Shown here piece by piece: positions 1-64,000 of a DNA stretch of 64,000 nt (position 1 is its first letter; every line of letters begins with the position of its first letter). Made by a program: the position numbers and the translations under genes. The stretch spans positions 124,001 through 188,000 of the forward strand of contig JAJECI010000011.1 in assembly GCA_022822065.1 (NCBI GenBank). Direction: 5' to 3'. The DNA is from Candidatus Dadabacteria bacterium (GTDB lineage Bacteria; Desulfobacterota_D; UBA1144; Nemesobacterales; Nemesobacteraceae). Under the pieces are notes generated by a model. That model worked only from the letters and a program-made list of their open reading frames with translations, had not been told where the DNA came from and did not search any database.

Positions 1-2
1 CA

Positions 3-554
3 AGCAATGGGTCAACAAAAGTATTAATCCAACAGTTCTCATCGCGACAGATGCTCTCAGATAAGTTTGCATTGGTGTTGAAAGGCAACGCGTTCCGACG
101 CCTAGATGATCAAGCGTTTACTCTTGATACATCCCTTACCTGTATTTTGGAAGACGGAAAGCTGAAGTTTAAGAGTTTCCACAAGATGCGGTCAATAATA
201 GATTTGTCAGATTTTTACAGGGAGGCTACTGAAACTGAAGTTAGATCATTTGCGAAACATCCAACTTTTAAGGTTGTCGATGTTGAAAGGTTCTTAAGTG
301 AATCCGACCAGACTATGAGAAAGCTCATACATTCTGTTACGCACATGGAGACCCTAGATAAATATTCTGCCAAAGAGATCAAAGAAGCTGCAAAAGATGT
401 CAAGATGGACATCGCTATTAAGAAAAGACGGATTGTCATGCCCGAGAGTCGTGCCGAGATAAAAATATTGTTACATTTTCTGAACGATGGGGTATACGAA
501 GCGCCACTGAGTAAGCAACGCTACGTGACTAATTCAAAGAAGCGGTATAAATAA
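3..554 (+). CDS. KwaB-like (DUF4868) protein, 5' end outside window
   Basis: The reading frame is open back to the left edge, so this is the C-terminal part of a longer protein; the first internal ATG is at 51. The visible part (about 183 codons) has the layout I associate with DUF4868, the domain of KwaB in the two-gene Kiwa anti-phage system: a segment with LKGNAFRRLDDQAFTLD, then FKSF and an I.DLS..Y.EAT.EV helix, and the family-like ending LNDGVY-x-APL-x(4)-YVTNSKK. KwaB acts with the membrane protein KwaA, whose gene would lie upstream, outside the window. The Shedu-like gene 35 bases downstream supports a defence context. The sequence is AT-rich compared with the core genes. Family assignment is from pattern recognition only; KwaA was not seen. 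Confidence 0.6.
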   Translation, partial: SNGSTKVLIQQFSSRQMLSDKFALVLKGNAFRRLDDQAFTLDTSLTCILEDGKLKFKSFHKMRSIIDLSDFYREATETEVRSFAKHPTFKVVDVERFLSESDQTMRKLIHSVTHMETLDKYSAKEIKEAAKDVKMDIAIKKRRIVMPESRAEIKILLHFLNDGVYEAPLSKQRYVTNSKKRYK

Positions 555-558
555 TTAG

Positions 559-583
559 GGGAATTACATACATAAATAAAAAA
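559..583. repeat. 25-bp direct repeat, left copy
   Basis: An exact 25-base match to 1839-1863, beginning GGGAATTACATACATAAATA and ending in an A run. It lies between the KwaB-like stop codon and the start codon of the Shedu-like gene, so it forms the leader of that gene. Confidence 0.9.
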
Positions 584-588
584 TAAGG

Positions 589-1812
589 ATGACTGCAAAG
601 AAAGAGGCTGCTTCAAAAAGGAAGGTTGCGAAAAAGAATACCGCGCGGCGTACGCACAAGGTCTGTAATAGGTGCGGTTTTGACTGCGCACTCAATGCCC
701 GAACATGCAGTGAGTGCGGAAGCGAGAAGTTCGCGCCGGACTGGGTGATTGCCAAACGACCTGTCAACCGGCAGGTCAGTGTCGAAGTGACCAAGTCAAA
801 TCCGAAGTTCGGAGAAACTCAGGAACGGCTTACCCTGAGCAAATGGTGGCCGGGCGGCAGTGCGACTTTTCACCTGCCCAATCTCGGGCAGTGGGAGGAA
901 ATCGAACGCATTATCAATAACGACCTTGCGCCGCTGATCGGCTGGAAGCCTGCCGATGAACTGGTCAAGTCAATCAAAAAGAAGTCAAAGAACGGTAAAT
1001 CCGGTGCGACGGGGGAAGACTATATAGAGCTGATGGACACGCACCCGGATTTTCTCAAGAAGCTGGTACAGGCGATTGACCCAAACAGGATATCGAAAAA
1101 GGAATTTGACAATGTAGTAGAGATTTTCGGCAATATCTCGGATGCCCTAACGAACGCGAATGCCGGGTTCCGGGAAGCCTTTCTTGCTGTCGTTGAAAAG
1201 CTCCCGAAACAGAAACGGCGTGCGCTTGAAGACCTCGGCCTGCTTTTGCAAAGCTGGTCGTTACAGGTCGTGACAAATGTCGCCCAACAAGTCAAGGCAC
1301 GCATGGAGACGATCGAGTTGTTCGAAAAGCAAATCCAGGACGAGAAGACATTCGAGATTATCAGCGATAACTCGATTCACCGTATTCTTGAGCGTGCCAT
1401 GTGGCTTATTGACGAGCGCTACTGGCTTTTGCAGTCCAACAATACGCTGCGCAAATTTATCGGCGAAGAAATGAGCAGGAGGGACAAGAGGAAGTACGGC
1501 AAGAAAAGACCGGACTTTGTCTGCGGTACCGTCGATAACAAACTCATTATCCTGGAACTCAAACGTCCTTCTCACAGTTTGACTGTTGAGGATTTAAATC
1601 AGCTTGAGACCTACACGGTCATTGCCGAGGACTACAAGAACTTCAACTCATATGAAGGCTATCTTGTTGGTAGTAAGGAAGATAGCGAGTTGCGACGCTA
1701 TCTGCGGCGGCGCTCAGGATTCAAGGTGCTTCACTATGCAGACATCATCCAAAAGACGATGGGACGCTACAAAGAGTTTCTCGATGCGATTGAATCCGAC
1801 AAAGATGCTTGA
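589..1812 (+). CDS. Shedu-like (DUF4263) nuclease with N-terminal zinc ribbon
   Basis: A 407-residue protein. Residues 25-45 carry a CxxC-x(13)-CxxC zinc ribbon (CNRCGF ... CSEC) after a Lys-rich start. The C-terminal third looks like the Shedu SduA nuclease core: WLIDERYWLLQSNNTLR, then RRDKRKYGKKRPDF, then IILELKRPS, i.e. a D...ExK arrangement of the PD-(D/E)XK fold, followed by a Q-containing helix (LNQLETY). Shedu proteins are single-gene anti-phage nucleases that cut DNA. The central region is helical and not recognised. The start at 589 abuts an AAGG with almost no spacer, so translation initiation is unusual, but no other early start fits. The gene sits exactly between two copies of a 25-bp direct repeat, which suggests it was inserted as a cassette. 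Confidence 0.72.
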   Translation: MTAKKEAASKRKVAKKNTARRTHKVCNRCGFDCALNARTCSECGSEKFAPDWVIAKRPVNRQVSVEVTKSNPKFGETQERLTLSKWWPGGSATFHLPNLGQWEEIERIINNDLAPLIGWKPADELVKSIKKKSKNGKSGATGEDYIELMDTHPDFLKKLVQAIDPNRISKKEFDNVVEIFGNISDALTNANAGFREAFLAVVEKLPKQKRRALEDLGLLLQSWSLQVVTNVAQQVKARMETIELFEKQIQDEKTFEIISDNSIHRILERAMWLIDERYWLLQSNNTLRKFIGEEMSRRDKRKYGKKRPDFVCGTVDNKLIILELKRPSHSLTVEDLNQLETYTVIAEDYKNFNSYEGYLVGSKEDSELRRYLRRRSGFKVLHYADIIQKTMGRYKEFLDAIESDKDA

Positions 1813-1838
1813 TGAGTATTCTGTTAGGCGACCCTCTT

Positions 1839-1863
1839 GGGAATTACATACATAAATAAAAAA
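1839..1863. repeat. 25-bp direct repeat, right copy
   Basis: Identical to 559-583. It starts 26 bases after the stop codon of the Shedu-like gene, so the two copies bracket that single gene with a 1,280-base offset. Confidence 0.9.
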
Positions 1864-1916
1864 CTCCCATACTCTTCACTTGACTTCTTGAAGATTAAGG
1901 ATAGATACTAGGTACA

Positions 1917-2204
1917 ATGAAAAGATGGTTTTATTTCGTACCACCTCGCCATGAAAAAATAATCGAAGTTAAGGAACTGTTGCTATCCAGAAGGTCCTTA
2001 TATTATGAGCTAGAGGACGGTTCTCTTTTTATTTATGAAGGATTCTCTAGAAAGCTGTCAGAGTTTAGGTGTTGGATGGGCCAACCAATGGATATAGTAG
2101 AAAAATCAGGAGACTCGAAACTGGAGCAATGGTATAGAAATATTCTGGAATCTGTAAGAAGAAGAAACAGCAGGGCTATAAATAGGACTAGAGAGAATCC
2201 TTAA
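1917..2204 (+). CDS. hypothetical protein, 95 aa
   Basis: Not recognised. A basic, Arg-rich protein (MKRWFYFVPPRHEK at the N-terminus, ending in an Arg-rich tail) with several aromatic residues and no predicted membrane segment. An AAGG at about 20 bases and a weak AGG at about 7 bases precede the ATG. The gene follows the right copy of the 25-bp repeat and has the same AT-rich composition as the neighbouring defence genes, so it is probably accessory. It could be a small partner of the upstream genes or unrelated cargo. Confidence 0.5.
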   Translation: MKRWFYFVPPRHEKIIEVKELLLSRRSLYYELEDGSLFIYEGFSRKLSEFRCWMGQPMDIVEKSGDSKLEQWYRNILESVRRRNSRAINRTRENP

Positions 2205-2380
2205 ACAGAGAGAAGTAAATTAATCTTTAAAAACTCTCCGAATCAACCTTATCAATTTTTCAGTCTGCATATTCCTACTGAAAAAAGATACCTGCTCTGT
2301 GCCTAACCAAAATCCTATGTCTTATTATTAAAGCATAATAAAGATGCCAGATTTCAGTCAAGATTCTGATTCTCTGTGTA

Positions 2381-2656
2381 CTAGCTTCCTGATTTTCTTC
2401 CTGCGAACCAGAAAGAAACGATAGCGGAAGCTACAGGCAGGATGGCCATAAAAAGATCTTTGGCTGCGGTTTGATCCTCTTTCCAAAACAAGAAAGCCGT
2501 AATAAGAAGGGCACCCCCACCAAACAGGAAAAGAGCCGCCCAGTGAGTGACTTTTATTCGTACATAACTGCGCCTTCTTTTTAACTCTTTATCTAGATCC
2601 GATTCTGTTGTTTCCTGTCCAGGGGTTTGGTCATTTTTTTCAGTTCCATTACTCAC
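2381..2656 (-). CDS. small membrane protein, two transmembrane segments
   Basis: Unrecognised protein of 91 residues. I chose the GTG at 2656 because GGAGG sits 6 bases before it; the longer in-frame extension to 2722 has no such signal. The N-terminal 40 residues are hydrophilic and rich in Glu, Asp and Thr. Two hydrophobic stretches follow (WAALFLFGGGALLITAFLFW and LFMAILPVASAIVSFWFAG), separated by a short acidic loop, and the protein ends in a basic tail. It is probably an inner-membrane hairpin. Neighbouring genes give no functional clue beyond being accessory. Confidence 0.6.
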   Translation of the reverse strand: MSNGTEKNDQTPGQETTESDLDKELKRRRSYVRIKVTHWAALFLFGGGALLITAFLFWKEDQTAAKDLFMAILPVASAIVSFWFAGRKSGS

Positions 2657-2839
2657 ATCAAACCTCCAATATAGTTTTTGAGAAGGAGCCGACTCTCTCC
2701 ACAAGGGAAGATTCAGGAGCATGTGTATTCCTACGAGAACCCCAAGTTGGCGCCTGATTTAGTTTTCCTCACCTTACATGACTTACATAGTATATAACAT
2801 ATCAAATGTACTTGAACCCAAGATATAGACAAGGTTAGA

Positions 2840-2980
2840 TCAATCATCCGGTGGGATGATACAACCCTTCCAGTTCCCATGCTGGTCTGTGATTTCCCAC
2901 TCGTGGTTTTCACAATTTTCATATTCACATCCTACGAAACTCAAGTAAAGAACAAGAAAACAATTTGTTAGCCATTTCAT
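2840..2980 (-). CDS. small putative lipoprotein, 46 aa
   Basis: A 46-codon frame beginning MKWLTNCFLVLYLSFVGC: a short basic start, a hydrophobic stretch and a lipobox-like F-V-G-C, as in lipoprotein signal peptides. The remainder is short and polar, with two more cysteines (ENCENHEWEITDQ ... GC) and the end IIPPDD. The Shine-Dalgarno signal is weak. An overlapping frame on the same strand (2731-2928) lacks these features. Function unknown; membrane-anchored by inference. Confidence 0.45.
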   Translation of the reverse strand: MKWLTNCFLVLYLSFVGCEYENCENHEWEITDQHGNWKGCIIPPDD

Positions 2981-3109
2981 TTTAATTCTAGAGAGTTACA
3001 ATAGATACCTAATCTGTTTTCTATCTTTATTTCCTAGTCCTTTGTTTTGTCCTAAAACCTTGACATAACTCTTTTGATGATTAGTTTGAGAAGTGGAGGT
3101 ACATGCTAT

Positions 3110-3970
3110 ATGCAAACGGCAGTTGCAACGTGCGATTCTCTCTCGGTTTTCATGCGAGAGATGGAAGAACATCCGCTTCTCTCAAAAGAAGAGGAGTACG
3201 CGCTTGCGGTCAGATATTACGAAAACGAAGATCTCGAAGCGGCCAACAAGCTTGTGGTGTCGAACCTCAGGTTCGTGGTGAAAATCGCTTCTGAATACAG
3301 GTCTTACGGTTTCCCGATGATGGACCTTGTCCAGGAAGGTTCAATAGGACTGATGCGCGCCGTTCAGAAATTCAACCCCTACAAGGGGTACAGGCTCATC
3401 TCCTACGCGGTTTGGTGGATCAGGGTAAGGATCCAGAACCATATAATGAAGTTCTGGAGCAACGTGAAAATCGGAACAACGCAGTCCCAGAGAAAGCTTT
3501 TCCAGAGAATAGAAGGGGCGAAGCGCAAACTCGGGATAACCGCCGCCAGCATGAAAGATGACGACATAAGCCGTCTGGCCGACCATTTCGGCGTTAAGGA
3601 AGAGGAAATCTCAGAGATGCAGGTCCGTGCTTCCAAAAGAGATCTCTCCCTCTCGGAAAGCCCCGCAGGGAACGACTCCTTGGCCACTTACGGGGAATTG
3701 CTCCCCGACCCGTCGGATAACCAGGAGCAGGTACTCGGCGAACTTGGGTTCGACAGCCTTGCCAGGGAGAACCTGCGCGAAGCTCTCGAGATGCTTTCAG
3801 AGAGGCAGAAAAAGGTGATAAACGAGAGGTATTTCACCGAACCTCCGAGAAGACTCCACGAAATAGCCCGCGATCTCGGGGTTTCCCAGGAGAGGGTAAG
3901 GCAGATACAGGCCGAATCCATAGGGAAACTCAGGGGATACATGGCCGAAAAACTTGAAATTCACCCGTAA
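3110..3970 (+). CDS. rpoH: RNA polymerase sigma factor, RpoH (sigma-32) type
   Basis: A 286-residue sigma-70-family factor directing RNA polymerase to a subset of promoters. Start at 3110 (MQTAVATCD) chosen because GGAGG lies 10 bases upstream; an in-frame ATG at 3074 lacks a signal. Region 2 is clear (NLRFVVKIASEYRSYGFPMMDLVQEGSIGL and YAVWWIRVRIQNHIM, residues about 52-114), with an RpoH-box-like QRKLFQRI at 127-134 and a region-4 helix-turn-helix (IARDLGVSQERVRQIQ) near the C-terminus. It lies 26 bases before dnaK, which fits a heat-shock regulator next to a client chaperone gene. The subfamily call rests on that box and the neighbour; another group-2 or alternative sigma factor is possible. 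Confidence 0.85.
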   Translation: MQTAVATCDSLSVFMREMEEHPLLSKEEEYALAVRYYENEDLEAANKLVVSNLRFVVKIASEYRSYGFPMMDLVQEGSIGLMRAVQKFNPYKGYRLISYAVWWIRVRIQNHIMKFWSNVKIGTTQSQRKLFQRIEGAKRKLGITAASMKDDDISRLADHFGVKEEEISEMQVRASKRDLSLSESPAGNDSLATYGELLPDPSDNQEQVLGELGFDSLARENLREALEMLSERQKKVINERYFTEPPRRLHEIARDLGVSQERVRQIQAESIGKLRGYMAEKLEIHP

Positions 3971-3996
3971 CAAGAAGAAAACCCAGGAGGAATTAA

Positions 3997-5916
3997 ATGG
4001 CTTCTAAGATAATAGGAATAGACCTTGGAACAACCAATTCATGCGTCGCCATCGTTGAGGGTGGCGAACCGAAAGTGATAATCAACGAGGAAGGCACGAG
4101 AACCACCCCGTCGGTGGTCGCGTTTCTAAAGGACGGAGACGAGGTTCTGGTCGGCGGACCGGCGAAGCGCCAGGCCGTGGCCAACCCCGAGAACACCGTC
4201 TACTCTACCAAAAGGCTTATGGGCCGCAGGTTCGAGGAGATATCGAGCGAAGCTGACAGCCTTGCCTACAAGGTAGTGAAATCAGGCAAATCGGACGCCT
4301 GGGTCGAGGTCGAGGGAAAAGAGTATTCTCCCCCGCAGGTCTCAGCGCACGTGCTCACGAAGCTAAAGAAGGCTGCCGAGGATTACCTGGGTTCAGAAGT
4401 CACTGAAGCCGTTATCACCGTTCCCGCGTATTTTAACGACAGCCAGCGCCAGGCCACAAAAGACGCCGGAAAGATAGCCGGTCTTGACGTAAAGCGCATA
4501 ATAAACGAGCCGACCGCGGCGGCGCTTGCCTACGGGTTTGACAAGAAAAAAGAGGGAATGATAGTGGTCTATGACCTCGGGGGCGGAACTTTTGACGTGT
4601 CGGTGCTTGAGGTCGGAAACAACGTCATAGAGGTTAAGTCCACAAACGGGGATACCCACCTCGGCGGAGACGATTTTGACAAGAGGGTCATAAATTACAT
4701 CGTCTCCGAGTTCAAGAAGGATTCCGGAATAGACCTCGGGGCGGACAAGATGGCCGTGCAGAGGCTTAGGGAAGCCGCCGAGAAGGCCAAGATCGAGCTT
4801 TCAAACACCGTCGAGACGGAAGTAAACCTGCCGTTTATAACGGCTGACGCAAGCGGTCCCAAGCACCTGGTGCTCAAGATAACGCGCTCCAAGTTCGAGC
4901 AGCTTGTAGAGGATCTCGTAAAAGGCACCCTAAAGCCCTGCGAGCAGGCTCTCAGGGATGCGGGGCTTCGCCCGGGCGAGATAGCCGAGGTGATACTAGT
5001 CGGCGGATCGACCAGGATCCCGCTTGTGCAGAAAGTCGTGACTGACTTTTTCGCAAAGGAGCCGAGCAGGGGAATAAACCCGGACGAGGTGGTTGCCATG
5101 GGGGCTGCCATACAGGCGGGTGTGCTCGGAGGAGACGTAACCGACGTGCTCCTTCTTGACGTGATACCACTCTCACTGGGTATAGAAACCCTCGGAGGGG
5201 TAATGACCACCATTATCGAGAGAAACACGACCATTCCCACAAAGAAAAGCCAGGTTTTCACAACGGCGGAAGACAACCAGAACTCGGTTGAGATCCATGT
5301 GCTGCAGGGAGAGCGGCAGATGGCGGCCGACAACAGGACGCTTGCCAGGTTCATTCTGTCCGGCATTCCCGCGGCGGCAAGAGGTATTCCACAGATAGAA
5401 GTTACTTTCGACACCGACGCCGATGGAATACTCCATGTATCCGCAAAGGACAACGCGACCCAGAAGGAGCAGAAAGTGAAGGTCGAGGCCTCAAGCGGGT
5501 TAAGCAGCGACGAGATCGACTCCATGGTCGAGGACGCCGAGAAGATGTCCGAGAAAGATAAGGAGAAAAGCGAGCAGGTTCAGAAAAGGAACCAACTTGA
5601 CGAGCTTGTCTACAGGACGGATAAGAGCTTCCAGGAGCTTGGCGACGGCTTATCTGAGGATGAGAAAAAGGAACTCGAGCAGGCCCTTGAAGAAGGAAGG
5701 GAAGCCCTTAAGTCGGATGACCCGGGCAAAATTGACCAAGCGACGGAGAAAATAACCGCTGTCTCTCACAAGCTCGCGGAGCTTATGTACAAAAAGCAGC
5801 AGGAAGAAGCCTCCGCGGGTGTCGCGGATGGTGGAACCGAAGGCCAACCCTCCGAGCAGGGAAATTCCACCTCCGGCGATGACGTGATAGACGCCGAGTT
5901 TACAGAGCAGAAGTAA
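3997..5916 (+). CDS. dnaK: molecular chaperone DnaK (Hsp70)
   Basis: A 639-residue Hsp70, the usual bacterial length. The ATPase domain shows [18 protein letters not shown] at the N-terminus, [15 protein letters not shown] around residue 193 and [13 protein letters not shown] further on; the substrate-binding domain and an acidic linker follow, ending [10 protein letters not shown], close to the DnaK consensus tail. It folds and protects proteins in the cytoplasm with DnaJ and GrpE, neither of which is encoded alongside. AGGAGG precedes the ATG. The only upstream operon partner is the sigma factor gene, an arrangement that would let heat-shock sigma and chaperone be transcribed together. Confidence 0.98.
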
Positions 5917-6007
5917 TAAAGATTTGGATAGGCGGTTCTCTTTGAAGGTGGATAAGAAAGGCAAGCAGAAGATTACGGAAGTTGTTGAGGATTAACGAAG
6001 GATAAAG

Positions 6008-6223
6008 TTGTCAACATACGCAAAAATACGAGAGTGGGTATTAAAAGAATACGGGTTGAAGCTACACAGTGGAGGTTGTCATATTGCCCACTGCAAGGAA
6101 CTAGCAAGAATTTCACGTCGTCACAACACTTGGAATCGCCAAGGTAGTGAACGAAAACATCCATGCCCGGAACATCACCGTGAAGCGATCTTTGCAGCGT
6201 TCCGTCATTGCGGGATGATTTGA
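6008..6223 (+). CDS. small conserved protein of unknown function, 71 aa
   Basis: Starts at TTG 6008 with AAGGA five bases upstream. The sequence resembles a small family I recall only as a conserved hypothetical: an N-terminal TYAKIREWV helix, a GGCHIAHCKELA segment, and a C-terminal HPCPEHHREAIFAAFRHCGM motif with several Cys and His that could bind metal. It is the first gene of the AT-rich island after dnaK and lies 73 bases before the OLD-family gene, so it may be a companion of a defence gene. No function can be assigned. Confidence 0.6.
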   Translation: MSTYAKIREWVLKEYGLKLHSGGCHIAHCKELARISRRHNTWNRQGSERKHPCPEHHREAIFAAFRHCGMI

Positions 6224-6226
6224 TTT

Positions 6227-6250
6227 TGTCAACTTTCCTTTATGATTCCC
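6227..6250. promoter_or_regulatory. leader element shared with the TIR-STAND gene
   Basis: A 24-base segment starting TGTCAACTTTCCTTTATG that matches 18253-18276 at 20 of 24 positions. It is followed by an imperfect inverted repeat TTCCCCC/GGGcaGGAA (6246-6267). It lies about 50 bases before the OLD-family start, as the other copy lies before the TIR-STAND start, so a shared regulatory role is inferred. Confidence 0.4.
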
Positions 6251-6296
6251 CCTATTTTGGGCAGGAACTAAGAAAGAACTTGGAGATAAGAACATC

Positions 6297-8228
6297 ATGA
6301 TAAATCTTAAAAAAGTGATTCTTCATAAATATAAATGTATAGAAAACGACCAATCATTTGAGGTCGATAAGGACATCACAGTGCTTGTTGGAATGAATGA
6401 GTCTGGGAAAACTGCAATATTGGAAGCATTAGCAAAAACAAACTACTTTGAAAAAGATGAAAAATTCATCCTTAATACGACTCATGATTATCCCCGCAGA
6501 GAAAAGAAAAGAATGGAAAAACTTGGGGAAAGAGCTAAAGCAATAACTTGTGAGTTCGAAATCAACTCCGCCTTACTTTCAAAAATTTCTGAAGATATTG
6601 GCACAGAGGTATTCGAGCAAAATATTCTTAGAAAGGAAACCTATTATTCAGGAGGGGATACAGTTAAGAACATTACGTCTAAGAACATTACGTCTGATTA
6701 TAAAAAGTTTATAAAACATAAGACAAAGGCATTAGGAATTTCCAGCACGACCCTTAATGATAAATTGCACAAGGTTTCTAATAAGGAAGAACTGAATGAA
6801 CTGATAGAAGAGTACAAAGACAATACCATAAAAACATCTTTAGAATCCTTAGGTAAGTATTATGAGAATAAGTGGAAGTGGGGAAATTGTCTGAATGAAT
6901 ATATATACAGGGAACACATCTCCCCTAATCTTCCAAAGTATCTTTACTATGATGAATATTATGCACTCCCATCAAGGATTTCTATCGAGGAGCTGGAAAG
7001 TTCTCAATTAGATGAAGACCAGTCAAAAACAGCCAAAGCACTGTTTGAATTAGCTCAAATTGAAATAAGCGAACTGGTTGAAGCAGATGATTTTGAAGAC
7101 TTCAAGGCGGAGTTAGAAGCTACCCAAGCAATCATAACAGAAGAACTATTTGAGTTTTGGTCAACTAATCAAAACTTAGATATTCAATTTGATATAGACA
7201 AAAAAGAAAAAGCAGATCCTGAAGGTAATGTCACCATAGTCGAGCATATTTTAGACGTTAGGGTCAAAAACAACAGAACAAAAGTTTCCTTGCCACTTAA
7301 GAATAGAAGCAAAGGGTTCAACTGGTTTTTTTCATTCTTGGTTTGGTTTAAAAAAATACAAGAAGATAGAGACTCCAATTATGTTATTCTGCTTGACGAA
7401 CCAGGTTTAAATTTACACGCATCAGCTCAAGCAGATTTGTTGAAATTTATCGAAAAACTGTCTGAGGATTATCAAATTATCTATACAACTCATTCTCCAT
7501 TCATGGTAGATTCACGACGCCTAGAGAGGGTGCGCACTGTTGTGGAAACAGAGAATGGATCGGTCATATCAACTAGCATACAAGAAAAAGACCCAAATAC
7601 ATTATTTCCTCTTCAAGCTGCGTTAGGTTATGACATTGCCCAGAACCTCTATATTTCAAAAAATAATCTCTTGGTAGAAGGCGTTTCTGATCTTATTTAT
7701 TTAGAAATTATGTCTGGTATTCTCCAGCAAAATAATAGGACAGGATTAAGCAAAGAAATTACTGTAATACCCGTTGGAGGAATGGATAAGGTGGCAACAT
7801 TTGTATCTCTTCTGAGAGGAAACAAGCTTGACATAGCTTGTTTGCTTGATTCTAGCATAGACAGATCCAGCAAATCACATATAGAAAACCTTGCCCGTGA
7901 AAAACTCATTCAAGACAAGAGAGTTATTTTCTTTGACAAATTTGTAAAGGCGAAAGAAGCCGATATTGAAGACCTGTTCGAAAAAGAGGAATATCTAGAC
8001 ATATTTAACTCGGCATTCCATGAGCATGAAAATATATCCATAAGTGATTTGAACAGTGGCATCCCCCGTATAGTTCTCCAGATAAACAAATTCCTTAATA
8101 TTCCAAGGTATAATCACTATCGTCCTGCAAACTTTTTGGCACGTTCTGGAGCAGAATCTAAAGATTTTTCTGATAACACACTAAATAGATTTGAAGATAT
8201 GTTTAAGTTGATTAATTCTCTTTTTTGA
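6297..8228 (+). CDS. OLD-family ATPase/TOPRIM nuclease
   Basis: A 643-residue protein with an SMC-like ABC ATPase half and a TOPRIM half. Walker A is GMNESGKT (residues 32-39); the later ATPase motifs are SKGFNWFFSF (signature-like), VILLDEPGLNLHASAQ (Walker B) and TTHSPFMVD (switch His). The TOPRIM part begins NNLLVEGVSDLIYLE (Glu461) and continues with PVGGMDKV and ACLLDSSID. OLD proteins and GajA of Gabija are DNA nucleases used against phage. No GajB-type UvrD helicase gene follows, so this looks like a stand-alone class 1 OLD protein. The TOPRIM D-x-D is represented by D-S-S, a departure that may affect metal binding. The gene is markedly AT-rich, supporting transfer. Confidence 0.85.
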   Translation: MINLKKVILHKYKCIENDQSFEVDKDITVLVGMNESGKTAILEALAKTNYFEKDEKFILNTTHDYPRREKKRMEKLGERAKAITCEFEINSALLSKISEDIGTEVFEQNILRKETYYSGGDTVKNITSKNITSDYKKFIKHKTKALGISSTTLNDKLHKVSNKEELNELIEEYKDNTIKTSLESLGKYYENKWKWGNCLNEYIYREHISPNLPKYLYYDEYYALPSRISIEELESSQLDEDQSKTAKALFELAQIEISELVEADDFEDFKAELEATQAIITEELFEFWSTNQNLDIQFDIDKKEKADPEGNVTIVEHILDVRVKNNRTKVSLPLKNRSKGFNWFFSFLVWFKKIQEDRDSNYVILLDEPGLNLHASAQADLLKFIEKLSEDYQIIYTTHSPFMVDSRRLERVRTVVETENGSVISTSIQEKDPNTLFPLQAALGYDIAQNLYISKNNLLVEGVSDLIYLEIMSGILQQNNRTGLSKEITVIPVGGMDKVATFVSLLRGNKLDIACLLDSSIDRSSKSHIENLAREKLIQDKRVIFFDKFVKAKEADIEDLFEKEEYLDIFNSAFHEHENISISDLNSGIPRIVLQINKFLNIPRYNHYRPANFLARSGAESKDFSDNTLNRFEDMFKLINSLF

Positions 8229-8635
8229 GAGATATAAGGAATAACCCGAATTTCTCTTCAAGGATTGTTCTTTTACAACTGATGTTGCGATCAATATTCC
8301 CTCCGTTGTAACCTCGTTCACAACAGTTCTGTGGAGATCCCAAACCTCATTTTTCGCAAATTAGACTCTGAAAGTATTCAATGCCAGTTATAATAATTAT
8401 GTCATCTTGAGAAACCGTTCTACTGATAAGTTCCATAGAGAGTTAATGGGCGCTGAACAACTTGCTCTATCCGTAAGCAACTAAGAAACTTGAATTATTG
8501 ATATCAAGACACGGTAGAAAGAAGGGTAGTGTAGCAATCTAGGGGAAAAAGGGTCTTTGGATTATTAAGTAGATTTGTGGCTTCCCATATAATAAAACGG
8601 AATTTGCGGTTTGTTTGAAGCAATAAAGAAATGCT
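8229..8635. other. 407-bp AT-rich intergenic stretch
   Basis: Between the OLD-family and methyltransferase genes. I see no convincing open frame, RNA gene or strong hairpin. The last 60 bases presumably contain the promoter for the restriction-modification pair, but no clear -35/-10 pair could be chosen. Confidence 0.6.
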
Positions 8636-10528
8636 ATGAAGGTACTTTCGGAAGAAAGACTCATTAATAAAAGCAAACCCGTATTAAAATGGGCAGGAGG
8701 AAAAACTCAACTACTGCCAGAGTTAACTTCACGCATACCTAATAGTTTCAATAAGTATATTGAGCCTTTTTTCGGTGGAGGTGCTCTTTTCTTTTCACTT
8801 AATCCTGAGAGGGCCGTCTTAGCAGACCTGAATCTGGAACTAGTAAACTTTTATAATGTTCTGGCGAATAGTGTAGATGAACTAATTTCAGAAGTAGCTC
8901 AATATCCGAACGATAAAGAATTTTTCTATGCTATGAGGTCAAAAGACGTAGCTAGCCTTTCTTCAATTGAGCAGGCTGCAAGGACGATTTATCTTAATAA
9001 AACGTGTTTCAATGGTCTCTATCGAGTCAATAAAGCAGACGGTTTTAATGTTCCTTTTGGTTATTATAAAAATCCGGTAATTTGTCGGCCAAACGAACTT
9101 CGAGCGGCATCCATTGCGTTACAAGGAAAGATATTCGTTAATGAAGACTACAAAACCGTTTTATATAAATACGCAGAAGAAGGGGACTTAGTTTTTTTAG
9201 ACCCACCTTATTTACCAATATCTGAATATGCGGATTTTAAACGGTACACAAAAGAACAGTTTTACGAAGAAGATCATCGGGAGTTAGCCGAAGAAGTACA
9301 ACGTTTGCACGAAATTGGCTGTACAGTAATTTTAACGAATTCTAACCATCCGCTAGTACACGATTTGTATAGTAATTTTAATATAGAGATAGTTAGCACC
9401 AAACGGCATATAAATTGTAAAGGTTCCAAAAGGGTAGGCGAAGACGTTATTGTTCTGGCTCTACCAAAAAAACGATTCAATATCCGCTCTCTTCCAGATA
9501 GCCTTGATCCTCAAGTAGCTTTATACCCACCCACTCGCTACATGGGGGCGAAAGGTAAATTGCTTCCTTATATTCAGGACATAGTAAAGCATTTTGAATC
9601 TGAAAGTGTGTTGGATTTGTTTTCTGGCTCAGGCGTTGTTTCATATTTGTTTAAAACACTAGGTAAACGTGTAGTTTCTAATGACTACATGGCCATGAAT
9701 GCCACCATGGCGGTTGCCATGGTTGAGAATAACAAACAAACCTTATCTAGTGTAGAGATAGAAAGTTTGTTTAAACCTTCTAAAGATATTGATACTTTTG
9801 TACAAGATACTTTTCCTGGACTGTATTTCACCGATGAGGAAAACCGATTAATAGATATAGTGCGAGCCAATGCAAAGAAACTACCTAATCCCCATAAGCG
9901 AGCTATCGCCATGTCTGGACTTATTCGAGCTTGCATTAAAAAGAGACCAAGGGGAATTTTTACTTATACCGGCCATCGTTATGATGATGGGAGATCTGAT
10001 CTGAAAACCTCATTAAGGGATCATATTGTTGAGGCGATTCGCCTTATCAACTTGGCAGTTTTTGATAATGGAAAATCTAATAAAGCGCGCCGTGGTGATT
10101 CTATGTCTATCCGCACTAAGCCTGATCTTGTTTATATGGATCCGCCTTACTATACTCCCCATTCAGATAACGAATATGTACGCCGTTATCATTTTGTAGA
10201 AGGATTGGCGTGTGGTTGGAAAGACGTAGAAATGCAGTGGCATACTCAAACTAAAAAATTCAAGAGCTACCCAACTCCGTTTAGTTCTCGGGTAGGGGCA
10301 GAGGACGCTTTCGATAAATTATTTAAGAAATTCAGAGGTAGTATTCTACTGGTTTCTTATTCGTCTAATTCGTTTCCAACACGAGAACAAATAATTTCAC
10401 TCATGGCAAAATATAAACAGCATGTAGAAGTTGTTGATATTGATTACAAGTACAGCTTTGGAAATCAAGGTTACAAAAAAAACGATAACCACAATGAGGT
10501 TAAGGAATATTTATTCGTAGGGTATTAA
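8636..10528 (+). CDS. fused double D12-class N6-adenine DNA methyltransferase
   Basis: A 630-residue fusion of two Dam/D12-class methyltransferases. The first half has KWAGGKT (residues 18-24), EPFFGGGALFF, NKTCFNGLYRVNK and the catalytic DPPY at 189-192. The second has YMGAKGKLLPYI, DLFSGSG (327-333) and a second DPPY at 502-505. M.FokI-type enzymes have the same double organisation: each half methylates adenine on one strand of an asymmetric type IIS site. The endonuclease gene starts five bases after its stop codon, so the two form an operon protecting self DNA and cutting foreign DNA. AT-rich, like the OLD gene. The exact recognition site cannot be read from the sequence. Confidence 0.9.
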   Translation: MKVLSEERLINKSKPVLKWAGGKTQLLPELTSRIPNSFNKYIEPFFGGGALFFSLNPERAVLADLNLELVNFYNVLANSVDELISEVAQYPNDKEFFYAMRSKDVASLSSIEQAARTIYLNKTCFNGLYRVNKADGFNVPFGYYKNPVICRPNELRAASIALQGKIFVNEDYKTVLYKYAEEGDLVFLDPPYLPISEYADFKRYTKEQFYEEDHRELAEEVQRLHEIGCTVILTNSNHPLVHDLYSNFNIEIVSTKRHINCKGSKRVGEDVIVLALPKKRFNIRSLPDSLDPQVALYPPTRYMGAKGKLLPYIQDIVKHFESESVLDLFSGSGVVSYLFKTLGKRVVSNDYMAMNATMAVAMVENNKQTLSSVEIESLFKPSKDIDTFVQDTFPGLYFTDEENRLIDIVRANAKKLPNPHKRAIAMSGLIRACIKKRPRGIFTYTGHRYDDGRSDLKTSLRDHIVEAIRLINLAVFDNGKSNKARRGDSMSIRTKPDLVYMDPPYYTPHSDNEYVRRYHFVEGLACGWKDVEMQWHTQTKKFKSYPTPFSSRVGAEDAFDKLFKKFRGSILLVSYSSNSFPTREQIISLMAKYKQHVEVVDIDYKYSFGNQGYKKNDNHNEVKEYLFVGY

Positions 10529-10533
10529 TGTAA

Positions 10534-12255
10534 ATGGTTTGGCACATAGGAAATACCACCGTACGGACTCCATACCGCTTAAAACAGGCTTTAAAGGTAC
10601 TCGACAAATCTAATTTGATTGGTAACTTGGGTGGACGGTTCCATGGGGGGAGGATTAAAGAACAAGAGTTTGCAGAGCTTCTTCATTACAACGGTGTTGT
10701 ATATGTTCAAAGGATAGCTGAGACACAAGAAAAAGATGTGTCAGATCTTGGACGAAAGTGGCGTGTTGCTCTTTGCCAGCTAGGCTTTATAACACCGGAC
10801 AAAACATTTGATACAAATTTTCCTTCGTTTTCTATTACACCAAATGGTAGACGTCTCATTGAAGCTGAAACGATACCAGGGCAACAAGAGTGTTTTCTTC
10901 GTTCTTTGGCTGTCTATCAATTGCCTAATGGTTTAGAAAAAAAATATAAGTTCAATACATTCTCCCCTTTACGCTTCGTGTTACAGATCATTTTTAAGTT
11001 GTCTACGGTAGGGGAAGACCCATTTATTTCATTTACGGAATTTGCTCTTTTTGTTCAGACCAAGACAGATTCACTTGGAGTTGATCAGGCTATTAGCAAC
11101 ATCGTTGAGTATCGAAAACAGCGGTTAGCAAATAGAGGAAAAATAAAACCCTTTAAAAAGCAACTATTTCGTGATGTTGTAGGTGAGGTATATCCAGATG
11201 CGACAAATCTAGATACAAAGGAAAGGACTCTTCGCGATTATGCCGATTTAACGCTCCGCTACCTTAAAGCTACCGGATTATTTAAGGCAAAAGGTAGAGG
11301 AATAGTTGCTGCTCCAGTAAAACAAAAATTAGCTGAATTTCTGGCTTTTGAAGATTGGAAGTCATTGGAGAAAAAAGAATATTTCTTGACTCTCTGGGAA
11401 GGCGCAAGGTTGCCGACTGATGATCATAACATAGCCTCTAACGTGATAGATGATTTGGTTACTCAAATAAACTCTATGGGAGGACAGGCTAGTGTAAATA
11501 TTGAAGGCTTAGGCGATGCTGACGTGGCTATGGAGAGACATCGTTTAGAAGACCAATTAATTTGTATGGAGGAATTGGAGTTTGCCCACGAACAAGCTGA
11601 AAAAGTACCAGAGATCACTACTTGGTTGGATGCACTTTGTAGTAATAAGCGAGAATCTGAGACCCCCGATGGAGAATTGATTCGTATTCCTAGGGGGGAA
11701 GCACCGGCGTATTTTGAATGGGCGATATGGAGAGTATTTTTAGCAACAAACTCATTGGAGAATCCCCCGTGGAAATCAAGGCGATTTCAAGTTGATCAAG
11801 ATTTTTTTCCCGTCGGAACGGCACCAGGCCGTGGTGCGGATATGATATTTGAGTTTAACGACATAGTGGTTGTTACGGAAGTTACACTTACGTCATCATC
11901 GCGACAAGAAGCAGCAGAAGGAGAGCCAGTTCGTAGGCATGTAGCCGAATGTATGGAAAGATATACAGATACAGGAAAAAGAGTTTATGGATTATTTTTA
12001 GCTCTCAACATTGACAGCAATACTGCACATACGTTTAAACACGGAGACTGGTATTTAAGCGACGATACGAAAATTAATCTATCAATTGTACCAATCTCTT
12101 TAGGAGACTTTAATACTCTACTCAAGAATAAAAGAACCAATTTTGCTGATCTCCCACAAACATTGAAGTCTCTTTTGCTAGAGTGTCGCGCAATATCAAA
12201 TCTCGATGCCCCTCTTTGGAAAGAGGGTATCAGTAGATTAGTGACTACATGTTAA
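10534..12255 (+). CDS. AlwI-family type IIS restriction endonuclease
   Basis: A 573-residue protein. The N-terminus (GNTTVRTPYRLKQALKVL, then GNLGG and EFAELLHYNGVVY) and LGRKWRVALCQLGFITP are typical of the AlwI/PleI/BstNBI family of type IIS enzymes, which bind a short asymmetric site and cut a fixed distance away. The C-terminal half holds the likely catalytic domain: EAPAYFEWAIWRVF, then PVGTAPGRGADMIFEF and VVTEVTLTSSSRQE, compatible with a D...ExT variant of the PD-(D/E)XK core. It follows the double methyltransferase directly, which supplies both strand modifications. Length is in the family's range and the frame is intact, so it is probably active. Confidence 0.85.
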   Translation: MVWHIGNTTVRTPYRLKQALKVLDKSNLIGNLGGRFHGGRIKEQEFAELLHYNGVVYVQRIAETQEKDVSDLGRKWRVALCQLGFITPDKTFDTNFPSFSITPNGRRLIEAETIPGQQECFLRSLAVYQLPNGLEKKYKFNTFSPLRFVLQIIFKLSTVGEDPFISFTEFALFVQTKTDSLGVDQAISNIVEYRKQRLANRGKIKPFKKQLFRDVVGEVYPDATNLDTKERTLRDYADLTLRYLKATGLFKAKGRGIVAAPVKQKLAEFLAFEDWKSLEKKEYFLTLWEGARLPTDDHNIASNVIDDLVTQINSMGGQASVNIEGLGDADVAMERHRLEDQLICMEELEFAHEQAEKVPEITTWLDALCSNKRESETPDGELIRIPRGEAPAYFEWAIWRVFLATNSLENPPWKSRRFQVDQDFFPVGTAPGRGADMIFEFNDIVVVTEVTLTSSSRQEAAEGEPVRRHVAECMERYTDTGKRVYGLFLALNIDSNTAHTFKHGDWYLSDDTKINLSIVPISLGDFNTLLKNKRTNFADLPQTLKSLLLECRAISNLDAPLWKEGISRLVTTC

Positions 12256-12565
12256 TCACTGAAAAAATTGCTTAATAATTGATGAACACAGAAGTGGACC
12301 TCAATGTTAAGACAGTTTTTAGGCTCCACCTCTAACCAGAAAAGAAGGCATCGAGACAGTTCCGCTCCAGTAGTTATATTTTCCTCTCTGTGGTTAAAAT
12401 GGTTTTCCGAATCCGGGCTTCCGCTTCAGATCTAAAGCGCTATCTAACATCAACGCGCTCCGCCCGTTATCTAACTGGATTCATGAAGAAATGCCGCCTC
12501 CCTTTTTATTTTGCGAAAGATTTAAGACGTTATCCATCCAGGCGAAGTGGAACAGGGTTGGTATA
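12256..12565. other. intergenic stretch with repeat and possible IS-end relic
   Basis: No gene seen. It contains the left copy of a diverged repeat (12392-12415) and, at about 12284-12345, sequence reminiscent of an IS3-type terminus (TGAACACAGAAGTGGACC then AAGACAGTTTTTAGG). The latter is weak evidence of an old insertion. The composition changes sharply from AT-rich to about 50% GC across this stretch. Confidence 0.4.
12392..12415. repeat. diverged long repeat, left copy
   Basis: Core GGTTAAAATG-G-TTTTCCGAATCCG matches 21841-21864 with one mismatch; weaker similarity continues for about 15 bases upstream and 30 downstream. It sits just outside the nuclease-STAND gene, while the other copy follows the zincin pseudogene, so the two bracket 9.4 kb. 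Confidence 0.7.
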
Positions 12566-15500
12566 ATGAAAAGAATGCGCGATTCTTCAAAGAATGCGGA
12601 TCCCCATTCTTCCGAAATGTGGGGGAAATCCCGCGCAGGCGCTTGGGCCGCTAGGGGATTTGACTATCAGCACTTGGTTTCCACGCTGATTCTCGTCCGA
12701 CAGTGGGCAGGTCTTGCACCGCTTGGTTATCTTGTTCCCGAAGGTATTGAGGATTGCGTCATCGAATCTCTAGGCCGCAATATCTGGATTCAGATCAAGT
12801 CGCGCAAAAAAGGTGCTTTCAGCAGTTCTGAAATAGGGAAACTTCTGAAAGACCTTGAAGCTAAAGTCTCCTCAATCAAGAACGGAGAAGAATTCCGGAC
12901 CGCCCTTATACTGGAAAAACCGTGTCCAGACATAAGAAAAGCCGGAATTGATCAGCTTTTTGAAGATGATTCACGAAAGGTTTTTGTGTGCCCCGATCCG
13001 TCCCATGAAATCACGAGCCTGCTTTTGAAGCAACTTGGCGCGGCAGAAGTGACCACGGAAGGAATCGCTAGCAATCTCTACAGGTTTGTCGCCGACTCCT
13101 CGGGAAAAAACGCACCTGTGGGTTTTGACGCGAGGATTCGCATATCCACAACTGAAGTCGAACGGCGGATACTCGAACATCTGGAATCCTCAGACCCATC
13201 AGCGATAGACAAGGCGTTTCTCGAAGGCTTCCTGAAACCTGTCGACTTCTTCACTCGAATTGATGAACCGAACTTCTATCAGGGAATAAAAGTAAAACCT
13301 GGTCATGTTGCAGCTGATTTGGTTATAGATCGCCCGGATGACGTGAGCAAAGTCATTTCCGCGCTCACGCGGCAAAGACATACTCTTGTCTCGGGTCCTT
13401 CAGGCGCAGGAAAGTCTGCTTTGTTGTGGCTGTCAGCAGAAACCTTAGCCAAAAATTCAAGACTGTTTCAGATAACAGGGTCGGCGACTGTGGCAGATGC
13501 CGAGGATATAATCAGGTTCGTCCGGGCCCGCAGACCAACAAGCGTTTCGCCAATCGTCCTGATATTTGACGAAGTAGGTTCGACAAACAGTGATTTTTGG
13601 AATGTGCTCGCCTTCAACCTAAGGGAACTGCCGGAAGTATACTTCCTCGGTTCTGTGCGTCATGAGGATGTGAACCTGATCGCTGACAGGGCCGACACAG
13701 GTTTCGTTTCTATAAGTCTTGATGAAAACTTGGCGGCAAGCGTCTGGCAAAAACTGTGTGCCCGAAACCAGACAAACTGGAGTCACTGGCGCGAACCATT
13801 CGAGCAATCAGAGGGTCTGATGCTTGAATACGTCCACTTGCTAACGCGCGGAAAGCATCTGGATGATGTTATCGGCGAGCAGGTTCGCCAAAGGGAAACC
13901 CAGGACCGAAACGATGAACTCGCCATTATAAGAAGCACATCCGTGCTCTGTGCACGCGGCGGCGAAGTCAAGGCGAAAAAGTTGTTTGAATTGCTGGGGC
14001 TGGAACCGGATGCTGCGAACCGTTCGCTAAGAAGACTCATCGACGAGCATCTTGTCCGCGAGGACCGCCCGGGCGTGCTTGGAGGGCTCCATACGCTCCG
14101 CTCAAACGCATTGCGCAAAGCTTCTCATGATGAGACCGTCTTTTTGATCGAGGACACTCTTTGGCGAAGCCTTGCGGCGACTACCAAGGAGACGTTGCCA
14201 AGGCTAATACAATCCCTTATTGCGGATCTGGAAAAACAAGAAGAGGATCATGTGCTCCTGAAACTGGCCGAGATGCTCGGCCAAAGTCATGAAATCGATT
14301 TGTGGACAGCGGTTCTGACCGGGTTGGGCCTCGCGACGCTTGAACGCTCCGCCGTTTCATTCATCTCCATACTTGAACAGTGCGGACTGCATCGTCACTT
14401 CTGGCGTGTGGCATCAATGTTTGCGATTCTTCCCGACTCCGACATTATCGAACTATCGAATCCCTCACAGTCCAAGAAATTGCGAGATTCCGTCTCGGCC
14501 TTTCAGGCATCATCAGTAAATGACCTGCGATCCGCCTGCTTGAAAAAACTTCCCAAAGAAAACAAACCTCCAAGCTGTTGCTCTATTGAGCAGGCAAACG
14601 AACTCCTTTCCTGCTTGGTGCCGATATTCGGAAGCAAACCCGTAGAAATACCTCTTGAAATGGATTTCACCAAAAATGATGATCTGGACATAAATCAGAT
14701 AGCGATCTTTTTGTCCACTGCCTATCTAATCAGCCTCGACTTGGCGAAGAACTTCGTAAAAAACTTGGGAGGCGAGCAGTTTCTGTTTGATCTTTTTCAT
14801 TCCCAGACCCCCTGGGTCACCGCCCCGGCAGTGAAATCCAACGGCACCCATGGCCGCACGGTGCGCTCGGACCTGCTCTACTTAGGAGAAAAGCATCAGA
14901 CTGATCCCCACAGTACCATTGTAAGCATCTGTGAAACCCTGATCGCCCTGTCTCCAAAATCGACTGCCGTGGCCTGCGATGCCGTCTGGCCGACGAGGGA
15001 AACCGTTTCCATCGGCGAGTTCAGGCCTTGGTCAAAAAATATTCCCAGACAAAACCTTCCGCCGGAAACCCGCGTCGCGTGGAACGTCGCATTTTCACAA
15101 ATATTGGAATCCCGATTCTCAACGACAAACATGCTAACCAGCTACACGCTGCAGATGAATTCACTTGTCGAGAGAACGGAAAAAGTTTTTCGTTCCTATA
15201 CGGAGAAGTGGATAAAGAAGAAATACATCTCCGACGCAACGGCATACTCACTGGCTGGAGAAATAAACGAAATTGCGGATGCCGTCGCCGAACTGGGGCC
15301 CCGGCCTAAACCAACGGCTTCGCCATACTCAATGACGGAACCGGCCGAAATTTCCGAAACTGACGATATTGGCGATTTGTTGATATCAACACTTACCAAC
15401 CTTCTGTTCCGACTTAATAAAAGAGAAAGCGTCGGAGCCACCGCTACCTTCGCCGGAGGTCTCGCGGTACAAGCCCGAGACCATTCCGATTCTGACATGT

Positions 15501-16468
15501 GGCGTACAATGCCAACTCCGAACACCAAACTGGCCGTCTTGTCAAACCGTCTTGACGACGTTGCGTGCGTTCTGCATGAAATGGCCCGTTACGGCGGCAG
15601 ACCAAGCAGAATTCCAGGAATCATGAAACCGGTACGGAAAGCTTATTCCGGAAAAGCGGTTAGCGCGGCCGCCAAGCACTGCCGTTCTCTTGCTGACCGG
15701 CGTTTCCGCAAGAAATTGCTTGCTGTTGAGAAAGCGTTCAAAGAGAAAGGCTGGACCGCCCGTTGCGTAGAGCGAACTCTCGAACAGGGCGACTCCCATT
15801 ACTGGCCCGCGCGGGACATTGCGATTCTTGTCACAGTACCGGATTTGGAAACGGGAATAGCACTCTATTACGAGCAATGCCCCATGATCGCAAAGCAGTC
15901 CCTCGGGGACGATTGGCCATTCAGAACGGTACCCGTCGTTAACGATTTGCTTCTGCCATACTTGGCATTGAATATGACATCGACCGGACCGATGCCGGAT
16001 GCGGACTTTTTTCATAACTGGTCAGACCGTATCGACTGTCCTTCCCTGGAATCGGAAATCTTGGAAAGATTCGGCAAAGCCTCAGAAGCCTGTATCATCA
16101 TGTCAGGGATAATCGCGTGTTGTAGTCCGAATAACGTGCACCCAAAGGAAGCTGAGGCGTTCTCGCAGGCGGAGAAAACCTTTGAACGTAATTATGATTT
16201 TATTGTCGAAGCAGTTGAGCGCACAGGTTCGGAAAACCTGGAACTCGCGCAGCAATACCTTTGTCAAAGTCGTTTAAGGGTTGGCAAGGAACTTGAAGAC
16301 ACAAACTCCGGCAACGCAGTTGACAATCCCTTGTATAGAACTGCGTATCTATCACCGGACAGCAAAGAAAATGAAGACGCCTTTCAACTTACCTATGTGC
16401 ACCTGACAATTCTGCAAGACGAGTTATCGCAACGAAGGGAGGTTAAAGCAAAGAAAAAAGCGAAATGA
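12566..16468 (+). CDS. Cap4-like nuclease-STAND ATPase, Avs-like architecture
   Basis: About 1,300 residues from the preferred start at 12566 (AGGG 11 bases upstream); the frame can extend to 12491. The N-terminus matches the Cap4/DUF4297 dsDNA-nuclease pattern: RAGAWAARGFDYQHLVS, a central E-D (EDCVIES, residues 62-63) and IQIKSRKK (Gln76, Lys78), the PD-(D/E)XK core. A P-loop NTPase follows: Walker A GPSGAGKS (277-284), Walker B VLIFDEVGS, then a winged-helix-like segment. The remaining 700 residues are helical with no clear motif and probably form a sensor. Avs/AVAST anti-phage sensors share this nuclease-STAND-sensor order, though they are usually longer. The AlbA-type gene 55 bases downstream may be a partner. 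Moderate GC differs from the AT-rich flanks. Confidence 0.7.
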   Translation: MKRMRDSSKNADPHSSEMWGKSRAGAWAARGFDYQHLVSTLILVRQWAGLAPLGYLVPEGIEDCVIESLGRNIWIQIKSRKKGAFSSSEIGKLLKDLEAKVSSIKNGEEFRTALILEKPCPDIRKAGIDQLFEDDSRKVFVCPDPSHEITSLLLKQLGAAEVTTEGIASNLYRFVADSSGKNAPVGFDARIRISTTEVERRILEHLESSDPSAIDKAFLEGFLKPVDFFTRIDEPNFYQGIKVKPGHVAADLVIDRPDDVSKVISALTRQRHTLVSGPSGAGKSALLWLSAETLAKNSRLFQITGSATVADAEDIIRFVRARRPTSVSPIVLIFDEVGSTNSDFWNVLAFNLRELPEVYFLGSVRHEDVNLIADRADTGFVSISLDENLAASVWQKLCARNQTNWSHWREPFEQSEGLMLEYVHLLTRGKHLDDVIGEQVRQRETQDRNDELAIIRSTSVLCARGGEVKAKKLFELLGLEPDAANRSLRRLIDEHLVREDRPGVLGGLHTLRSNALRKASHDETVFLIEDTLWRSLAATTKETLPRLIQSLIADLEKQEEDHVLLKLAEMLGQSHEIDLWTAVLTGLGLATLERSAVSFISILEQCGLHRHFWRVASMFAILPDSDIIELSNPSQSKKLRDSVSAFQASSVNDLRSACLKKLPKENKPPSCCSIEQANELLSCLVPIFGSKPVEIPLEMDFTKNDDLDINQIAIFLSTAYLISLDLAKNFVKNLGGEQFLFDLFHSQTPWVTAPAVKSNGTHGRTVRSDLLYLGEKHQTDPHSTIVSICETLIALSPKSTAVACDAVWPTRETVSIGEFRPWSKNIPRQNLPPETRVAWNVAFSQILESRFSTTNMLTSYTLQMNSLVERTEKVFRSYTEKWIKKKYISDATAYSLAGEINEIADAVAELGPRPKPTASPYSMTEPAEISETDDIGDLLISTLTNLLFRLNKRESVGATATFAGGLAVQARDHSDSDMWRTMPTPNTKLAVLSNRLDDVACVLHEMARYGGRPSRIPGIMKPVRKAYSGKAVSAAAKHCRSLADRRFRKKLLAVEKAFKEKGWTARCVERTLEQGDSHYWPARDIAILVTVPDLETGIALYYEQCPMIAKQSLGDDWPFRTVPVVNDLLLPYLALNMTSTGPMPDADFFHNWSDRIDCPSLESEILERFGKASEACIIMSGIIACCSPNNVHPKEAEAFSQAEKTFERNYDFIVEAVERTGSENLELAQQYLCQSRLRVGKELEDTNSGNAVDNPLYRTAYLSPDSKENEDAFQLTYVHLTILQDELSQRREVKAKKKAK

Positions 16469-16523
16469 AAAAATTCTGGGTAGGATAAATGACCTAAGAC
16501 CCTGACACGGATGAGGGATAATT

Positions 16524-17699
16524 ATGATTACAAGGAAATGGGTTGATCATGGATTATCTGAAATGCTTCCGACTTTACGCGATACGGGGGAGGGACAGCA
16601 TGTCGAATTCATGTCCGAATACCCCGAGAACGGGTACGAACTCAGCAAGGAAATAGCAGCTTTTGCATCTTCCAACCACGGGACAATTCTTATAGGGGTA
16701 TCTGACGACGGCGAATTGCTTGGCTTGCCCGACTTAGACAGCAATGCAGCACGCGACAAACTGCTACGCCGCATTGAAGGCGTATGTTCAGGCAACATCC
16801 GTCCTTCCATTACTCCCATTGTGAAGTTCGCACAGGAGAATGACGCTATCGTTCTTACGATCGAGGTGCCACGCGGAACCCAGCCGATTTACTACAGCAA
16901 ACACACACCATACATTAGGCATCTCAGCAGCTCGCGTCCGGCCGAACCACATGAGGTTATTGATCGCATCGCTGAATATCTAGCTGCGACTCCGGTTGAA
17001 CCCGCCGAAGATAACCTAAAGAGTAACTTCCTCTCATCCATCGCCGAAGTCTTGGTCACCACTCTTATGCTTGCGGATCAAGTGGAATTACGTAACATCA
17101 ACCCATGGCGTGGATACATACTTTCTGAAGCCAGCTACTTAGCGACTCAGTTTCGAGAATCTGCCACCGAAGAAATCGCAATAGAGATGAAACTGGATAG
17201 TACGCTAAAAAATATCGCTGACCATCTCGACAGAGCTGCATCCCATATGCATACAATGGGAGAAAACTCCTGGGTGACTTATATCGGTCATTGGGTTGCT
17301 GCGCGAGACTGTGCGCAGGAAGCAATGGAGAAACACGTTGACCCAGTCCCCCTATCGGCTAGGTCACGGGAGCAGATACACGACATTATACACAAGGCCA
17401 CGCGGCAACTCGTTGATCTAGATAATCGTGCCAAGGAAATGGCTCATGATGGCCGCATGGAGGAACTTCAGGATGATGCCAGTCGTATCGGGTCATTGCT
17501 GTTGAAGCTAACCTATTACCGTATTGATGACATCAGCCCTAGTCTTGCCTTAAAGCTGCGTCCACTGGCAAATGATCTGAATCTCATAGAAACGGAGCGC
17601 ATTTATCTGGACGGAGGCAAGTCTGTAGAACGCATTCTGGGTAAAATTGACGACCTCAGCAAAGGTATTCAGTTCTTGGTTTCTGAAGAAGGCATTTGA
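16524..17699 (+). CDS. AlbA/Schlafen-type putative DNA-binding protein
   Basis: A 391-residue protein. Residues about 20-150 carry the AlbA_2 (Schlafen core) pattern: GEGQHVEFMSE, ELSKEIAAFASSNHGTILIGV, DDGELLGL, then IRPSITPIV and IEVPRGTQPIYYS with YIRHLSSSRPA. Such domains bind nucleic acid or nucleotides and occur in transcription regulators and in several defence systems. The C-terminal 240 residues are helical and unrecognised. It follows the nuclease-STAND gene by 55 bases on the same strand, suggesting co-transcription, and ends before a strong hairpin. It may be a regulator or an effector partner of the STAND protein; neither is proven. Confidence 0.7.
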   Translation: MITRKWVDHGLSEMLPTLRDTGEGQHVEFMSEYPENGYELSKEIAAFASSNHGTILIGVSDDGELLGLPDLDSNAARDKLLRRIEGVCSGNIRPSITPIVKFAQENDAIVLTIEVPRGTQPIYYSKHTPYIRHLSSSRPAEPHEVIDRIAEYLAATPVEPAEDNLKSNFLSSIAEVLVTTLMLADQVELRNINPWRGYILSEASYLATQFRESATEEIAIEMKLDSTLKNIADHLDRAASHMHTMGENSWVTYIGHWVAARDCAQEAMEKHVDPVPLSARSREQIHDIIHKATRQLVDLDNRAKEMAHDGRMEELQDDASRIGSLLLKLTYYRIDDISPSLALKLRPLANDLNLIETERIYLDGGKSVERILGKIDDLSKGIQFLVSEEGI

Positions 17700-17779
17700 C
17701 CCCTACATTAACTATTCAGTCCGTCGCGGGAATACCCAGCGATAATAAGTCTAGACTTTTGACAATTCTTTGGGCGCCG

Positions 17780-17815
17780 GGAGAAGCTTAGGGGAATACA
17801 CCCCTAAGCTTCTTC
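17780..17815 (+). terminator. strong perfect hairpin after the AlbA-type gene
   Basis: GAAGCTTAGGGG (17783-17794) pairs exactly with CCCCTAAGCTTC (17801-17812) across a six-base loop, extendable outward by a few pairs. It ends the nuclease-STAND/AlbA unit, but no T-run follows, so it may be an RNA-stabilising or processing structure rather than an intrinsic terminator. Confidence 0.55.
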
Positions 17816-17943
17816 GTTGGGCCCACATGAAATCCCATCTCGTTAATCAGTCCTCTACATATTTCTCGTGAGTCTTATAGCCTTGCCTTTTCTCTCTCCC
17901 GCTTAGCTTCGCCTGTGATTTTCTTATATTGTCTCAGAAACCA

Positions 17944-18177
17944 TTAGTGGTGTTTCTCTACAAATGCGCCGAACTTCATGACTCCAAAAACAACAGCAAA
18001 GACCATTAGAGCTTTTTCCAAGTTTCCTGAAGCAATCAGGTTTTTTGTTTCTTGCATAAAATTCTCAACAAATTCCATGCTCTTCTCCTGTGTTACAATG
18101 ACAGGTGTGGACATAAGACCCACTATCGCACTTACTAGTCTTATGTGTTCCTTGCACCATCTCAATGCAGATTTCAT
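17944..18177 (-). CDS. small membrane protein, 77 aa
   Basis: Not recognised. AGGGGAT lies seven bases before the ATG, so translation is likely. Two hydrophobic segments (about residues 13-29, LVSAIVGLMSTPVIV, and 56-72, ALMVFAVVFGVMKFGAF) flank a polar, helical middle (EFVENFMQETKNLIASG). It is transcribed away from the TIR-STAND gene, sharing its upstream region. Small two-helix membrane proteins beside sensor NTPases are sometimes effectors or inhibitors in defence loci, but nothing here demonstrates that role. Confidence 0.55.
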   Translation of the reverse strand: MKSALRWCKEHIRLVSAIVGLMSTPVIVTQEKSMEFVENFMQETKNLIASGNLEKALMVFAVVFGVMKFGAFVEKHH

Positions 18178-18252
18178 AATTATCCCCTAAATTTGGTTAG
18201 GAAATAGTTTGCTCTATGTTTTGGTCGGAGGAGAGGGACGGGGATGAAAATC

Positions 18253-18276
18253 TGTCAATTTTCCTTAATAGTTCCC
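18253..18276. promoter_or_regulatory. leader element shared with the OLD gene
   Basis: Begins TGTCAATTTTCCTTAATA and matches 6227-6250 at 20 of 24 positions. It overlaps the left arm of the hairpin at 18261-18300 and lies about 105 bases before the TIR-STAND start. Confidence 0.4.
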
Positions 18277-18300
18277 GAACATTAGCGGGAACTTAAGGAA
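18261..18300 (+). promoter_or_regulatory. long inverted repeat upstream of TIR-STAND gene
   Basis: TTCCTTAA-TA-GTTCCCG (18261-18277) is complementary to GCGGGAACTTAAGGAA (18285-18300): about 15 paired bases with a two-base bulge and a short loop. No T-run follows. Located 80 bases before the start codon, between two divergent genes, it could be an operator or a structured leader. Confidence 0.55.
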
Positions 18301-18316
18301 TCTGTGTAAAATTGTA
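18299..18316 (+). repeat. 18-bp upstream element, copy 1
   Basis: AATCTGTGTAAAATTGTA; 17 of 18 bases match 20983-21000. It contains a TAAAAT -10-like hexamer (18307-18312) and is followed by TATAAT at 18317-18322, so it may be part of the promoter of the TIR-STAND gene. Confidence 0.5.
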
Positions 18317-18381
18317 TATAATTCCCAAACAATTAAACACGTGATATCGGCCGTTTTCGGAGAAATCTAGGAGAGAAATAA

Positions 18382-20949
18382 ATGGGCATTAAGTTGTTTA
18401 TTAGCTACAGTAGCAGAGATAAAGCTTATAGAGAGAGTTTAAAAGGACACCTTTCGTCAATGGAGCGTACCAACGAAATAGAAACATGGTCGGATGGGGA
18501 AATATTGCCGGGGGCAGAATGGGACCAAGAGATAAGAAATAATCTTGAGTCCGCCGATATTATAGTTCTTTTGATTAGTTCCGATTTTATTGCATCGGAC
18601 TACTGCTCCAGTGTTGAGGTTGAATTAGCGATGGAAAAGCACGAAAGAGGAGATTGCATCGTGTTACCCGTGATAGTCCGTGTCTGTGATTGGCAGAATG
18701 GACTTCCCTTCAGCAAGTTGCAAGCACTTCCTGAAGGAGCTAATCCTATAAAGAAATGGGATGATCGAGATGAAGCTTGGGATAGCGTGGTTACAGGTGT
18801 AAAGGATGCGGTTGAAAGCTTGAAAGCTAAGAAATCCGTGCAACCTTTTCAGGAGAAAGATACTAATTCAAAACTTCGGGAAGATTTCAAAGATTGGCTT
18901 GAAGATACAGAAATTCAGTTGTCACATCGTCACGTAGATAAGATATTGTTGAGTGACATCTATGTTTCGCCTCATTTGAAATCGCTGGATGAGGAAAGTG
19001 AGGATCTAGCCAAACAGATTGACATAGATGGGGCGTTAGCGCATTCCGAAAACCTCGTTGTTTTTGGTGATGAGCAATCTGGAAAAACCTCTCTAGCTAA
19101 ACACCTTTTCGGGTTGTTCCTGAAAGCCGAATATATGCCAGTTCTTGTAGATGGAAAAGATATTAAATCATCTGATATAAAGGAGGCGTTTCGCAGGGCT
19201 GTTGCTAATCAGTACGAAGGTGTTGATATTTCGGCTTCAGAACAGGCACCAAACAAGGTGCTTATCTTGGATAATTTTTCCGAAATCAAGCTAAACAAGA
19301 GGTATAGGAATATATTTGTATCAAACTCCAGAAACTTTTTTGATAGATGCATTTTTATATTGCTTGACTCATTCCGGTACTTGGTACCGGAAATTCATGA
19401 ATTGGACAAATTCAGACGCTTTGAAATTCTCCCGTTAGGGCATCTGAAAAGGTCAGAAATTGTGGAGCGTTGGGTATCACTGGGTGTCGAAGAGCAGATA
19501 GAGGAAAGCGAGTTATATAGTAAAGTCGATGAATTGAAACTGCGGCTAGATTCCTTGGTTAGAGGAAATGTGATTCCCCCGAAACCTGTATACATCTTAG
19601 CGATTATGCAAATATTTGAGGCGTACACTCCGCAGAATTTAGAACTGACTTCCTATGGTCATTGCTATCAGTACTTGGTCTACCAAGCGTTTGAAAAAGC
19701 TAAAATTAAGGCCACTGAGATAGATAAATACTTAAATGTTTTGAACGAGTTGGCTTGGGCCGTTTATAAAAACGGGTCGGGATTGACGGACGAAGACCTA
19801 GGTAGATTCTTCAGAGATTACGGGAAGACCTATTCATTAAAACCGCCGGAAAGAACATCGATCGTAGACAAACTTAAGAGTTGTGGTTTGTTGCGTACAC
19901 GAAACAACGTGCTTTCCTTTAGGTATCCCTATATTTACTACTTTTTTATAGCGAGGAAGATTGCTGAATCATTCAGCACTGATGATAAAGCCAGAGCAGA
20001 AGCTAAAAACGAAATTAAGGTTTTACTTAGTCAACTGCACAGGAAAAACAACGCAAACATTATCATCTTCGTTTCTCATCACATAAAAGACAAATGGATT
20101 CTCGACGAAATTCAACTATGTCTCATGGAGGTCTTTAGCGACCAAGAAGAAGCGACTTTATCTTCAAATTCTTTATCGTTCATGGAGGATTTTATTGCAG
20201 GTATACCTGATTTGGTTTTAGAACACAGAGAAGTGAGCAAAGAGCGTCAAGAAAGAGACGAGACTATAGATGAAGTTGAAAAAATTGATGCAGACGATGA
20301 TGAACCTGATTTAGAATCCTCAGATATTTTCGTTAGGATCAACAAGATTTTTAAAGGAATGGAGATCATAGGCCAGATTTTGCGTAACAGGCACGCTTCT
20401 ATACATAAGGACCTTCTATTTCAAATGGTTAAGTCTGCTACGGATTCCGGTCTACGTTTTCTGCAGTATTTCATTGAGATATCAGATGTGTCTCGTGATG
20501 AAGTTATAAAAACTATTGAGGACGTATTAAAAGAAGACCCGAATACTCAAGTTCAAGATTTGGAAAAAGAAGCTAGAGATACATTTTTGTTTATGATGTA
20601 TGGGGTTATTTTTGGTGTGCTGATAAAAATATCTGCTTCAATTGGCTCAAAAGAGGCAGATGAAATTTATGATCAACTGGAAGGGAACACACCGACTCCT
20701 GCAATCCAGCTTATCAATCAGGCGATTACCCTTCAGTTTAAGAAGCAACTCGACTTCAAGAAATTGAGGGAGCTAGTCGGGGAATTCAGATCCAATCCGA
20801 TATGCAGAAGAATATTAAAAGAAATTGTGGTGCAGCATGTATACATGTTTCCGGTTGACTATAAAGATAAACAAAGATTATCAGCGACACTGGGACTTCC
20901 AGTGCAAACGCAAAGGTTAATGGATAGGCAGGAGAAAACAAAAATTTGA
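18382..20949 (+). CDS. TIR-STAND NTPase (NLR-like defence protein)
   Basis: An 855-residue protein with an N-terminal TIR domain: KLFISYSSRD at the start, WSDGEILPGAEWDQEI, then DYCSSVEVELAME, where Glu79 fits the catalytic glutamate of NAD-cleaving bacterial TIRs. Next is a P-loop NTPase: Walker A GDEQSGKT (229-236), Walker B-like VLILDNFSEI and a FILLDSFRYL sensor strand. The C-terminal 450 residues are helical with no repeat I can name. Known TIR-STAND proteins sense phage and then deplete NAD. The gene is AT-rich, has its own leader with an inverted repeat, and shares an 18-bp upstream element with the next gene. TIR plus NTPase is clear; the anti-phage role is inferred from family and context. 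Confidence 0.85.
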   Translation: MGIKLFISYSSRDKAYRESLKGHLSSMERTNEIETWSDGEILPGAEWDQEIRNNLESADIIVLLISSDFIASDYCSSVEVELAMEKHERGDCIVLPVIVRVCDWQNGLPFSKLQALPEGANPIKKWDDRDEAWDSVVTGVKDAVESLKAKKSVQPFQEKDTNSKLREDFKDWLEDTEIQLSHRHVDKILLSDIYVSPHLKSLDEESEDLAKQIDIDGALAHSENLVVFGDEQSGKTSLAKHLFGLFLKAEYMPVLVDGKDIKSSDIKEAFRRAVANQYEGVDISASEQAPNKVLILDNFSEIKLNKRYRNIFVSNSRNFFDRCIFILLDSFRYLVPEIHELDKFRRFEILPLGHLKRSEIVERWVSLGVEEQIEESELYSKVDELKLRLDSLVRGNVIPPKPVYILAIMQIFEAYTPQNLELTSYGHCYQYLVYQAFEKAKIKATEIDKYLNVLNELAWAVYKNGSGLTDEDLGRFFRDYGKTYSLKPPERTSIVDKLKSCGLLRTRNNVLSFRYPYIYYFFIARKIAESFSTDDKARAEAKNEIKVLLSQLHRKNNANIIIFVSHHIKDKWILDEIQLCLMEVFSDQEEATLSSNSLSFMEDFIAGIPDLVLEHREVSKERQERDETIDEVEKIDADDDEPDLESSDIFVRINKIFKGMEIIGQILRNRHASIHKDLLFQMVKSATDSGLRFLQYFIEISDVSRDEVIKTIEDVLKEDPNTQVQDLEKEARDTFLFMMYGVIFGVLIKISASIGSKEADEIYDQLEGNTPTPAIQLINQAITLQFKKQLDFKKLRELVGEFRSNPICRRILKEIVVQHVYMFPVDYKDKQRLSATLGLPVQTQRLMDRQEKTKI

Positions 20950-20982
20950 TTGAACTTGCCCAGAAAAGGAAAATCAAAATCT

Positions 20983-21000
20983 AATCTGTGTAGAATTGTA
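20983..21000 (+). repeat. 18-bp upstream element, copy 2
   Basis: AATCTGTGTAGAATTGTA, one mismatch from 18299-18316. It lies 38 bases before the 93-residue gene, as copy 1 lies upstream of the TIR-STAND gene. Confidence 0.5.
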
Positions 21001-21037
21001 GGAAGTCCCTAAAATTATATAAAAGGAGAAGTTAGAA

Positions 21038-21319
21038 ATGGAAGAACAAATGGTGACAGATTTGATTGTTGAATTTTTAAAACTCCCGATTGAAACGCGA
21101 GGGGTTTTTTGGAGATGGCTTTACTACCAGCCCGCTGGTGACGCTGAGCGAGGAGAGGACCTTCGGGGAGATTTTATCTGGGATATGCGCCCTGTATATA
21201 ATAGGTGTGAGGGAGACACCGTGAGATTAGAATACGCTTTCATTAAAGAAACATCCCCAGAAGAGAAATTTGAGTTTGCCAGACTGTATCTTAATTTTAG
21301 AGAAGAACAGCAATTGTAA
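21038..21319 (+). CDS. hypothetical protein, 93 aa
   Basis: Not recognised. AAAGGAG precedes the ATG by about eleven bases. The protein is acidic with many aromatic residues (VFWRWLYYQPAGD, DFIWDMRPVYNR) and a C-terminal helix (PEEKFEFARLYLNFREEQ); no membrane segment. It follows the TIR-STAND gene by 88 bases and shares an upstream element with it, so a linked role is possible, for example as a small accessory protein. Confidence 0.6.
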   Translation: MEEQMVTDLIVEFLKLPIETRGVFWRWLYYQPAGDAERGEDLRGDFIWDMRPVYNRCEGDTVRLEYAFIKETSPEEKFEFARLYLNFREEQQL

Positions 21320-21408
21320 GTATTCAAAACTTGAATGGGGTCCCTAACGTACTCGGCTATTCGTAAGGCGTACCTAAAATGAAAGGAATCGGGTAACCAA
21401 GAAGACGA

Positions 21409-21814
21409 ATGAACATAGAAACTGAATCCGCGTTATCAATAGGCGACCTTCCGCCGATCACTGTACCAATGGGCATCGGGGGGACACTACAAGGTTCGAA
21501 CGCAGAGACCGAGGAAGAACTAAGGGAACTTGGAGACAAACTGTTTATTTGGATTAGGTACATCAGTACCGTTATCGACATGTCGAAATTGGATGGAATA
21601 ACCGCCGTCGCGGATTATGAGGATGTTTTGGCGAAATTCGAGAGGGGCGTGGAAGCCCTTAAAGAAAAACGTAATTATCCCTCTGACACTTCAAATCTCC
21701 TGCTACGACCCAGACTTGGAGGAATTCCAAACCGTCTTGCATGTACTCGCACACGAATGCGTTCATGTCGAGGCTGCAAGTAAGTTCGATTTGGCCTTTC
21801 CTGGCATCCTTTGA
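21409..21814 (+). pseudogene. frameshifted zincin-like (HExxH) gene remnant
   Basis: Two overlapping frames look like one broken gene. The first (from ATG 21409) begins with about 95 plausible residues (ETEEELRELGDKLFIWIRY, then YEDVLAKFERGVEALKEKR) and then becomes Arg-rich nonsense. The +1 frame continues sensibly as YDPDLEEFQTVLHVLAHECVHV with EAASKFDLAFPGI and stops at 21814. HECVH is an HExxH zinc-protease motif. The shift lies near 21680-21700. The gene stops about 25 bases before the right copy of the diverged repeat, so it may also be truncated by the rearrangement that placed the repeat. Programmed frameshifting cannot be excluded, but decay is simpler. Confidence 0.6.
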
Positions 21815-21840
21815 AGGAGTAATGATATTTTTTCCCCTGC

Positions 21841-21864
21841 GGTTAAAATGCTTTTCCGAATCCG
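21841..21864. repeat. diverged long repeat, right copy
   Basis: GGTTAAAATG-C-TTTTCCGAATCCG, one mismatch from 12392-12415, with weaker similarity around it. It marks the right boundary of the island: the pyruvate dehydrogenase operon starts 130 bases further on. Confidence 0.7.
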
Positions 21865-21993
21865 CTCTTTTGCTTGGGGTCTGAAGTACCGTTCTGAGCG
21901 CTTGAGGCTGGATTCTCAATTGTAAGGACAACACGGTTTTTCCATGTTGCAAAATTCTCCTGCGGCCCCGCTTCGCCGCGTTTTGTACGGATA

Positions 21994-24663
21994 ATGGAAG
22001 AAGATCCTCAAATATCGGAAGAAGAAGCTGAAGACCGGGAATGGATCGAATCGCTTGAGTATGTGATCAAGAATTCCGGGCGCGAGAGAGCAGCCGAACT
22101 GCTGAGAAAGCTCCGGATATACTCACAGAAAAAAGGCGTGCAGATTCCCTACGCCGCGAATACCCCTTACGTGAACACCATATCCGTGGAGGACCAGCCT
22201 CCGTACCCGGGCAACTACGAAATAGAGCGCAACATAAGAAGCATAATAAGGTGGAACGCCATGGCCATGGTCGTGCGCGCGAACAGGATAAGCGACGGCA
22301 TCGGGGGACACATCTCAACCTACGCCTCGGCCGCGACGCTCTACGAGATAGGCTTTCACCATTTCTTCAGGGCAGGCGACGAGAACAGGGAAGGGGACAT
22401 AATCTATTTCCAGGGACACGCTTCGCCGGGCATATACGCAAGGGGGTTTCTTGAAGGCACCGTATCAATCGAGCAGATGCGCAATTTCAGGAGGGAACTC
22501 AGCGGAGACGGCCTCACCTCCTATCCGCATCCCTGGCTCATGCCGGGCTTCTGGGAATTCCCCACGGTCTCGATGGGCCTCTCTCCCATAATGGCGATCT
22601 ACCAGGCCCGCTTCAACAGGTATCTGGAGGACAGGGGCCTAAAGCCCCGCACCGACTCCAAAGTGTGGGCCTTTATCGGGGACGGGGAAACCGATGAGCC
22701 CGAAACCCTGGGAGCCATCACGCTTGCGTCAAGGGAAAAGCTCGACAACCTCATATTCGTGGTCAACTGCAACCTCCAGCGCCTTGACGGCCCCGTGAGG
22801 GGAAACGGCAAGATAATACAGGAGCTCGAGAGGATCTTCAGGGGGGCCGGCTGGAACGTGATAAAGGTTGTCTGGGGGGCAACATGGGACCCGCTTCTTG
22901 CCCAGGACAAAGATGGCTTCCTGGTCGAGAGGATGGAAGCTGCCCTTGACGGCGATTACCAGAGGTACACCATCTCTCCCGGCAAGTACATAAGGGAGCA
23001 TTTTTTCGGCACCCGCCCTGAAATCCGCAAGATGGTCGAAAACCACACGGACGAGGAGCTTGAGAAGCTCGCTAGGGGAGGCCACGACTCAGAGAAGGTC
23101 TACGCGGCCTACAGGGCAGCGGTCGAGAACACCGGCTCCCCCACCGTGATCCTCGCAAAGACCATAAAGGGCTACGGCCTCGGGGAAGCGGGGGAGGGAA
23201 AGAACATTACCCACCAGCAGAAAAAGCTAAACGAAGAGGAGCTAAAGCGCTTTCGGACCCGCTTTCGCATACCGATTACGGACAAGGAGGTAAGAAGGGC
23301 ACCCTTCTACAGGCCCCCGCCCGATAGCCCCGAGATGAGATATCTCAGCGAAAGAAGGGAGGTCCTCGGCGGAGCGATCCCGAAGCGGACCGTACGCGCT
23401 GAGCCCCTTCCGAAGATCCCGGAGAGAGTGTTCGAGGACTTCAAGAAGGCCTCGGGCGCCCGGAGAAAGGTGGCCACCACCATGGTGATCGTCCACATGC
23501 TCTCAAGGCTCATGCGGGACAAGGACATCGGGAAGCTCATAGTCCCCATAGTCCCGGACGAGGCGAGAACCTTCGGGATGGAGGCGCTTTTCCGCCAGGT
23601 CGGCATCTACTCAAGCGTTGGGCAACTCTACGAGCCCGTTGACGCGGACACCCTTCTTTACTACAAGGAGGAAAAGGACGGACAGATCCTCGAAGAGGGA
23701 ATAACCGAGGCGGGCAGCATGTCCTCCTTCATAGCGGCCGGCACGGCCTACTCGACCCACGGCATAAACACCATCCCCTTTTTCATCTACTACTCGATGT
23801 TCGGCTTTCAGAGAATAGGGGACCTCATCTGGGCCGCCGCCGACATGAAGTGCAGGGGGTTCATGGTGGGGGGCACGGCGGGGCGGACCACCCTCGCGGG
23901 CGAGGGCCTTCAGCATCAGGACGGAAACAGCCATCATTTCGCCTACGCGTATCCCAACCTTAGGGCCTACGACCCGGCTTTTTCCTACGAGATAGCGGTG
24001 ATAGTGCGCGACGGGATAAAAAGGATGTACCAGGACGCAGAGGAGATATTCTACTACATAACGGTGATGAACGAGCGCTACGAGCAGCCCGCCATGCCTG
24101 AGGGGGTAGAGGAAGGTATAATAAAAGGGATGTACAAGTTCGCCCCTTCGCAGATAGAGGACTCGGGGAAAAAAGTCCATCTTTTCGGAAGCGGAGCGAT
24201 CATGAACGAGGTTCTCTGGGCAAAAGAGGTTCTTGAGAGCGGCTACGGCGTCCCGACCGACGTCTGGAGCGTAACGAGCTACAAGGCGCTTTACGACGAC
24301 GCCAGGGAGACGGAGCGGTGGAACCGCCTCAATCCCGGGGAGAAGAGAAGAAAAAACTACATTTCAGAGTGCATGGAAGGGGAAGACGGGGTATTTATCG
24401 CAGCGACCGATTACTTAAAAAGCCTTCCCGAGTCTGTTTCTACCCATTTCCCCATGTCCCTTGTTTCCCTTGGAACTGACGGGTTCGGAAGAAGCGACAC
24501 CCGCGAGGCGCTTCGCGACTTCTTCGAGGTCGACTACCGCCACATCGTGATCGCGGCGCTTTACGAGCTTGCTAGGGAAGGCAGAATCGATGAGGGAACC
24601 GTAGATGAGGCGATAAGCGAATTTGGAATCGACCGGGGAAAGCCAAGCCCCGCGGTCACGTGA
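21994..24663 (+). CDS. aceE: pyruvate dehydrogenase E1, homodimeric type
   Basis: An 889-residue thiamine-diphosphate enzyme that decarboxylates pyruvate and acetylates the lipoyl group of E2, feeding acetyl-CoA to the TCA cycle. The family length (about 890) and motifs fit the AceE (homodimer) class rather than the alpha2beta2 class: FQGHASPGIYARGFLEG, the ThDP motif GDGETDEPE near residue 229 with VVNCNLQRLDGPVRGNG, and TAGRTTLAGEGLQHQDGNSH. It is the first gene of an aceE-aceF-lpd operon. The ATG at 21994 has only a weak upstream GTACGGA as a ribosome-binding signal. It marks return to high-GC core sequence after the defence island. Confidence 0.96.
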   Translation: MEEDPQISEEEAEDREWIESLEYVIKNSGRERAAELLRKLRIYSQKKGVQIPYAANTPYVNTISVEDQPPYPGNYEIERNIRSIIRWNAMAMVVRANRISDGIGGHISTYASAATLYEIGFHHFFRAGDENREGDIIYFQGHASPGIYARGFLEGTVSIEQMRNFRRELSGDGLTSYPHPWLMPGFWEFPTVSMGLSPIMAIYQARFNRYLEDRGLKPRTDSKVWAFIGDGETDEPETLGAITLASREKLDNLIFVVNCNLQRLDGPVRGNGKIIQELERIFRGAGWNVIKVVWGATWDPLLAQDKDGFLVERMEAALDGDYQRYTISPGKYIREHFFGTRPEIRKMVENHTDEELEKLARGGHDSEKVYAAYRAAVENTGSPTVILAKTIKGYGLGEAGEGKNITHQQKKLNEEELKRFRTRFRIPITDKEVRRAPFYRPPPDSPEMRYLSERREVLGGAIPKRTVRAEPLPKIPERVFEDFKKASGARRKVATTMVIVHMLSRLMRDKDIGKLIVPIVPDEARTFGMEALFRQVGIYSSVGQLYEPVDADTLLYYKEEKDGQILEEGITEAGSMSSFIAAGTAYSTHGINTIPFFIYYSMFGFQRIGDLIWAAADMKCRGFMVGGTAGRTTLAGEGLQHQDGNSHHFAYAYPNLRAYDPAFSYEIAVIVRDGIKRMYQDAEEIFYYITVMNERYEQPAMPEGVEEGIIKGMYKFAPSQIEDSGKKVHLFGSGAIMNEVLWAKEVLESGYGVPTDVWSVTSYKALYDDARETERWNRLNPGEKRRKNYISECMEGEDGVFIAATDYLKSLPESVSTHFPMSLVSLGTDGFGRSDTREALRDFFEVDYRHIVIAALYELAREGRIDEGTVDEAISEFGIDRGKPSPAVT

Positions 24664-24676
24664 AGAGGAAAGTGAG

Positions 24677-25957
24677 TTGATAGAGTTCAGGCTTCCCGAA
24701 CTTGGAGAAGGAATAGAATCCGGGCAGGTGATAGAGGTTTTCGTCGCTCCCGGAGACAGGGTCACGCTTGAGCAGCCCCTGCTCGAGGTGGAAACGGACA
24801 AGGCCGCAGTTGAGATTCCTTCCCCGGCCGACGGAACCGTTACGGAAGTACTGGTAAGCGCCGGGGACACGATTGAAATAAGCCAGCTCCTCGTGAAAAT
24901 AGACGGGGAGGCAGAGGGCGAAGAGACCCCGGAAGAGGCCGCCCCGGCCACAGAAGAAAAAACGGAAAAACCCTCCGGGGAGAAAAAGCCCTCGGAAGAA
25001 AAAAAAGAGCCCCCTCCCCGGAAAAGCCCGCCCACGGACGATATTGCTCCGGCGGGACCTCCTGGAGTGGCGGCGGCGCCTTCCGTGAGACGTCTTGCGA
25101 GGGAACTCGGCGTCGAGCTCCCATCCGTCCCGGGAACGGGACCCCGCGGGAGGATACTTGAAAGAGACGTAAAGGCTCACGCGAAGACCATAATAAGATC
25201 GGCGGCCTCAGCCCCGGCCGAGGAGCCCGAGCTTCCCGATTTCTCAAAGTGGGGAGAGACGGTGACCGAGAACTTCTCGACCGTGAGGAAGCTTACCGCC
25301 GAGCGGCTCACCCAGGCGTGGGCGGCCCCTCACGTGACGCAGTTTGACAAGGCGGACGTCACCTGCCTCGAAGAGCTTCGAGCGCTAAACAGGGACAGGG
25401 TGGCCGATGCCGGTGGAGCTCTCACCGTGACCGCTATCCTGGTAAAGGCGCTTTCCCGGGCGCTTCTTGAGTTTCCGAAGTTCAATTCAAGCATACACAT
25501 GGGAAGCCGCACCATCGTTTACAAGAAATACGTGAACATAGGGGTCGCGGTGGACACGGAAAGGGGACTTCTCGTTCCGGTCATAAGGAACGTTGACAGA
25601 AAAGACGTAACCGAGATATCGGTTGAACTTACGGACATCTCTTCCCGGGCGAGGGAAAAGAGGCTTTCCGCCGACAGGCTCCAGGGGGGAAGCTTCACCA
25701 TAACCAACCTAGGGGGGATAGGGGGAACCTTCTTCACCCCTGTTCTTAACCCGCCCGAGGTGGCCATACTGGGAGTTTCGAGATCTTCCCTTGAGCCCAC
25801 GTACACAGACGGGGAGGTTACGCCGAAGCTCATGCTGCCGCTATCGCTTTCCTACGACCACAGGATTATAGACGGGGCGGAGGCGGCGAGGTTCCTGAGA
25901 TGGCTCTGCGAGATGCTTGAGGGCTCTCCCGAGAGCATCTTCGAGCGGACGGAGTAG
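24677..25957 (+). CDS. aceF: dihydrolipoamide acetyltransferase (PDH E2)
   Basis: Transfers acetyl groups from lipoamide to CoA and forms the core of the pyruvate dehydrogenase complex. About 426 residues from a TTG at 24677, chosen because GAGGAA lies upstream and the protein then begins at the lipoyl domain (IEFRLPELGEG); the frame extends back to a TTG at 24623 inside aceE. One lipoyl domain (ETDKAAVEIP, lipoylated Lys about 42), an Ala/Pro/Glu linker, a peripheral-subunit-binding domain (VRRLARELGVELPSVPGTG) and the acyltransferase domain ending with the catalytic DHRIIDGAEAARFL. Only one lipoyl domain is present, unlike the three of E. coli AceF. Confidence 0.95.
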   Translation: MIEFRLPELGEGIESGQVIEVFVAPGDRVTLEQPLLEVETDKAAVEIPSPADGTVTEVLVSAGDTIEISQLLVKIDGEAEGEETPEEAAPATEEKTEKPSGEKKPSEEKKEPPPRKSPPTDDIAPAGPPGVAAAPSVRRLARELGVELPSVPGTGPRGRILERDVKAHAKTIIRSAASAPAEEPELPDFSKWGETVTENFSTVRKLTAERLTQAWAAPHVTQFDKADVTCLEELRALNRDRVADAGGALTVTAILVKALSRALLEFPKFNSSIHMGSRTIVYKKYVNIGVAVDTERGLLVPVIRNVDRKDVTEISVELTDISSRAREKRLSADRLQGGSFTITNLGGIGGTFFTPVLNPPEVAILGVSRSSLEPTYTDGEVTPKLMLPLSLSYDHRIIDGAEAARFLRWLCEMLEGSPESIFERTE

Positions 25958-25963
25958 GCGGCT

Positions 25964-27394
25964 ATGAAGAGAATAACAACGGAAGTGGCGGTGATAGGGG
26001 CGGGACCGGGGGGATATCCCGCGGCGTTCGCGCTTGCCGACAAGGGAAAGAAAGTCACGCTAATAGATCCCGAGGCGAACCCCGGAGGGGTCTGTCTCTA
26101 CAGGGGATGCATACCGTCGAAGGCCCTTCTTCATGCGGCGAAGGTGGCCGAGGAGGCGAGGGACGCGGCGGATTTCGGTCTCAGCTACGGGGAGCCGGAG
26201 GTTGACCCCGAAAAACTTTTTTCGTGGAAAGACGAGGTGGTCTCAAAGCTAACGGGCGGCCTCAGGACGCTTACTAAGGCAAGAAAGATAAGTTACCTGC
26301 GGGGAAGGGCGTCTTTTGTCTCGTCAGGGGCCCTTCGCGTCGTAACGAATTCGGGGGAGGAGCGGGAAGTCGTGTTCGAGAACGCCGTTATCTCAACGGG
26401 ATCTGTCTCTAGGAGAATACCGGGGGTAGATTTCGGCTCCCCGAACGTGGTTGATTCAGACGGCGCTTTATCCATGGGGGAGATACCAAAAACCCTGCTC
26501 GTGGTGGGAGGAGGCTACATAGGACTTGAGCTCGGAACGTTTTTTTCCTCCCTGGGCACCGAGGTCACTGTAGTCGAGATGCTTCCCGGGCTCGTCCAAG
26601 GGGTCGACAGAGACCTCGCGGGCGTTCTCAAAAAGAGGCTCGATAAGAAATTCCGCTCCATAATGCTTGAAACGAAGTTAGTTTCTATCAACGAGTTAGA
26701 TAACGAAGTTCAAGTTTCGTTTGAAGCCGATGGGAAAACCTTTCAGGAGAAATATGAAAAGGTTTTGATCTCGGTCGGAAGGGTGCCGTACACAGAAGGC
26801 CTCGGCCTTGAGAACACCCGGGTCGGGGTGGACGGTAAAGGCTTTATAGAGACGGACTCGCAGAGAAAAACAGCCGACCCGGCGATTTTCGCAATTGGGG
26901 ACGTTGCAGGGGAACCCATGCTTGCCCACAAAGCGACGTATGAAGCCAAGATCGTGGCAGAGGTTATAACCGGGGCCAAGACCCGGTATGACCCAAGAGC
27001 CGTTCCGGCGGTAATCTTTACCGACCCCGAAATCGCCTGGTGCGGGGTTACCGAAAGCGAGGCCAGGGAATCTGGGATGGAAGTGGACGTGTCTAAGTTT
27101 CCGTGGGCGGCTTCGGGGAGGGCCCTTACGCTTAACAGGACAGATGGTCTGACGAAGCTGATAACCCATAAGGGAACCGGGAGGGTGATCGGCGTCGGAA
27201 TTGTCGGACCGCAGGCGGGGGAGTTGATATCTGAATCCGTACTGGCAATTGAAATGGGTGCGACTGCGGAGGATATAGCTTTTTCAATACATCCTCACCC
27301 GACCCTGACTGAAACCCTCATGGAAGCGGCAGAAGGCATATACGGGGCAAGCACGCACATTATGAAAAGACGTCCGAGAAAGGGGTCACGGTAA
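25964..27394 (+). CDS. lpdA: dihydrolipoyl dehydrogenase (PDH E3)
   Basis: A 476-residue flavoprotein that reoxidises dihydrolipoamide and reduces NAD. FAD-binding GAGPGGYPAAFALA is at the N-terminus; the redox-active disulfide motif is GGVCLYRGCIPSKAL around residue 45; the NAD-binding motif is VVGGGYIGLELG; SIHPHPTLTE near the C-terminus holds the catalytic His. It begins seven bases after the aceF stop codon, completing the operon. The family more often has CLNxGC in the disulfide motif; CLYRGC here keeps both cysteines. Confidence 0.95.
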   Translation: MKRITTEVAVIGAGPGGYPAAFALADKGKKVTLIDPEANPGGVCLYRGCIPSKALLHAAKVAEEARDAADFGLSYGEPEVDPEKLFSWKDEVVSKLTGGLRTLTKARKISYLRGRASFVSSGALRVVTNSGEEREVVFENAVISTGSVSRRIPGVDFGSPNVVDSDGALSMGEIPKTLLVVGGGYIGLELGTFFSSLGTEVTVVEMLPGLVQGVDRDLAGVLKKRLDKKFRSIMLETKLVSINELDNEVQVSFEADGKTFQEKYEKVLISVGRVPYTEGLGLENTRVGVDGKGFIETDSQRKTADPAIFAIGDVAGEPMLAHKATYEAKIVAEVITGAKTRYDPRAVPAVIFTDPEIAWCGVTESEARESGMEVDVSKFPWAASGRALTLNRTDGLTKLITHKGTGRVIGVGIVGPQAGELISESVLAIEMGATAEDIAFSIHPHPTLTETLMEAAEGIYGASTHIMKRRPRKGSR

Positions 27395-27497
27395 ATATGG
27401 CACAGAGAAGTGCCTCAACATTACCGACCTTCGAATGAAGGGAAGACGCCGCGGCGGGATTGCCGGCGCGGAGCAGAGGCATGTGAACCAGCCTCTT

Positions 27498-27773
27498 TCA
27501 TGAAAGCTTTGAGAAGGCCGATGCGTATTCGATGTGCGTTCCCTCGAAACCTTTCCCTGCGAGAGCCAATCCCATCAGGTATGGTCCGGCATATCGGCAT
27601 TACATGCCACCCACGGTCTCTTGGTTGAATCCAAAACGCTGGTAATAGGGCGGATCGCCAAGTACTACGACCGCTGTCCAGCCATCACCCCTTGCCCGTT
27701 CAATTCCGGCCTCGATTAGTTTAGCGGCAATCCCCCGGCGGCGTCTGTTTTCCGTAACTGCGACCGGACCTAT
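27498..27773 (-). pseudogene. decayed GNAT N-acetyltransferase gene
   Basis: On the minus strand one frame reads IGPVAVTENRRRRGIAAKLI, then a helix and AVVVLGDPPYYQRFGF before a stop near 27605. Another frame then continues as PYLMGLALAGKGFEGTHIEY and ASAF, stopping at 27498. Together these match the C-terminal half of GNAT acetyltransferases of the YhbS type: acetyl-CoA loop RRRRGIA, then VLGDPxYYxRFGF, then LMxLxL. The N-terminal half is missing and a frameshift separates the remaining pieces. The break at 27773 coincides with the A/G-rich tract before the autotransporter gene. Confidence 0.75.
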
Positions 27774-27785
27774 AAAAAAAGCTTG

Positions 27786-27803
27786 AAAAAAAAGGGGGGG
27801 GGG
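27786..27803 (+). repeat. A8G10 homopolymer tract
   Basis: Eight A residues (27786-27793) run directly into ten G residues (27794-27803), about 70 bases before the start of the autotransporter-like gene. G-tracts of this length are prone to slipped-strand mispairing and are classic phase-variation switches when placed in promoters. Confidence 0.85.
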
Positions 27804-27875
27804 TAAGGTAAGAAGTAGAGGTTATGGAGTGTTAAGAGTTTGTTACGAATTAAAGTTCAAGGAGGGGGGCTGGCA

Positions 27876-30800
27876 ATGAAAACGGGAGAGTTTCTGGATG
27901 GTTCCAATCTGACTAAGCATATTACTGGGGGAAGGGGGCAAGGCCGGGGAGTTTCCCGCGGCTTCGCAGCGGTGCTTCTGTTCCTGCTGCTGGCCGGTCT
28001 GACGCCCGTGGCCGCCGCGCAGACGTCGGTGCCGCCCGACTGGCCGCTCAAGCCCTCGGGGCTGGAGGTTGGCGACCAGTTCCGGCTGCTGTTCATCACC
28101 TCGACCACGCGCGACGGGACCTCGATGGACATCGCCGACTACAACAGCCATGTGCAGTCTGCTGCCGCCGCCGGCCACACGGCCATCCGTGAGTTCAGCT
28201 CGCAGTTCCGCGTGGTCGGCTCGACCGCCACGGTGGACGCGCGCGACAACACCATGACCACCGGCACGGGCGTGAAGATCTACTGGCTGAACGGCGCCAA
28301 GGTCGCCGACAACTATTCGGACTTCTACGACGGGGGCTGGGACAGCTACGCCTGGAAGAACGAGAATGGAGGGACCGCCGCAGGTGCCGTTCTTACGGGC
28401 AGTAACAACGACGGCACCAAGCACGTTAGCTATCCTCTTGGTAGCCCATCAGGGTTAACAGAGCGGGGGTCCAGCGGCACGGGATCACCTTTCTCCGACA
28501 GCATTACCTTTAATACCAGTGTAGACTCCTTCTACGCCCTCTCTCCCGTTTTCGAGGTAAGTGTCCCCAAGCTCTGCGGCAAGCCCACCCCGGTCCCGAC
28601 GCACTACCCGGATGGCAGGCTCATCCCCGATCATGTCATTAGCGAGATCGCGGCCAGGATTATGAACGCGACCACGTTCGAGTTCTCGGAAAGGAGCTTC
28701 AGCGCCGCGGGCGGAGGCAGCGCCACGATCACGGTCGTGCGGACCGGCACCGGCATCGCGTCGGTGAACTACGAGACCGGGGACGGCTCGCTGAAGGCGG
28801 CGTCCGGCGGCTACGTCCCGACCTCGGGCACCCTGCGCTTCGGGGCGACCGAGAAGTCGAAGAGCTTCACCGTTCCGGTCGCCAACTCGTCGGGCACCTT
28901 CCGGGTGTACCTGTCGAACGCGACCAATGGAGGGGACGCCTGCCAATACGCCACGAAGCACTGGCCTGGCAGTCCCGTGCCTGGCGGCAGCGTCGTGCAG
29001 GTGAACCCCACGACGCCCCCCGGAATACCCGTCATCGAGGCGGAGCAGAAGTTCTATGACGTCGGGGAAGGCGACGGCACGGTCACCGTCTGGATCCGCA
29101 AGTTCGGCAAGGGCCGCGCCACGGTGGACTATGGGGCCTTTGCGAGCGGCACGGCTTCGCTTTCGGACTTCACCTCCACTTCCGGCACCCTGACCTTCCC
29201 GGCGGGGGAGGACTTCTCGCGGCAGAGCATCACGGTGACGATCACCGACGACGAGGTGCAGGAGAGCGACGAGGTCTTCGTTGTAAGCCTGAGCAACGCG
29301 AGCGGAGAAGTACGCTCCGGCAACCCGGGCGGAGAAGCGACGATAAGTCCACTATTAAGTGCTCCTCTCGTAACCATCAAGGACGACGACCAGCCCTCTC
29401 CCCCTCCCGTGATCGTGATCGGGTTCAAGCGCCCCGCCCAGACCGTTTACGAGGGCGACGACGCCGTCTTCACCTTCACGGCGAGCCCGGTCCCGTATGC
29501 GGCCCTTCCGGTGGCTGTGACGGTCGCCACGGACGGCGACTGGGGCGTGACGGCGGGGAGCCGCACGGTGACGTTCGGTGCGGGCGCGTCCACGGCGACG
29601 CTGACGCTTGCGACCACGGACGACCAGGCCGACGAGGCGGACGGCTCGGTGACAGCGACGGTCGGGAGCGGGACCGGCTACACGGTCGGGACCGCGTCCT
29701 CTGCGAGCGTCGCGGTCTCCGACAACGACGATGCGCCGGTGAACAACCTGCCCGCGCTCTCTGTGGACGACGCGACGAAGGCGGAGGGCGGCCTGCCGGT
29801 GATGGAGTTCACTGTGCGGCTGTCGCCGCCTTCACAGGAACTGGTACGGGTGCATGTCTCGACCGAGCCCTCGGAGCCGCTATCGGCGGAACCGAAGGTC
29901 GACTACATGCCGGGCACGTACGACCTGACGTTCCGTCCGGGCGATACGGAGAGGCAGGTGTACATCTGGATTCACGACGACAGTCACGACGAGGACCCGG
30001 AGACCTTCCGGGTGGTGCTGTCGAAGGCGCAGGGAGCAGTGATCGGGGACGGGGTTGCGGTGGGGACGATCACTAACGACGACCCGATGCCTGCGGCGTG
30101 GCTTGCGCGGTTCGGGCGCACGGTTGCGGAGCAGGCGCTTGACGGGGTCTCAGACCGCATGGCGGCTGTGCGCACGCCGGGGATGCGGGGCGCGATTGCG
30201 GGGCAGGCTCTCAGCTTCGATGCGCCCGCCGACGGAAGCGGCGGACCGTACGGCGACGTGAGCGACGGCTTATGCACGGAACGGCAGCCGCAATACCTGA
30301 CGGCGCGCGACGTACTGGTGGGTTCGAGTTTCCTGCTGACTGGGGCGGAGGACGATTCGGGGGGCAGCATGGCCTTCTGGGGCCGGGCTGCGCACGGCAG
30401 TTTCGACGGAAGGGAGGGGACGTTCTCTCTTGACGGGGATGCCACGACGGGGATGCTGGGGACGGACTACGCGAGGGGCAGGTGGCTGGTGGGTCTAGCG
30501 CTTGTGCGGAGCGAGGGCGGTGGAGACTACAGGGACACGGGAACCGGTCCGCAGAGCTGTCCTGAGGGCGTGGGAGCGGAGCTTTGCGACGGGGCGGTGC
30601 GCGCGGGCGACGGCAGTGTGGACGCGTCGCTTATGGCGGCGGTTCCCTATGCTGCGTTTGAGGTCTCCGAGCGTGTGAAGCTCTGGGGAGCCGGGGGCTA
30701 CGGAACCGGGGATGTGACGCTTAAGACGGAAATGGGCGGCAGCTACAGCGCCGACACGAGCTGGAGCATGGCGGCGGCGGGGCTGAGGGGCGGTCTTCTT

Positions 30801-31538
30801 GCTCCCCCTGTTGAGGGTTCCGGTCCCGCCCTGGCGGTGACGTCGGATGTGCTGTGGACTCGGAGTTCCTCTGAGAGGACGCGGCAGCTTGCCGCATCGG
30901 ACTCCGACGTGACCCGGCTCAGGCTCGGGCTCGAAGGCAGTTACCGCCTTGCCATGGAAGGCGAGGGGTCTCTCACGCCGAAGCTTGAGCTTGGCGGGCG
31001 TCATGACGGGGGCGACGCCGAGGGTGGCTTCGGAATCGAGCTTGGCGGCGGGTTTGTGTGGAGTGACCCGGGGTTCGGGCTGTCGCTTGACGTCTCGGGG
31101 CGCACGCTGCTGGCGCATGGGGACGAGGATCTGAAGGACCGGGGATTTGCGGCTGCGCTGGTCTTCGATCCGGACCCGGCGACTAAGCGGGGTCTTTCGC
31201 TCGGTCTGCGCCAGGAGTTCGGCGGACAGGCGCAAGGCGGGCTCGACGCGCTGTTTGCGCCCGCGACGCTGGATGAGCGCACGGGCGGCGAAGGCGCGTC
31301 CCGCTGGGGCATGGAGGCGGCATACGGGTTCCCGGCCTTGGGCGAGCGTTTCACCGGCAGTCCGCATGTCGGTCTGGGGCTAACGGAGGCAGCGCGGGAC
31401 TACAGCGCCGGCTGGCGGCTGACGCCGGAGTCGGAGACCGCGCCCAACCTCTCCTTCGGTCTCAAGGCGACCCGCAGGGAGAGCGACGTTGCCGAACCCG
31501 AGCACACGTTCGGGTTCGAGATCACCTCCGGGTGGTGA
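27876..31538 (+). CDS. autotransporter-like Calx-beta surface protein
   Basis: About 1,220 residues. ATG 27876 is chosen because AAGGAGGGGG lies just upstream. A long signal-like N-terminus (hydrophobic AAVLLFLLLAGLTPVAAA near residue 40-55) leads into a domain typical of marine symbiont surface proteins (GLEVGDQFRLLFITS). At least three Calx-beta modules follow (for example ADEADGSVTATVGSG and DDSHDEDPETFRVVLS). A linker (ARFGRTVAEQALDGVSDRM, about residue 740) precedes a roughly 400-residue beta-barrel with alternating Gly and aromatic strands, ending ...TFGFEITSGW with a terminal aromatic. It probably exposes its Calx-beta passenger on the outer membrane. Calx-beta repeats bind calcium. 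GC and codon use are higher than in neighbouring genes. Confidence 0.8.
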   Translation: MKTGEFLDGSNLTKHITGGRGQGRGVSRGFAAVLLFLLLAGLTPVAAAQTSVPPDWPLKPSGLEVGDQFRLLFITSTTRDGTSMDIADYNSHVQSAAAAGHTAIREFSSQFRVVGSTATVDARDNTMTTGTGVKIYWLNGAKVADNYSDFYDGGWDSYAWKNENGGTAAGAVLTGSNNDGTKHVSYPLGSPSGLTERGSSGTGSPFSDSITFNTSVDSFYALSPVFEVSVPKLCGKPTPVPTHYPDGRLIPDHVISEIAARIMNATTFEFSERSFSAAGGGSATITVVRTGTGIASVNYETGDGSLKAASGGYVPTSGTLRFGATEKSKSFTVPVANSSGTFRVYLSNATNGGDACQYATKHWPGSPVPGGSVVQVNPTTPPGIPVIEAEQKFYDVGEGDGTVTVWIRKFGKGRATVDYGAFASGTASLSDFTSTSGTLTFPAGEDFSRQSITVTITDDEVQESDEVFVVSLSNASGEVRSGNPGGEATISPLLSAPLVTIKDDDQPSPPPVIVIGFKRPAQTVYEGDDAVFTFTASPVPYAALPVAVTVATDGDWGVTAGSRTVTFGAGASTATLTLATTDDQADEADGSVTATVGSGTGYTVGTASSASVAVSDNDDAPVNNLPALSVDDATKAEGGLPVMEFTVRLSPPSQELVRVHVSTEPSEPLSAEPKVDYMPGTYDLTFRPGDTERQVYIWIHDDSHDEDPETFRVVLSKAQGAVIGDGVAVGTITNDDPMPAAWLARFGRTVAEQALDGVSDRMAAVRTPGMRGAIAGQALSFDAPADGSGGPYGDVSDGLCTERQPQYLTARDVLVGSSFLLTGAEDDSGGSMAFWGRAAHGSFDGREGTFSLDGDATTGMLGTDYARGRWLVGLALVRSEGGGDYRDTGTGPQSCPEGVGAELCDGAVRAGDGSVDASLMAAVPYAAFEVSERVKLWGAGGYGTGDVTLKTEMGGSYSADTSWSMAAAGLRGGLLAPPVEGSGPALAVTSDVLWTRSSSERTRQLAASDSDVTRLRLGLEGSYRLAMEGEGSLTPKLELGGRHDGGDAEGGFGIELGGGFVWSDPGFGLSLDVSGRTLLAHGDEDLKDRGFAAALVFDPDPATKRGLSLGLRQEFGGQAQGGLDALFAPATLDERTGGEGASRWGMEAAYGFPALGERFTGSPHVGLGLTEAARDYSAGWRLTPESETAPNLSFGLKATRRESDVAEPEHTFGFEITSGW

Positions 31539-31545
31539 AGCACTG

Positions 31546-31680
31546 ACCGCGGCACGCCGACTGGTCTTGCATGAGGATGGAGGGTTTGAGACAGGGGGAG
31601 TGTCTGCGTCGTTAGAGTGGGAGATGGACATGAGGAGAGGGAGGAGATTGAGCACGGAGCAGGTCTCAGGATTGATATGA
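31546..31680 (+). pseudogene. remnant of an autotransporter barrel
   Basis: Directly after the autotransporter stop codon another frame reads ARRLVLHEDGGFETGGVSAS followed by LEWEMD and a stop. This resembles the barrel stretch of the upstream gene around SGRTLLAHGDEDLKDRGFAA and LVFDPDP. It looks like one strand pair left from a second autotransporter gene after deletion. Short, so the similarity could be coincidental. Confidence 0.4.
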
Positions 31681-31917
31681 CGTGGCAGGGGCTCTCTGTT
31701 TATTCAGTAAAACAACAGTAATCAGCCTTGAAGGGACTTCCTGTCTGCTGGTTTACAAGGAGCGGTGATTCTGGAGGGGCGGTGCCGAGTCCGAATCGGG
31801 TGATTCAAGCTTACAGGATGCCGGATTGCCGTATGATGCCGCGGCGGCCACGGCCCCGTCACGGAAACCGAAACCCCTAAAAAACTGATAAGCGCAACCG
31901 CCTCCCATTAGTTCTTA

Positions 31918-31945
31918 TTGACAATGCGGGGAGAAGATGTAAAAT
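31918..31945 (+). promoter_or_regulatory. sigma-70 promoter of rpsT
   Basis: TTGACA (31918-31923), a 16-base spacer and TAAAAT (31940-31945) preceded by TG. The hexamers lie 33 bases before the rpsT start codon, which also has GGAGG. Confidence 0.75.
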
Positions 31946-31978
31946 TCAACCTTCATTTTTAAGCCTCGGAGGATTTTT

Positions 31979-32260
31979 ATGGGCCTTAGAACAAAATCGG
32001 CGCAGAAAAAGCATCGCCAGAACCTGAAAAGACGAGAGAGAAACAGGTTCGTGACGTCCACTCTTAAAACCAAGATAAAGCGTTACTCGGAAGCTATTGG
32101 AAGCGAGGATCTCGAGAAATCCCAGGCTCTTCTCAAGGAACTGGTTGCCCTTACCGACAAGGCCGCCACGAAAGGGGTTATCCATAAGAAAAAAGCCTCA
32201 AGATACGTATCGAGGTTCTCAAAGAAGCTTTCGGACCTCAGCCCGAGCGCCGGCTCCTAG
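31979..32260 (+). CDS. rpsT: 30S ribosomal protein S20
   Basis: A 93-residue Lys/Arg-rich helical protein (KSAQKKHRQNLKRRERNRFV, then KGVIHKKKASRYVSRF) that binds 16S rRNA in the small subunit; length matches the family. CGGAGG lies upstream and the promoter above fits well. It ends convergently with holA, sharing four bases. rpsT beside holA or similar DNA-replication genes is common, and here the pairing is tail to tail. Confidence 0.96.
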   Translation: MGLRTKSAQKKHRQNLKRRERNRFVTSTLKTKIKRYSEAIGSEDLEKSQALLKELVALTDKAATKGVIHKKKASRYVSRFSKKLSDLSPSAGS

Positions 32261-33219
32261 GTTTCCCGCGCGCAGATTCCCAGAAGAAGTTTCTCAAGAA
32301 GTATGTAATTGTTCCCGGAACTGTTTTTGATTCCGAAGTCCGTTTCCTCTATAAGACCCAGTATCCTGCCGAGGTCGTTCTCCCTGAAGTTGCGCACGCT
32401 CTTTTTAAGGTAAAAGACAGCCCCGCGGGAGGTTTTTATGGCCTTCGCGATGGCTTCATCAGATTTCCCTTCCCGAAGAAACTGCGAGACCTTGAATATC
32501 TGGCGGAATCTCCAGGCTATCATGTAGAGTATGGAAAGGGGATCCTCCCTGTTTCTCTCAAGTTCCCGGAGTATCCTGAGAGATCCTTTTAGATCCCTGT
32601 TTGAAAGCGAGGTCGAGAGGGAAAACACGTTTTCCGTGCTCCGTTTCTCCATGAGCTCCCGCAGGTCCTTCTCGCCTACGGTTTTTTTCCCGCCCATGTA
32701 AAGGGATATCTTCGAAAGCTCGTTCCTTACGAGGTTCATGTCTTCGCCGAGCATGGTTTTTATGAAACCGGCGGCCCCCGGGGCAAGGGAGATTCCGAGT
32801 TTTTCCGCCAGGCGTTTTATCTCCCGGTCGGGGTTGCTTCCTTTGTCGAGGTCAACGAGCCTGATGCTCTTTGCGGGTTTCGCTTTGCTTTTTCTGGATC
32901 CCCCGGAGAGCAGAACCAGCACGGAAAAAGAGGCCGGAGCCTTTGAGTATTCGTTAAGCAGGTCAAGATCCTCTTTCCCCAGGCCGTCATATCCCTTAAC
33001 GACGATCAGTTTTTTCTCGTGGAACATGGGGAGGGTCCGAGCGTCCTCGACTATTTCCGAGAGGGATGCGTCGTCGAGGTTCCTGCTTTCAAAAAGCAGC
33101 TTCGGGGAAGCGGCCAAGAGGTCTTCTTTAAGCTTTTCAATGAATTCTTCAGCCAGGAGGGGCTGTGAGCTTCTAAGTACGGTGACGGGATGGGTGTCGA
33201 TGCTTTTCTCTGGCGACAC
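32257..33219 (-). CDS. holA: DNA polymerase III subunit delta
   Basis: A 320-residue protein with the HolA layout: an N-terminal AAA-like domain (LLAEEFIEKLKEDLL, DARTLPMFHEKKLIVVKGYD), a middle domain (AAGFIKTMLGEDMNLVRNELSKISLY) and a C-terminal collar domain (PLSILYMIAWRFRQIF). Delta opens the beta clamp within the clamp loader. It starts at a GTG preceded by GAGGAG. No usable Walker motif is present, as expected for delta. ndk lies 44 bases upstream on the same strand. Confidence 0.88.
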   Translation of the reverse strand: MSPEKSIDTHPVTVLRSSQPLLAEEFIEKLKEDLLAASPKLLFESRNLDDASLSEIVEDARTLPMFHEKKLIVVKGYDGLGKEDLDLLNEYSKAPASFSVLVLLSGGSRKSKAKPAKSIRLVDLDKGSNPDREIKRLAEKLGISLAPGAAGFIKTMLGEDMNLVRNELSKISLYMGGKKTVGEKDLRELMEKRSTENVFSLSTSLSNRDLKGSLRILRELERNREDPLSILYMIAWRFRQIFKVSQFLREGKSDEAIAKAIKTSRGAVFYLKKSVRNFRENDLGRILGLIEETDFGIKNSSGNNYILLEKLLLGICARET

Positions 33220-33263
33220 GACCTGCTTTTTCTCCTCGGCCGAGACGGCTTGCGGGCGGAACC

Positions 33264-33683
33264 CTATCGGCTGTTTATTTCAAGCTCGCTGAAAAAATAT
33301 CCTATTTCGTAGGCGGCCGATTCGGGGGAATCGGACCCGTGCACTATGTTCTTTTCTATGCCGGAGGCGAAATCCTTTCTTATGGTCCCGGGCTCCGCCT
33401 GCTCGGGGTTCGTCGCGCCCATGATGGCCCTTACCCTCGAGATGGCCTCCTCCCCCTCAAGGACCATAACCACGCAGGGCCCGGAGGACATGAAATCCGT
33501 GAGACTTGAGAAAAAAGGTCTTTCCCTGTGCACGTGGTAGAACCCTTCTGCCTGTTTCTTTGAGAGGTGTATCATCTTGAGGGCGACTACGCTTATTGCG
33601 TTTTCCTCGAACCTTCTTAGAACCTCCCCGATCAGGTTTTCTCCGACTCCGTCAGGTTTTACTATCGATAATGTTCTTTCCAT
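33264..33683 (-). CDS. ndk: nucleoside diphosphate kinase
   Basis: A 139-residue enzyme that transfers phosphate from ATP to other NDPs, keeping NTP pools balanced. It begins [12 protein letters not shown], contains [17 protein letters not shown] and the phosphohistidine motif NIVHGSDS (His115), all family hallmarks; the length is typical. It is followed by holA on the same strand. The extra E-x-N-S-R tail is ordinary. Confidence 0.97.
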
Positions 33684-33787
33684 CTTCTGCCTCCGTGCGT
33701 GTGTGATTGGGTATGATTGTCTGATTTCCAGCTTCCCGGCGGGGTCTTAAACGGATACGCCGCCCCAGGGGGAACCCGGCGCCGCGT

Positions 33788-34219
33788 CTAGTATTCCTTT
33801 TCAAGCCTCTCAACGAGCCTTTTTCTTCTCCTGCGGCTTTTTATTCTGAGATACACCTTTTGCCTGAGATCGAGATCGATCGGCAGGCCGAACTCTTCGC
33901 TTACCAACTTGGAGAGCTCTTTTCCCTTGATGGTGGGTTTCCGGGCGATCGCGCCGTTCATGAAAGACCTTATTCTCCTTTTCCAGGTGCCCTCCGCCTT
34001 GTCAAGAATCTCGTCTCTCTCCGTGGCGGGGAGGTTTTTAAGGTAAGTGATTACCTCGGACCTGGTAGGCTCGTTGCTCTCCGTTCGGTACTTTTCTATC
34101 GCTGTCCTTATGAGCTTGCTCGTGCTTATGTCTTTTTCCTTGGCGGCGGCGACGGCGTAATCATAAGTGCTTTCAGGAAGCCTGAAGCTAAGAAGCATGT
34201 CTTTAATTTCAGAAGCCAT
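33788..34219 (-). CDS. ribbon-helix-helix domain protein
   Basis: A 143-residue protein whose first 45 residues look like a ribbon-helix-helix DNA-binding domain: a beta strand (LLSFRLP) then two helices (STYDYAVAAAKEKD, TSKLIRTAIEKY). The remaining 90 residues are basic and helical, ending in an Arg/Lys-rich tail. Probably a CopG/MetJ-like transcription regulator. No target or toxin partner is adjacent, so the role is unknown. Confidence 0.65.
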   Translation of the reverse strand: MASEIKDMLLSFRLPESTYDYAVAAAKEKDISTSKLIRTAIEKYRTESNEPTRSEVITYLKNLPATERDEILDKAEGTWKRRIRSFMNGAIARKPTIKGKELSKLVSEEFGLPIDLDLRQKVYLRIKSRRRRKRLVERLEKEY

Positions 34220-34514
34220 AAATCATCCGTAAGACCAGATTCCGCCGTTAAACAGAATCTGGAACAGAAAATCTCCCGCCTCCGGTTTCGAAACTAGATT
34301 CTAATTATTATGGTATAAAGAATCAAGAGCCTTTATTATACGGCTCCCGCGGCGTGTCCGGAATCGCGCTGCGGGAGCGGCCGGTTCTCCGGGTTATGTC
34401 TTTGCCGCCTAGCCCCGATTGCCTTGAGACGGCCTTCGGCCGCGGAGATAACCTCGCTTCTTCGGAAAAAGAACGAAAAACCCCTTGAAAGCGGGAGAAA
34501 AAGTCGGTCTGATT

Positions 34515-36119
34515 ATGAGTGTGAAACCAGGACTGCACGCCATCAGACACTGCGGAGCGGACAAGTTTTTCCTCGGGCTTCTTTTTTTCCTTCTGGGTGC
34601 TTTTCCCGCGGCCCCCTACAGCGGCGCGGTTACGGTCAGGGCGATATACACAGACGCCCGGGGGATCGGGTTTAACGATACGGCCGGGCTGACTGAGGAG
34701 GAAAGGGCGCTGCTTGGCGATAACGGCAACAGCGCGGACACGCTCGGGCAGGCGAGAAGAAACGCCTTTGAGCACGCCGCCCGTCTGCTTGAACGGAGGC
34801 TGCCGGGTCAGAACATGATCCGGGTCGAGGCATCGTTCGGATCCTTTGAGGATGAAACCACGGTCGCCAAAACCTATACGAGGAAGGCCATAAGCTTCGG
34901 TCCCGAAGAACTGCTGCACATAGGGTACCCGCCGGCGCTCGCTGAGAAAATCAGGGGAAGACCTCTAATAGACGAATCTGAGCCCCATCTCGTAGTGGAA
35001 TTCTCAAGGAACCTTGATTTCTATTACGGTTTTTATGGGGAAGCGCCGCCGTTTTCCATAGATTTTGTCGCCCTTGCCGTGCACGAGATCATTCACGGGC
35101 TCGGGTTTAATTCTTCCCTCGGGGAGGACGGTTCTTTTCCCAGCATTACCCTTGACGTGACGGATGGAACCCAGAGTTTTTCATATGACGTGCCGGAGTG
35201 GCAGAGAATCTACGACGTACAGATGTACTCGGAGGAAGACCGTGAATTCATCGTCGATCTTTCCCCGCAGGACAGGGAGCGGGCCATTACCTCCGACATC
35301 GGTCTTTTGTGGGATGGAACCGTGCGGCCCGGAAAGGAGAATTCGTGCAGTTACGGACAGCGCATGGCCGAGCTTAAATCCGCCGGCGTGGCCCCTGATG
35401 GAAAACCCCGGCTCCACGCTCCCCCGACTTTTGAGGAGGGCAGTTCCATAACCCATGTCCATACGGACACGGACGATATCATGGAATATCTCTACCCCTT
35501 TCCTAGGGATATGGACCTTAGCCTCGGCATGCTCCGGGACATGGGCTGGGAGATAAGCGACGGCGGCTTTCCGCCTTCCTGCGTGCCGACCGGGATAACC
35601 GTCATCCCGACTTCCGGACTTCTGACCACTGAAGACGGCGGGACGGCGGCGTTTTCGGTGAGACTTGAATCAGAACCGATAAGCGACGTCATAATCCCCC
35701 TTCGAAGCAGCGACCCGCGGGAGGGAAGGGCCGATGCCCAGGCGCTTGAGTTCACTCCCGACGACTGGGAAGTCGCGCAGACCGTGACGGTAACCGGCGT
35801 AAACGACGGCGAGGAGGATGGTGCCAAGGGCTACGCTATCGTGCTTGAGCGGGCTGAGAGCCGGGACAGGTTCTACGACGGTTTTGATCCTGATGACGTG
35901 TCGTTAACCAACCGGGATAATGACCCAGAACCGGATTCCCCTTTGCCTGATGACCCGGGACCGCCGGGCGAAAAGGCGGGACTGGGAGGCCTTGGATGCG
36001 CGATTGCCTCGCAGGAACAGGTCCCGAATACGCTTGGGAGCGGGGCGCTTAATCTGGTTCTTGTCGCTTCGCTCCTGGTCTTCGCAGTTCCTTGGAGGGG
36101 TCTTCTTAAAGAAGGGTGA
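34515..36119 (+). CDS. exported HExxH metalloprotease with C-terminal sorting-like tail
   Basis: About 534 residues from ATG 34515 (an upstream TTG at 34485 is in frame). A signal segment (FFLGLLFFLLGAFPAAP) leads into a protease domain with VHEIIHGLGF (HExxHxxGF, residues 190-199), the zinc motif of extracellular metalloproteases. A Calx-beta-like module follows (TTEDGGTAAFSVRLESEP, then AQTVTVTGVNDGEEDGA). The tail is Pro/Asp-rich, then GLGCAIAS, a hydrophobic helix (NLVLVASLLVFAVPW) and RGLLKEG. Cys/Gly motif, membrane helix and basic end resemble C-terminal sorting signals of the JDVT/MYXO-CTERM kind, which are cut by a membrane protease. Probably a surface-anchored protease of unknown substrate. 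Confidence 0.7.
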   Translation: MSVKPGLHAIRHCGADKFFLGLLFFLLGAFPAAPYSGAVTVRAIYTDARGIGFNDTAGLTEEERALLGDNGNSADTLGQARRNAFEHAARLLERRLPGQNMIRVEASFGSFEDETTVAKTYTRKAISFGPEELLHIGYPPALAEKIRGRPLIDESEPHLVVEFSRNLDFYYGFYGEAPPFSIDFVALAVHEIIHGLGFNSSLGEDGSFPSITLDVTDGTQSFSYDVPEWQRIYDVQMYSEEDREFIVDLSPQDRERAITSDIGLLWDGTVRPGKENSCSYGQRMAELKSAGVAPDGKPRLHAPPTFEEGSSITHVHTDTDDIMEYLYPFPRDMDLSLGMLRDMGWEISDGGFPPSCVPTGITVIPTSGLLTTEDGGTAAFSVRLESEPISDVIIPLRSSDPREGRADAQALEFTPDDWEVAQTVTVTGVNDGEEDGAKGYAIVLERAESRDRFYDGFDPDDVSLTNRDNDPEPDSPLPDDPGPPGEKAGLGGLGCAIASQEQVPNTLGSGALNLVLVASLLVFAVPWRGLLKEG

Positions 36120-36325
36120 TATTTCCTCCGGACGGATTGCCGCGGTTTCTTTTTCGGATGCCCCCTTTGATATGGACAACCCTTGTTTCCGTGCTGTATA
36201 ATGTTGCCCCGAGAGCTTTTTAGAGGAAAAAGAAATTAACGCGAAAAGCTTCATTGTCTTTAGTCGCTTTTTCCCGTCTTTTTTTTAATCATATCCATAT
36301 CTTACAATCATTGGAGGCAGCACAA

Positions 36326-36928
36326 ATGGAAAGGTTTGTTATTCCCCATCAGCATGAAATCACCAAGGAGGACAGAAGAAGGCTGAACGGCCACGGTTCC
36401 TTGGTTCTGTGGTTCACGGGACTTCCGAGTTCCGGGAAATCCACTCTCGCAAATGAAATCGAAAAAGAACTTATACAGCGAAACCACCGCACCTACATCC
36501 TGGACGGAGACAACGTTAGGATGGGTCTCTGCAAGGACCTCGGTTTTTCCGCCGAGGACCGCGAGGAGAACATAAGGAGAATAGGTGAGGTGTCGAAGCT
36601 TTTCATGGACGCGGGAGTTCTTGTCCTTTCCGCCTTCGTTTCTCCTTACCGCGCCGACCGCGACGCGATAAGGGAGCTTGTGGAGGAAGGGGAATTCGTC
36701 GAGGTATTCGTCGACTGCTCCGTTGAGCAGTGCGAGCAGCGGGACGTAAAGGGGCTTTACAAGAAGGCCAGAGAGGGGGTTATAAAGGGATTTACGGGAA
36801 TTGACGATCCGTACGAGGAGCCTTCTTCCCCCGAGATCGTGGTTAATACGGAGAAACACTCGATCGAGGAGTGCAAGCAGCAGATACTCGATTACCTGAT
36901 CGCGCGCGACGCGGTGAACATGGGATAA
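36326..36928 (+). CDS. cysC: adenylylsulfate kinase
   Basis: A 200-residue kinase that phosphorylates adenosine phosphosulfate to PAPS, the activated sulfate donor. ATG 36326 follows TTGGAGG by seven bases; the longer frame to 36254 has no signal. Walker A is GLPSSGKST (32-40), then ILDGDNVRMGL, ENIRRIGEVSKLF and SPYRADRDAIR, all APS-kinase motifs, and KGLYKKAREGVIKGFTGID near the end. No cysN/cysD sulfurylase gene is adjacent, so here it may serve sulfation rather than assimilation. Confidence 0.93.
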   Translation: MERFVIPHQHEITKEDRRRLNGHGSLVLWFTGLPSSGKSTLANEIEKELIQRNHRTYILDGDNVRMGLCKDLGFSAEDREENIRRIGEVSKLFMDAGVLVLSAFVSPYRADRDAIRELVEEGEFVEVFVDCSVEQCEQRDVKGLYKKAREGVIKGFTGIDDPYEEPSSPEIVVNTEKHSIEECKQQILDYLIARDAVNMG

Positions 36929-37026
36929 GGGGAACCTGGGAGCCGTCTCTCCGCAGCCGCTTCTTTTATTCGCGGTTATAGATCATAATAATAAGATTGC
37001 GTTAAAGTCTTTCTGGGGAAACAAAG

Positions 37027-38322
37027 ATGTCTCTTTCAAACAATGAATCGGGGTCTTCTGACTCGATGAGCCCCGCCGAGTTGATCGGCGGTATCGCGGA
37101 GAATTCAAGAAAAGCCTCAAGGATCTTGGCTTCCGCCCCGTCTTCCCAGAAAAACGACTTTCTTCTGCGCTTCGCGGAACTTCTGGTAAAGGAAACCGAG
37201 AGCCTGCTCTCTGAGAACGCAAAGGACGTCTCGGACGCCGAGGAAAAAGGTCTCTCGGCCGCCCTTGTGGATCGCCTGAGGCTTAATCCCTCGAGGATAA
37301 GCTCCCTGGCCGACGGACTGCGCGAGGTGGCGGAACTTCCCGACCCCGTGGGCAAGATATCGGCAAAGTGGGACAGGCCGAACGGGATTTCCGTTGAGAA
37401 AAAAAGAATTCCCCTGGGCGTGATAGGAATCATTTACGAGTCAAGGCCGGGCGTTACGGCCGACGCCGCGGGGCTCTGCGTTAAATCGGGCAATTCAGTA
37501 ATTCTCCGCGGCGGTTCCGAGACGATAAGATCGAACCTAGCCATCTCCCGGCTCATGGCCGACTCCCTCTCCCAAAGCGGCCTTTCGCCGTATACCGCCC
37601 AGGTCATCCCGGTTGCCGACAGAGAAGTCGTGACCGAGATGCTTAAACTTGAGGAGAAGATAGATCTCATTATTCCCAGGGGAGGGGAGGGGCTCATACG
37701 GTTTGTCGCGGAGAACTCAAGGATTCCGGTTCTCAAGCACTACAAGGGGGTCTGCCACGTTTACGTGGATGAGCACGCGGACCTCGGGATGGCTGAGGAA
37801 ATCTGCCGGAACGCGAAGGTCCAGAGACCCGGCGTTTGCAACTCCATGGAGACAATGCTTGTTCACTCCTCCGTGGCGAGTGACTTCCTGCCCGTCGCGA
37901 TAGAAAGGCTTGAGGGAGAGGGAGTCAGCATAAAGGGCTGTGAGAACACGAGGAACCTTCTTCCCCATCTGGCCCCGGCGACAGAAGAGGACTGGTACGA
38001 AGAGTATCTTGACCTTGTCCTTAACGTAAGGGTTGTTCCCACGATTGACGAGGCTATAAGCCATATACAGACTTACGGCTCCATGCACACGGATGCCATA
38101 GTTACGAAAGACCCCGAGAACTCTGAGAAATTCGTAAAAGAAGTGGATTCCTCCGCTGTCATGGTCAATACGTCGACCAGATTCAATGACGGTTTCCAGC
38201 TGGGCCTTGGCGCCGAAATAGGCATAAGCACTTCAAAACTGCACGCGTTCGGCCCGATGGGGCTTGAGGAACTCACGACTTCGAAATTCGTGGTAAGAGG
38301 AGATGGTCAGGTAAGAAGCTGA
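37027..38322 (+). CDS. proA: gamma-glutamyl phosphate reductase
   Basis: A 431-residue NADPH enzyme that reduces glutamyl phosphate to glutamate semialdehyde in proline synthesis. PLGVIGIIYESRPGVTADAAGL, the cofactor loop GGSETIRSN, and the active-site cysteine in RPGVCNSMETMLVH (about residue 270) with the C-terminal RFNDGFQLGLGAEIGIST are diagnostic. No proB (glutamate kinase) adjoins it. A weak GGGGAAA precedes the ATG. Confidence 0.95.
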   Translation: MSLSNNESGSSDSMSPAELIGGIAENSRKASRILASAPSSQKNDFLLRFAELLVKETESLLSENAKDVSDAEEKGLSAALVDRLRLNPSRISSLADGLREVAELPDPVGKISAKWDRPNGISVEKKRIPLGVIGIIYESRPGVTADAAGLCVKSGNSVILRGGSETIRSNLAISRLMADSLSQSGLSPYTAQVIPVADREVVTEMLKLEEKIDLIIPRGGEGLIRFVAENSRIPVLKHYKGVCHVYVDEHADLGMAEEICRNAKVQRPGVCNSMETMLVHSSVASDFLPVAIERLEGEGVSIKGCENTRNLLPHLAPATEEDWYEEYLDLVLNVRVVPTIDEAISHIQTYGSMHTDAIVTKDPENSEKFVKEVDSSAVMVNTSTRFNDGFQLGLGAEIGISTSKLHAFGPMGLEELTTSKFVVRGDGQVRS

Positions 38323-38399
38323 ACCCCGGGGCGGCTCGGGGGGATTTTCGCGGAATCGCCCGGTTCCGCGAGGGTATGGCAGGGGGCTTTAAAAAACAG

Positions 38400-40061
38400 A
38401 TGCTTGTTGAGCTCAGGCTTAAGAATTTCGCCATAATAGACGAAATCTCCATTAATTTCGGGGGAAACCTTAACATAATCACCGGGGAGACGGGCACCGG
38501 GAAATCCCTCGTCGTTGACGCCATAAACATAATCCTCGGCGACAGGTTTACCGCAGACCACGTTAAATCAGACGACAAACAGACATCGGTGGAGGCTCTT
38601 TTCGAGGTTCCGGGCGACTGCGGTATCGGGGAGAAGCTTGAGCGGTTCGGCATAGGGGATTCTGAAGGCGAGCTTCTAATAAAAAGGGTCTTTAACCCGG
38701 GCGGAAAGAACAGGATTTATATAAACGGTTCGATAGCGACGCTCGGGACGCTCTCTGAGGTAACCGACGGGCTTGTTAACATGTTCGGTCAGCATGAACA
38801 CCAGAGTCTTCTTAAGAAAAGTAATTACTTAAGCTATTTAGACGCTTTTTCTCATCTGGAACATGAACTCTCTGAATACAGGGCCGTTTACACCGAATTC
38901 GTGTGTGCGGAGAATGAACTTGAAGCATTCAGGAAAAAAGAGCGGGAGGGGGCGGAAAAAGAGGATTATCTGAGGTTCCAGGCCGAAGAGATAAAAAAGG
39001 TCTCCCCGGCGCCCAACGAGGATTCAGAGCTTGAGGCTGAGAGGGTGAGGCTTGAGAACTCAGAGAGGTTCTCGTCTTCGCTCGCAAACGCGACCGGGCT
39101 TGTGTACGAGGGAGAGAACTCGGCAATGGGTTTTCTAAAGCAGGCCCTTTCGCATCTTGAACGGGTTTCTGACCTTGATTCATCTCTCGGGGAGCTTCGC
39201 GACAGAGTCGCGGCCGTACTCATAGAAACCGAGGATGTTTTCTACGGTCTGAGTGAGTTCGCGGGAAAGATAGAACACAACCCCCAGAGACTTGAAGAGG
39301 TCCTCTCGAGGCTTGAGGAGATAAGCAGGCTCAAGAGAAAGCACGGGGATTCTATAGAGGAGATAATAAAAAAGCAGCACGAGATCGAATCCGAGCTTGA
39401 AGGCCTTGAGAATTCGGCCGGGATGCTTGAGGAAATCGAGCGAAGAAGGGATTCCCTCCGGGAGAAGGTTTCCGTCGCCGCTTCTTCGATATCGACCGCG
39501 AGAAAGGCGGGAGCCGTGAGGCTTGAGGACCTTTTCTCCGAGCAGGCCGAGTCGGTCGGGCTTAAAAACGCCCGTTTCGAAGTGGAATTTTCTGAAAAGG
39601 ACCTCTCGGGAGATGGCCACGACAGCGTGCAGTTTCTTTTTTCCGCCAACCCGGGCCAGGCTCCTAGGCCCGTTAACAGGGTCGCTTCCGGCGGAGAACT
39701 CTCGAGAATAATGCTTCTGCTTAAAAGCTTCGTTTCCACCGGCGATGCCGGTTCGATCTTCATATTCGACGAAGTGGATGCCGGGATAGGGGGAGTTGTG
39801 GCCGAGAGCATAGGGAGGAAAATAAAAGATCTCTCGGACCAAAGCCAGGTAGTGTGCATAACCCACCTCCCTCAGGTTGCGAAGTTCGCGAACACCCATC
39901 TGCTGGTTGCGAAGGAATCCAGCGAAAGTGAAACGGATGTCTCGGTCGATGCCCTCGGTGAAGAGGAAAGGGTAATGGAAATCGGCAGGATGCTTGCCGG
40001 AAAAAGTGTTTCCAAAAAAACTTTTGAAGTCGCCCGCGAACTGATAAAGGGAGCTAGCTAA
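38400..40061 (+). CDS. recN: DNA repair protein RecN
   Basis: An SMC-like ATPase that acts on double-strand breaks. I prefer ATG 38400 because RecN proteins start MLxELRIKNFAIID; ATG 38376 is also in frame. Walker A is [14 protein letters not shown]; a coiled-coil middle (about residues 150-350) is followed by the signature [16 protein letters not shown] and Walker [13 protein letters not shown], then THLPQVA. Length about 553 residues, as in the family. Its end overlaps the opposite-strand arginine decarboxylase by eight bases. Confidence 0.93.
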
Positions 40062-40617
40062 TCGTCTTTGTCTGATAGGAACAGAAAACCACCGCGGTAA
40101 GGACCGTTGTCCAGAGTCCGTTTTTATCCCCCACTGCAGTCTGCGTTATGTTTCTGCTTTTTACCTTGTGCCCGCTTATCTCCCATATGTCTTTCTGCTC
40201 GTCGTAACTTTTATCGGGATCAAAGGGAGCGTTAAGGGTGGTAGCGAGCATGTAGGCGGCAAGATCTTCGGCGTACTCTCCCGCGAGGGTTTCTTTCTGC
40301 CCGTAGCTGTGATGTTCCGAAATGTACCCGTGGCGCGTCTTGTCCTTCGGGATCGCGAGACCGGTGGACGCGGCGATGAGCCTGCTGGGTTCGTTTGTAG
40401 CATTCTCGCTCATTACCACAAACGCTATCTGCCCGGGGGAGAGCATGGTGAGTCCCTGCTTTCTGCTTACGAGCTGGCAGCCCGGGGGAAATATGCTTGA
40501 AACCTTGACCAGATTGAACTCCGCGATCCGGGCATTCCGTAAGGCAAGTTCAAAGCTTGAGAGTCTTTCCTTGTGCTTGCCCACTCCCTTGGTTACAAAA
40601 GCTTTCGTAGGGGTCAA
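40054..40617 (-). CDS. pdaD: pyruvoyl-dependent arginine decarboxylase
   Basis: A 187-residue enzyme converting arginine to agmatine for polyamine synthesis. Family motifs: a start [16 protein letters not shown], the self-cleavage region [12 protein letters not shown] with Ser40-Ser41 that would generate the pyruvoyl group, and [10 protein letters not shown] with [15 protein letters not shown]. It begins at a TTG with AAGGAGT eight bases upstream. Common in archaea and in some deltaproteobacterial-grade and Chlamydia-type bacteria. Divergent from nfo, so each has its own promoter in the short gap. Confidence 0.93.
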
Positions 40618-40646
40618 CTAACCACTCCTTCTAAGTCTGCATTCAA

Positions 40647-40673
40647 GTTATATTTACGGGGTGAATTTGTCAA
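40647..40673 (-). promoter_or_regulatory. possible promoter of the arginine decarboxylase gene
   Basis: On the minus strand TTGACA (40673-40668), a 15-base spacer and TATAAC (40652-40647). The spacer is shorter than usual, so the call is tentative. Confidence 0.4.
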
Positions 40674-40689
40674 ACGGGGGTAAAACGCG

Positions 40690-41526
40690 ATGAAATTCGG
40701 AGCGCATGTTTCAATAGCCGGCGGGATTGAGAACGCTCCGCTTAGGGCGAGGCAGCTTGGATGCGAGTGCTTTCAGATGTTCACCCGTTCGCCAAGAGGC
40801 GGCAAACCCCCGGAACTCGAAGACCGCCTGCTCGAAGCCTTTTTTCTTAACTGCTCGGAGGCTTCCATAAGCGACTACTACGTCCACACTCCCTATTTCA
40901 TAAACCTGGCTTCCGGGAAAGAGGACCTGAGAGGAAAAAGCGTGGACCTGGTAAGGGAGGAGCTTGAAAGATCGAGCGCCCTTGGGGTGAAATACATGAT
41001 GACCCACATAGGAAGCGCAAAGGGGCTGGAGAGAGATACGGCTGTAAGCAACGTGGTCGACTCCATTCTGAGGGTTCTTCGGGGTTATAGCGGCACGACA
41101 GAGCTTCTGCTCGAGAACACGGCGGGGCAGGGGCATACCATAGGGGCCAGCTTCGAGGAGATTTCTCTCATACTGAAAAGCGTCGCGTATGACGATCTTG
41201 GGGTCTGTATGGATACGGCCCACATGTTTGCTTCCGGATACGATATAAGGACCCGCGAGGGCGTGGAGGAACTCGTAGAACACATCGGCGCCATGTTTGC
41301 TCCCGGGACCGTGAAACTCGTTCACGCGAACGATTCCAAGGCCGAGTTCAATTCAAGCAAGGACCGCCATGAACATCCAGGGGAGGGAAAGATAGGGATT
41401 GACTGCTTTCGGGCCATGGTCGAGAACCCGTTTTTCGAGGACCTTGACATGATAGTGGAAATGCCCCCTCCCGAGGTGTCAAAGGACGTCGAGCTTCTTA
41501 AGAAGCTGAGGGACGAAGGCATCTGA
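40690..41526 (+). CDS. nfo: endonuclease IV (AP endonuclease)
   Basis: A 278-residue zinc nuclease that cuts DNA at abasic sites in base excision repair. It begins KFGAHVSIAGGIENAPLRA, followed by YYVHTPYFINLAS, LLLENTAGQGHTIGASFEE, MDTAHMFASGYDI and HANDSKAEFNSSKDRHEHPG, covering the trinuclear zinc ligands. Length is typical. Divergent from the arginine decarboxylase and convergent with the PurN-like gene, two bases apart. Confidence 0.96.
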   Translation: MKFGAHVSIAGGIENAPLRARQLGCECFQMFTRSPRGGKPPELEDRLLEAFFLNCSEASISDYYVHTPYFINLASGKEDLRGKSVDLVREELERSSALGVKYMMTHIGSAKGLERDTAVSNVVDSILRVLRGYSGTTELLLENTAGQGHTIGASFEEISLILKSVAYDDLGVCMDTAHMFASGYDIRTREGVEELVEHIGAMFAPGTVKLVHANDSKAEFNSSKDRHEHPGEGKIGIDCFRAMVENPFFEDLDMIVEMPPPEVSKDVELLKKLRDEGI

Positions 41527-41528
41527 TT

Positions 41529-42287
41529 TCAGAGCGAGAGCGAAAATCCGTTTTTCCCCGTCCGTTGACCGTCAACGTAGATATTTTTTTCCTCGTCAAT
41601 CGCGACCCTCCCGTTTGCGATCAGGTCGTGGACCACGAAGGGGAAAAGCATCCATTCTCCCTGTTCTCTTATCTTTTCTTCCATTGCCGCGCCGTCACCG
41701 ATGCCGAAACCCTCAAGGGATATGTCAGATGACTGGGCGACCGCGGTTCCGAACCTTGTTTCGGGGTCGTTTTCAAGATAGACGGTGCATCTTATGGTTC
41801 TCTCGCCGTTCTCCAGTGCCTGGACGCACGCGCTTTTGCCTCTTACGAGGTAATCCTTGGTCGTGTTCCCTGGGTAGAGGTTTAAGATCCTGTTTTCGAA
41901 CCTTTCGGTGAAAAGACGGCTAAGCCTTCTCCTGTATCCGGCCAGCACCACGAGATCCGGTTCAAAAACCTCTTCAACAAGAGAAATCACCGCCGAATCG
42001 TAAAGAACCCGTCCGCCTTCATCGGAAGGAGGCTTCCCGAGATCCACGAAGAACTTCTCTGAACTTATGGAGGAGGTTCCGATCTTGAGCGCTTTTGCCT
42101 TTGCGAGAACCGGGGCCTCGGGGTCGTTTGAAAAGACATGCTCTATGGTTCCGTAGTTTTTTTGGCCGTTTTGCTCAAGTTCCGTCTGCCTCGAGTTTAT
42201 TTTCTCGAAGTTTGTTCCTCTGCCCGAGGCAAGAACGAGAATTTTCATCGGCCGGGAGGTGTCTGAGTAAAGCGGCGTTATTTGCAT
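41529..42287 (-). CDS. divergent PurN-like formyltransferase
   Basis: A 252-residue member of the GAR transformylase fold: ILVLASGRGTNFEKI at the N-terminus, DLVVLAGYRRRLSRLF and ILNLYPGNTTKDYL. In PurN the last motif is NxHPSLLPxxxG, with Asn and His catalytic; here the Asn is present but the His is Tyr (N-L-Y-P), and the D-x-GPI region reads ENDPETRFG. The usual purN-purM neighbours are absent. It may therefore act on another substrate or be non-catalytic. The start at 42287 has AAGGGA upstream; ATG 42248 is an alternative. Genuine GAR transformylase activity is doubtful. Confidence 0.65.
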   Translation of the reverse strand: MQITPLYSDTSRPMKILVLASGRGTNFEKINSRQTELEQNGQKNYGTIEHVFSNDPEAPVLAKAKALKIGTSSISSEKFFVDLGKPPSDEGGRVLYDSAVISLVEEVFEPDLVVLAGYRRRLSRLFTERFENRILNLYPGNTTKDYLVRGKSACVQALENGERTIRCTVYLENDPETRFGTAVAQSSDISLEGFGIGDGAAMEEKIREQGEWMLFPFVVHDLIANGRVAIDEEKNIYVDGQRTGKNGFSLSL

Positions 42288-42339
42288 TGATTCCCTTATC
42301 GTTTAATTTTTATGCGATTCCAAGTAAGTGTGACGCGGC

Positions 42340-43221
42340 ATGGCAGAAAGCAGAAACCTGATCATGAGAATCGCTACGGCCGTAGTGGCCGTACCGATAC
42401 TTCTTCTCATATTCTACCACGGGGGAGTCTACTATCTGGCTCTCATGTGCCTGATCGCGGCTCTTTGCTCCATTGAGTTCTTCGCGCTTGCGGGCCCGGA
42501 TATACGGAAGACGAGAAGAATCTATATAACGGCTATCTCCCTGCTTCTGATCATAAGCGCGTTTTTCGACTTCCTGCTTATGAGTCTTTTTTTCACCTTT
42601 TTGATATTTCTTTCCATAATACTCGAATTTCGGAAAAAGGATTTCAGCGACTGTTTGCGAGACCTCGGCATGACCCTTCTGCCACTTATATATTTCGGCT
42701 GGATGCTTGCCCACGGGGTGCTGCTTAGAAACATCCCGGGCGGCGAGGGCGCTTTTAATTACGGCTCGTTTTACGGGGCTCCCGAGGGCATCGGCTTTTT
42801 CCTCGTGGTGCTTGCGGTTTCCTGCACCTTTCTTAACGACGCGGGGGCGTATTCCTTCGGAAAAGCTTTCGGGAAAAAGAAGCTCGCCAGTCATATAAGT
42901 TCAGGCAAGACCGTGGTGGGGCTCATCGGGGGATTTGTTGTTTCGGTCGTAAGCGCCTTCGTGGTGAATATTGTATTCAGCAATCCTCTTCCCGCTCTCT
43001 GGGTGGTTCTTTACGCGGTAATAATAGCCGCGGCCGCGGTTGCCGGCGATCTTTTCGAATCCACCATAAAAAGAGGGGCAGGGGTAAAGGATTCCGGCTC
43101 CCTGATTCCCGGACACGGCGGGGTGCTTGACAGGTTCGACAGCCTGATATTCGTCTTTCCCTGCACATATTACACTTCCCTGGTTTTCTTTCGCCTAAGC
43201 GAGACAGGCGTCGCCCTGTAA
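42340..43221 (+). CDS. cdsA: phosphatidate cytidylyltransferase
   Basis: A 293-residue multi-spanning inner-membrane enzyme making CDP-diacylglycerol for phospholipid synthesis. About eight hydrophobic segments are visible (for example [20 protein letters not shown] and [11 protein letters not shown]-like stretches). The C-terminal signature [20 protein letters not shown] with [13 protein letters not shown] is diagnostic. Its stop lies six bases before ybeY on the same strand, so the two are probably one operon. Confidence 0.95.
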
Positions 43222-43227
43222 GGATGG

Positions 43228-43668
43228 ATGGAAATGGAAATATCCATAGTGGACAGGGAGGAATTCATTGACGGACCGGGGAGGGAGGAACTGGCGGAGT
43301 TGGTCAAAAGAATACTTGCGTATCTTGATCTCTCCGCCAGAAGCGAGCTCTGCGTCTCGCTTGTGAGCGACGGGGACATGCGGGAACTTAACAGGCAATA
43401 CAGGCAGATTGACGCGACTACGGATGTTCTCTGCTTTCCGCAGAAAAACGAAGCGAACCCCGATCTTCTAGGCGATATAGTGATATCCTACCAGACGGCC
43501 CTCCGTCATTCCCGGAGGCTTGAGATCACGGTTGAAGAGGAACTGCGTTTGCTTATAGTCCACGCGGTCCTGCACCTGCTCGGGTTCGACCACAAGAAGA
43601 AAAAGGAAAGAGAGACGATGCGGGAGAAGGAAAAAGAGGTGCTTAACTACCTTGCCGAGGCGGGGTAG
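43228..43668 (+). CDS. ybeY: rRNA maturation endonuclease YbeY
   Basis: A 146-residue metalloenzyme that processes the 3' end of 16S rRNA. The zinc motif HAVLHLLGFDH (HxxxHxxxxxH) and TTDVLCFP with LGDIVIS are characteristic. Either ATG 43228 or 43234 may start it; AAGGATGG precedes both. It follows cdsA closely. Length is typical. Confidence 0.94.
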   Translation: MEMEISIVDREEFIDGPGREELAELVKRILAYLDLSARSELCVSLVSDGDMRELNRQYRQIDATTDVLCFPQKNEANPDLLGDIVISYQTALRHSRRLEITVEEELRLLIVHAVLHLLGFDHKKKKERETMREKEKEVLNYLAEAG

Positions 43669-43679
43669 TCGTCCTCCGG

Positions 43680-44231
43680 TCACTCCGGTTCCTTAAAATC
43701 CTCTTTAATCTTCTCGATTTCCTTTACCGTAGGCAGGTCCTTCAGGTTCTTAAGGCCGAATGTCTCGAGGAAAAGATCCGTGGTTCTGTAGAGAAAAGGC
43801 TTTCCCGGAACTTCCTTTCTTCCCGCGATCTCGATGAACCTTCTCTCAAGCAGCACGCTCACGCTGCTTGAGCAGTCAACCCCCCTTATCTTTTCAACCT
43901 CGATTTTCGTAATGGGCTGCTTGTAAGCCATTATTGCAAGCACTTCGAGGGCAGCCTTGGAGAGCCTGAACTTCTTTATTTCCTTGTTGAACTCGACTAT
44001 GTATTGCGAATACTCGGGACGGGTCCTGAACTGATATCCCCCGGCGACGCTGCTTAGAACGAAGCTTCGCCCCATCTCCTCCCAGCGCTTCTGGAGTTCG
44101 TCCAGGGCGGCGGTTATCTCTTTTTTCTCGGCATCCTTCAGAAACCCGGAAATTTCCTGAATGGTTAGGGGATGTTTCGAAACGAATATCAAGCATTCTA
44201 TTATATTTTCAAGAGAACTTCTATCGTCCAT
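43680..44231 (-). CDS. scpB: segregation and condensation protein B
   Basis: A 183-residue winged-helix protein that works with ScpA and Smc in chromosome condensation. Motifs: ENIIECLIFVSKHPLTIQEI at the N-terminus and LEVLAIMAYKQPITKIEVEK with VDCSSSVSVLLERRFIE, then GRKEVPGKPFLYRTTDLFLE. It overlaps the end of scpA by 11 bases, so translation is probably coupled. Confidence 0.95.
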   Translation of the reverse strand: MDDRSSLENIIECLIFVSKHPLTIQEISGFLKDAEKKEITAALDELQKRWEEMGRSFVLSSVAGGYQFRTRPEYSQYIVEFNKEIKKFRLSKAALEVLAIMAYKQPITKIEVEKIRGVDCSSSVSVLLERRFIEIAGRKEVPGKPFLYRTTDLFLETFGLKNLKDLPTVKEIEKIKEDFKEPE

Positions 44232-44970
44232 TTTCCTCCCTCAGAATTATCTTTATGGGTTCTTCGAAGGTCGGCTGAAAGACATCCAGTATGCCGTCTT
44301 TCAGCAGTTCCAGTATCGAGAGAAAGGTTACCACGAGGTTCATCCGGTTTTTATCCCCCTCGAAGAGATCCCCGAAGAGAACCTCTTTTTCCCTTCTCAT
44401 TATCTCGATCACCTGATTTTTTCTTTCATCAACGGTGTAGGTCTGCTGGGCAAGGGATATTTCCTTTGTCTCCGCCTTCTCCCTGTCCTCGCACACCTTG
44501 GAGAAGGCGTCCACCAAGGACCAGAGGTCGAATTTTACGAATTCCGTTTCCTCTTCCGGTTCTCCGAAAACTTCCCTGCGATCGTAACCCGCAAGGAAGA
44601 TGTCTTTTCCCAGGATCTCCATCCCCCCGAGCTCAGACGCCGCGTCTCTGTACTTCTCATACTCAAGCAGACGTCTTACGAGTTCCTCTCTGGGATCCTG
44701 CTCCTCTTCTTCGCCTTCTTCCTTTATCGTGGGAAGAAGCATGCGCGATTTTATGTACCCGAGCTCGGCCGCCATGGACATGTAATCCCCGACGATCTCG
44801 AGGTTCACGTCCTTTAGGAAGTCAAGGTATTCAAGGTACTGCTCGGTTATGAGCGCGATGGGTATGTCGTAGATGTCCACCTCGTGTTTCTTTATAAGAT
44901 GGAGCAGGAGATCGAGGGGGCCGTTGAATATCTCGAGCTGTACGCTGTAGGCTGACTGCGGGTCTTCCAT
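44221..44970 (-). CDS. scpA: segregation and condensation protein A
   Basis: A 249-residue kleisin. FNGPLDLLLHLIKKHEVDIY and IPIALITEQYLEYL are the family start; an acidic middle (EEGEEEEQDPREELVRRLLE) and a C-terminal winged helix (VVTFLSILELLKDGILDVFQ) follow. It bridges Smc heads. It is upstream of scpB and overlaps it; the site-2 protease gene lies 23 bases before it on the same strand. Confidence 0.95.
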   Translation of the reverse strand: MEDPQSAYSVQLEIFNGPLDLLLHLIKKHEVDIYDIPIALITEQYLEYLDFLKDVNLEIVGDYMSMAAELGYIKSRMLLPTIKEEGEEEEQDPREELVRRLLEYEKYRDAASELGGMEILGKDIFLAGYDRREVFGEPEEETEFVKFDLWSLVDAFSKVCEDREKAETKEISLAQQTYTVDERKNQVIEIMRREKEVLFGDLFEGDKNRMNLVVTFLSILELLKDGILDVFQPTFEEPIKIILREENGR

Positions 44971-44993
44971 TTCTCCGTTTCTCTCGGCAACCG

Positions 44994-45656
44994 CTACGGG
45001 TTCATCGCCCGGATCACGACCTCAAGTTCGCTCGGGCTGAAATTGCACATCTCTATAAAGATAACCACAGGAACGCGTATGAAGTAGCCCAGGTATTGCC
45101 CTCCGAACAGGAAAAAGGCGAAAAGAATGAATATTCCGTAGGTTTCAAACCTTGCGTACCTGTAAGCGAGGCTGTCGGGAAGCAGTCCGTAGAGCACCCG
45201 CGAGCCGTCAAGCGGCGGAACGGGGATCATGTTGAAGACGGCAAGCACTATCCCTATGTACATGAACCATACGAGCATCCGTGCGGCCACGTCGGCTCCG
45301 CTTCCCGGAGGTATGACCGCGAAGTTCTCGAATATCGCCTTTAGGATCACGGCCGCCGCAATCGCGGTCAGAATGTTTGATACGGGGCCTGCGAGCGCGA
45401 CCATGAGCATGTCTTTTTTCGGGTTCCTGAAGTTCCTCGGGTCGACGGGAACGGGTTTTGCCCATCCGAAATGCACGATAAAAAGCAGCAGGGTTCCCAG
45501 GACATCGAGGTGCACGAGAGGGTTAAGCGAGAGTCTTCCCTGCCTCTTCGCCGTGTCGTCCCCGAGCCTGTAGGCCACAAGTGCGTGGGCGTACTCGTGT
45601 ATGGTAAGGGAGAAAAGGATTACGGGGACCAGTATTATGAGAAATTCATAGTTCAT
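44994..45656 (-). CDS. site-2 protease family membrane protease (M50)
   Basis: A 220-residue integral membrane metalloprotease. The zinc motif HEYAH (in LTIHEYAHALVAYRLGDDTA) lies in the first membrane helix, and NMIPVPPLDGSR supplies the third ligand Asp; LAGPVSNILTAI is typical of the compact (YwhC/Rip3-like, group III) subfamily without PDZ domain. Substrate unknown. It lies between xerD and scpA, a common order in this gene neighbourhood. Confidence 0.9.
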   Translation of the reverse strand: MNYEFLIILVPVILFSLTIHEYAHALVAYRLGDDTAKRQGRLSLNPLVHLDVLGTLLLFIVHFGWAKPVPVDPRNFRNPKKDMLMVALAGPVSNILTAIAAAVILKAIFENFAVIPPGSGADVAARMLVWFMYIGIVLAVFNMIPVPPLDGSRVLYGLLPDSLAYRYARFETYGIFILFAFFLFGGQYLGYFIRVPVVIFIEMCNFSPSELEVVIRAMNP

Positions 45657-45665
45657 ATCGATAGT

Positions 45666-46559
45666 TTACGCTCTTGGGTGAGATTTTTCGTGTATGCGCT
45701 TCAGCCTTTCTTTTTCGACGTAAGTGTATATCTGGGTCGTTGATATGTCCGAGTGACCGAGCATGGCCTGTATAGACCGCAGGTCGGCCCCCCGTTCAAG
45801 CAGGTGCGTGGCGAAGGAGTGGCGAAGCACGTGAGGGGTTATGTGGGAGTGGATGCCGGCGGCCAGCGCGTAGTCCTTTATCATGCGCCAGAAGCGCTGG
45901 CGGCTCATCTTGGAGCCGGTTCTCGAGGTCACGAAAAGATACTCCGAGGTTCTTTCGCGAAGAAGTTTTGGTCTCGAGTCAGAAAGATAGTCCCTTGTTT
46001 TCCTGATGGCGGCGTCGCCTATTGGAACTATTCTCTCCTTGCTTCCCTTTCCGAAGGTGATGACGTAGCCGTGGTCGAGATTAACGCGGTTTAGCTCGAG
46101 GGCGACCAGCTCCGATACCCTGACCCCGGTTGCGTAGAGAACCTCCAGCATCGCGCGGTCCCTTAGCGCTTCTGCGGACTTGCCTTCCTCGGGCTCCCGA
46201 AGGAGTCTTTCGACCTCTTCCAGTGAAAGGGTGTGGGGAAGGGTTTTCGCGGGCTTGGGAGAGACGGTGTTTCTAAGCGGGTCCTCTGTTATCACGCTTT
46301 CTGTGAGCAGGAACTTGAAGAACTGCTTAAGGGAAACTATGTTTCTCGCAACGCTTCTCGGGGAGAGCTTCTTTTTTCTCAGGTGCTCGAAGAATGCGGC
46401 TATTTCACCTTCGCTTACCGCGGCGGGGTCCGATATGCCCCTTTTGTCGAGAAAGGCCACGAGGGACGATATGTCCCTTGAATATGACTGAATGGTGTTT
46501 TTCGAAAGGCCCCTGTTCACCGTGAGATATACAAGGAACGAATCGACATGCTCATCCAT
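45666..46559 (-). CDS. xerD: tyrosine recombinase XerD-like
   Basis: A 297-residue recombinase for chromosome dimer resolution. The N-terminal SAM-like DNA-binding domain (FLVYLTVNRGLSKNTIQSYS) precedes the catalytic domain with the Arg in ATGVRVSELV, HVLRHSFATHLLERG, the His in LGHSDISTTQIY and the nucleophilic Tyr (Y of QIYTYV). XerC and XerD are not separable from this alone; the SPRSVARN and MLEVLYATG pattern leans to XerD. No phage or transposon genes adjoin. Confidence 0.9.
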   Translation of the reverse strand: MDEHVDSFLVYLTVNRGLSKNTIQSYSRDISSLVAFLDKRGISDPAAVSEGEIAAFFEHLRKKKLSPRSVARNIVSLKQFFKFLLTESVITEDPLRNTVSPKPAKTLPHTLSLEEVERLLREPEEGKSAEALRDRAMLEVLYATGVRVSELVALELNRVNLDHGYVITFGKGSKERIVPIGDAAIRKTRDYLSDSRPKLLRERTSEYLFVTSRTGSKMSRQRFWRMIKDYALAAGIHSHITPHVLRHSFATHLLERGADLRSIQAMLGHSDISTTQIYTYVEKERLKRIHEKSHPRA

Positions 46560-46564
46560 TAATC

Positions 46565-49020
<2,456 letters not shown>

Positions 49021-49044
49021 TAAGCGGACCTCAAAAGTCCAAGT

Positions 49045-49072
49045 AATATAATTATTCTGGTCTTTCTGTCAA
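49045..49072 (-). promoter_or_regulatory. sigma-70 promoter of metK
   Basis: Minus strand TTGACA (49072-49067), a 16-base spacer and TATATT (49050-49045), ending 25 bases before the metK start codon. Confidence 0.7.
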
Positions 49073-49254
49073 CAACCCGTTGTCCTGCGGCTGCGGGTTT
49101 CTCGAAGGCATGCTCTTCCCGCCTGCTTTCTCGACATAATAAGCCGCCTATAATTGCCATACTGCTGCCTGTTGCGCGCGGAGGGTGCGTGGGTTTTTCC
49201 TGCCGTTCGGTTAAAATACCAGGTAATCCCACTGCGCTTTGCGGAGAAAATAAA

Positions 49255-49929
49255 ATGAAAAAACTCCTGGCCCCTTCAATACTCTCGTGCGACTATCTTC
49301 GCCTCGAAGAGGAGGTAACCGCCGTCTGCGAGGCGGGAGCCGACTTGATACACGTGGATGTTATGGACGGGCATTTCGTCCCGAACATAAGCATAGGAAT
49401 ACCCATAGTGGAGGCGCTCGCCCGGATGGAATCGCCGCCCCAGATGGATATACACCTTATGGTCGACAGTCCCGAGAAATTCACGGAAAAATTCATAGAC
49501 GCGGGCGCTCCTCACGTGAAGATCGTCACGGTCCAGATGGAGGCCTGCAACCTTCTCTACAGCGCCCTTTCCTCAATCAGGTGGAGAGGGGTTATGACGG
49601 GGGTGGCCCTTAACCCCGCAACCCCGATCGGCGTGATAGAGGAGAAGTTGATGGAGCTTATAGACGTAATAGTGATAATGACCGTGGAGCCGGGATTCGG
49701 GGGTCAGAAATTCATCCCCGAGATGCTGTCGAAAATAAGGGACCTGAGATCTCTTCTTGACGGGATGGATGGAAAGAAGCCGCTTATTGAAGCTGACGGC
49801 GGGATAAATCTCGAGAACATAGGGGAAGTGATCGAGGCCGGAGCGGACATAGTGGTAACGGGATCCGGGATATACAAGACGGAGGACTACGCCGATACGA
49901 TGTCGGCCATGCGCGAGATAATGGGGTAG
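49255..49929 (+). CDS. rpe: ribulose-phosphate 3-epimerase
   Basis: A 224-residue TIM-barrel enzyme interconverting ribulose-5-P and xylulose-5-P in the pentose phosphate pathway. Start at 49255 (MKKLLAPSILSCDY); the longer frame to 49189 does not fit the family. Motifs: LIHVDVMDGHFVPNISIG, DIHLMVDSPEKF, VMTVEPGFGGQKF and ADGGINLENIGEVIEAGAD. Divergent from metK and just upstream of an unrelated plus-strand pair. Confidence 0.96.
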   Translation: MKKLLAPSILSCDYLRLEEEVTAVCEAGADLIHVDVMDGHFVPNISIGIPIVEALARMESPPQMDIHLMVDSPEKFTEKFIDAGAPHVKIVTVQMEACNLLYSALSSIRWRGVMTGVALNPATPIGVIEEKLMELIDVIVIMTVEPGFGGQKFIPEMLSKIRDLRSLLDGMDGKKPLIEADGGINLENIGEVIEAGADIVVTGSGIYKTEDYADTMSAMREIMG

Positions 49930-49968
49930 GGGTCGGACCCAAAGGCCGCGTGTTTTTCCGGGGGGAAG

Positions 49969-50613
49969 ATGAAGTCCCAAGAGCGAAACTACATAGCCGA
50001 CATAGAGCGGTATTTTCTCGGGCTTGCGGGAAAGGGCCTCATGCTCTCGGCCAGGGACTACGGTTTTATAAGGGAGCTTGGCGAAAGGTCCGTCTCAAAG
50101 GAGATGGTAATCAAGGCCATAGCCTACGGCTTTGAGGAAAAAAGGCAGAGAGGGGCCCAGAAACCAAGAGGGCTTTTTAACATAAAACGGGAAGTTGAGG
50201 AGTACCTTAAAGACCACCTTACTGAACCGGAACCGCAAACCGACGCCGCTTTCGCAAGAAGCAGTATAATAGAACAGGCCCTAAAGAGGCTTGATAGAAT
50301 CATAATCGAGGAAAAAAGAGAGGATATAAGGGAGAAGTACGAAAAACTCAGACAGAGGGTTCGCGAGACGGACGAGATGGGGTCCGCCAACATATACAAG
50401 CAGTTTAACTCTTTGTGGCGGGGCTTTGTTGAAGATGTTTTCTCGGGTCTTTCCGCCGAGAGACAGAAGCAAATAACGGATTCTGCCCTGAGCAGACTTC
50501 CGGAGGAGGCAAAACTCTACGACGAGGACGCGAAGAAAAGAACCCTTAACGCTTTCAGGGATGAGATAGTATGCGAAACTCTCGGCATAAATAATGTTTT
50601 CTCGATGAAGTGA
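49969..50613 (+). CDS. unrecognised protein paired with a DnaC-like ATPase
   Basis: A 214-residue basic, largely helical protein with no motif I can name. A charged helical segment (EQALKRLDRIIIEEKREDIREKY broken into heptad-like repeats) suggests a coiled coil. It ends one base before the ATPase gene starts, so the two are translationally close and probably act together. By context it may be a DnaD-like or primosomal partner, but the sequence alone does not show that. Confidence 0.6.
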   Translation: MKSQERNYIADIERYFLGLAGKGLMLSARDYGFIRELGERSVSKEMVIKAIAYGFEEKRQRGAQKPRGLFNIKREVEEYLKDHLTEPEPQTDAAFARSSIIEQALKRLDRIIIEEKREDIREKYEKLRQRVRETDEMGSANIYKQFNSLWRGFVEDVFSGLSAERQKQITDSALSRLPEEAKLYDEDAKKRTLNAFRDEIVCETLGINNVFSMK

Positions 50614-50614
50614 T

Positions 50615-51427
50615 ATGGCCAGAAGAAGACACATTGCGACCGGTTGTCGAACATGTTCCGGCAGGGGGTACATGATTTCAACGGAGAACGATCAGTACGC
50701 CCGCGCGCAGCTCTGCGGCTGCGTTTCCGAGTGCGCCGACTGCGGAGGGTCGGGGACGGTGTTTCTCGAGAACGAAAGGGGCTACAGGTACCTTGAGCGC
50801 TGCGGGACCTGCGGAGTGGTAAGACTTAAGGTCAGGAGATACAACAACGCGAAGATTCCGTCAAAGTTCGCCGGTGTTCTTCAGTCAGACGATATAGACC
50901 CGCGTGGACAGAGTCAGCTTGACGCAATGACCTACGTGAAGTCGTTTGTCGATAAGTACCCGGAGGAAAAGGGCTTTCTGCTTATGGGAGGACCGGGTCT
51001 TGCCAAGACACGCCTTGCGGTAGGGGCCATAGCGGAGCTTACGCTTCAGAAAGCCGTTGAATGTGTGTTTACCGATTTTTTCTTTCTCCTCGGGGACCTG
51101 CGGGAAGCCTATTCCGCGGGAATTCCCGAAAACGAGATAATAGGACCGTTAATAAACGCGGAAATTCTGGTGATAGACGAGATGGGAAAGGGAAGGAGTT
51201 CCGAGTGGGAGCAGAACATCCTCGACCAGCTTATCTCCAAGCGCTATAACTCATCGAAGAAAACCCTTGTTACCACCAACTACGTGGCCAGGGATTCGCT
51301 GCCGAAAAAATCCAGGAATAACACGGAAGTGCTCGAGGACAGGGTGGGGGAGAGAATAGCTTCAAGGCTTTACGAGATGTGCGCCCCGCTTTTCATCGAG
51401 GGAAGCGACTACAGAAAGGGCGATTAA
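50615..51427 (+). CDS. DnaC/IstB-like AAA+ ATPase with zinc-binding N-terminus
   Basis: A 270-residue protein. The first 75 residues hold several CxxC units (CRTCSGRG, CADCGGSG, CGTCG) likely to bind zinc, as in J-domain zinc fingers. The ATPase part has FLLMGGPGLAKTRLAVGAI (Walker A), EILVIDEMGKG (Walker B), TLVTTNY (sensor 1) and VGERIASRLYEM (sensor 2 box), as in helicase loaders such as DnaC. The P-loop reads GPGLAKT where GxGKT is usual, so the Gly before Lys is replaced by Ala. Absence of transposase genes argues against an IstB role. Likely replicative helicase loader; not proven. Confidence 0.72.
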   Translation: MARRRHIATGCRTCSGRGYMISTENDQYARAQLCGCVSECADCGGSGTVFLENERGYRYLERCGTCGVVRLKVRRYNNAKIPSKFAGVLQSDDIDPRGQSQLDAMTYVKSFVDKYPEEKGFLLMGGPGLAKTRLAVGAIAELTLQKAVECVFTDFFFLLGDLREAYSAGIPENEIIGPLINAEILVIDEMGKGRSSEWEQNILDQLISKRYNSSKKTLVTTNYVARDSLPKKSRNNTEVLEDRVGERIASRLYEMCAPLFIEGSDYRKGD

Positions 51428-51428
51428 C

Positions 51429-52463
51429 CTAGAAATCCCAGAATTTCGAGTAAATCCTTCTGATTTCCGTGACGGTGTGTTCGCAGGTTGTCCGCTTGGG
51501 GTCAAAGCCTGTGTCCGACACCTTAAGATCGAGTATTTCCTCTATAACCGACTTCATGATCAGTCCCATTTCCGCGGTGTTGTAGCCGCCCTCGAGCAAA
51601 AAGGCGATATTTCCACTACAGTGCTTCTCGGCAAGTCGCATCACGAATCTTGTAAGCCTGGCGAAGCCTTCTGAGGTAACCAGCATCCCTCCCAGCGGAT
51701 CGACCTGGTAAGCGTCAAAGCCCGCGGAGATAAGAATGAATTCCGGGGAGTACTGCTCCACTACGGGTCCGAGTATCTCGGTGAAGATCCTCAGATAATC
51801 TTCGTCTCCCAGCATCGCGGGGCAGGGGACGTTGACCGTGTACCCGAGCCCGTCCTTGTATCCGAGTTCCTTAAGGCTTCCGGTGCCGGGGTAAAACGGG
51901 AACTGGTGCATCGAAAAATAAAGCACACTCTCTGAATCATAGAAGATGTGCTGGGTGCCGTTTCCGTGGTGTACGTCCCAGTCTATGATCAGGACCCTCT
52001 CAAGGCCGCAGTTGGCCAGCAGGTGGGCCCCCGCGACCGCTACGTGATTAAACAGGCAGAACCCCATCGCCCTGTCGTGTTCCGCGTGATGTCCGGGCGG
52101 TCGGGCGAGCACGAACGCGGTATCGATTTTCCCCGAGAGAATATCGTTTGCCGAGCATATAAGCCCGCCGGAGCCCGCAAGCGCGGCGTCAAAGGAAACC
52201 TCGCACGTGGACGTGTCGGCATCGAGCTGCGAGAACTCCTTTCCGGAGGTGTCTTTGACCATATCGAAATAGGGCTTGCTGTGCGCGAGGGTGATTTCTT
52301 CTTCGGTCGCGGGTCTTGTATCCATGGGAACCGTTTTCTCCATGAGACCCGAGCTCTCAAGCGCCCCCAGAATGCTGGTCAGCCTTTCCGGACACTCGGG
52401 GTGTCCCGGGGGGTTCTGGTGAGCCAGGAAGAGGTCGTCAGTCACTATCGAGAGCTTTTTCAT
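51429..52463 (-). CDS. histone deacetylase-family amidohydrolase
   Basis: About 344 residues, zinc-dependent. Motifs: HPECPERLTSILGALE, ALVARPPGHHAE-like FVLARPPGHHAEHDRAMGF, VLIIDWDVHHGNGTQHIFYD (zinc Asp/His), FSMHQFPFYPGTG and ISAGFDAYQVDPLGG (zinc Asp). Bacterial members deacetylate small molecules such as acetylpolyamines or acetoin-system proteins (AcuC). The arginine decarboxylase elsewhere in the window makes a polyamine role possible. It overlaps the end of folC by 26 bases. Substrate unknown. Confidence 0.88.
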   Translation of the reverse strand: MKKLSIVTDDLFLAHQNPPGHPECPERLTSILGALESSGLMEKTVPMDTRPATEEEITLAHSKPYFDMVKDTSGKEFSQLDADTSTCEVSFDAALAGSGGLICSANDILSGKIDTAFVLARPPGHHAEHDRAMGFCLFNHVAVAGAHLLANCGLERVLIIDWDVHHGNGTQHIFYDSESVLYFSMHQFPFYPGTGSLKELGYKDGLGYTVNVPCPAMLGDEDYLRIFTEILGPVVEQYSPEFILISAGFDAYQVDPLGGMLVTSEGFARLTRFVMRLAEKHCSGNIAFLLEGGYNTAEMGLIMKSVIEEILDLKVSDTGFDPKRTTCEHTVTEIRRIYSKFWDF

Positions 52464-53712
52464 TTTCAATTGTCTCTTTAAGATAACCTATTAGGTAAAA
52501 GGAACCACACACGCAGGCCGCTTCTCCGTAACCAAGAAGCCTCTGGTATGCCTTCAGGGGATCTTTCACAGTTTCGACCGAGTCGAACCGTCCCCTGACA
52601 AGCGCCAGGATTTCTTCCGTCCCCAGGGACTTCTTTTCCCCGGCAAGTTCCGTTATGATCAGTTTTCCCGAGATGCGGGAGAGTATTTCGGTGAAACCTC
52701 CGATGTCCTTGTTCTCAAGCATCGTTACTAGGAAATTGAACTTTGTTCCCGGGTGATAGAACTCAAGCGACTCGACGAGGTTTTCCCCCGCGGCGACGTT
52801 ATGAGCGCCGTCGATTATAACGGGAATTTCCCTGTCTAGGTATTCCATTCGCCCCCCCAGACTGACTCCCGCGAGAGCCTCCCTTATTTTTTCGGGGTCC
52901 GTTTCGTAGCGGTTGCGCATTGTAAGCAATTCGGCCGTCGCTACGGATATGACGGCGTTTTCCACTTGGTGCGTACCCCCGAGAGAAACTTTAAGCCGCG
53001 GAATATTCCACTCCGTCCCCACGTAGTCGAAGCTCAGATCTTCTTTTTCCCTGTAAGTGAACTCTGCTCCCATCCTGTGGCAGCTTGCCGAGTTTTCCCG
53101 GGATTTCCGCTCGATTACGGAAAGGGCCTCGTCCGAGCATCCGGTCACCACGAGGGCGTTTTCTTTGATTATTCCGGCTTTTTCCGCGGCAATCTCGCCC
53201 AGAGTGTTTCCCAGGTATTCGGTGTGGTCGAATGACACGTTCGTTATGACGCCCGCCAGATGATCGCATACGTTTGTCGAGTCCCATCTTCCGCCCATTC
53301 CCACTTCGAGCACCCCTACATCTATTGACTCGGCGTTGAAATAAAGAAATGCGGCCACGGTGAGCGTTTCGAAATAACTGAGTTCGACGTCAATTCTCGC
53401 GCAGGCGGTAAAAACCACACCGAGGGTCTCTTCAAGCCGGTCCCTGGTTATTTCCTCTCCGTCTACCTTTATTCTTTCCGTGACATCAATCAGGTGGGGG
53501 GAGGTAAACAGGCCCACGCGATAGCCGTTTGCCTCGAGTATTGACGCGATGCAGGCCGCCACGGAACCTTTGCCGTTGGTTCCGGCAACGGTTATGTAAT
53601 CTTTTTTTTTATGGGGGGATTCCAGTTCTTCCAGAGCCGCGGTGATTCTCCCGAGTCCCGGTTTTACGCTGTCCACCCCTTTGGTGTCGAGTCTCTTCAG
53701 ATTCTGAAACAT
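52438..53712 (-). CDS. folC: folylpolyglutamate/dihydrofolate synthase
   Basis: ATP-dependent ligase adding glutamate to folates (or dihydropteroate). About 424 residues from ATG 53712, chosen because the protein then begins like the family (FQNLKRLDTKGVDSV); a TTG at 53808 would extend it into acpS. Motifs: ITVAGTNGKGSVAACIASIL (P-loop), FTSPHLIDVTERIKV, VLEVGMGGRWDSTNV and IIDGAHNVAAGENLVESLEF. It belongs to the glmM-pdxJ-acpS-folC minus-strand run. Confidence 0.92.
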   Translation of the reverse strand: MFQNLKRLDTKGVDSVKPGLGRITAALEELESPHKKKDYITVAGTNGKGSVAACIASILEANGYRVGLFTSPHLIDVTERIKVDGEEITRDRLEETLGVVFTACARIDVELSYFETLTVAAFLYFNAESIDVGVLEVGMGGRWDSTNVCDHLAGVITNVSFDHTEYLGNTLGEIAAEKAGIIKENALVVTGCSDEALSVIERKSRENSASCHRMGAEFTYREKEDLSFDYVGTEWNIPRLKVSLGGTHQVENAVISVATAELLTMRNRYETDPEKIREALAGVSLGGRMEYLDREIPVIIDGAHNVAAGENLVESLEFYHPGTKFNFLVTMLENKDIGGFTEILSRISGKLIITELAGEKKSLGTEEILALVRGRFDSVETVKDPLKAYQRLLGYGEAACVCGSFYLIGYLKETIENEKALDSD

Positions 53713-53797
53713 TTCTGATTTCCCAGATAAAGATACTACATGCTGATAAGGTTTCTCGAACTCTTGCGGGCGGGGCGGAGATTTTAGCTGTGAGGAG

Positions 53798-54175
53798 TCA
53801 GTCCTCAAGTATGACTACGGCGACGGAGTATTCCCCGTCATGTGATATGGTGGTGTGAATCCTGGTCAGGCCCCTTTGTTCGGCGATTTCCTTCGTGCTT
53901 CCCCGAAGGTCTATGAAAGGTTTTCCAAGCTCGTTTCGCATGACCGCTATGTTGTGGAACTTTATGCCGCGGCGGAACCCGGTTCCGAGCGCCTTCACGA
54001 AAGCTTCCTTGACCGCGTAGTTGGCGGCGTAGCTTATGTTTCTGTTCTTGCCGTTGCCGTTCTGCGCGAGCTCGTCATCGGTGAAGATTTTCCGAAGAAA
54101 TTTTTCCCCCCATCTCTCAATAAGGTCCTCTATCCGGCTGTTGCGGACCATGTCGATGCCTATGCCTGAAACCAT
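53798..54175 (-). CDS. acpS: holo-acyl-carrier-protein synthase
   Basis: A 125-residue phosphopantetheinyl transferase that activates acyl carrier protein for fatty-acid synthesis. IGIDMVRNSRIEDLIER and RNISYAANYAVKEAFVKALG with GIKFHNIAV carry the Mg-binding Asp and Glu. Follows pdxJ, the order seen in many Gram-negative bacteria. Confidence 0.94.
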   Translation of the reverse strand: MVSGIGIDMVRNSRIEDLIERWGEKFLRKIFTDDELAQNGNGKNRNISYAANYAVKEAFVKALGTGFRRGIKFHNIAVMRNELGKPFIDLRGSTKEIAEQRGLTRIHTTISHDGEYSVAVVILED

Positions 54176-54201
54176 ATCTTCGTGTCCTGTGCCTAAAAAT
54201 A

Positions 54202-54915
54202 CTATAACAGGTCAATCATGTCCCTTACGGCTTCTTCCATTCCGGAGAGAACCGCCCGCGAGACTATGCTGTGACCGATGTTGAGTTCCTCAATCCCGTC
54301 TATTTTTGAAACCGCGGTCACGTTAACGTAGTTTAGCCCGTGACCGGCGGATACCCTGAGTCGGTGGGAGAGGGCGTCTTCCGTGGATTTTCTGATCTTA
54401 TCAAGTTCCATCATCATCCCGGTCTCGTCCCGGGCGTTCGCGTAACTTCCGGTGTGAAGTTCAACCATGTGAGCGCCGGTCTGCGCGGAGGCGTTTATCT
54501 GGTCGGGGTCGGGGTCTATGAAAATGCTCACGAACAGTCCGGAACCCTTCAGTTTCTGAATCCCCGCGGCGATTCTCTCCGTATCCCCGAGCACGTCAAG
54601 TCCTCCTTCGGTGGTTATCTCCTGCCTTTTTTCAGGAACGAGGGTCACGACGTCGGGAAGCGTCTCGCACGCGATTTCAATCATTTCGTCCGTCACGGCC
54701 ATTTCCATGTTAAGCTTCGTCCGCACCGTCTGTCTCAGCAGAAGAAGGTCCCTTTCCTGAATGTGCCGGCGGTCTTCGCGAAGATGAATCACTATTCCGC
54801 TCGCTCCGGCGAGTTCAGCCTGCGCGGCGGCGGTAACGGGGTCGGGTTCGTCTCCCATTCTCGCCTGTCTCAGGGTCGCCACGTGGTCGACGTTTACGTT
54901 CAGTCTCGTTTTCAT
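54202..54915 (-). CDS. pdxJ: pyridoxine 5'-phosphate synthase
   Basis: A 237-residue TIM-barrel enzyme of the DXP-dependent vitamin B6 pathway. Starts [20 protein letters not shown] and has [38 protein letters not shown] and [12 protein letters not shown]. Its presence indicates the Gram-negative (PdxA/PdxJ) route to pyridoxal phosphate. It directly follows glmM and precedes acpS. Confidence 0.96.
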
Positions 54916-56295
54916 CTACGGATTCCCTGTTCCTATGTTCTCGCTTATTACGGAAGACACGCGGGAGGCGATTCCGTTTATGAGGGTCTCGTCTTCCCCT
55001 TCCACCATCACACGCGCCAGAAGTTCGGTCCCGGAATATCTGAGGTTTATTCTTCCCCTGTCTCCGAGGATCTCTTCAGATTCCCTGACGAGGTCGACAA
55101 GTCCCGGGATCTGCTCAAAGGGCTTTTTCTCCTTGATTTCGAAACTGTTGAGCACCTGGGGAAACAGGTCTATTATCCCGGCAAGCTCGGAAAGCGGTTT
55201 CCCCTTCCTTTTCATTATGCCCAGAATCTGAAGCGAGGCCAGAAGACCGTCTCCCGTGGTAGAGTGGTCAAGAAACAGCAGGTGGCCCGATTTCTCGCCC
55301 CCCAGGTTGGCTCCCAGTTCTCTCATGGCCTCCACCACGTATCTGTCTCCCACGCGGGTTCTCTCGAGCCTGAGACCCTTTTCGCCGAGGTAGTTCTCAA
55401 GGGCCATGTTGCTCATCTGCGTGGCGACCACCGTGTCCGTCGCCAGGGTGCCGGCTTCAAGCATTTCGGATGAGCAGATCGCGAGCACGTGGTCGCCGTC
55501 AACCTCGTTTCCGTTCTCGTCGCAGAAAACGACCCTGTCCGCGTCTCCGTCAAGCGCTATTCCTATGTCGGAACCGCTTCGCACGACTTCTTCAGAAAGC
55601 ATCTCGGGCCGAAGGCTTCCGCAGTTAACGTTTATGTTCGTCCCGTTAGGTTCCGTGCCGATTCTGATCACCTGGGCTCCGAGTTCTTCAAAAATTATGG
55701 GCCCGACCTTGTACGCCGCTCCGTTGGCGCAGTCAACCACGATCCTCAGTCCGTCAAGCGTAAGGTCGTTGGGGAAAGTGTTTTTGAGAAACACTATGTA
55801 GCGTCCGACCGCATCCTCGATTCTTTTCGCTTTTCCCGTTAGGGAAGGGGGTCTCAGCTGCTTTTCTCCGAGAACCATGTTCTCTATTTCGATCTCTGTT
55901 CTGTCCGGGAGCTTAAAGCCCGTGGAGTCGAATATTTTTATTCCGTTGTCGGTGTAGGGATTGTGCGACGCGGAGATAACCACGCCGGCCGTGGCTCTCA
56001 TGTTTGACGTGAGAAAGGCTATCGCCGGAGTCGGCAGGGGACCCACGAGCAGTACGTCGGCTCCCATGGACGTTATGCCGGAGGCTATGGCCTGTTCAAA
56101 GACGTAGCCCGAGAGGCGGGTGTCTTTGCCGACGAGTATTTTCACGTGGCCGCCAGTCTTCTCTGACAGATACTTTGTCAGCGCTTTTCCGAGGGCAAGC
56201 GATATCTCGGGCGTCATAGGATAGGTGTTGGTAACCCCTCTTATTCCATCGGTTCCAAAAATCTTTCTTTCGGGAAATTCAGATAAGGAATTCAT
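54916..56295 (-). CDS. glmM: phosphoglucosamine mutase
   Basis: A 459-residue mutase making glucosamine-1-P for peptidoglycan and LPS. FGTDGIRGVTNTYPMTPE, the phosphoserine loop VISASHNPYTDNGIK (Ser110), the metal site DGDADRVVF and the C-terminal RYSGTELLARVMVEG are diagnostic. It sits three bases after cdaR; the cdaA-cdaR-glmM order is known from c-di-AMP operons, where CdaA activity is tied to GlmM. Confidence 0.97.
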   Translation of the reverse strand: MNSLSEFPERKIFGTDGIRGVTNTYPMTPEISLALGKALTKYLSEKTGGHVKILVGKDTRLSGYVFEQAIASGITSMGADVLLVGPLPTPAIAFLTSNMRATAGVVISASHNPYTDNGIKIFDSTGFKLPDRTEIEIENMVLGEKQLRPPSLTGKAKRIEDAVGRYIVFLKNTFPNDLTLDGLRIVVDCANGAAYKVGPIIFEELGAQVIRIGTEPNGTNINVNCGSLRPEMLSEEVVRSGSDIGIALDGDADRVVFCDENGNEVDGDHVLAICSSEMLEAGTLATDTVVATQMSNMALENYLGEKGLRLERTRVGDRYVVEAMRELGANLGGEKSGHLLFLDHSTTGDGLLASLQILGIMKRKGKPLSELAGIIDLFPQVLNSFEIKEKKPFEQIPGLVDLVRESEEILGDRGRINLRYSGTELLARVMVEGEDETLINGIASRVSSVISENIGTGNP

Positions 56296-56298
56296 GAT

Positions 56299-57252
56299 TT
56301 ATGTCTGGGGGGATTCTTCGACGGCGGGCGGTTTGACCTTGACCCTTATTCTTCTCGGAGTGACGCTGGTGAGCTTAAGCAGGTTCGAATCCGGATAATC
56401 AACCTTTACCCTGAGATTTCTTTGTGTGCTCCCGTCCATCTCCGACCCGTCTATGTAAACATTTACCTCGTTGCTCGTGAGGTTGTTGATGGTCTTGTAG
56501 GGGCCGTTGAATACCAGTGTGGCCTTGAGCCCGGCGGTGCTGTATTCGAGTTCTCCGAAATTGCGGGGAACTATGTCAACGTCCCGAAACTCCTTGGTTA
56601 GTATTATCTCTTTTATGTTAACGGTCACCTTTACATGATCGCCCTCAAGAACTTCCATGTACTGTGAGGGGATCTGCAACTGCACCGGCGCCGTGAATTC
56701 GGCTTCCTCGCCTTCAAGCTTTATTTTTGCCGTTTGTATGGTCTCAAGCTTGGCAAGCTGCGAAGCTGGTCCCCTTATCTTTACGGATTGCGGGACGACC
56801 TTTATTTTTTTCGATATTTCGTAGCCGGAATCCGGTTCTCCAAGCACTGGGTTCACCCTGAATCTTTTCGTAACAAGCCTGTCTATGTTAAGCGAGAGCT
56901 TCGAGGGCCTCGCGGCGACTATATCGATTCCTCTGGGAACTATCTCCGATGCCGCGCGCTTTAGGTCTATTTTAAGGACGCCCCGTTCCGTTTTCTGCAG
57001 ATCAACGGGAATTGACTTGTTCGAGAAGGCGAATGAAGAGAGCAGGTTTCTTGACCCCCTGAGAGAGAGGTCGACGTCTTCGGGCGCGTTGTTCACGATA
57101 ATGAGGTCTTCGGGCAGGCCGCTTAGATGAAGCGGAATCCTGACGTCCCTTTCCACGTCAAGTTCGAAGTTCGTAAACGCCCAGAGAAGCACTGCAAGCG
57201 CAAGCGCGATTGTTTTTTTCGCAAGACCTTGAAAAAAAGGTTTTTTCTCCAT
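56299..57252 (-). CDS. cdaR: YbbR-domain protein (CdaR)
   Basis: A 317-residue protein with one N-terminal membrane segment (TIALALAVLLWAFTNFEL) and several YbbR repeats outside the membrane (for example LVTKRFRVNPVLGEPDSGYE, VVPQSVKIRGPASQLAKLE). CdaR regulates the membrane diadenylate cyclase CdaA. It abuts cdaA (shared base at 57252) and precedes glmM. Ends in a Pro-rich tail. Confidence 0.88.
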   Translation of the reverse strand: MEKKPFFQGLAKKTIALALAVLLWAFTNFELDVERDVRIPLHLSGLPEDLIIVNNAPEDVDLSLRGSRNLLSSFAFSNKSIPVDLQKTERGVLKIDLKRAASEIVPRGIDIVAARPSKLSLNIDRLVTKRFRVNPVLGEPDSGYEISKKIKVVPQSVKIRGPASQLAKLETIQTAKIKLEGEEAEFTAPVQLQIPSQYMEVLEGDHVKVTVNIKEIILTKEFRDVDIVPRNFGELEYSTAGLKATLVFNGPYKTINNLTSNEVNVYIDGSEMDGSTQRNLRVKVDYPDSNLLKLTSVTPRRIRVKVKPPAVEESPQT

Positions 57253-58049
57253 CAGGTTTTTCCCGCTTGGCTTATTTTTATGCCGCTTGGGCTCTCGGCG
57301 GTAAGTTCGGAAACCAGGCTCGGCTTAAGCAGCCTGTCGTTGGCGATTGTTTTAAGCTCTCCGTCTGCCGCCAGCGAAATTTTCCCCGTTTCCTCGGACA
57401 CGATTATCACTACGGCGTCAGTCTCCTTGGAGAGCCCTATCGCGGCCCTGTGTCTTGTTCCAAGTTCCGTTCCCAGTTCAAGATCCGTACTGATGGGGAA
57501 AAAGCACCCGGCCGAAAGAATGACGTCGTCTTTGACTATCACCGCCCCGTCGTGAAGAGGGGATGCCGGGTTGAAAATGGTTATGAGCATCTCGCTTGAC
57601 AGGCTGGCGTTAATGGGTCTTCCGGGAAAGGTTCTGAGGCTTTCCTGCCTTTCAATGGCTATCAGCGCTCCGGTTTTCCCTGAAGAGAGAAAAGAGCAGG
57701 CATGCACCAGTTCCTCTATCATCGCTTCGTTTGCGGCCTGTTTTGCGAAACTGAAAAGAAGAGGTTTCTTCCCTATGTTCGCAAGTCCCCTCCTTATATC
57801 ATCTTGGAAGAGAATTATTATTATGAGTATGACGAAGCCGAGAAAGTGGGTAAGCACCCAGTTAAGCGTGAAAAACCCCCATTTTCTCGAGGCGAAGTAA
57901 AGAACCGCCATTGCCACGAGTCCGACCAGGATCTGCGAGCTTCTGGTCCCCTCTATGGCCTTCAGTATGTAGAAGAGTATTATGGCGACGATCAGGATAT
58001 CCAGACTGTCGGAAAAGAATCGGAAGTTCTGTATGGTAGAGCCTGTCAT
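57252..58049 (-). CDS. cdaA: diadenylate cyclase CdaA
   Basis: A 265-residue enzyme making c-di-AMP from two ATP. Three N-terminal membrane segments (LDILIVAIILFYILKAIEG, ILVGLVAMAVLYFAS, LGFVILIIIILF) precede the DAC domain with LHDGAVIV (DGA) and GTRHRAAIGLS (RHR), the catalytic motifs. c-di-AMP is best known in Gram-positives; its presence beside cdaR and glmM indicates the same cell-wall-linked signalling module here. The gene follows folP by three bases. Confidence 0.95.
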   Translation of the reverse strand: MTGSTIQNFRFFSDSLDILIVAIILFYILKAIEGTRSSQILVGLVAMAVLYFASRKWGFFTLNWVLTHFLGFVILIIIILFQDDIRRGLANIGKKPLLFSFAKQAANEAMIEELVHACSFLSSGKTGALIAIERQESLRTFPGRPINASLSSEMLITIFNPASPLHDGAVIVKDDVILSAGCFFPISTDLELGTELGTRHRAAIGLSKETDAVVIIVSEETGKISLAADGELKTIANDRLLKPSLVSELTAESPSGIKISQAGKT

Positions 58050-58052
58050 CTT

Positions 58053-58940
58053 CTATTTAACCCCATATATGCTTTTTACCGTCCGAATCGCCTGCATTGT
58101 CTCAAGTACATCATGAACTCTTACGATAGAAATACCCTTGAGCATTGATATTATTACTGAACAGACGGATCCTATCAATCTTTGCTCGGCAAGCGGGCTC
58201 CCCAGGATTTCTCCTATAAAGGATTTTCGCGAGGTTCCGATGCAGACCGGAAACCCTAGCAGACAGAATTCCTCAAGCCTTCTTATGATCTCGAGGTTCT
58301 GCTGGGTGGTTTTTCCGAACCCGATACCCGGGTCAATTATTATACGATCCCTCGGCACTCCCGCCGCCATGGCCGTTTCGGCTGAATTCAAAAGAAAGTC
58401 CGCTATATCGGGAACAAGCGAACTGTATTGGGTTTTCTCTTGCATGTCCGACGGCCGCGAACTTGTGTGGGTGAGTACGATCGCGGCTCCTTTCTCCGAG
58501 ACTTTCTGCGCTACCTGCGGTTCGAAACTCAGTCCGCTTATATCGTTTACCATAGAGGCTCCGCACCTAAGCGCCTCCTCCGCCACGGCCGCCTTTGTGG
58601 TGTCGACCGATATTACCGTGTCAAATTCCGAAGAAGCCGCCTCTATTACCGGTATAACCCTCTCGAGCTCCTCTTCCGTGCTCACGCCTGAAGAGCCCGG
58701 CCTTGTGGATTCTCCCCCTATATCGATAATGTCGGCCCCGTCTTTGATTAAAGAGGCGATTCTCCCGAGAGCCTTTTGGGGGTCGTTGTACTTTCCGCCG
58801 TCATAGAAGGAATCAGGCGTCATGTTCACGATTCCCATGACAAGAGGCTTGTCATTCAGATCCAGCTCTTTTGAACCGAGTTTTATCAGATTGTTTTCTG
58901 GTGTGTTCTGATTCGCTTTATGGACTGAAGACTTTGGCAA
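58053..58940 (-). CDS. folP: dihydropteroate synthase
   Basis: A 295-residue TIM-barrel enzyme condensing p-aminobenzoate with the pterin, the sulfonamide target. VMGIVNMTPDSFYDGGKYND, DIIDIGGESTRPGSSGVSTE, IIIDPGIGFGKTTQQNLEII and GTSRKSFIG are diagnostic. Lies between ftsH and cdaA on the same strand, the order seen in Geobacter-like genomes. The first 20 or so residues are unusually hydrophilic; the true start may be slightly downstream. Confidence 0.95.
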   Translation of the reverse strand: MPKSSVHKANQNTPENNLIKLGSKELDLNDKPLVMGIVNMTPDSFYDGGKYNDPQKALGRIASLIKDGADIIDIGGESTRPGSSGVSTEEELERVIPVIEAASSEFDTVISVDTTKAAVAEEALRCGASMVNDISGLSFEPQVAQKVSEKGAAIVLTHTSSRPSDMQEKTQYSSLVPDIADFLLNSAETAMAAGVPRDRIIIDPGIGFGKTTQQNLEIIRRLEEFCLLGFPVCIGTSRKSFIGEILGSPLAEQRLIGSVCSVIISMLKGISIVRVHDVLETMQAIRTVKSIYGVK

Positions 58941-59009
58941 ACGGCTCTTGCTCCCGGTTCTGCGAAGACAGCTCGAAAACGGCGGCGGGGAGGGGGAAAG
59001 CCGCAGGGA

Positions 59010-60860
59010 TCAGACCCTGCTGGTTATGTCAAACGGCTTTTTCACTTCCGGCCTGAACTCCTGGGTTTTTGACACCAGTTCGTCAAGTTCCGCCGAGTCT
59101 ATGACTTCTTTTTCAAGAAGCAGGGAAGAGAGCTCATGCAGGAGATTCAGGTTGTCTTCGAGAAGCTTCATTACCTCGTTGTAGCTTTCGTTCACGATCT
59201 TTCTTGTCTCCTGATCGATCTGCACCGCGGTATCTTCGCTGTAATCGCTTTTTCTCGATATTTCCCTGCCTAGAAAAGGCTGCTGTTCCCCTTTGCCGAA
59301 GGTTACCGGTCCCACGACTTCGCTCATTCCCCATTCGCATACCATTTTTCTGGCTATGTCGGTAACTCTCTCAAGATCGTTCGCCGCGCCGCTGGTTCTC
59401 TCGGAGAACACAATTTCTTCGGCGGCCCTGCCTCCCAGAAGCACCTTTATGGTGGAAAGTAGATAACTCCTCGAAAGGGTGTACTTGTCTTCAAGGGGGA
59501 GCTGCTGAGTAACTCCGAGAGCCATTCCTCTCGGTATGATAGTCACCTTGTGTATGGGATCGGCCTCGGGAGTCAGTTTCGCCACGAGCGCGTGTCCGGC
59601 TTCGTGGTAAGCGGTGATTTTCTTCTCTTTATCGCTTATCAGCATGCTTTTTCTCTCAACTCCCATTGTGACCTTGTCTTTTGCGTATTCAAAGTCCTCT
59701 ATGGAGACCTGCTCCTTGTCGTTGCGGGCGGCGTGAAGAACTGACTCGTTGACCAGATTTTCAAGGTCGGCTCCGGAGAAACCCGGGGTGGACCTGGCGA
59801 TCACCGAGAGATCGACGTCATCGGCCATCGGAGTGTCTTTGGAATGAACGACCAGGATGGCTTCTCTTCCCCTGACATCAGGCCTAGGGACGACAACTTG
59901 GCGGTCAAATCTCCCGGGCCTCAGAAGTGCCGGGTCAAGCACATCCGGGCGGTTCGTGGCGGCCATGACTATAATGCCTTCGTTTCCTTCAAAGCCGTCC
60001 ATCTCAACCAGAAGCTGGTTAAGGGTCTGCTCCCTCTCGTCGTGGCCTCCTCCGAGTCCCGCTCCTCTGTGTCTTCCCACGGCGTCGAGTTCGTCAACGA
60101 AGATTATGCACGGCGCGTTTTTCTTGGCCTGTATGAACAGGTCTCTTACTCTTGAAGCTCCGACTCCGACGAACATCTCCACGAAGTCGCTCCCGCTTAT
60201 GATGAAAAACGGCACTCCCGCTTCTCCGGCTATGGCCTTTGCCAGGAGGGTCTTGCCCGTTCCCGGGGGACCGACCAGCAGAACTCCCTTGGGTATTCTT
60301 CCTCCAAGCCGCGTGAATTTCTCAGGACTTTTCAGGAACTCCACTATTTCGCTTACTTCCTCTTTTGCCTCCTCAACTCCGGCCACGTCCTTGAATGTGA
60401 TCTTGTTCTGGTCTTCGCCGAGCATCCTCGCGCGGTTTTTTCCGAAGCTCATCGCCTTCGTGCCCCCGGCCTGCACCTGTCTCATGAAAAAGACCATCAG
60501 GGCGACCAGTATGAAAAGCGGACCCCAGTTTATCAGTATCTGGGTAAGTGAACTCTGTTTGCGGCGGGAAAAACTGAACTCAACGCCGTTTTTCTCGAGC
60601 TTTGCGATAAGGATTTCCCCGGCGGGGCCGGTGGTCGTGAATCCGCGGTCTTCGGGGTCGGCGTTTTTAAGTTCTCCCCTTATTATGTTTTCGCCGAATT
60701 CCACCCTTGCCAACCTGTCGTTATCCAGGTGTTCTAGGAATTTGCTGTAGGATATCTCCGAGTAGACGTTCGCCGAGGTGTTCATGAACTGGTACACGGC
60801 GAACACTCCGACGAATATTGCCACCCAAAGCACAAGATTTCTAAAAATATTTGCTGACAT
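59010..60860 (-). CDS. ftsH: ATP-dependent zinc metalloprotease FtsH
   Basis: A 616-residue membrane AAA+ protease degrading misfolded membrane proteins and regulators such as sigma-32. Two N-terminal membrane helices ([16 protein letters not shown] and [11 protein letters not shown]) flank a periplasmic domain; Walker A is GPPGTGKT (197-204), the SRH region follows, and the zinc motif HEAGHALVA lies in the C-terminal protease domain. With an RpoH-type factor present, FtsH could control its level. First gene of the ftsH-folP-cdaA run; own promoter upstream. Confidence 0.97.
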
Positions 60861-60915
60861 GCGCTATTCCTTTGTCTTTACGCAACTCTCATGTGGATAA
60901 AAATATCCAAAAGAT

Positions 60916-60944
60916 AAAATAACATAGTTAAATTTTCATTTCAA
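60916..60944 (-). promoter_or_regulatory. candidate promoter of ftsH
   Basis: Minus strand TTGAAA (60944-60939), a 17-base spacer and TATTTT (60921-60916), 55 bases before the ftsH start codon, in AT-rich intergenic sequence after cysM. Confidence 0.5.
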
Positions 60945-60953
60945 ACGGGTTTT

Positions 60954-61865
60954 TTAATCGTAAAGGTCGGTGCCCAGATACATTTCTCCGCTGTCGCAGA
61001 AAGTTACGAGCACCTGGCCGCCGTCCTCGAGTTCTTCTGAGATCCCGAGGGCCGCGCTGAGGCAGGCTCCCGAAGATATTCCGACCAGTATTCCTTCACC
61101 GGAAGCGAGGGTTCTGGCGCATTCGCGGGCGTCTTCCGTGGAAACCGCGTAGATTCTGTCGATCACGCCGGTATCGAGTTTCTCGGGAACGAATCCGGGC
61201 GATATCCCGGAGATGCCGTGAGGACCTACCTCTCCCTCCGAAAGGGTGGGGCATTCAGTGGGTTCGACCACCACTACCTCGAGGCCGGGATAGATTTCTT
61301 TGAGTTCGGAACCCACTCCCATTACCGTTCCTCCGCTTCCGACTCCGCACACGAAGGCATCGAGACGCCCCGGTATCTGGTTCTTTATTTCTTTTGCGGT
61401 CTCCTGGCGGTGAATCTTTATGTCCGCGGTGTTTTTGAACTGGTCAAGAAAATAGGAGTCCGGGTCCTCTCGCTCCATCTCGCGGGCTTTCTCTACTGAC
61501 CCCTTAAGTCCGAGGCCGGGGTCTGTGAGAATCACCCGTCCCTTAAACGCCTTTATCAACTGGATTTTCTCTTTCGCCGTGTCTTCCGGCATGACGACGG
61601 CGAGATTGTAACCCCTTGTCTGGCAGCAGAGGGCGAGCCCCGTCGCGGTGTTTCCGCTTGACGCCTCGATTACGGTCGTTTTCCCCGGTTCTATCAGGTT
61701 TTCGCTCTCCGCTTGTCTGAGCATGGCTATGCATGCCCTGTCCTTTATGCTGCCCGCGGGGTTTAAGTTCTCAAGCTTTGCCCATATCGTAAAGCGGCCG
61801 TCCTTCGGTACGCTTCTCAGCTTTACCACAGGAGTGTTGCCGATGCAGTCAATCAGGTTTGTCAT
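60954..61865 (-). CDS. cysM: cysteine synthase (CysM type)
   Basis: A 303-residue PLP enzyme making cysteine from O-acetylserine (or a related acceptor) and sulfide or thiosulfate. LIDCIGNTPVVKL at the start; the PLP lysine lies in NPAGSIKDRA (Lys41); SSGNTATGLALCCQTRGY and VCGVGSGGTVMGVG bind substrate and PLP phosphate. The shorter length and KDRACIAML favour CysM over CysK. It lies upstream of ftsH on the same strand. Confidence 0.93.
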   Translation of the reverse strand: MTNLIDCIGNTPVVKLRSVPKDGRFTIWAKLENLNPAGSIKDRACIAMLRQAESENLIEPGKTTVIEASSGNTATGLALCCQTRGYNLAVVMPEDTAKEKIQLIKAFKGRVILTDPGLGLKGSVEKAREMEREDPDSYFLDQFKNTADIKIHRQETAKEIKNQIPGRLDAFVCGVGSGGTVMGVGSELKEIYPGLEVVVVEPTECPTLSEGEVGPHGISGISPGFVPEKLDTGVIDRIYAVSTEDARECARTLASGEGILVGISSGACLSAALGISEELEDGGQVLVTFCDSGEMYLGTDLYD

Positions 61866-61901
61866 CTGCGTGTTTTTCGCGTGGCTTTTCCCGTATCCGG
61901 T

Positions 61902-62114
61902 TCAGTACACAAGAAAAGGGACTATGTCTTTCAGCACGCGGCCGTCTTTGCCTTTTATTTCGGCCAGTATCTCTCTTATCTGCTCCCACGCCACGTCTTC
62001 TTTCATGGTCTCGTTTTTGAGCTTTAGAAGAAGTACTTTTATTTCCTGGTCCGTCACCTCTTTTATGTATGAGCTGAGACCGGCCATCGCTTCATCTTCA
62101 GAAAAGTGCGTCAT
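61902..62114 (-). CDS. small helical protein, 70 aa
   Basis: Not recognised. An acidic-basic helical protein (VTDQEIKVLLLKLKNETMKE, then IREILAEIKGKDG) ending IVPFLVY. The frame is uninterrupted and lies 36 bases before cysM on the same strand. The Shine-Dalgarno is weak. It could be a small regulator. Confidence 0.5.
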   Translation of the reverse strand: MTHFSEDEAMAGLSSYIKEVTDQEIKVLLLKLKNETMKEDVAWEQIREILAEIKGKDGRVLKDIVPFLVY

Positions 62115-62117
62115 TGG

Positions 62118-62134
62118 CTTAATTCTCGATTAAG
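62118..62134. promoter_or_regulatory. short palindrome before the 70-aa gene
   Basis: CTTAAT/ATTAAG with a five-base centre, immediately upstream of the small gene's start and within the divergent region with the PBP1A gene. Possible operator. Confidence 0.35.
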
Positions 62135-62141
62135 ATAACCC

Positions 62142-62168
62142 AAAAAGGTTTTTTAAGGTAACCTTTTT
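62142..62168. promoter_or_regulatory. inverted repeat in the divergent region
   Basis: AAAAAGGTT (62142-62150) and AACCTTTTT (62160-62168) around a nine-base loop. The flanking A and T runs would suit a bidirectional terminator, but the position between divergent genes fits an operator better. Confidence 0.4.
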
Positions 62169-62207
62169 TCAAATTGATTTCCATGGGAATTATAACCCTC
62201 AACGCAG

Positions 62208-64000
62208 ATGAATCTTAATAGAGGAATCAATCTGGCGGGCAAAGACCCCAGCAAGTTTCTCCGTTTCCATTTCCTGGTGCCCGTGACGTTTCTGTTCGCG
62301 TGCCTCGGAATTCTTGCCGTCTACCTGTACTTCTCAAAGGACCTCCCCGACCTGCGTGATCTCACAAGATACCAGCCTCCTATTCTAAACGAGTTCTATT
62401 CGTCCGAAGGGGAGCTGATAGCGCAGTCCGGGCTTGAGAGAAGAGCGCTTGTAAATCTCGAGGGGATACCCCCTTACGTGGTAAACGCTTTCATAGCGGT
62501 AGAGGACAGGAGGTTCTACCAGCACAGGGGCGTGGACGCGAAAAGCGTTGTGAGAGCCCTTTATCAGAACCTGGTCATGGGAAGAATCGTTTCCGGCGGA
62601 AGCACCATTACGCAGCAGATAACCAAGAACCTCATTCTGGGTCCCGAAAAGGCCTACAGCAGAAAAATAAAGGAAGCCATTCTCTCTTACAGGATAGAAA
62701 AGAATCTCTCCAAGGACGAAATACTCTACCTCTACCTCAACCACATATATCTTGCCGACGGCATCTACGGGGTTGAGATGGCCAGCCGGAATTACTTCGG
62801 AAAGTCGGCAAAAGACATAAACATAGCCGAAGCGTGCCTGCTGGCGGGGATTCCGCGAAGGCCGGAACTGTATTCGCCCAGAGTCAATCCCTCAAACTCG
62901 CTCAAAAGGCAGAAGACCGTGATAAACATAATGCACGATCAGGAATTCATAACCGACCGCGAGCGGCTGGAAGCCCTCGCGTATGAGATAAAAATCGTTC
63001 CGAAACGGGAGCCGAGAGGAGAGTACGTAGCCCCTTATTTTATTGAATACGTGAGGGACTATCTCGAGAGGAAAGTTGGCAGGAAGGCCTATGAAAAGGG
63101 CGGTTACAAGGTTTACACGACCCTCGACATGGATCTTAACCTCGTGGCCTACAGGGCCCTTCGCAGGGGAATACGCAACACTGAGAAAAGACAGGGCAGG
63201 ACCAGGTTCACCATCGCCAGGCTCAGAACCACCGAGAAGATCGAGGAATTCAAAAAACAGCAGCGCCACCTTACCCTTCAGGACGGAAGAACCTACAGGG
63301 GGGTCGTAACCGTGATAGGAGACATAGATGAGAGGACTTCTTTTGCGACCGTCGAAGTCGGCGGCGAGAAGCGAAGACTAAGCTACATAGTTGATCCGGA
63401 GCGGTATATTCCGCCCCCGCAGGGCAAGTATCTTCTTCCCGAGAAGTTGCTGATAGGGGACGTTATAAAGGTCAGGGTCTCCGTAAGCGACGATAAGGTA
63501 ACCGACATGGTTCCCCTGTTTTGGCCGCAGACCCAGGGAGCTTTGCTCTCCCTCGACACCAGGGGCAACGTTATCTCAATGGTAGGCGGATATGATTTCG
63601 GACTCTCGAAATTCAACCGGGCGATTCAGGCTAAAAGGCAGCCGGGCTCCGCGTTCAAGCCTTTTCTCTACTCGGCGGCCATAGACAAGGGATATACGCA
63701 GACGAGCAAACTTCTTGACGTGCCGATTATCGTGGATGACTGGGTTCCGGAGAATTACGACGAGGAATACATGGGGTCTATTTTCTTCAGGGAGTCCCTC
63801 GTTAACTCGAGGAACCTTTCTTCGATCAGGCTTATCATGGATGTAGACCCGGAGTATGTCGCGCGTTATTCCAGATACTTCGGCTTTAAATCCAGAATCG
63901 GTCCTTATCCGTCGCTTGCCTTGGGAAGCTCGGAGGTGACTCTGCTGGAGCTGACCAACGCGTATTCCATTTTTGCGAATCTGGGAATATACAGAAAGCC
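62208..64000 (+). CDS. mrcA: penicillin-binding protein 1A, 3' end outside window
   Basis: At least 597 residues, open at the right edge. A bifunctional peptidoglycan synthase: one membrane anchor (LVPVTFLFACLGILAVYLYF), glycosyltransferase motifs FIAVEDRRFYQHRGVD and GGSTITQQITKNLIL, then an OB-like insertion, and a transpeptidase domain with the SxxK motif in QPGSAFKPFLYSAA (Ser near residue 480). ATG 62208 has no strong Shine-Dalgarno. It polymerises and cross-links the cell wall, and is a beta-lactam target. Confidence 0.95.
   Translation, partial: MNLNRGINLAGKDPSKFLRFHFLVPVTFLFACLGILAVYLYFSKDLPDLRDLTRYQPPILNEFYSSEGELIAQSGLERRALVNLEGIPPYVVNAFIAVEDRRFYQHRGVDAKSVVRALYQNLVMGRIVSGGSTITQQITKNLILGPEKAYSRKIKEAILSYRIEKNLSKDEILYLYLNHIYLADGIYGVEMASRNYFGKSAKDINIAEACLLAGIPRRPELYSPRVNPSNSLKRQKTVINIMHDQEFITDRERLEALAYEIKIVPKREPRGEYVAPYFIEYVRDYLERKVGRKAYEKGGYKVYTTLDMDLNLVAYRALRRGIRNTEKRQGRTRFTIARLRTTEKIEEFKKQQRHLTLQDGRTYRGVVTVIGDIDERTSFATVEVGGEKRRLSYIVDPERYIPPPQGKYLLPEKLLIGDVIKVRVSVSDDKVTDMVPLFWPQTQGALLSLDTRGNVISMVGGYDFGLSKFNRAIQAKRQPGSAFKPFLYSAAIDKGYTQTSKLLDVPIIVDDWVPENYDEEYMGSIFFRESLVNSRNLSSIRLIMDVDPEYVARYSRYFGFKSRIGPYPSLALGSSEVTLLELTNAYSIFANLGIYRK

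Follow-up and report, generated by a model that had tools for sequence, protein, structure and literature searches.

Within the 64,000-nucleotide stretch of DNA that we analysed (hereafter the window), a long homopolymeric tract precedes a large gene for a surface protein. The gene occupies positions 27876-31538 of the forward strand and codes for a protein of 1220 amino acids that includes a signal peptide, an N-terminal domain of unknown function, three Calx-beta domains, and a C-terminal outer-membrane beta barrel. The tract begins with eight A nucleotides (27786-27793) and continues directly into ten G nucleotides (27794-27803), exactly as a preliminary description of this DNA had stated, and it is embedded in the sequence TATAAAAAAAGCTTGAAAAAAAAGGGGGGGGGGTAAGGTAAGAAG. 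That description placed the tract approximately 70 bases before the start codon, and the distance between the G10 run and the ATG at 27876 is indeed 72 bp.

Several additional features on the forward strand surround the tract. A -35-like box, TTGAAA (27783-27788), is overlapped by the A8 run as read from the sequence, and a -10-like hexamer, TAAGGT (27804-27809), adjoins the last G nucleotide. The resulting layout is TTGAAA-A5G10-TAAGGT with a 15-bp spacer. An A-rich element, TATAAAAAAAGC (27771-27782), is located 5' of the -35-like box, and a Shine-Dalgarno-like sequence, AGGAGGGGGG (27860-27869), forms a strong ribosome-binding site that ends 6 nucleotides before the ATG. Of the two boxes, the -10-like hexamer is clearly imperfect, agreeing with TATAAT at only three of six positions. 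A consensus scan reported no standard sigma-70 promoter at the locus, because its permitted spacers of 16-18 bp leave out the 15-bp arrangement, and no RNA element at the locus was matched in Rfam. Stop codons close the frame of the gene between the tract and the ATG, so the G10 tract is untranslated, and switching of the surface gene by frame-shifting within its coding region is excluded. Further downstream, in the 5' coding region, the sequence GGGGGAAGGGGG at 27925-27945 might represent an interrupted former coding tract, and sister genes carry poly-G tracts at the matching place.

The preliminary description of the gene product as a large, autotransporter-like surface protein is borne out by its domain composition. 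The signal peptide is hydrophobic and lies behind a long basic N-region. AlphaFold2 models the C-terminal part as an 18-strand barrel with moderate confidence (pLDDT 65), and a Foldseek search with this barrel returned TonB-dependent receptors and porins as the top PDB matches, and, after them, autotransporter domains from BrkA and Hbp. The homologous barrel of a sister species (L032) passes the Pfam cut-off for Autotransporter, whereas the protein encoded here does not. An assignment as an outer-membrane surface protein with an autotransporter-like barrel, as modelled, is safe, and this is a weaker statement than membership in type V secretion in the strict sense. The genus contains no ortholog of the whole gene, only partial homologues. 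The N-terminal domain has a relative with 58% identity in sister species G009, where a G8 tract is present in the 5' coding region, and the best relatives of the barrel come from metagenome-assembled genomes (MAGs) labelled Defluviicoccus (74%) and Thiotrichales (56%). A sponge association of the genus is suggested only by the way in which the MAGs containing relatives of the protein are named. Contingency loci usually target surface and restriction genes (compare PMC5084427), and the 1220-amino-acid protein belongs to the first of these groups.

The G10 run stands out strongly against the rest of this genome, which comprises 1.63 Mb in 12 contigs. There are 55 G/C runs of at least 7 nucleotides, and only 7 of these reach at least 8. 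Counted by length, the whole genome has 48 runs of 7, none of 8, none of 9, two of 10, and five of 11. Runs of length 6 were counted in the window (24) and extrapolated to about 600 per genome, and if the background kept dropping as it does from length 6 to length 7, only about 0.03 runs would be expected at length 10. The tract is therefore beyond chance. It is an uninterrupted run longer than 8 nucleotides and above genome background. Loss of mismatch repair as the cause of the tracts is excluded, as mutS and mutL are both present and code for intact MutS and MutL proteins.

Poly-G tails from two-colour sequencing chemistry or a miscalled homopolymer might in principle have created such a run during sequencing or assembly. 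Several of the tracts in sister genomes are indeed located at contig ends, and a 51-G run at L158 2475, close to another tract, is probably an assembly artefact. However, the G10 run is flanked on either side by natural sequence within a contig of 288 kb. None of the seven tracts in this genome is at a contig end; they occur in both orientations and are found mostly at meaningful places. An artefact at this position is therefore highly improbable.

The other six tracts in this genome illustrate what such places can be. One G11 tract (L009 4581-4591; G000:C3:93580-93590) lies in the middle of hsdS, whose type I system is complete and also includes hsdM and hsdR. The hsdS gene is a classic phase-variable target. 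The tract is in frame as assembled, and the specificity or function of the encoded protein may be phase-variable through it. Three related secreted proteins (L010, L013, and L014, on contigs C3 and C10 of G000) each have a C11 tract in or adjoining their 5' coding region, immediately ahead of the signal peptide; at L013 the nearest ATG, as judged by eye, seems not to be in frame with the tract length that was assembled. A G10 tract (L011 4722-4731) is found 44 bp 5' of a gene for a SodC-like lipoprotein and is of the promoter or leader type. The remaining tract, a C11 run at L012 5403-5413, begins 31 bp after the fabF stop codon and has no evident target gene. Elsewhere in the window, positions 6297-20949 hold a probable defence island that includes an OLD/AriA-like ATPase, a type II methyltransferase with a restriction enzyme, and a DS8/PDC-S60-type protein that contains a TIR domain.

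Long tracts are widespread in the genus. All 13 other genomes contain between 4 and 30 G/C runs of at least 9 nucleotides each. About 120 of these places were read and classified, a good part of them without assignment, and many are located early in a coding region, ahead of a signal peptide, or else before genes for secreted proteins or lipoproteins, or with DNA methylase-like genes. The methylase-like genes with poly-G/C tracts in or before them (L083, L094, and L130, all from sister species) were recognized by sequence motifs only.

Comparisons between related loci reveal differences in tract length. Orthologous tracts elsewhere in the genus differ by one or two G nucleotides, as exemplified by L014 and L059 (G11 and G9), L087 and L095 (G9 and G10), and L116 and L158 (G10 and G11, at 95.6% identity). 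Similarly, L151 and L168, which form an orthologous or paralogous pair, have lengths of 10 and 9, and the paralogous tracts L088 and L089 have lengths of 10 and 11. Therefore, the tracts change between species, which does not by itself prove switching within a population. No relative carries the surface gene at the same place, and so the G10 tract belongs to a locus that has no ortholog.

The position of the tract between two promoter-like boxes recurs in the genus, and this comparison supports the earlier proposal that tract length alters promoter spacing. We searched all 14 genomes of the genus for the composite pattern TTGA(C/A)A-N2-7-G6-N0-6-TARRRT and used the reversed reading as a control. 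The pattern has eight matches, including the locus described here, and none in the control. In all eight, the -10-like hexamer directly follows the last G nucleotide. Seven matches carry G9 or G10 tracts, six of them with a 15-bp spacer (this locus among them) and one with a 13-bp spacer, and the eighth has a G6 tract with a 12-bp spacer. The matching promoters are thus assembled with spacers of 12-15 bp, and none has 17 bp. Four other matches (L063, L112, L131, and L145) precede genes for lipoproteins or secreted proteins, with the Shine-Dalgarno sequence 54-68 bp downstream, compared with a distance of 72 bp at this locus. The box that reads TTGAAA here corresponds in register to TTGACA in five promoters of sister species, and the place of TAAGGT is taken by TAGAAT or TAGAGT in sister species. 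Both boxes at the locus are weaker than their TTGACA and TAGA(A/G)T counterparts in the same genus.

Further counts point in the same direction. TTGACA is found no more than 14 bp upstream of the tract for nine G runs versus one C run. A TANNNT sequence directly follows 7 of the 12 runs that are preceded by TTGA(C/A)A versus 6 of the 116 others (Fisher p=1.1e-5, a value that serves as a guide only because related, non-independent loci are counted separately). There is also a raw excess of TAGA after G runs (20 versus 1), which we do not use alone because 5' coding tracts, when read on the opposite strand, account for part of it. A second group of promoters has a different arrangement, wherein TTGAC runs straight into the G nucleotides and a looser -10 sequence lies downstream. 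Two paralogues from one genome, L088 and L089, carry TTGAC-C10 and TTGAC-C11 behind a AAAAAAGC leader, and the AAAAAAGC-TTGA leader of these poly-C promoter tracts resembles the element before the -35-like box at our locus.

A tract that varies in length could also affect expression by means other than the spacing of these boxes. Transcription might begin upstream, for example from the TATAAA sequence at 27771-27776, and place the tract within the 5' UTR. Alternatively, changes in tract length might affect how a regulator binds close to the promoter, as in the opc-like cases that have been described (PMC7864442). The weakness of the downstream -10-like box is compatible with either proposal. 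However, TATAAA lacks a good -35 sequence at 16-18 bp, and unrelated gene contexts share the register TTGA(C/A)A-tract-TAGA(A/G)T, which argues against mechanisms that leave spacing out of account. We therefore regard such mechanisms as unlikely, albeit the most plausible of the alternatives considered here.

The gene behind the tract looks foreign. Homology to sister species G005 ends at position 27770, and a 4.1-kb segment of the forward strand (27771-31903), which opens with the A-rich element, is without counterpart in that species, where 473 bp are present instead. These 473 bp include the 5' half of a GNAT acetyltransferase gene that is intact there, and in G005 the dihydrolipoyl dehydrogenase gene, the GNAT gene, and the following genes are contiguous. 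In the window, only a truncated GNAT remnant is found on the reverse strand (27498-27770), with its 5' end lost and one internal stop. The coding sequence for the surface protein has 67% GC and a GC3 of 82%, compared with 51% GC for the window and a GC3 of 62% for the dihydrolipoyl dehydrogenase gene beside it. By its GC content, then, the surface gene appears to have been acquired horizontally. The putative switch promoter, which lies at the left edge of the replaced segment, is AT-rich (41% GC). In one reading, the switch promoter is native and became fused to a foreign gene; alternatively, a different member of the genus might have supplied the gene and promoter together.

This arrangement raises the question of whether the tract might be a fixed or degenerate homopolymer that insertion of the foreign gene left at the junction, with no role in switching. 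The G10 run lies about 24 bp inside the left breakpoint, which fits such a remnant. The explanation is nonetheless quite improbable, considering that the length of the run is far above genome background and that both the promoter-like register and the association with surface genes recur across the genus. Moreover, no G/C run of at least 8 nucleotides was found beside the relatives of the protein outside the genus, among which few loci include the 5' end of the gene.

Taken together, the tract and its position support the slipped-strand contingency-locus design that had been proposed from the sequence, and the tract very probably acts as a slippage-prone on/off switch. We favor a model in which the G10 run forms the variable part of the spacer between the -35 and -10 boxes of the surface-protein promoter, resulting in phase variation like that of porA, and we assign this model a probability of about 0.77. 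At the sequence level the tract does lie between the two boxes, with a weak -10-like box. According to this model, slippage of DNA polymerase at the G10 run would add or remove single G nucleotides and thereby move the spacer from the assembled 15 bp to 14, 16, or 17 bp. The population would then consist of cells with weak, medium, or strong transcription of the surface protein, provided that the promoter is active as predicted. Under sigma-70 rules, expression should peak near 17 bp, corresponding to G12, and because this optimum would need two more G nucleotides, the assembled G10 form might represent a low or off state. However, the optimum in this organism may differ, given that the assembled spacers in the genus are all 12-15 bp. 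The benefit to the cell could be bet-hedging against phage, a host, or a grazer.

Most contingency loci known so far come from host-adapted pathogens, and poly-G on/off switches of this kind are best known from Neisseria and Treponema. The mechanism is known in kind, and what is new is its setting and scale in an uncultured genus. A search of one literature collection for phase variation in sponge symbionts, Dadabacteria, or uncultured marine symbionts found no papers. The repertoire of promoter spacers, 5' coding tracts, hsdS, and DNA methylases suggests surface and restriction bet-hedging in an uncultured, possibly sponge-associated genus, with heterogeneity from cell to cell as the predicted consequence. 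The locus also suggests a route by which surface genes of foreign origin can come under the control of a native switch. Tentatively, and with more doubt than confidence, we propose that a reusable poly-G promoter module is shared throughout this uncultured genus with small genomes and serves as its common switch, and that surface genes gained by horizontal transfer are domesticated by placement behind the module, with the foreign gene described here as a caught example.

Among known systems, the closest parallels are two promoters of outer-membrane protein genes. In porA of Neisseria meningitidis, a poly-G tract is located in the spacer between the -35 and -10 boxes, and one-base changes alter transcription (PMC3899988); tracts of at least 8 nucleotides are mostly variable in this species (PMC5084427). 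The tp0126 promoter of Treponema pallidum likewise has a poly-G spacer, and the optimum for both porA and tp0126 is 17 bp (PMC7864442). At the level of sequence, the locus described here shares with porA the poly-G tract within the putative spacer of an outer-membrane protein gene, and differs in that the organism and protein are unrelated, an A run precedes the G nucleotides, and the assembled spacer is 15 bp. It shares the same placement of poly-G between the two boxes with tp0126, which codes for an OmpW homologue rather than a Calx-beta/barrel protein. The opc and tprL promoters also carry homopolymeric tracts at surface-protein genes, but in these the -35 or -10 region is itself covered by the tract, and spacing is left unchanged; for opc, regulator binding near the promoter has been proposed as the tract-dependent step (PMC7864442). 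Here, the tract would form part of the spacer. Finally, four promoters from the same genus (G007:C1:636986, G001:C21:8426, G008:C29:18303, and G004:C42:3559) share the layout TTGACA-(A/T)6-G9-TAGA(A/G)T, with a gene for a secreted protein or lipoprotein 54-68 bp downstream. Relative to these, the boxes at the locus are weaker, and the gene is larger and apparently foreign.
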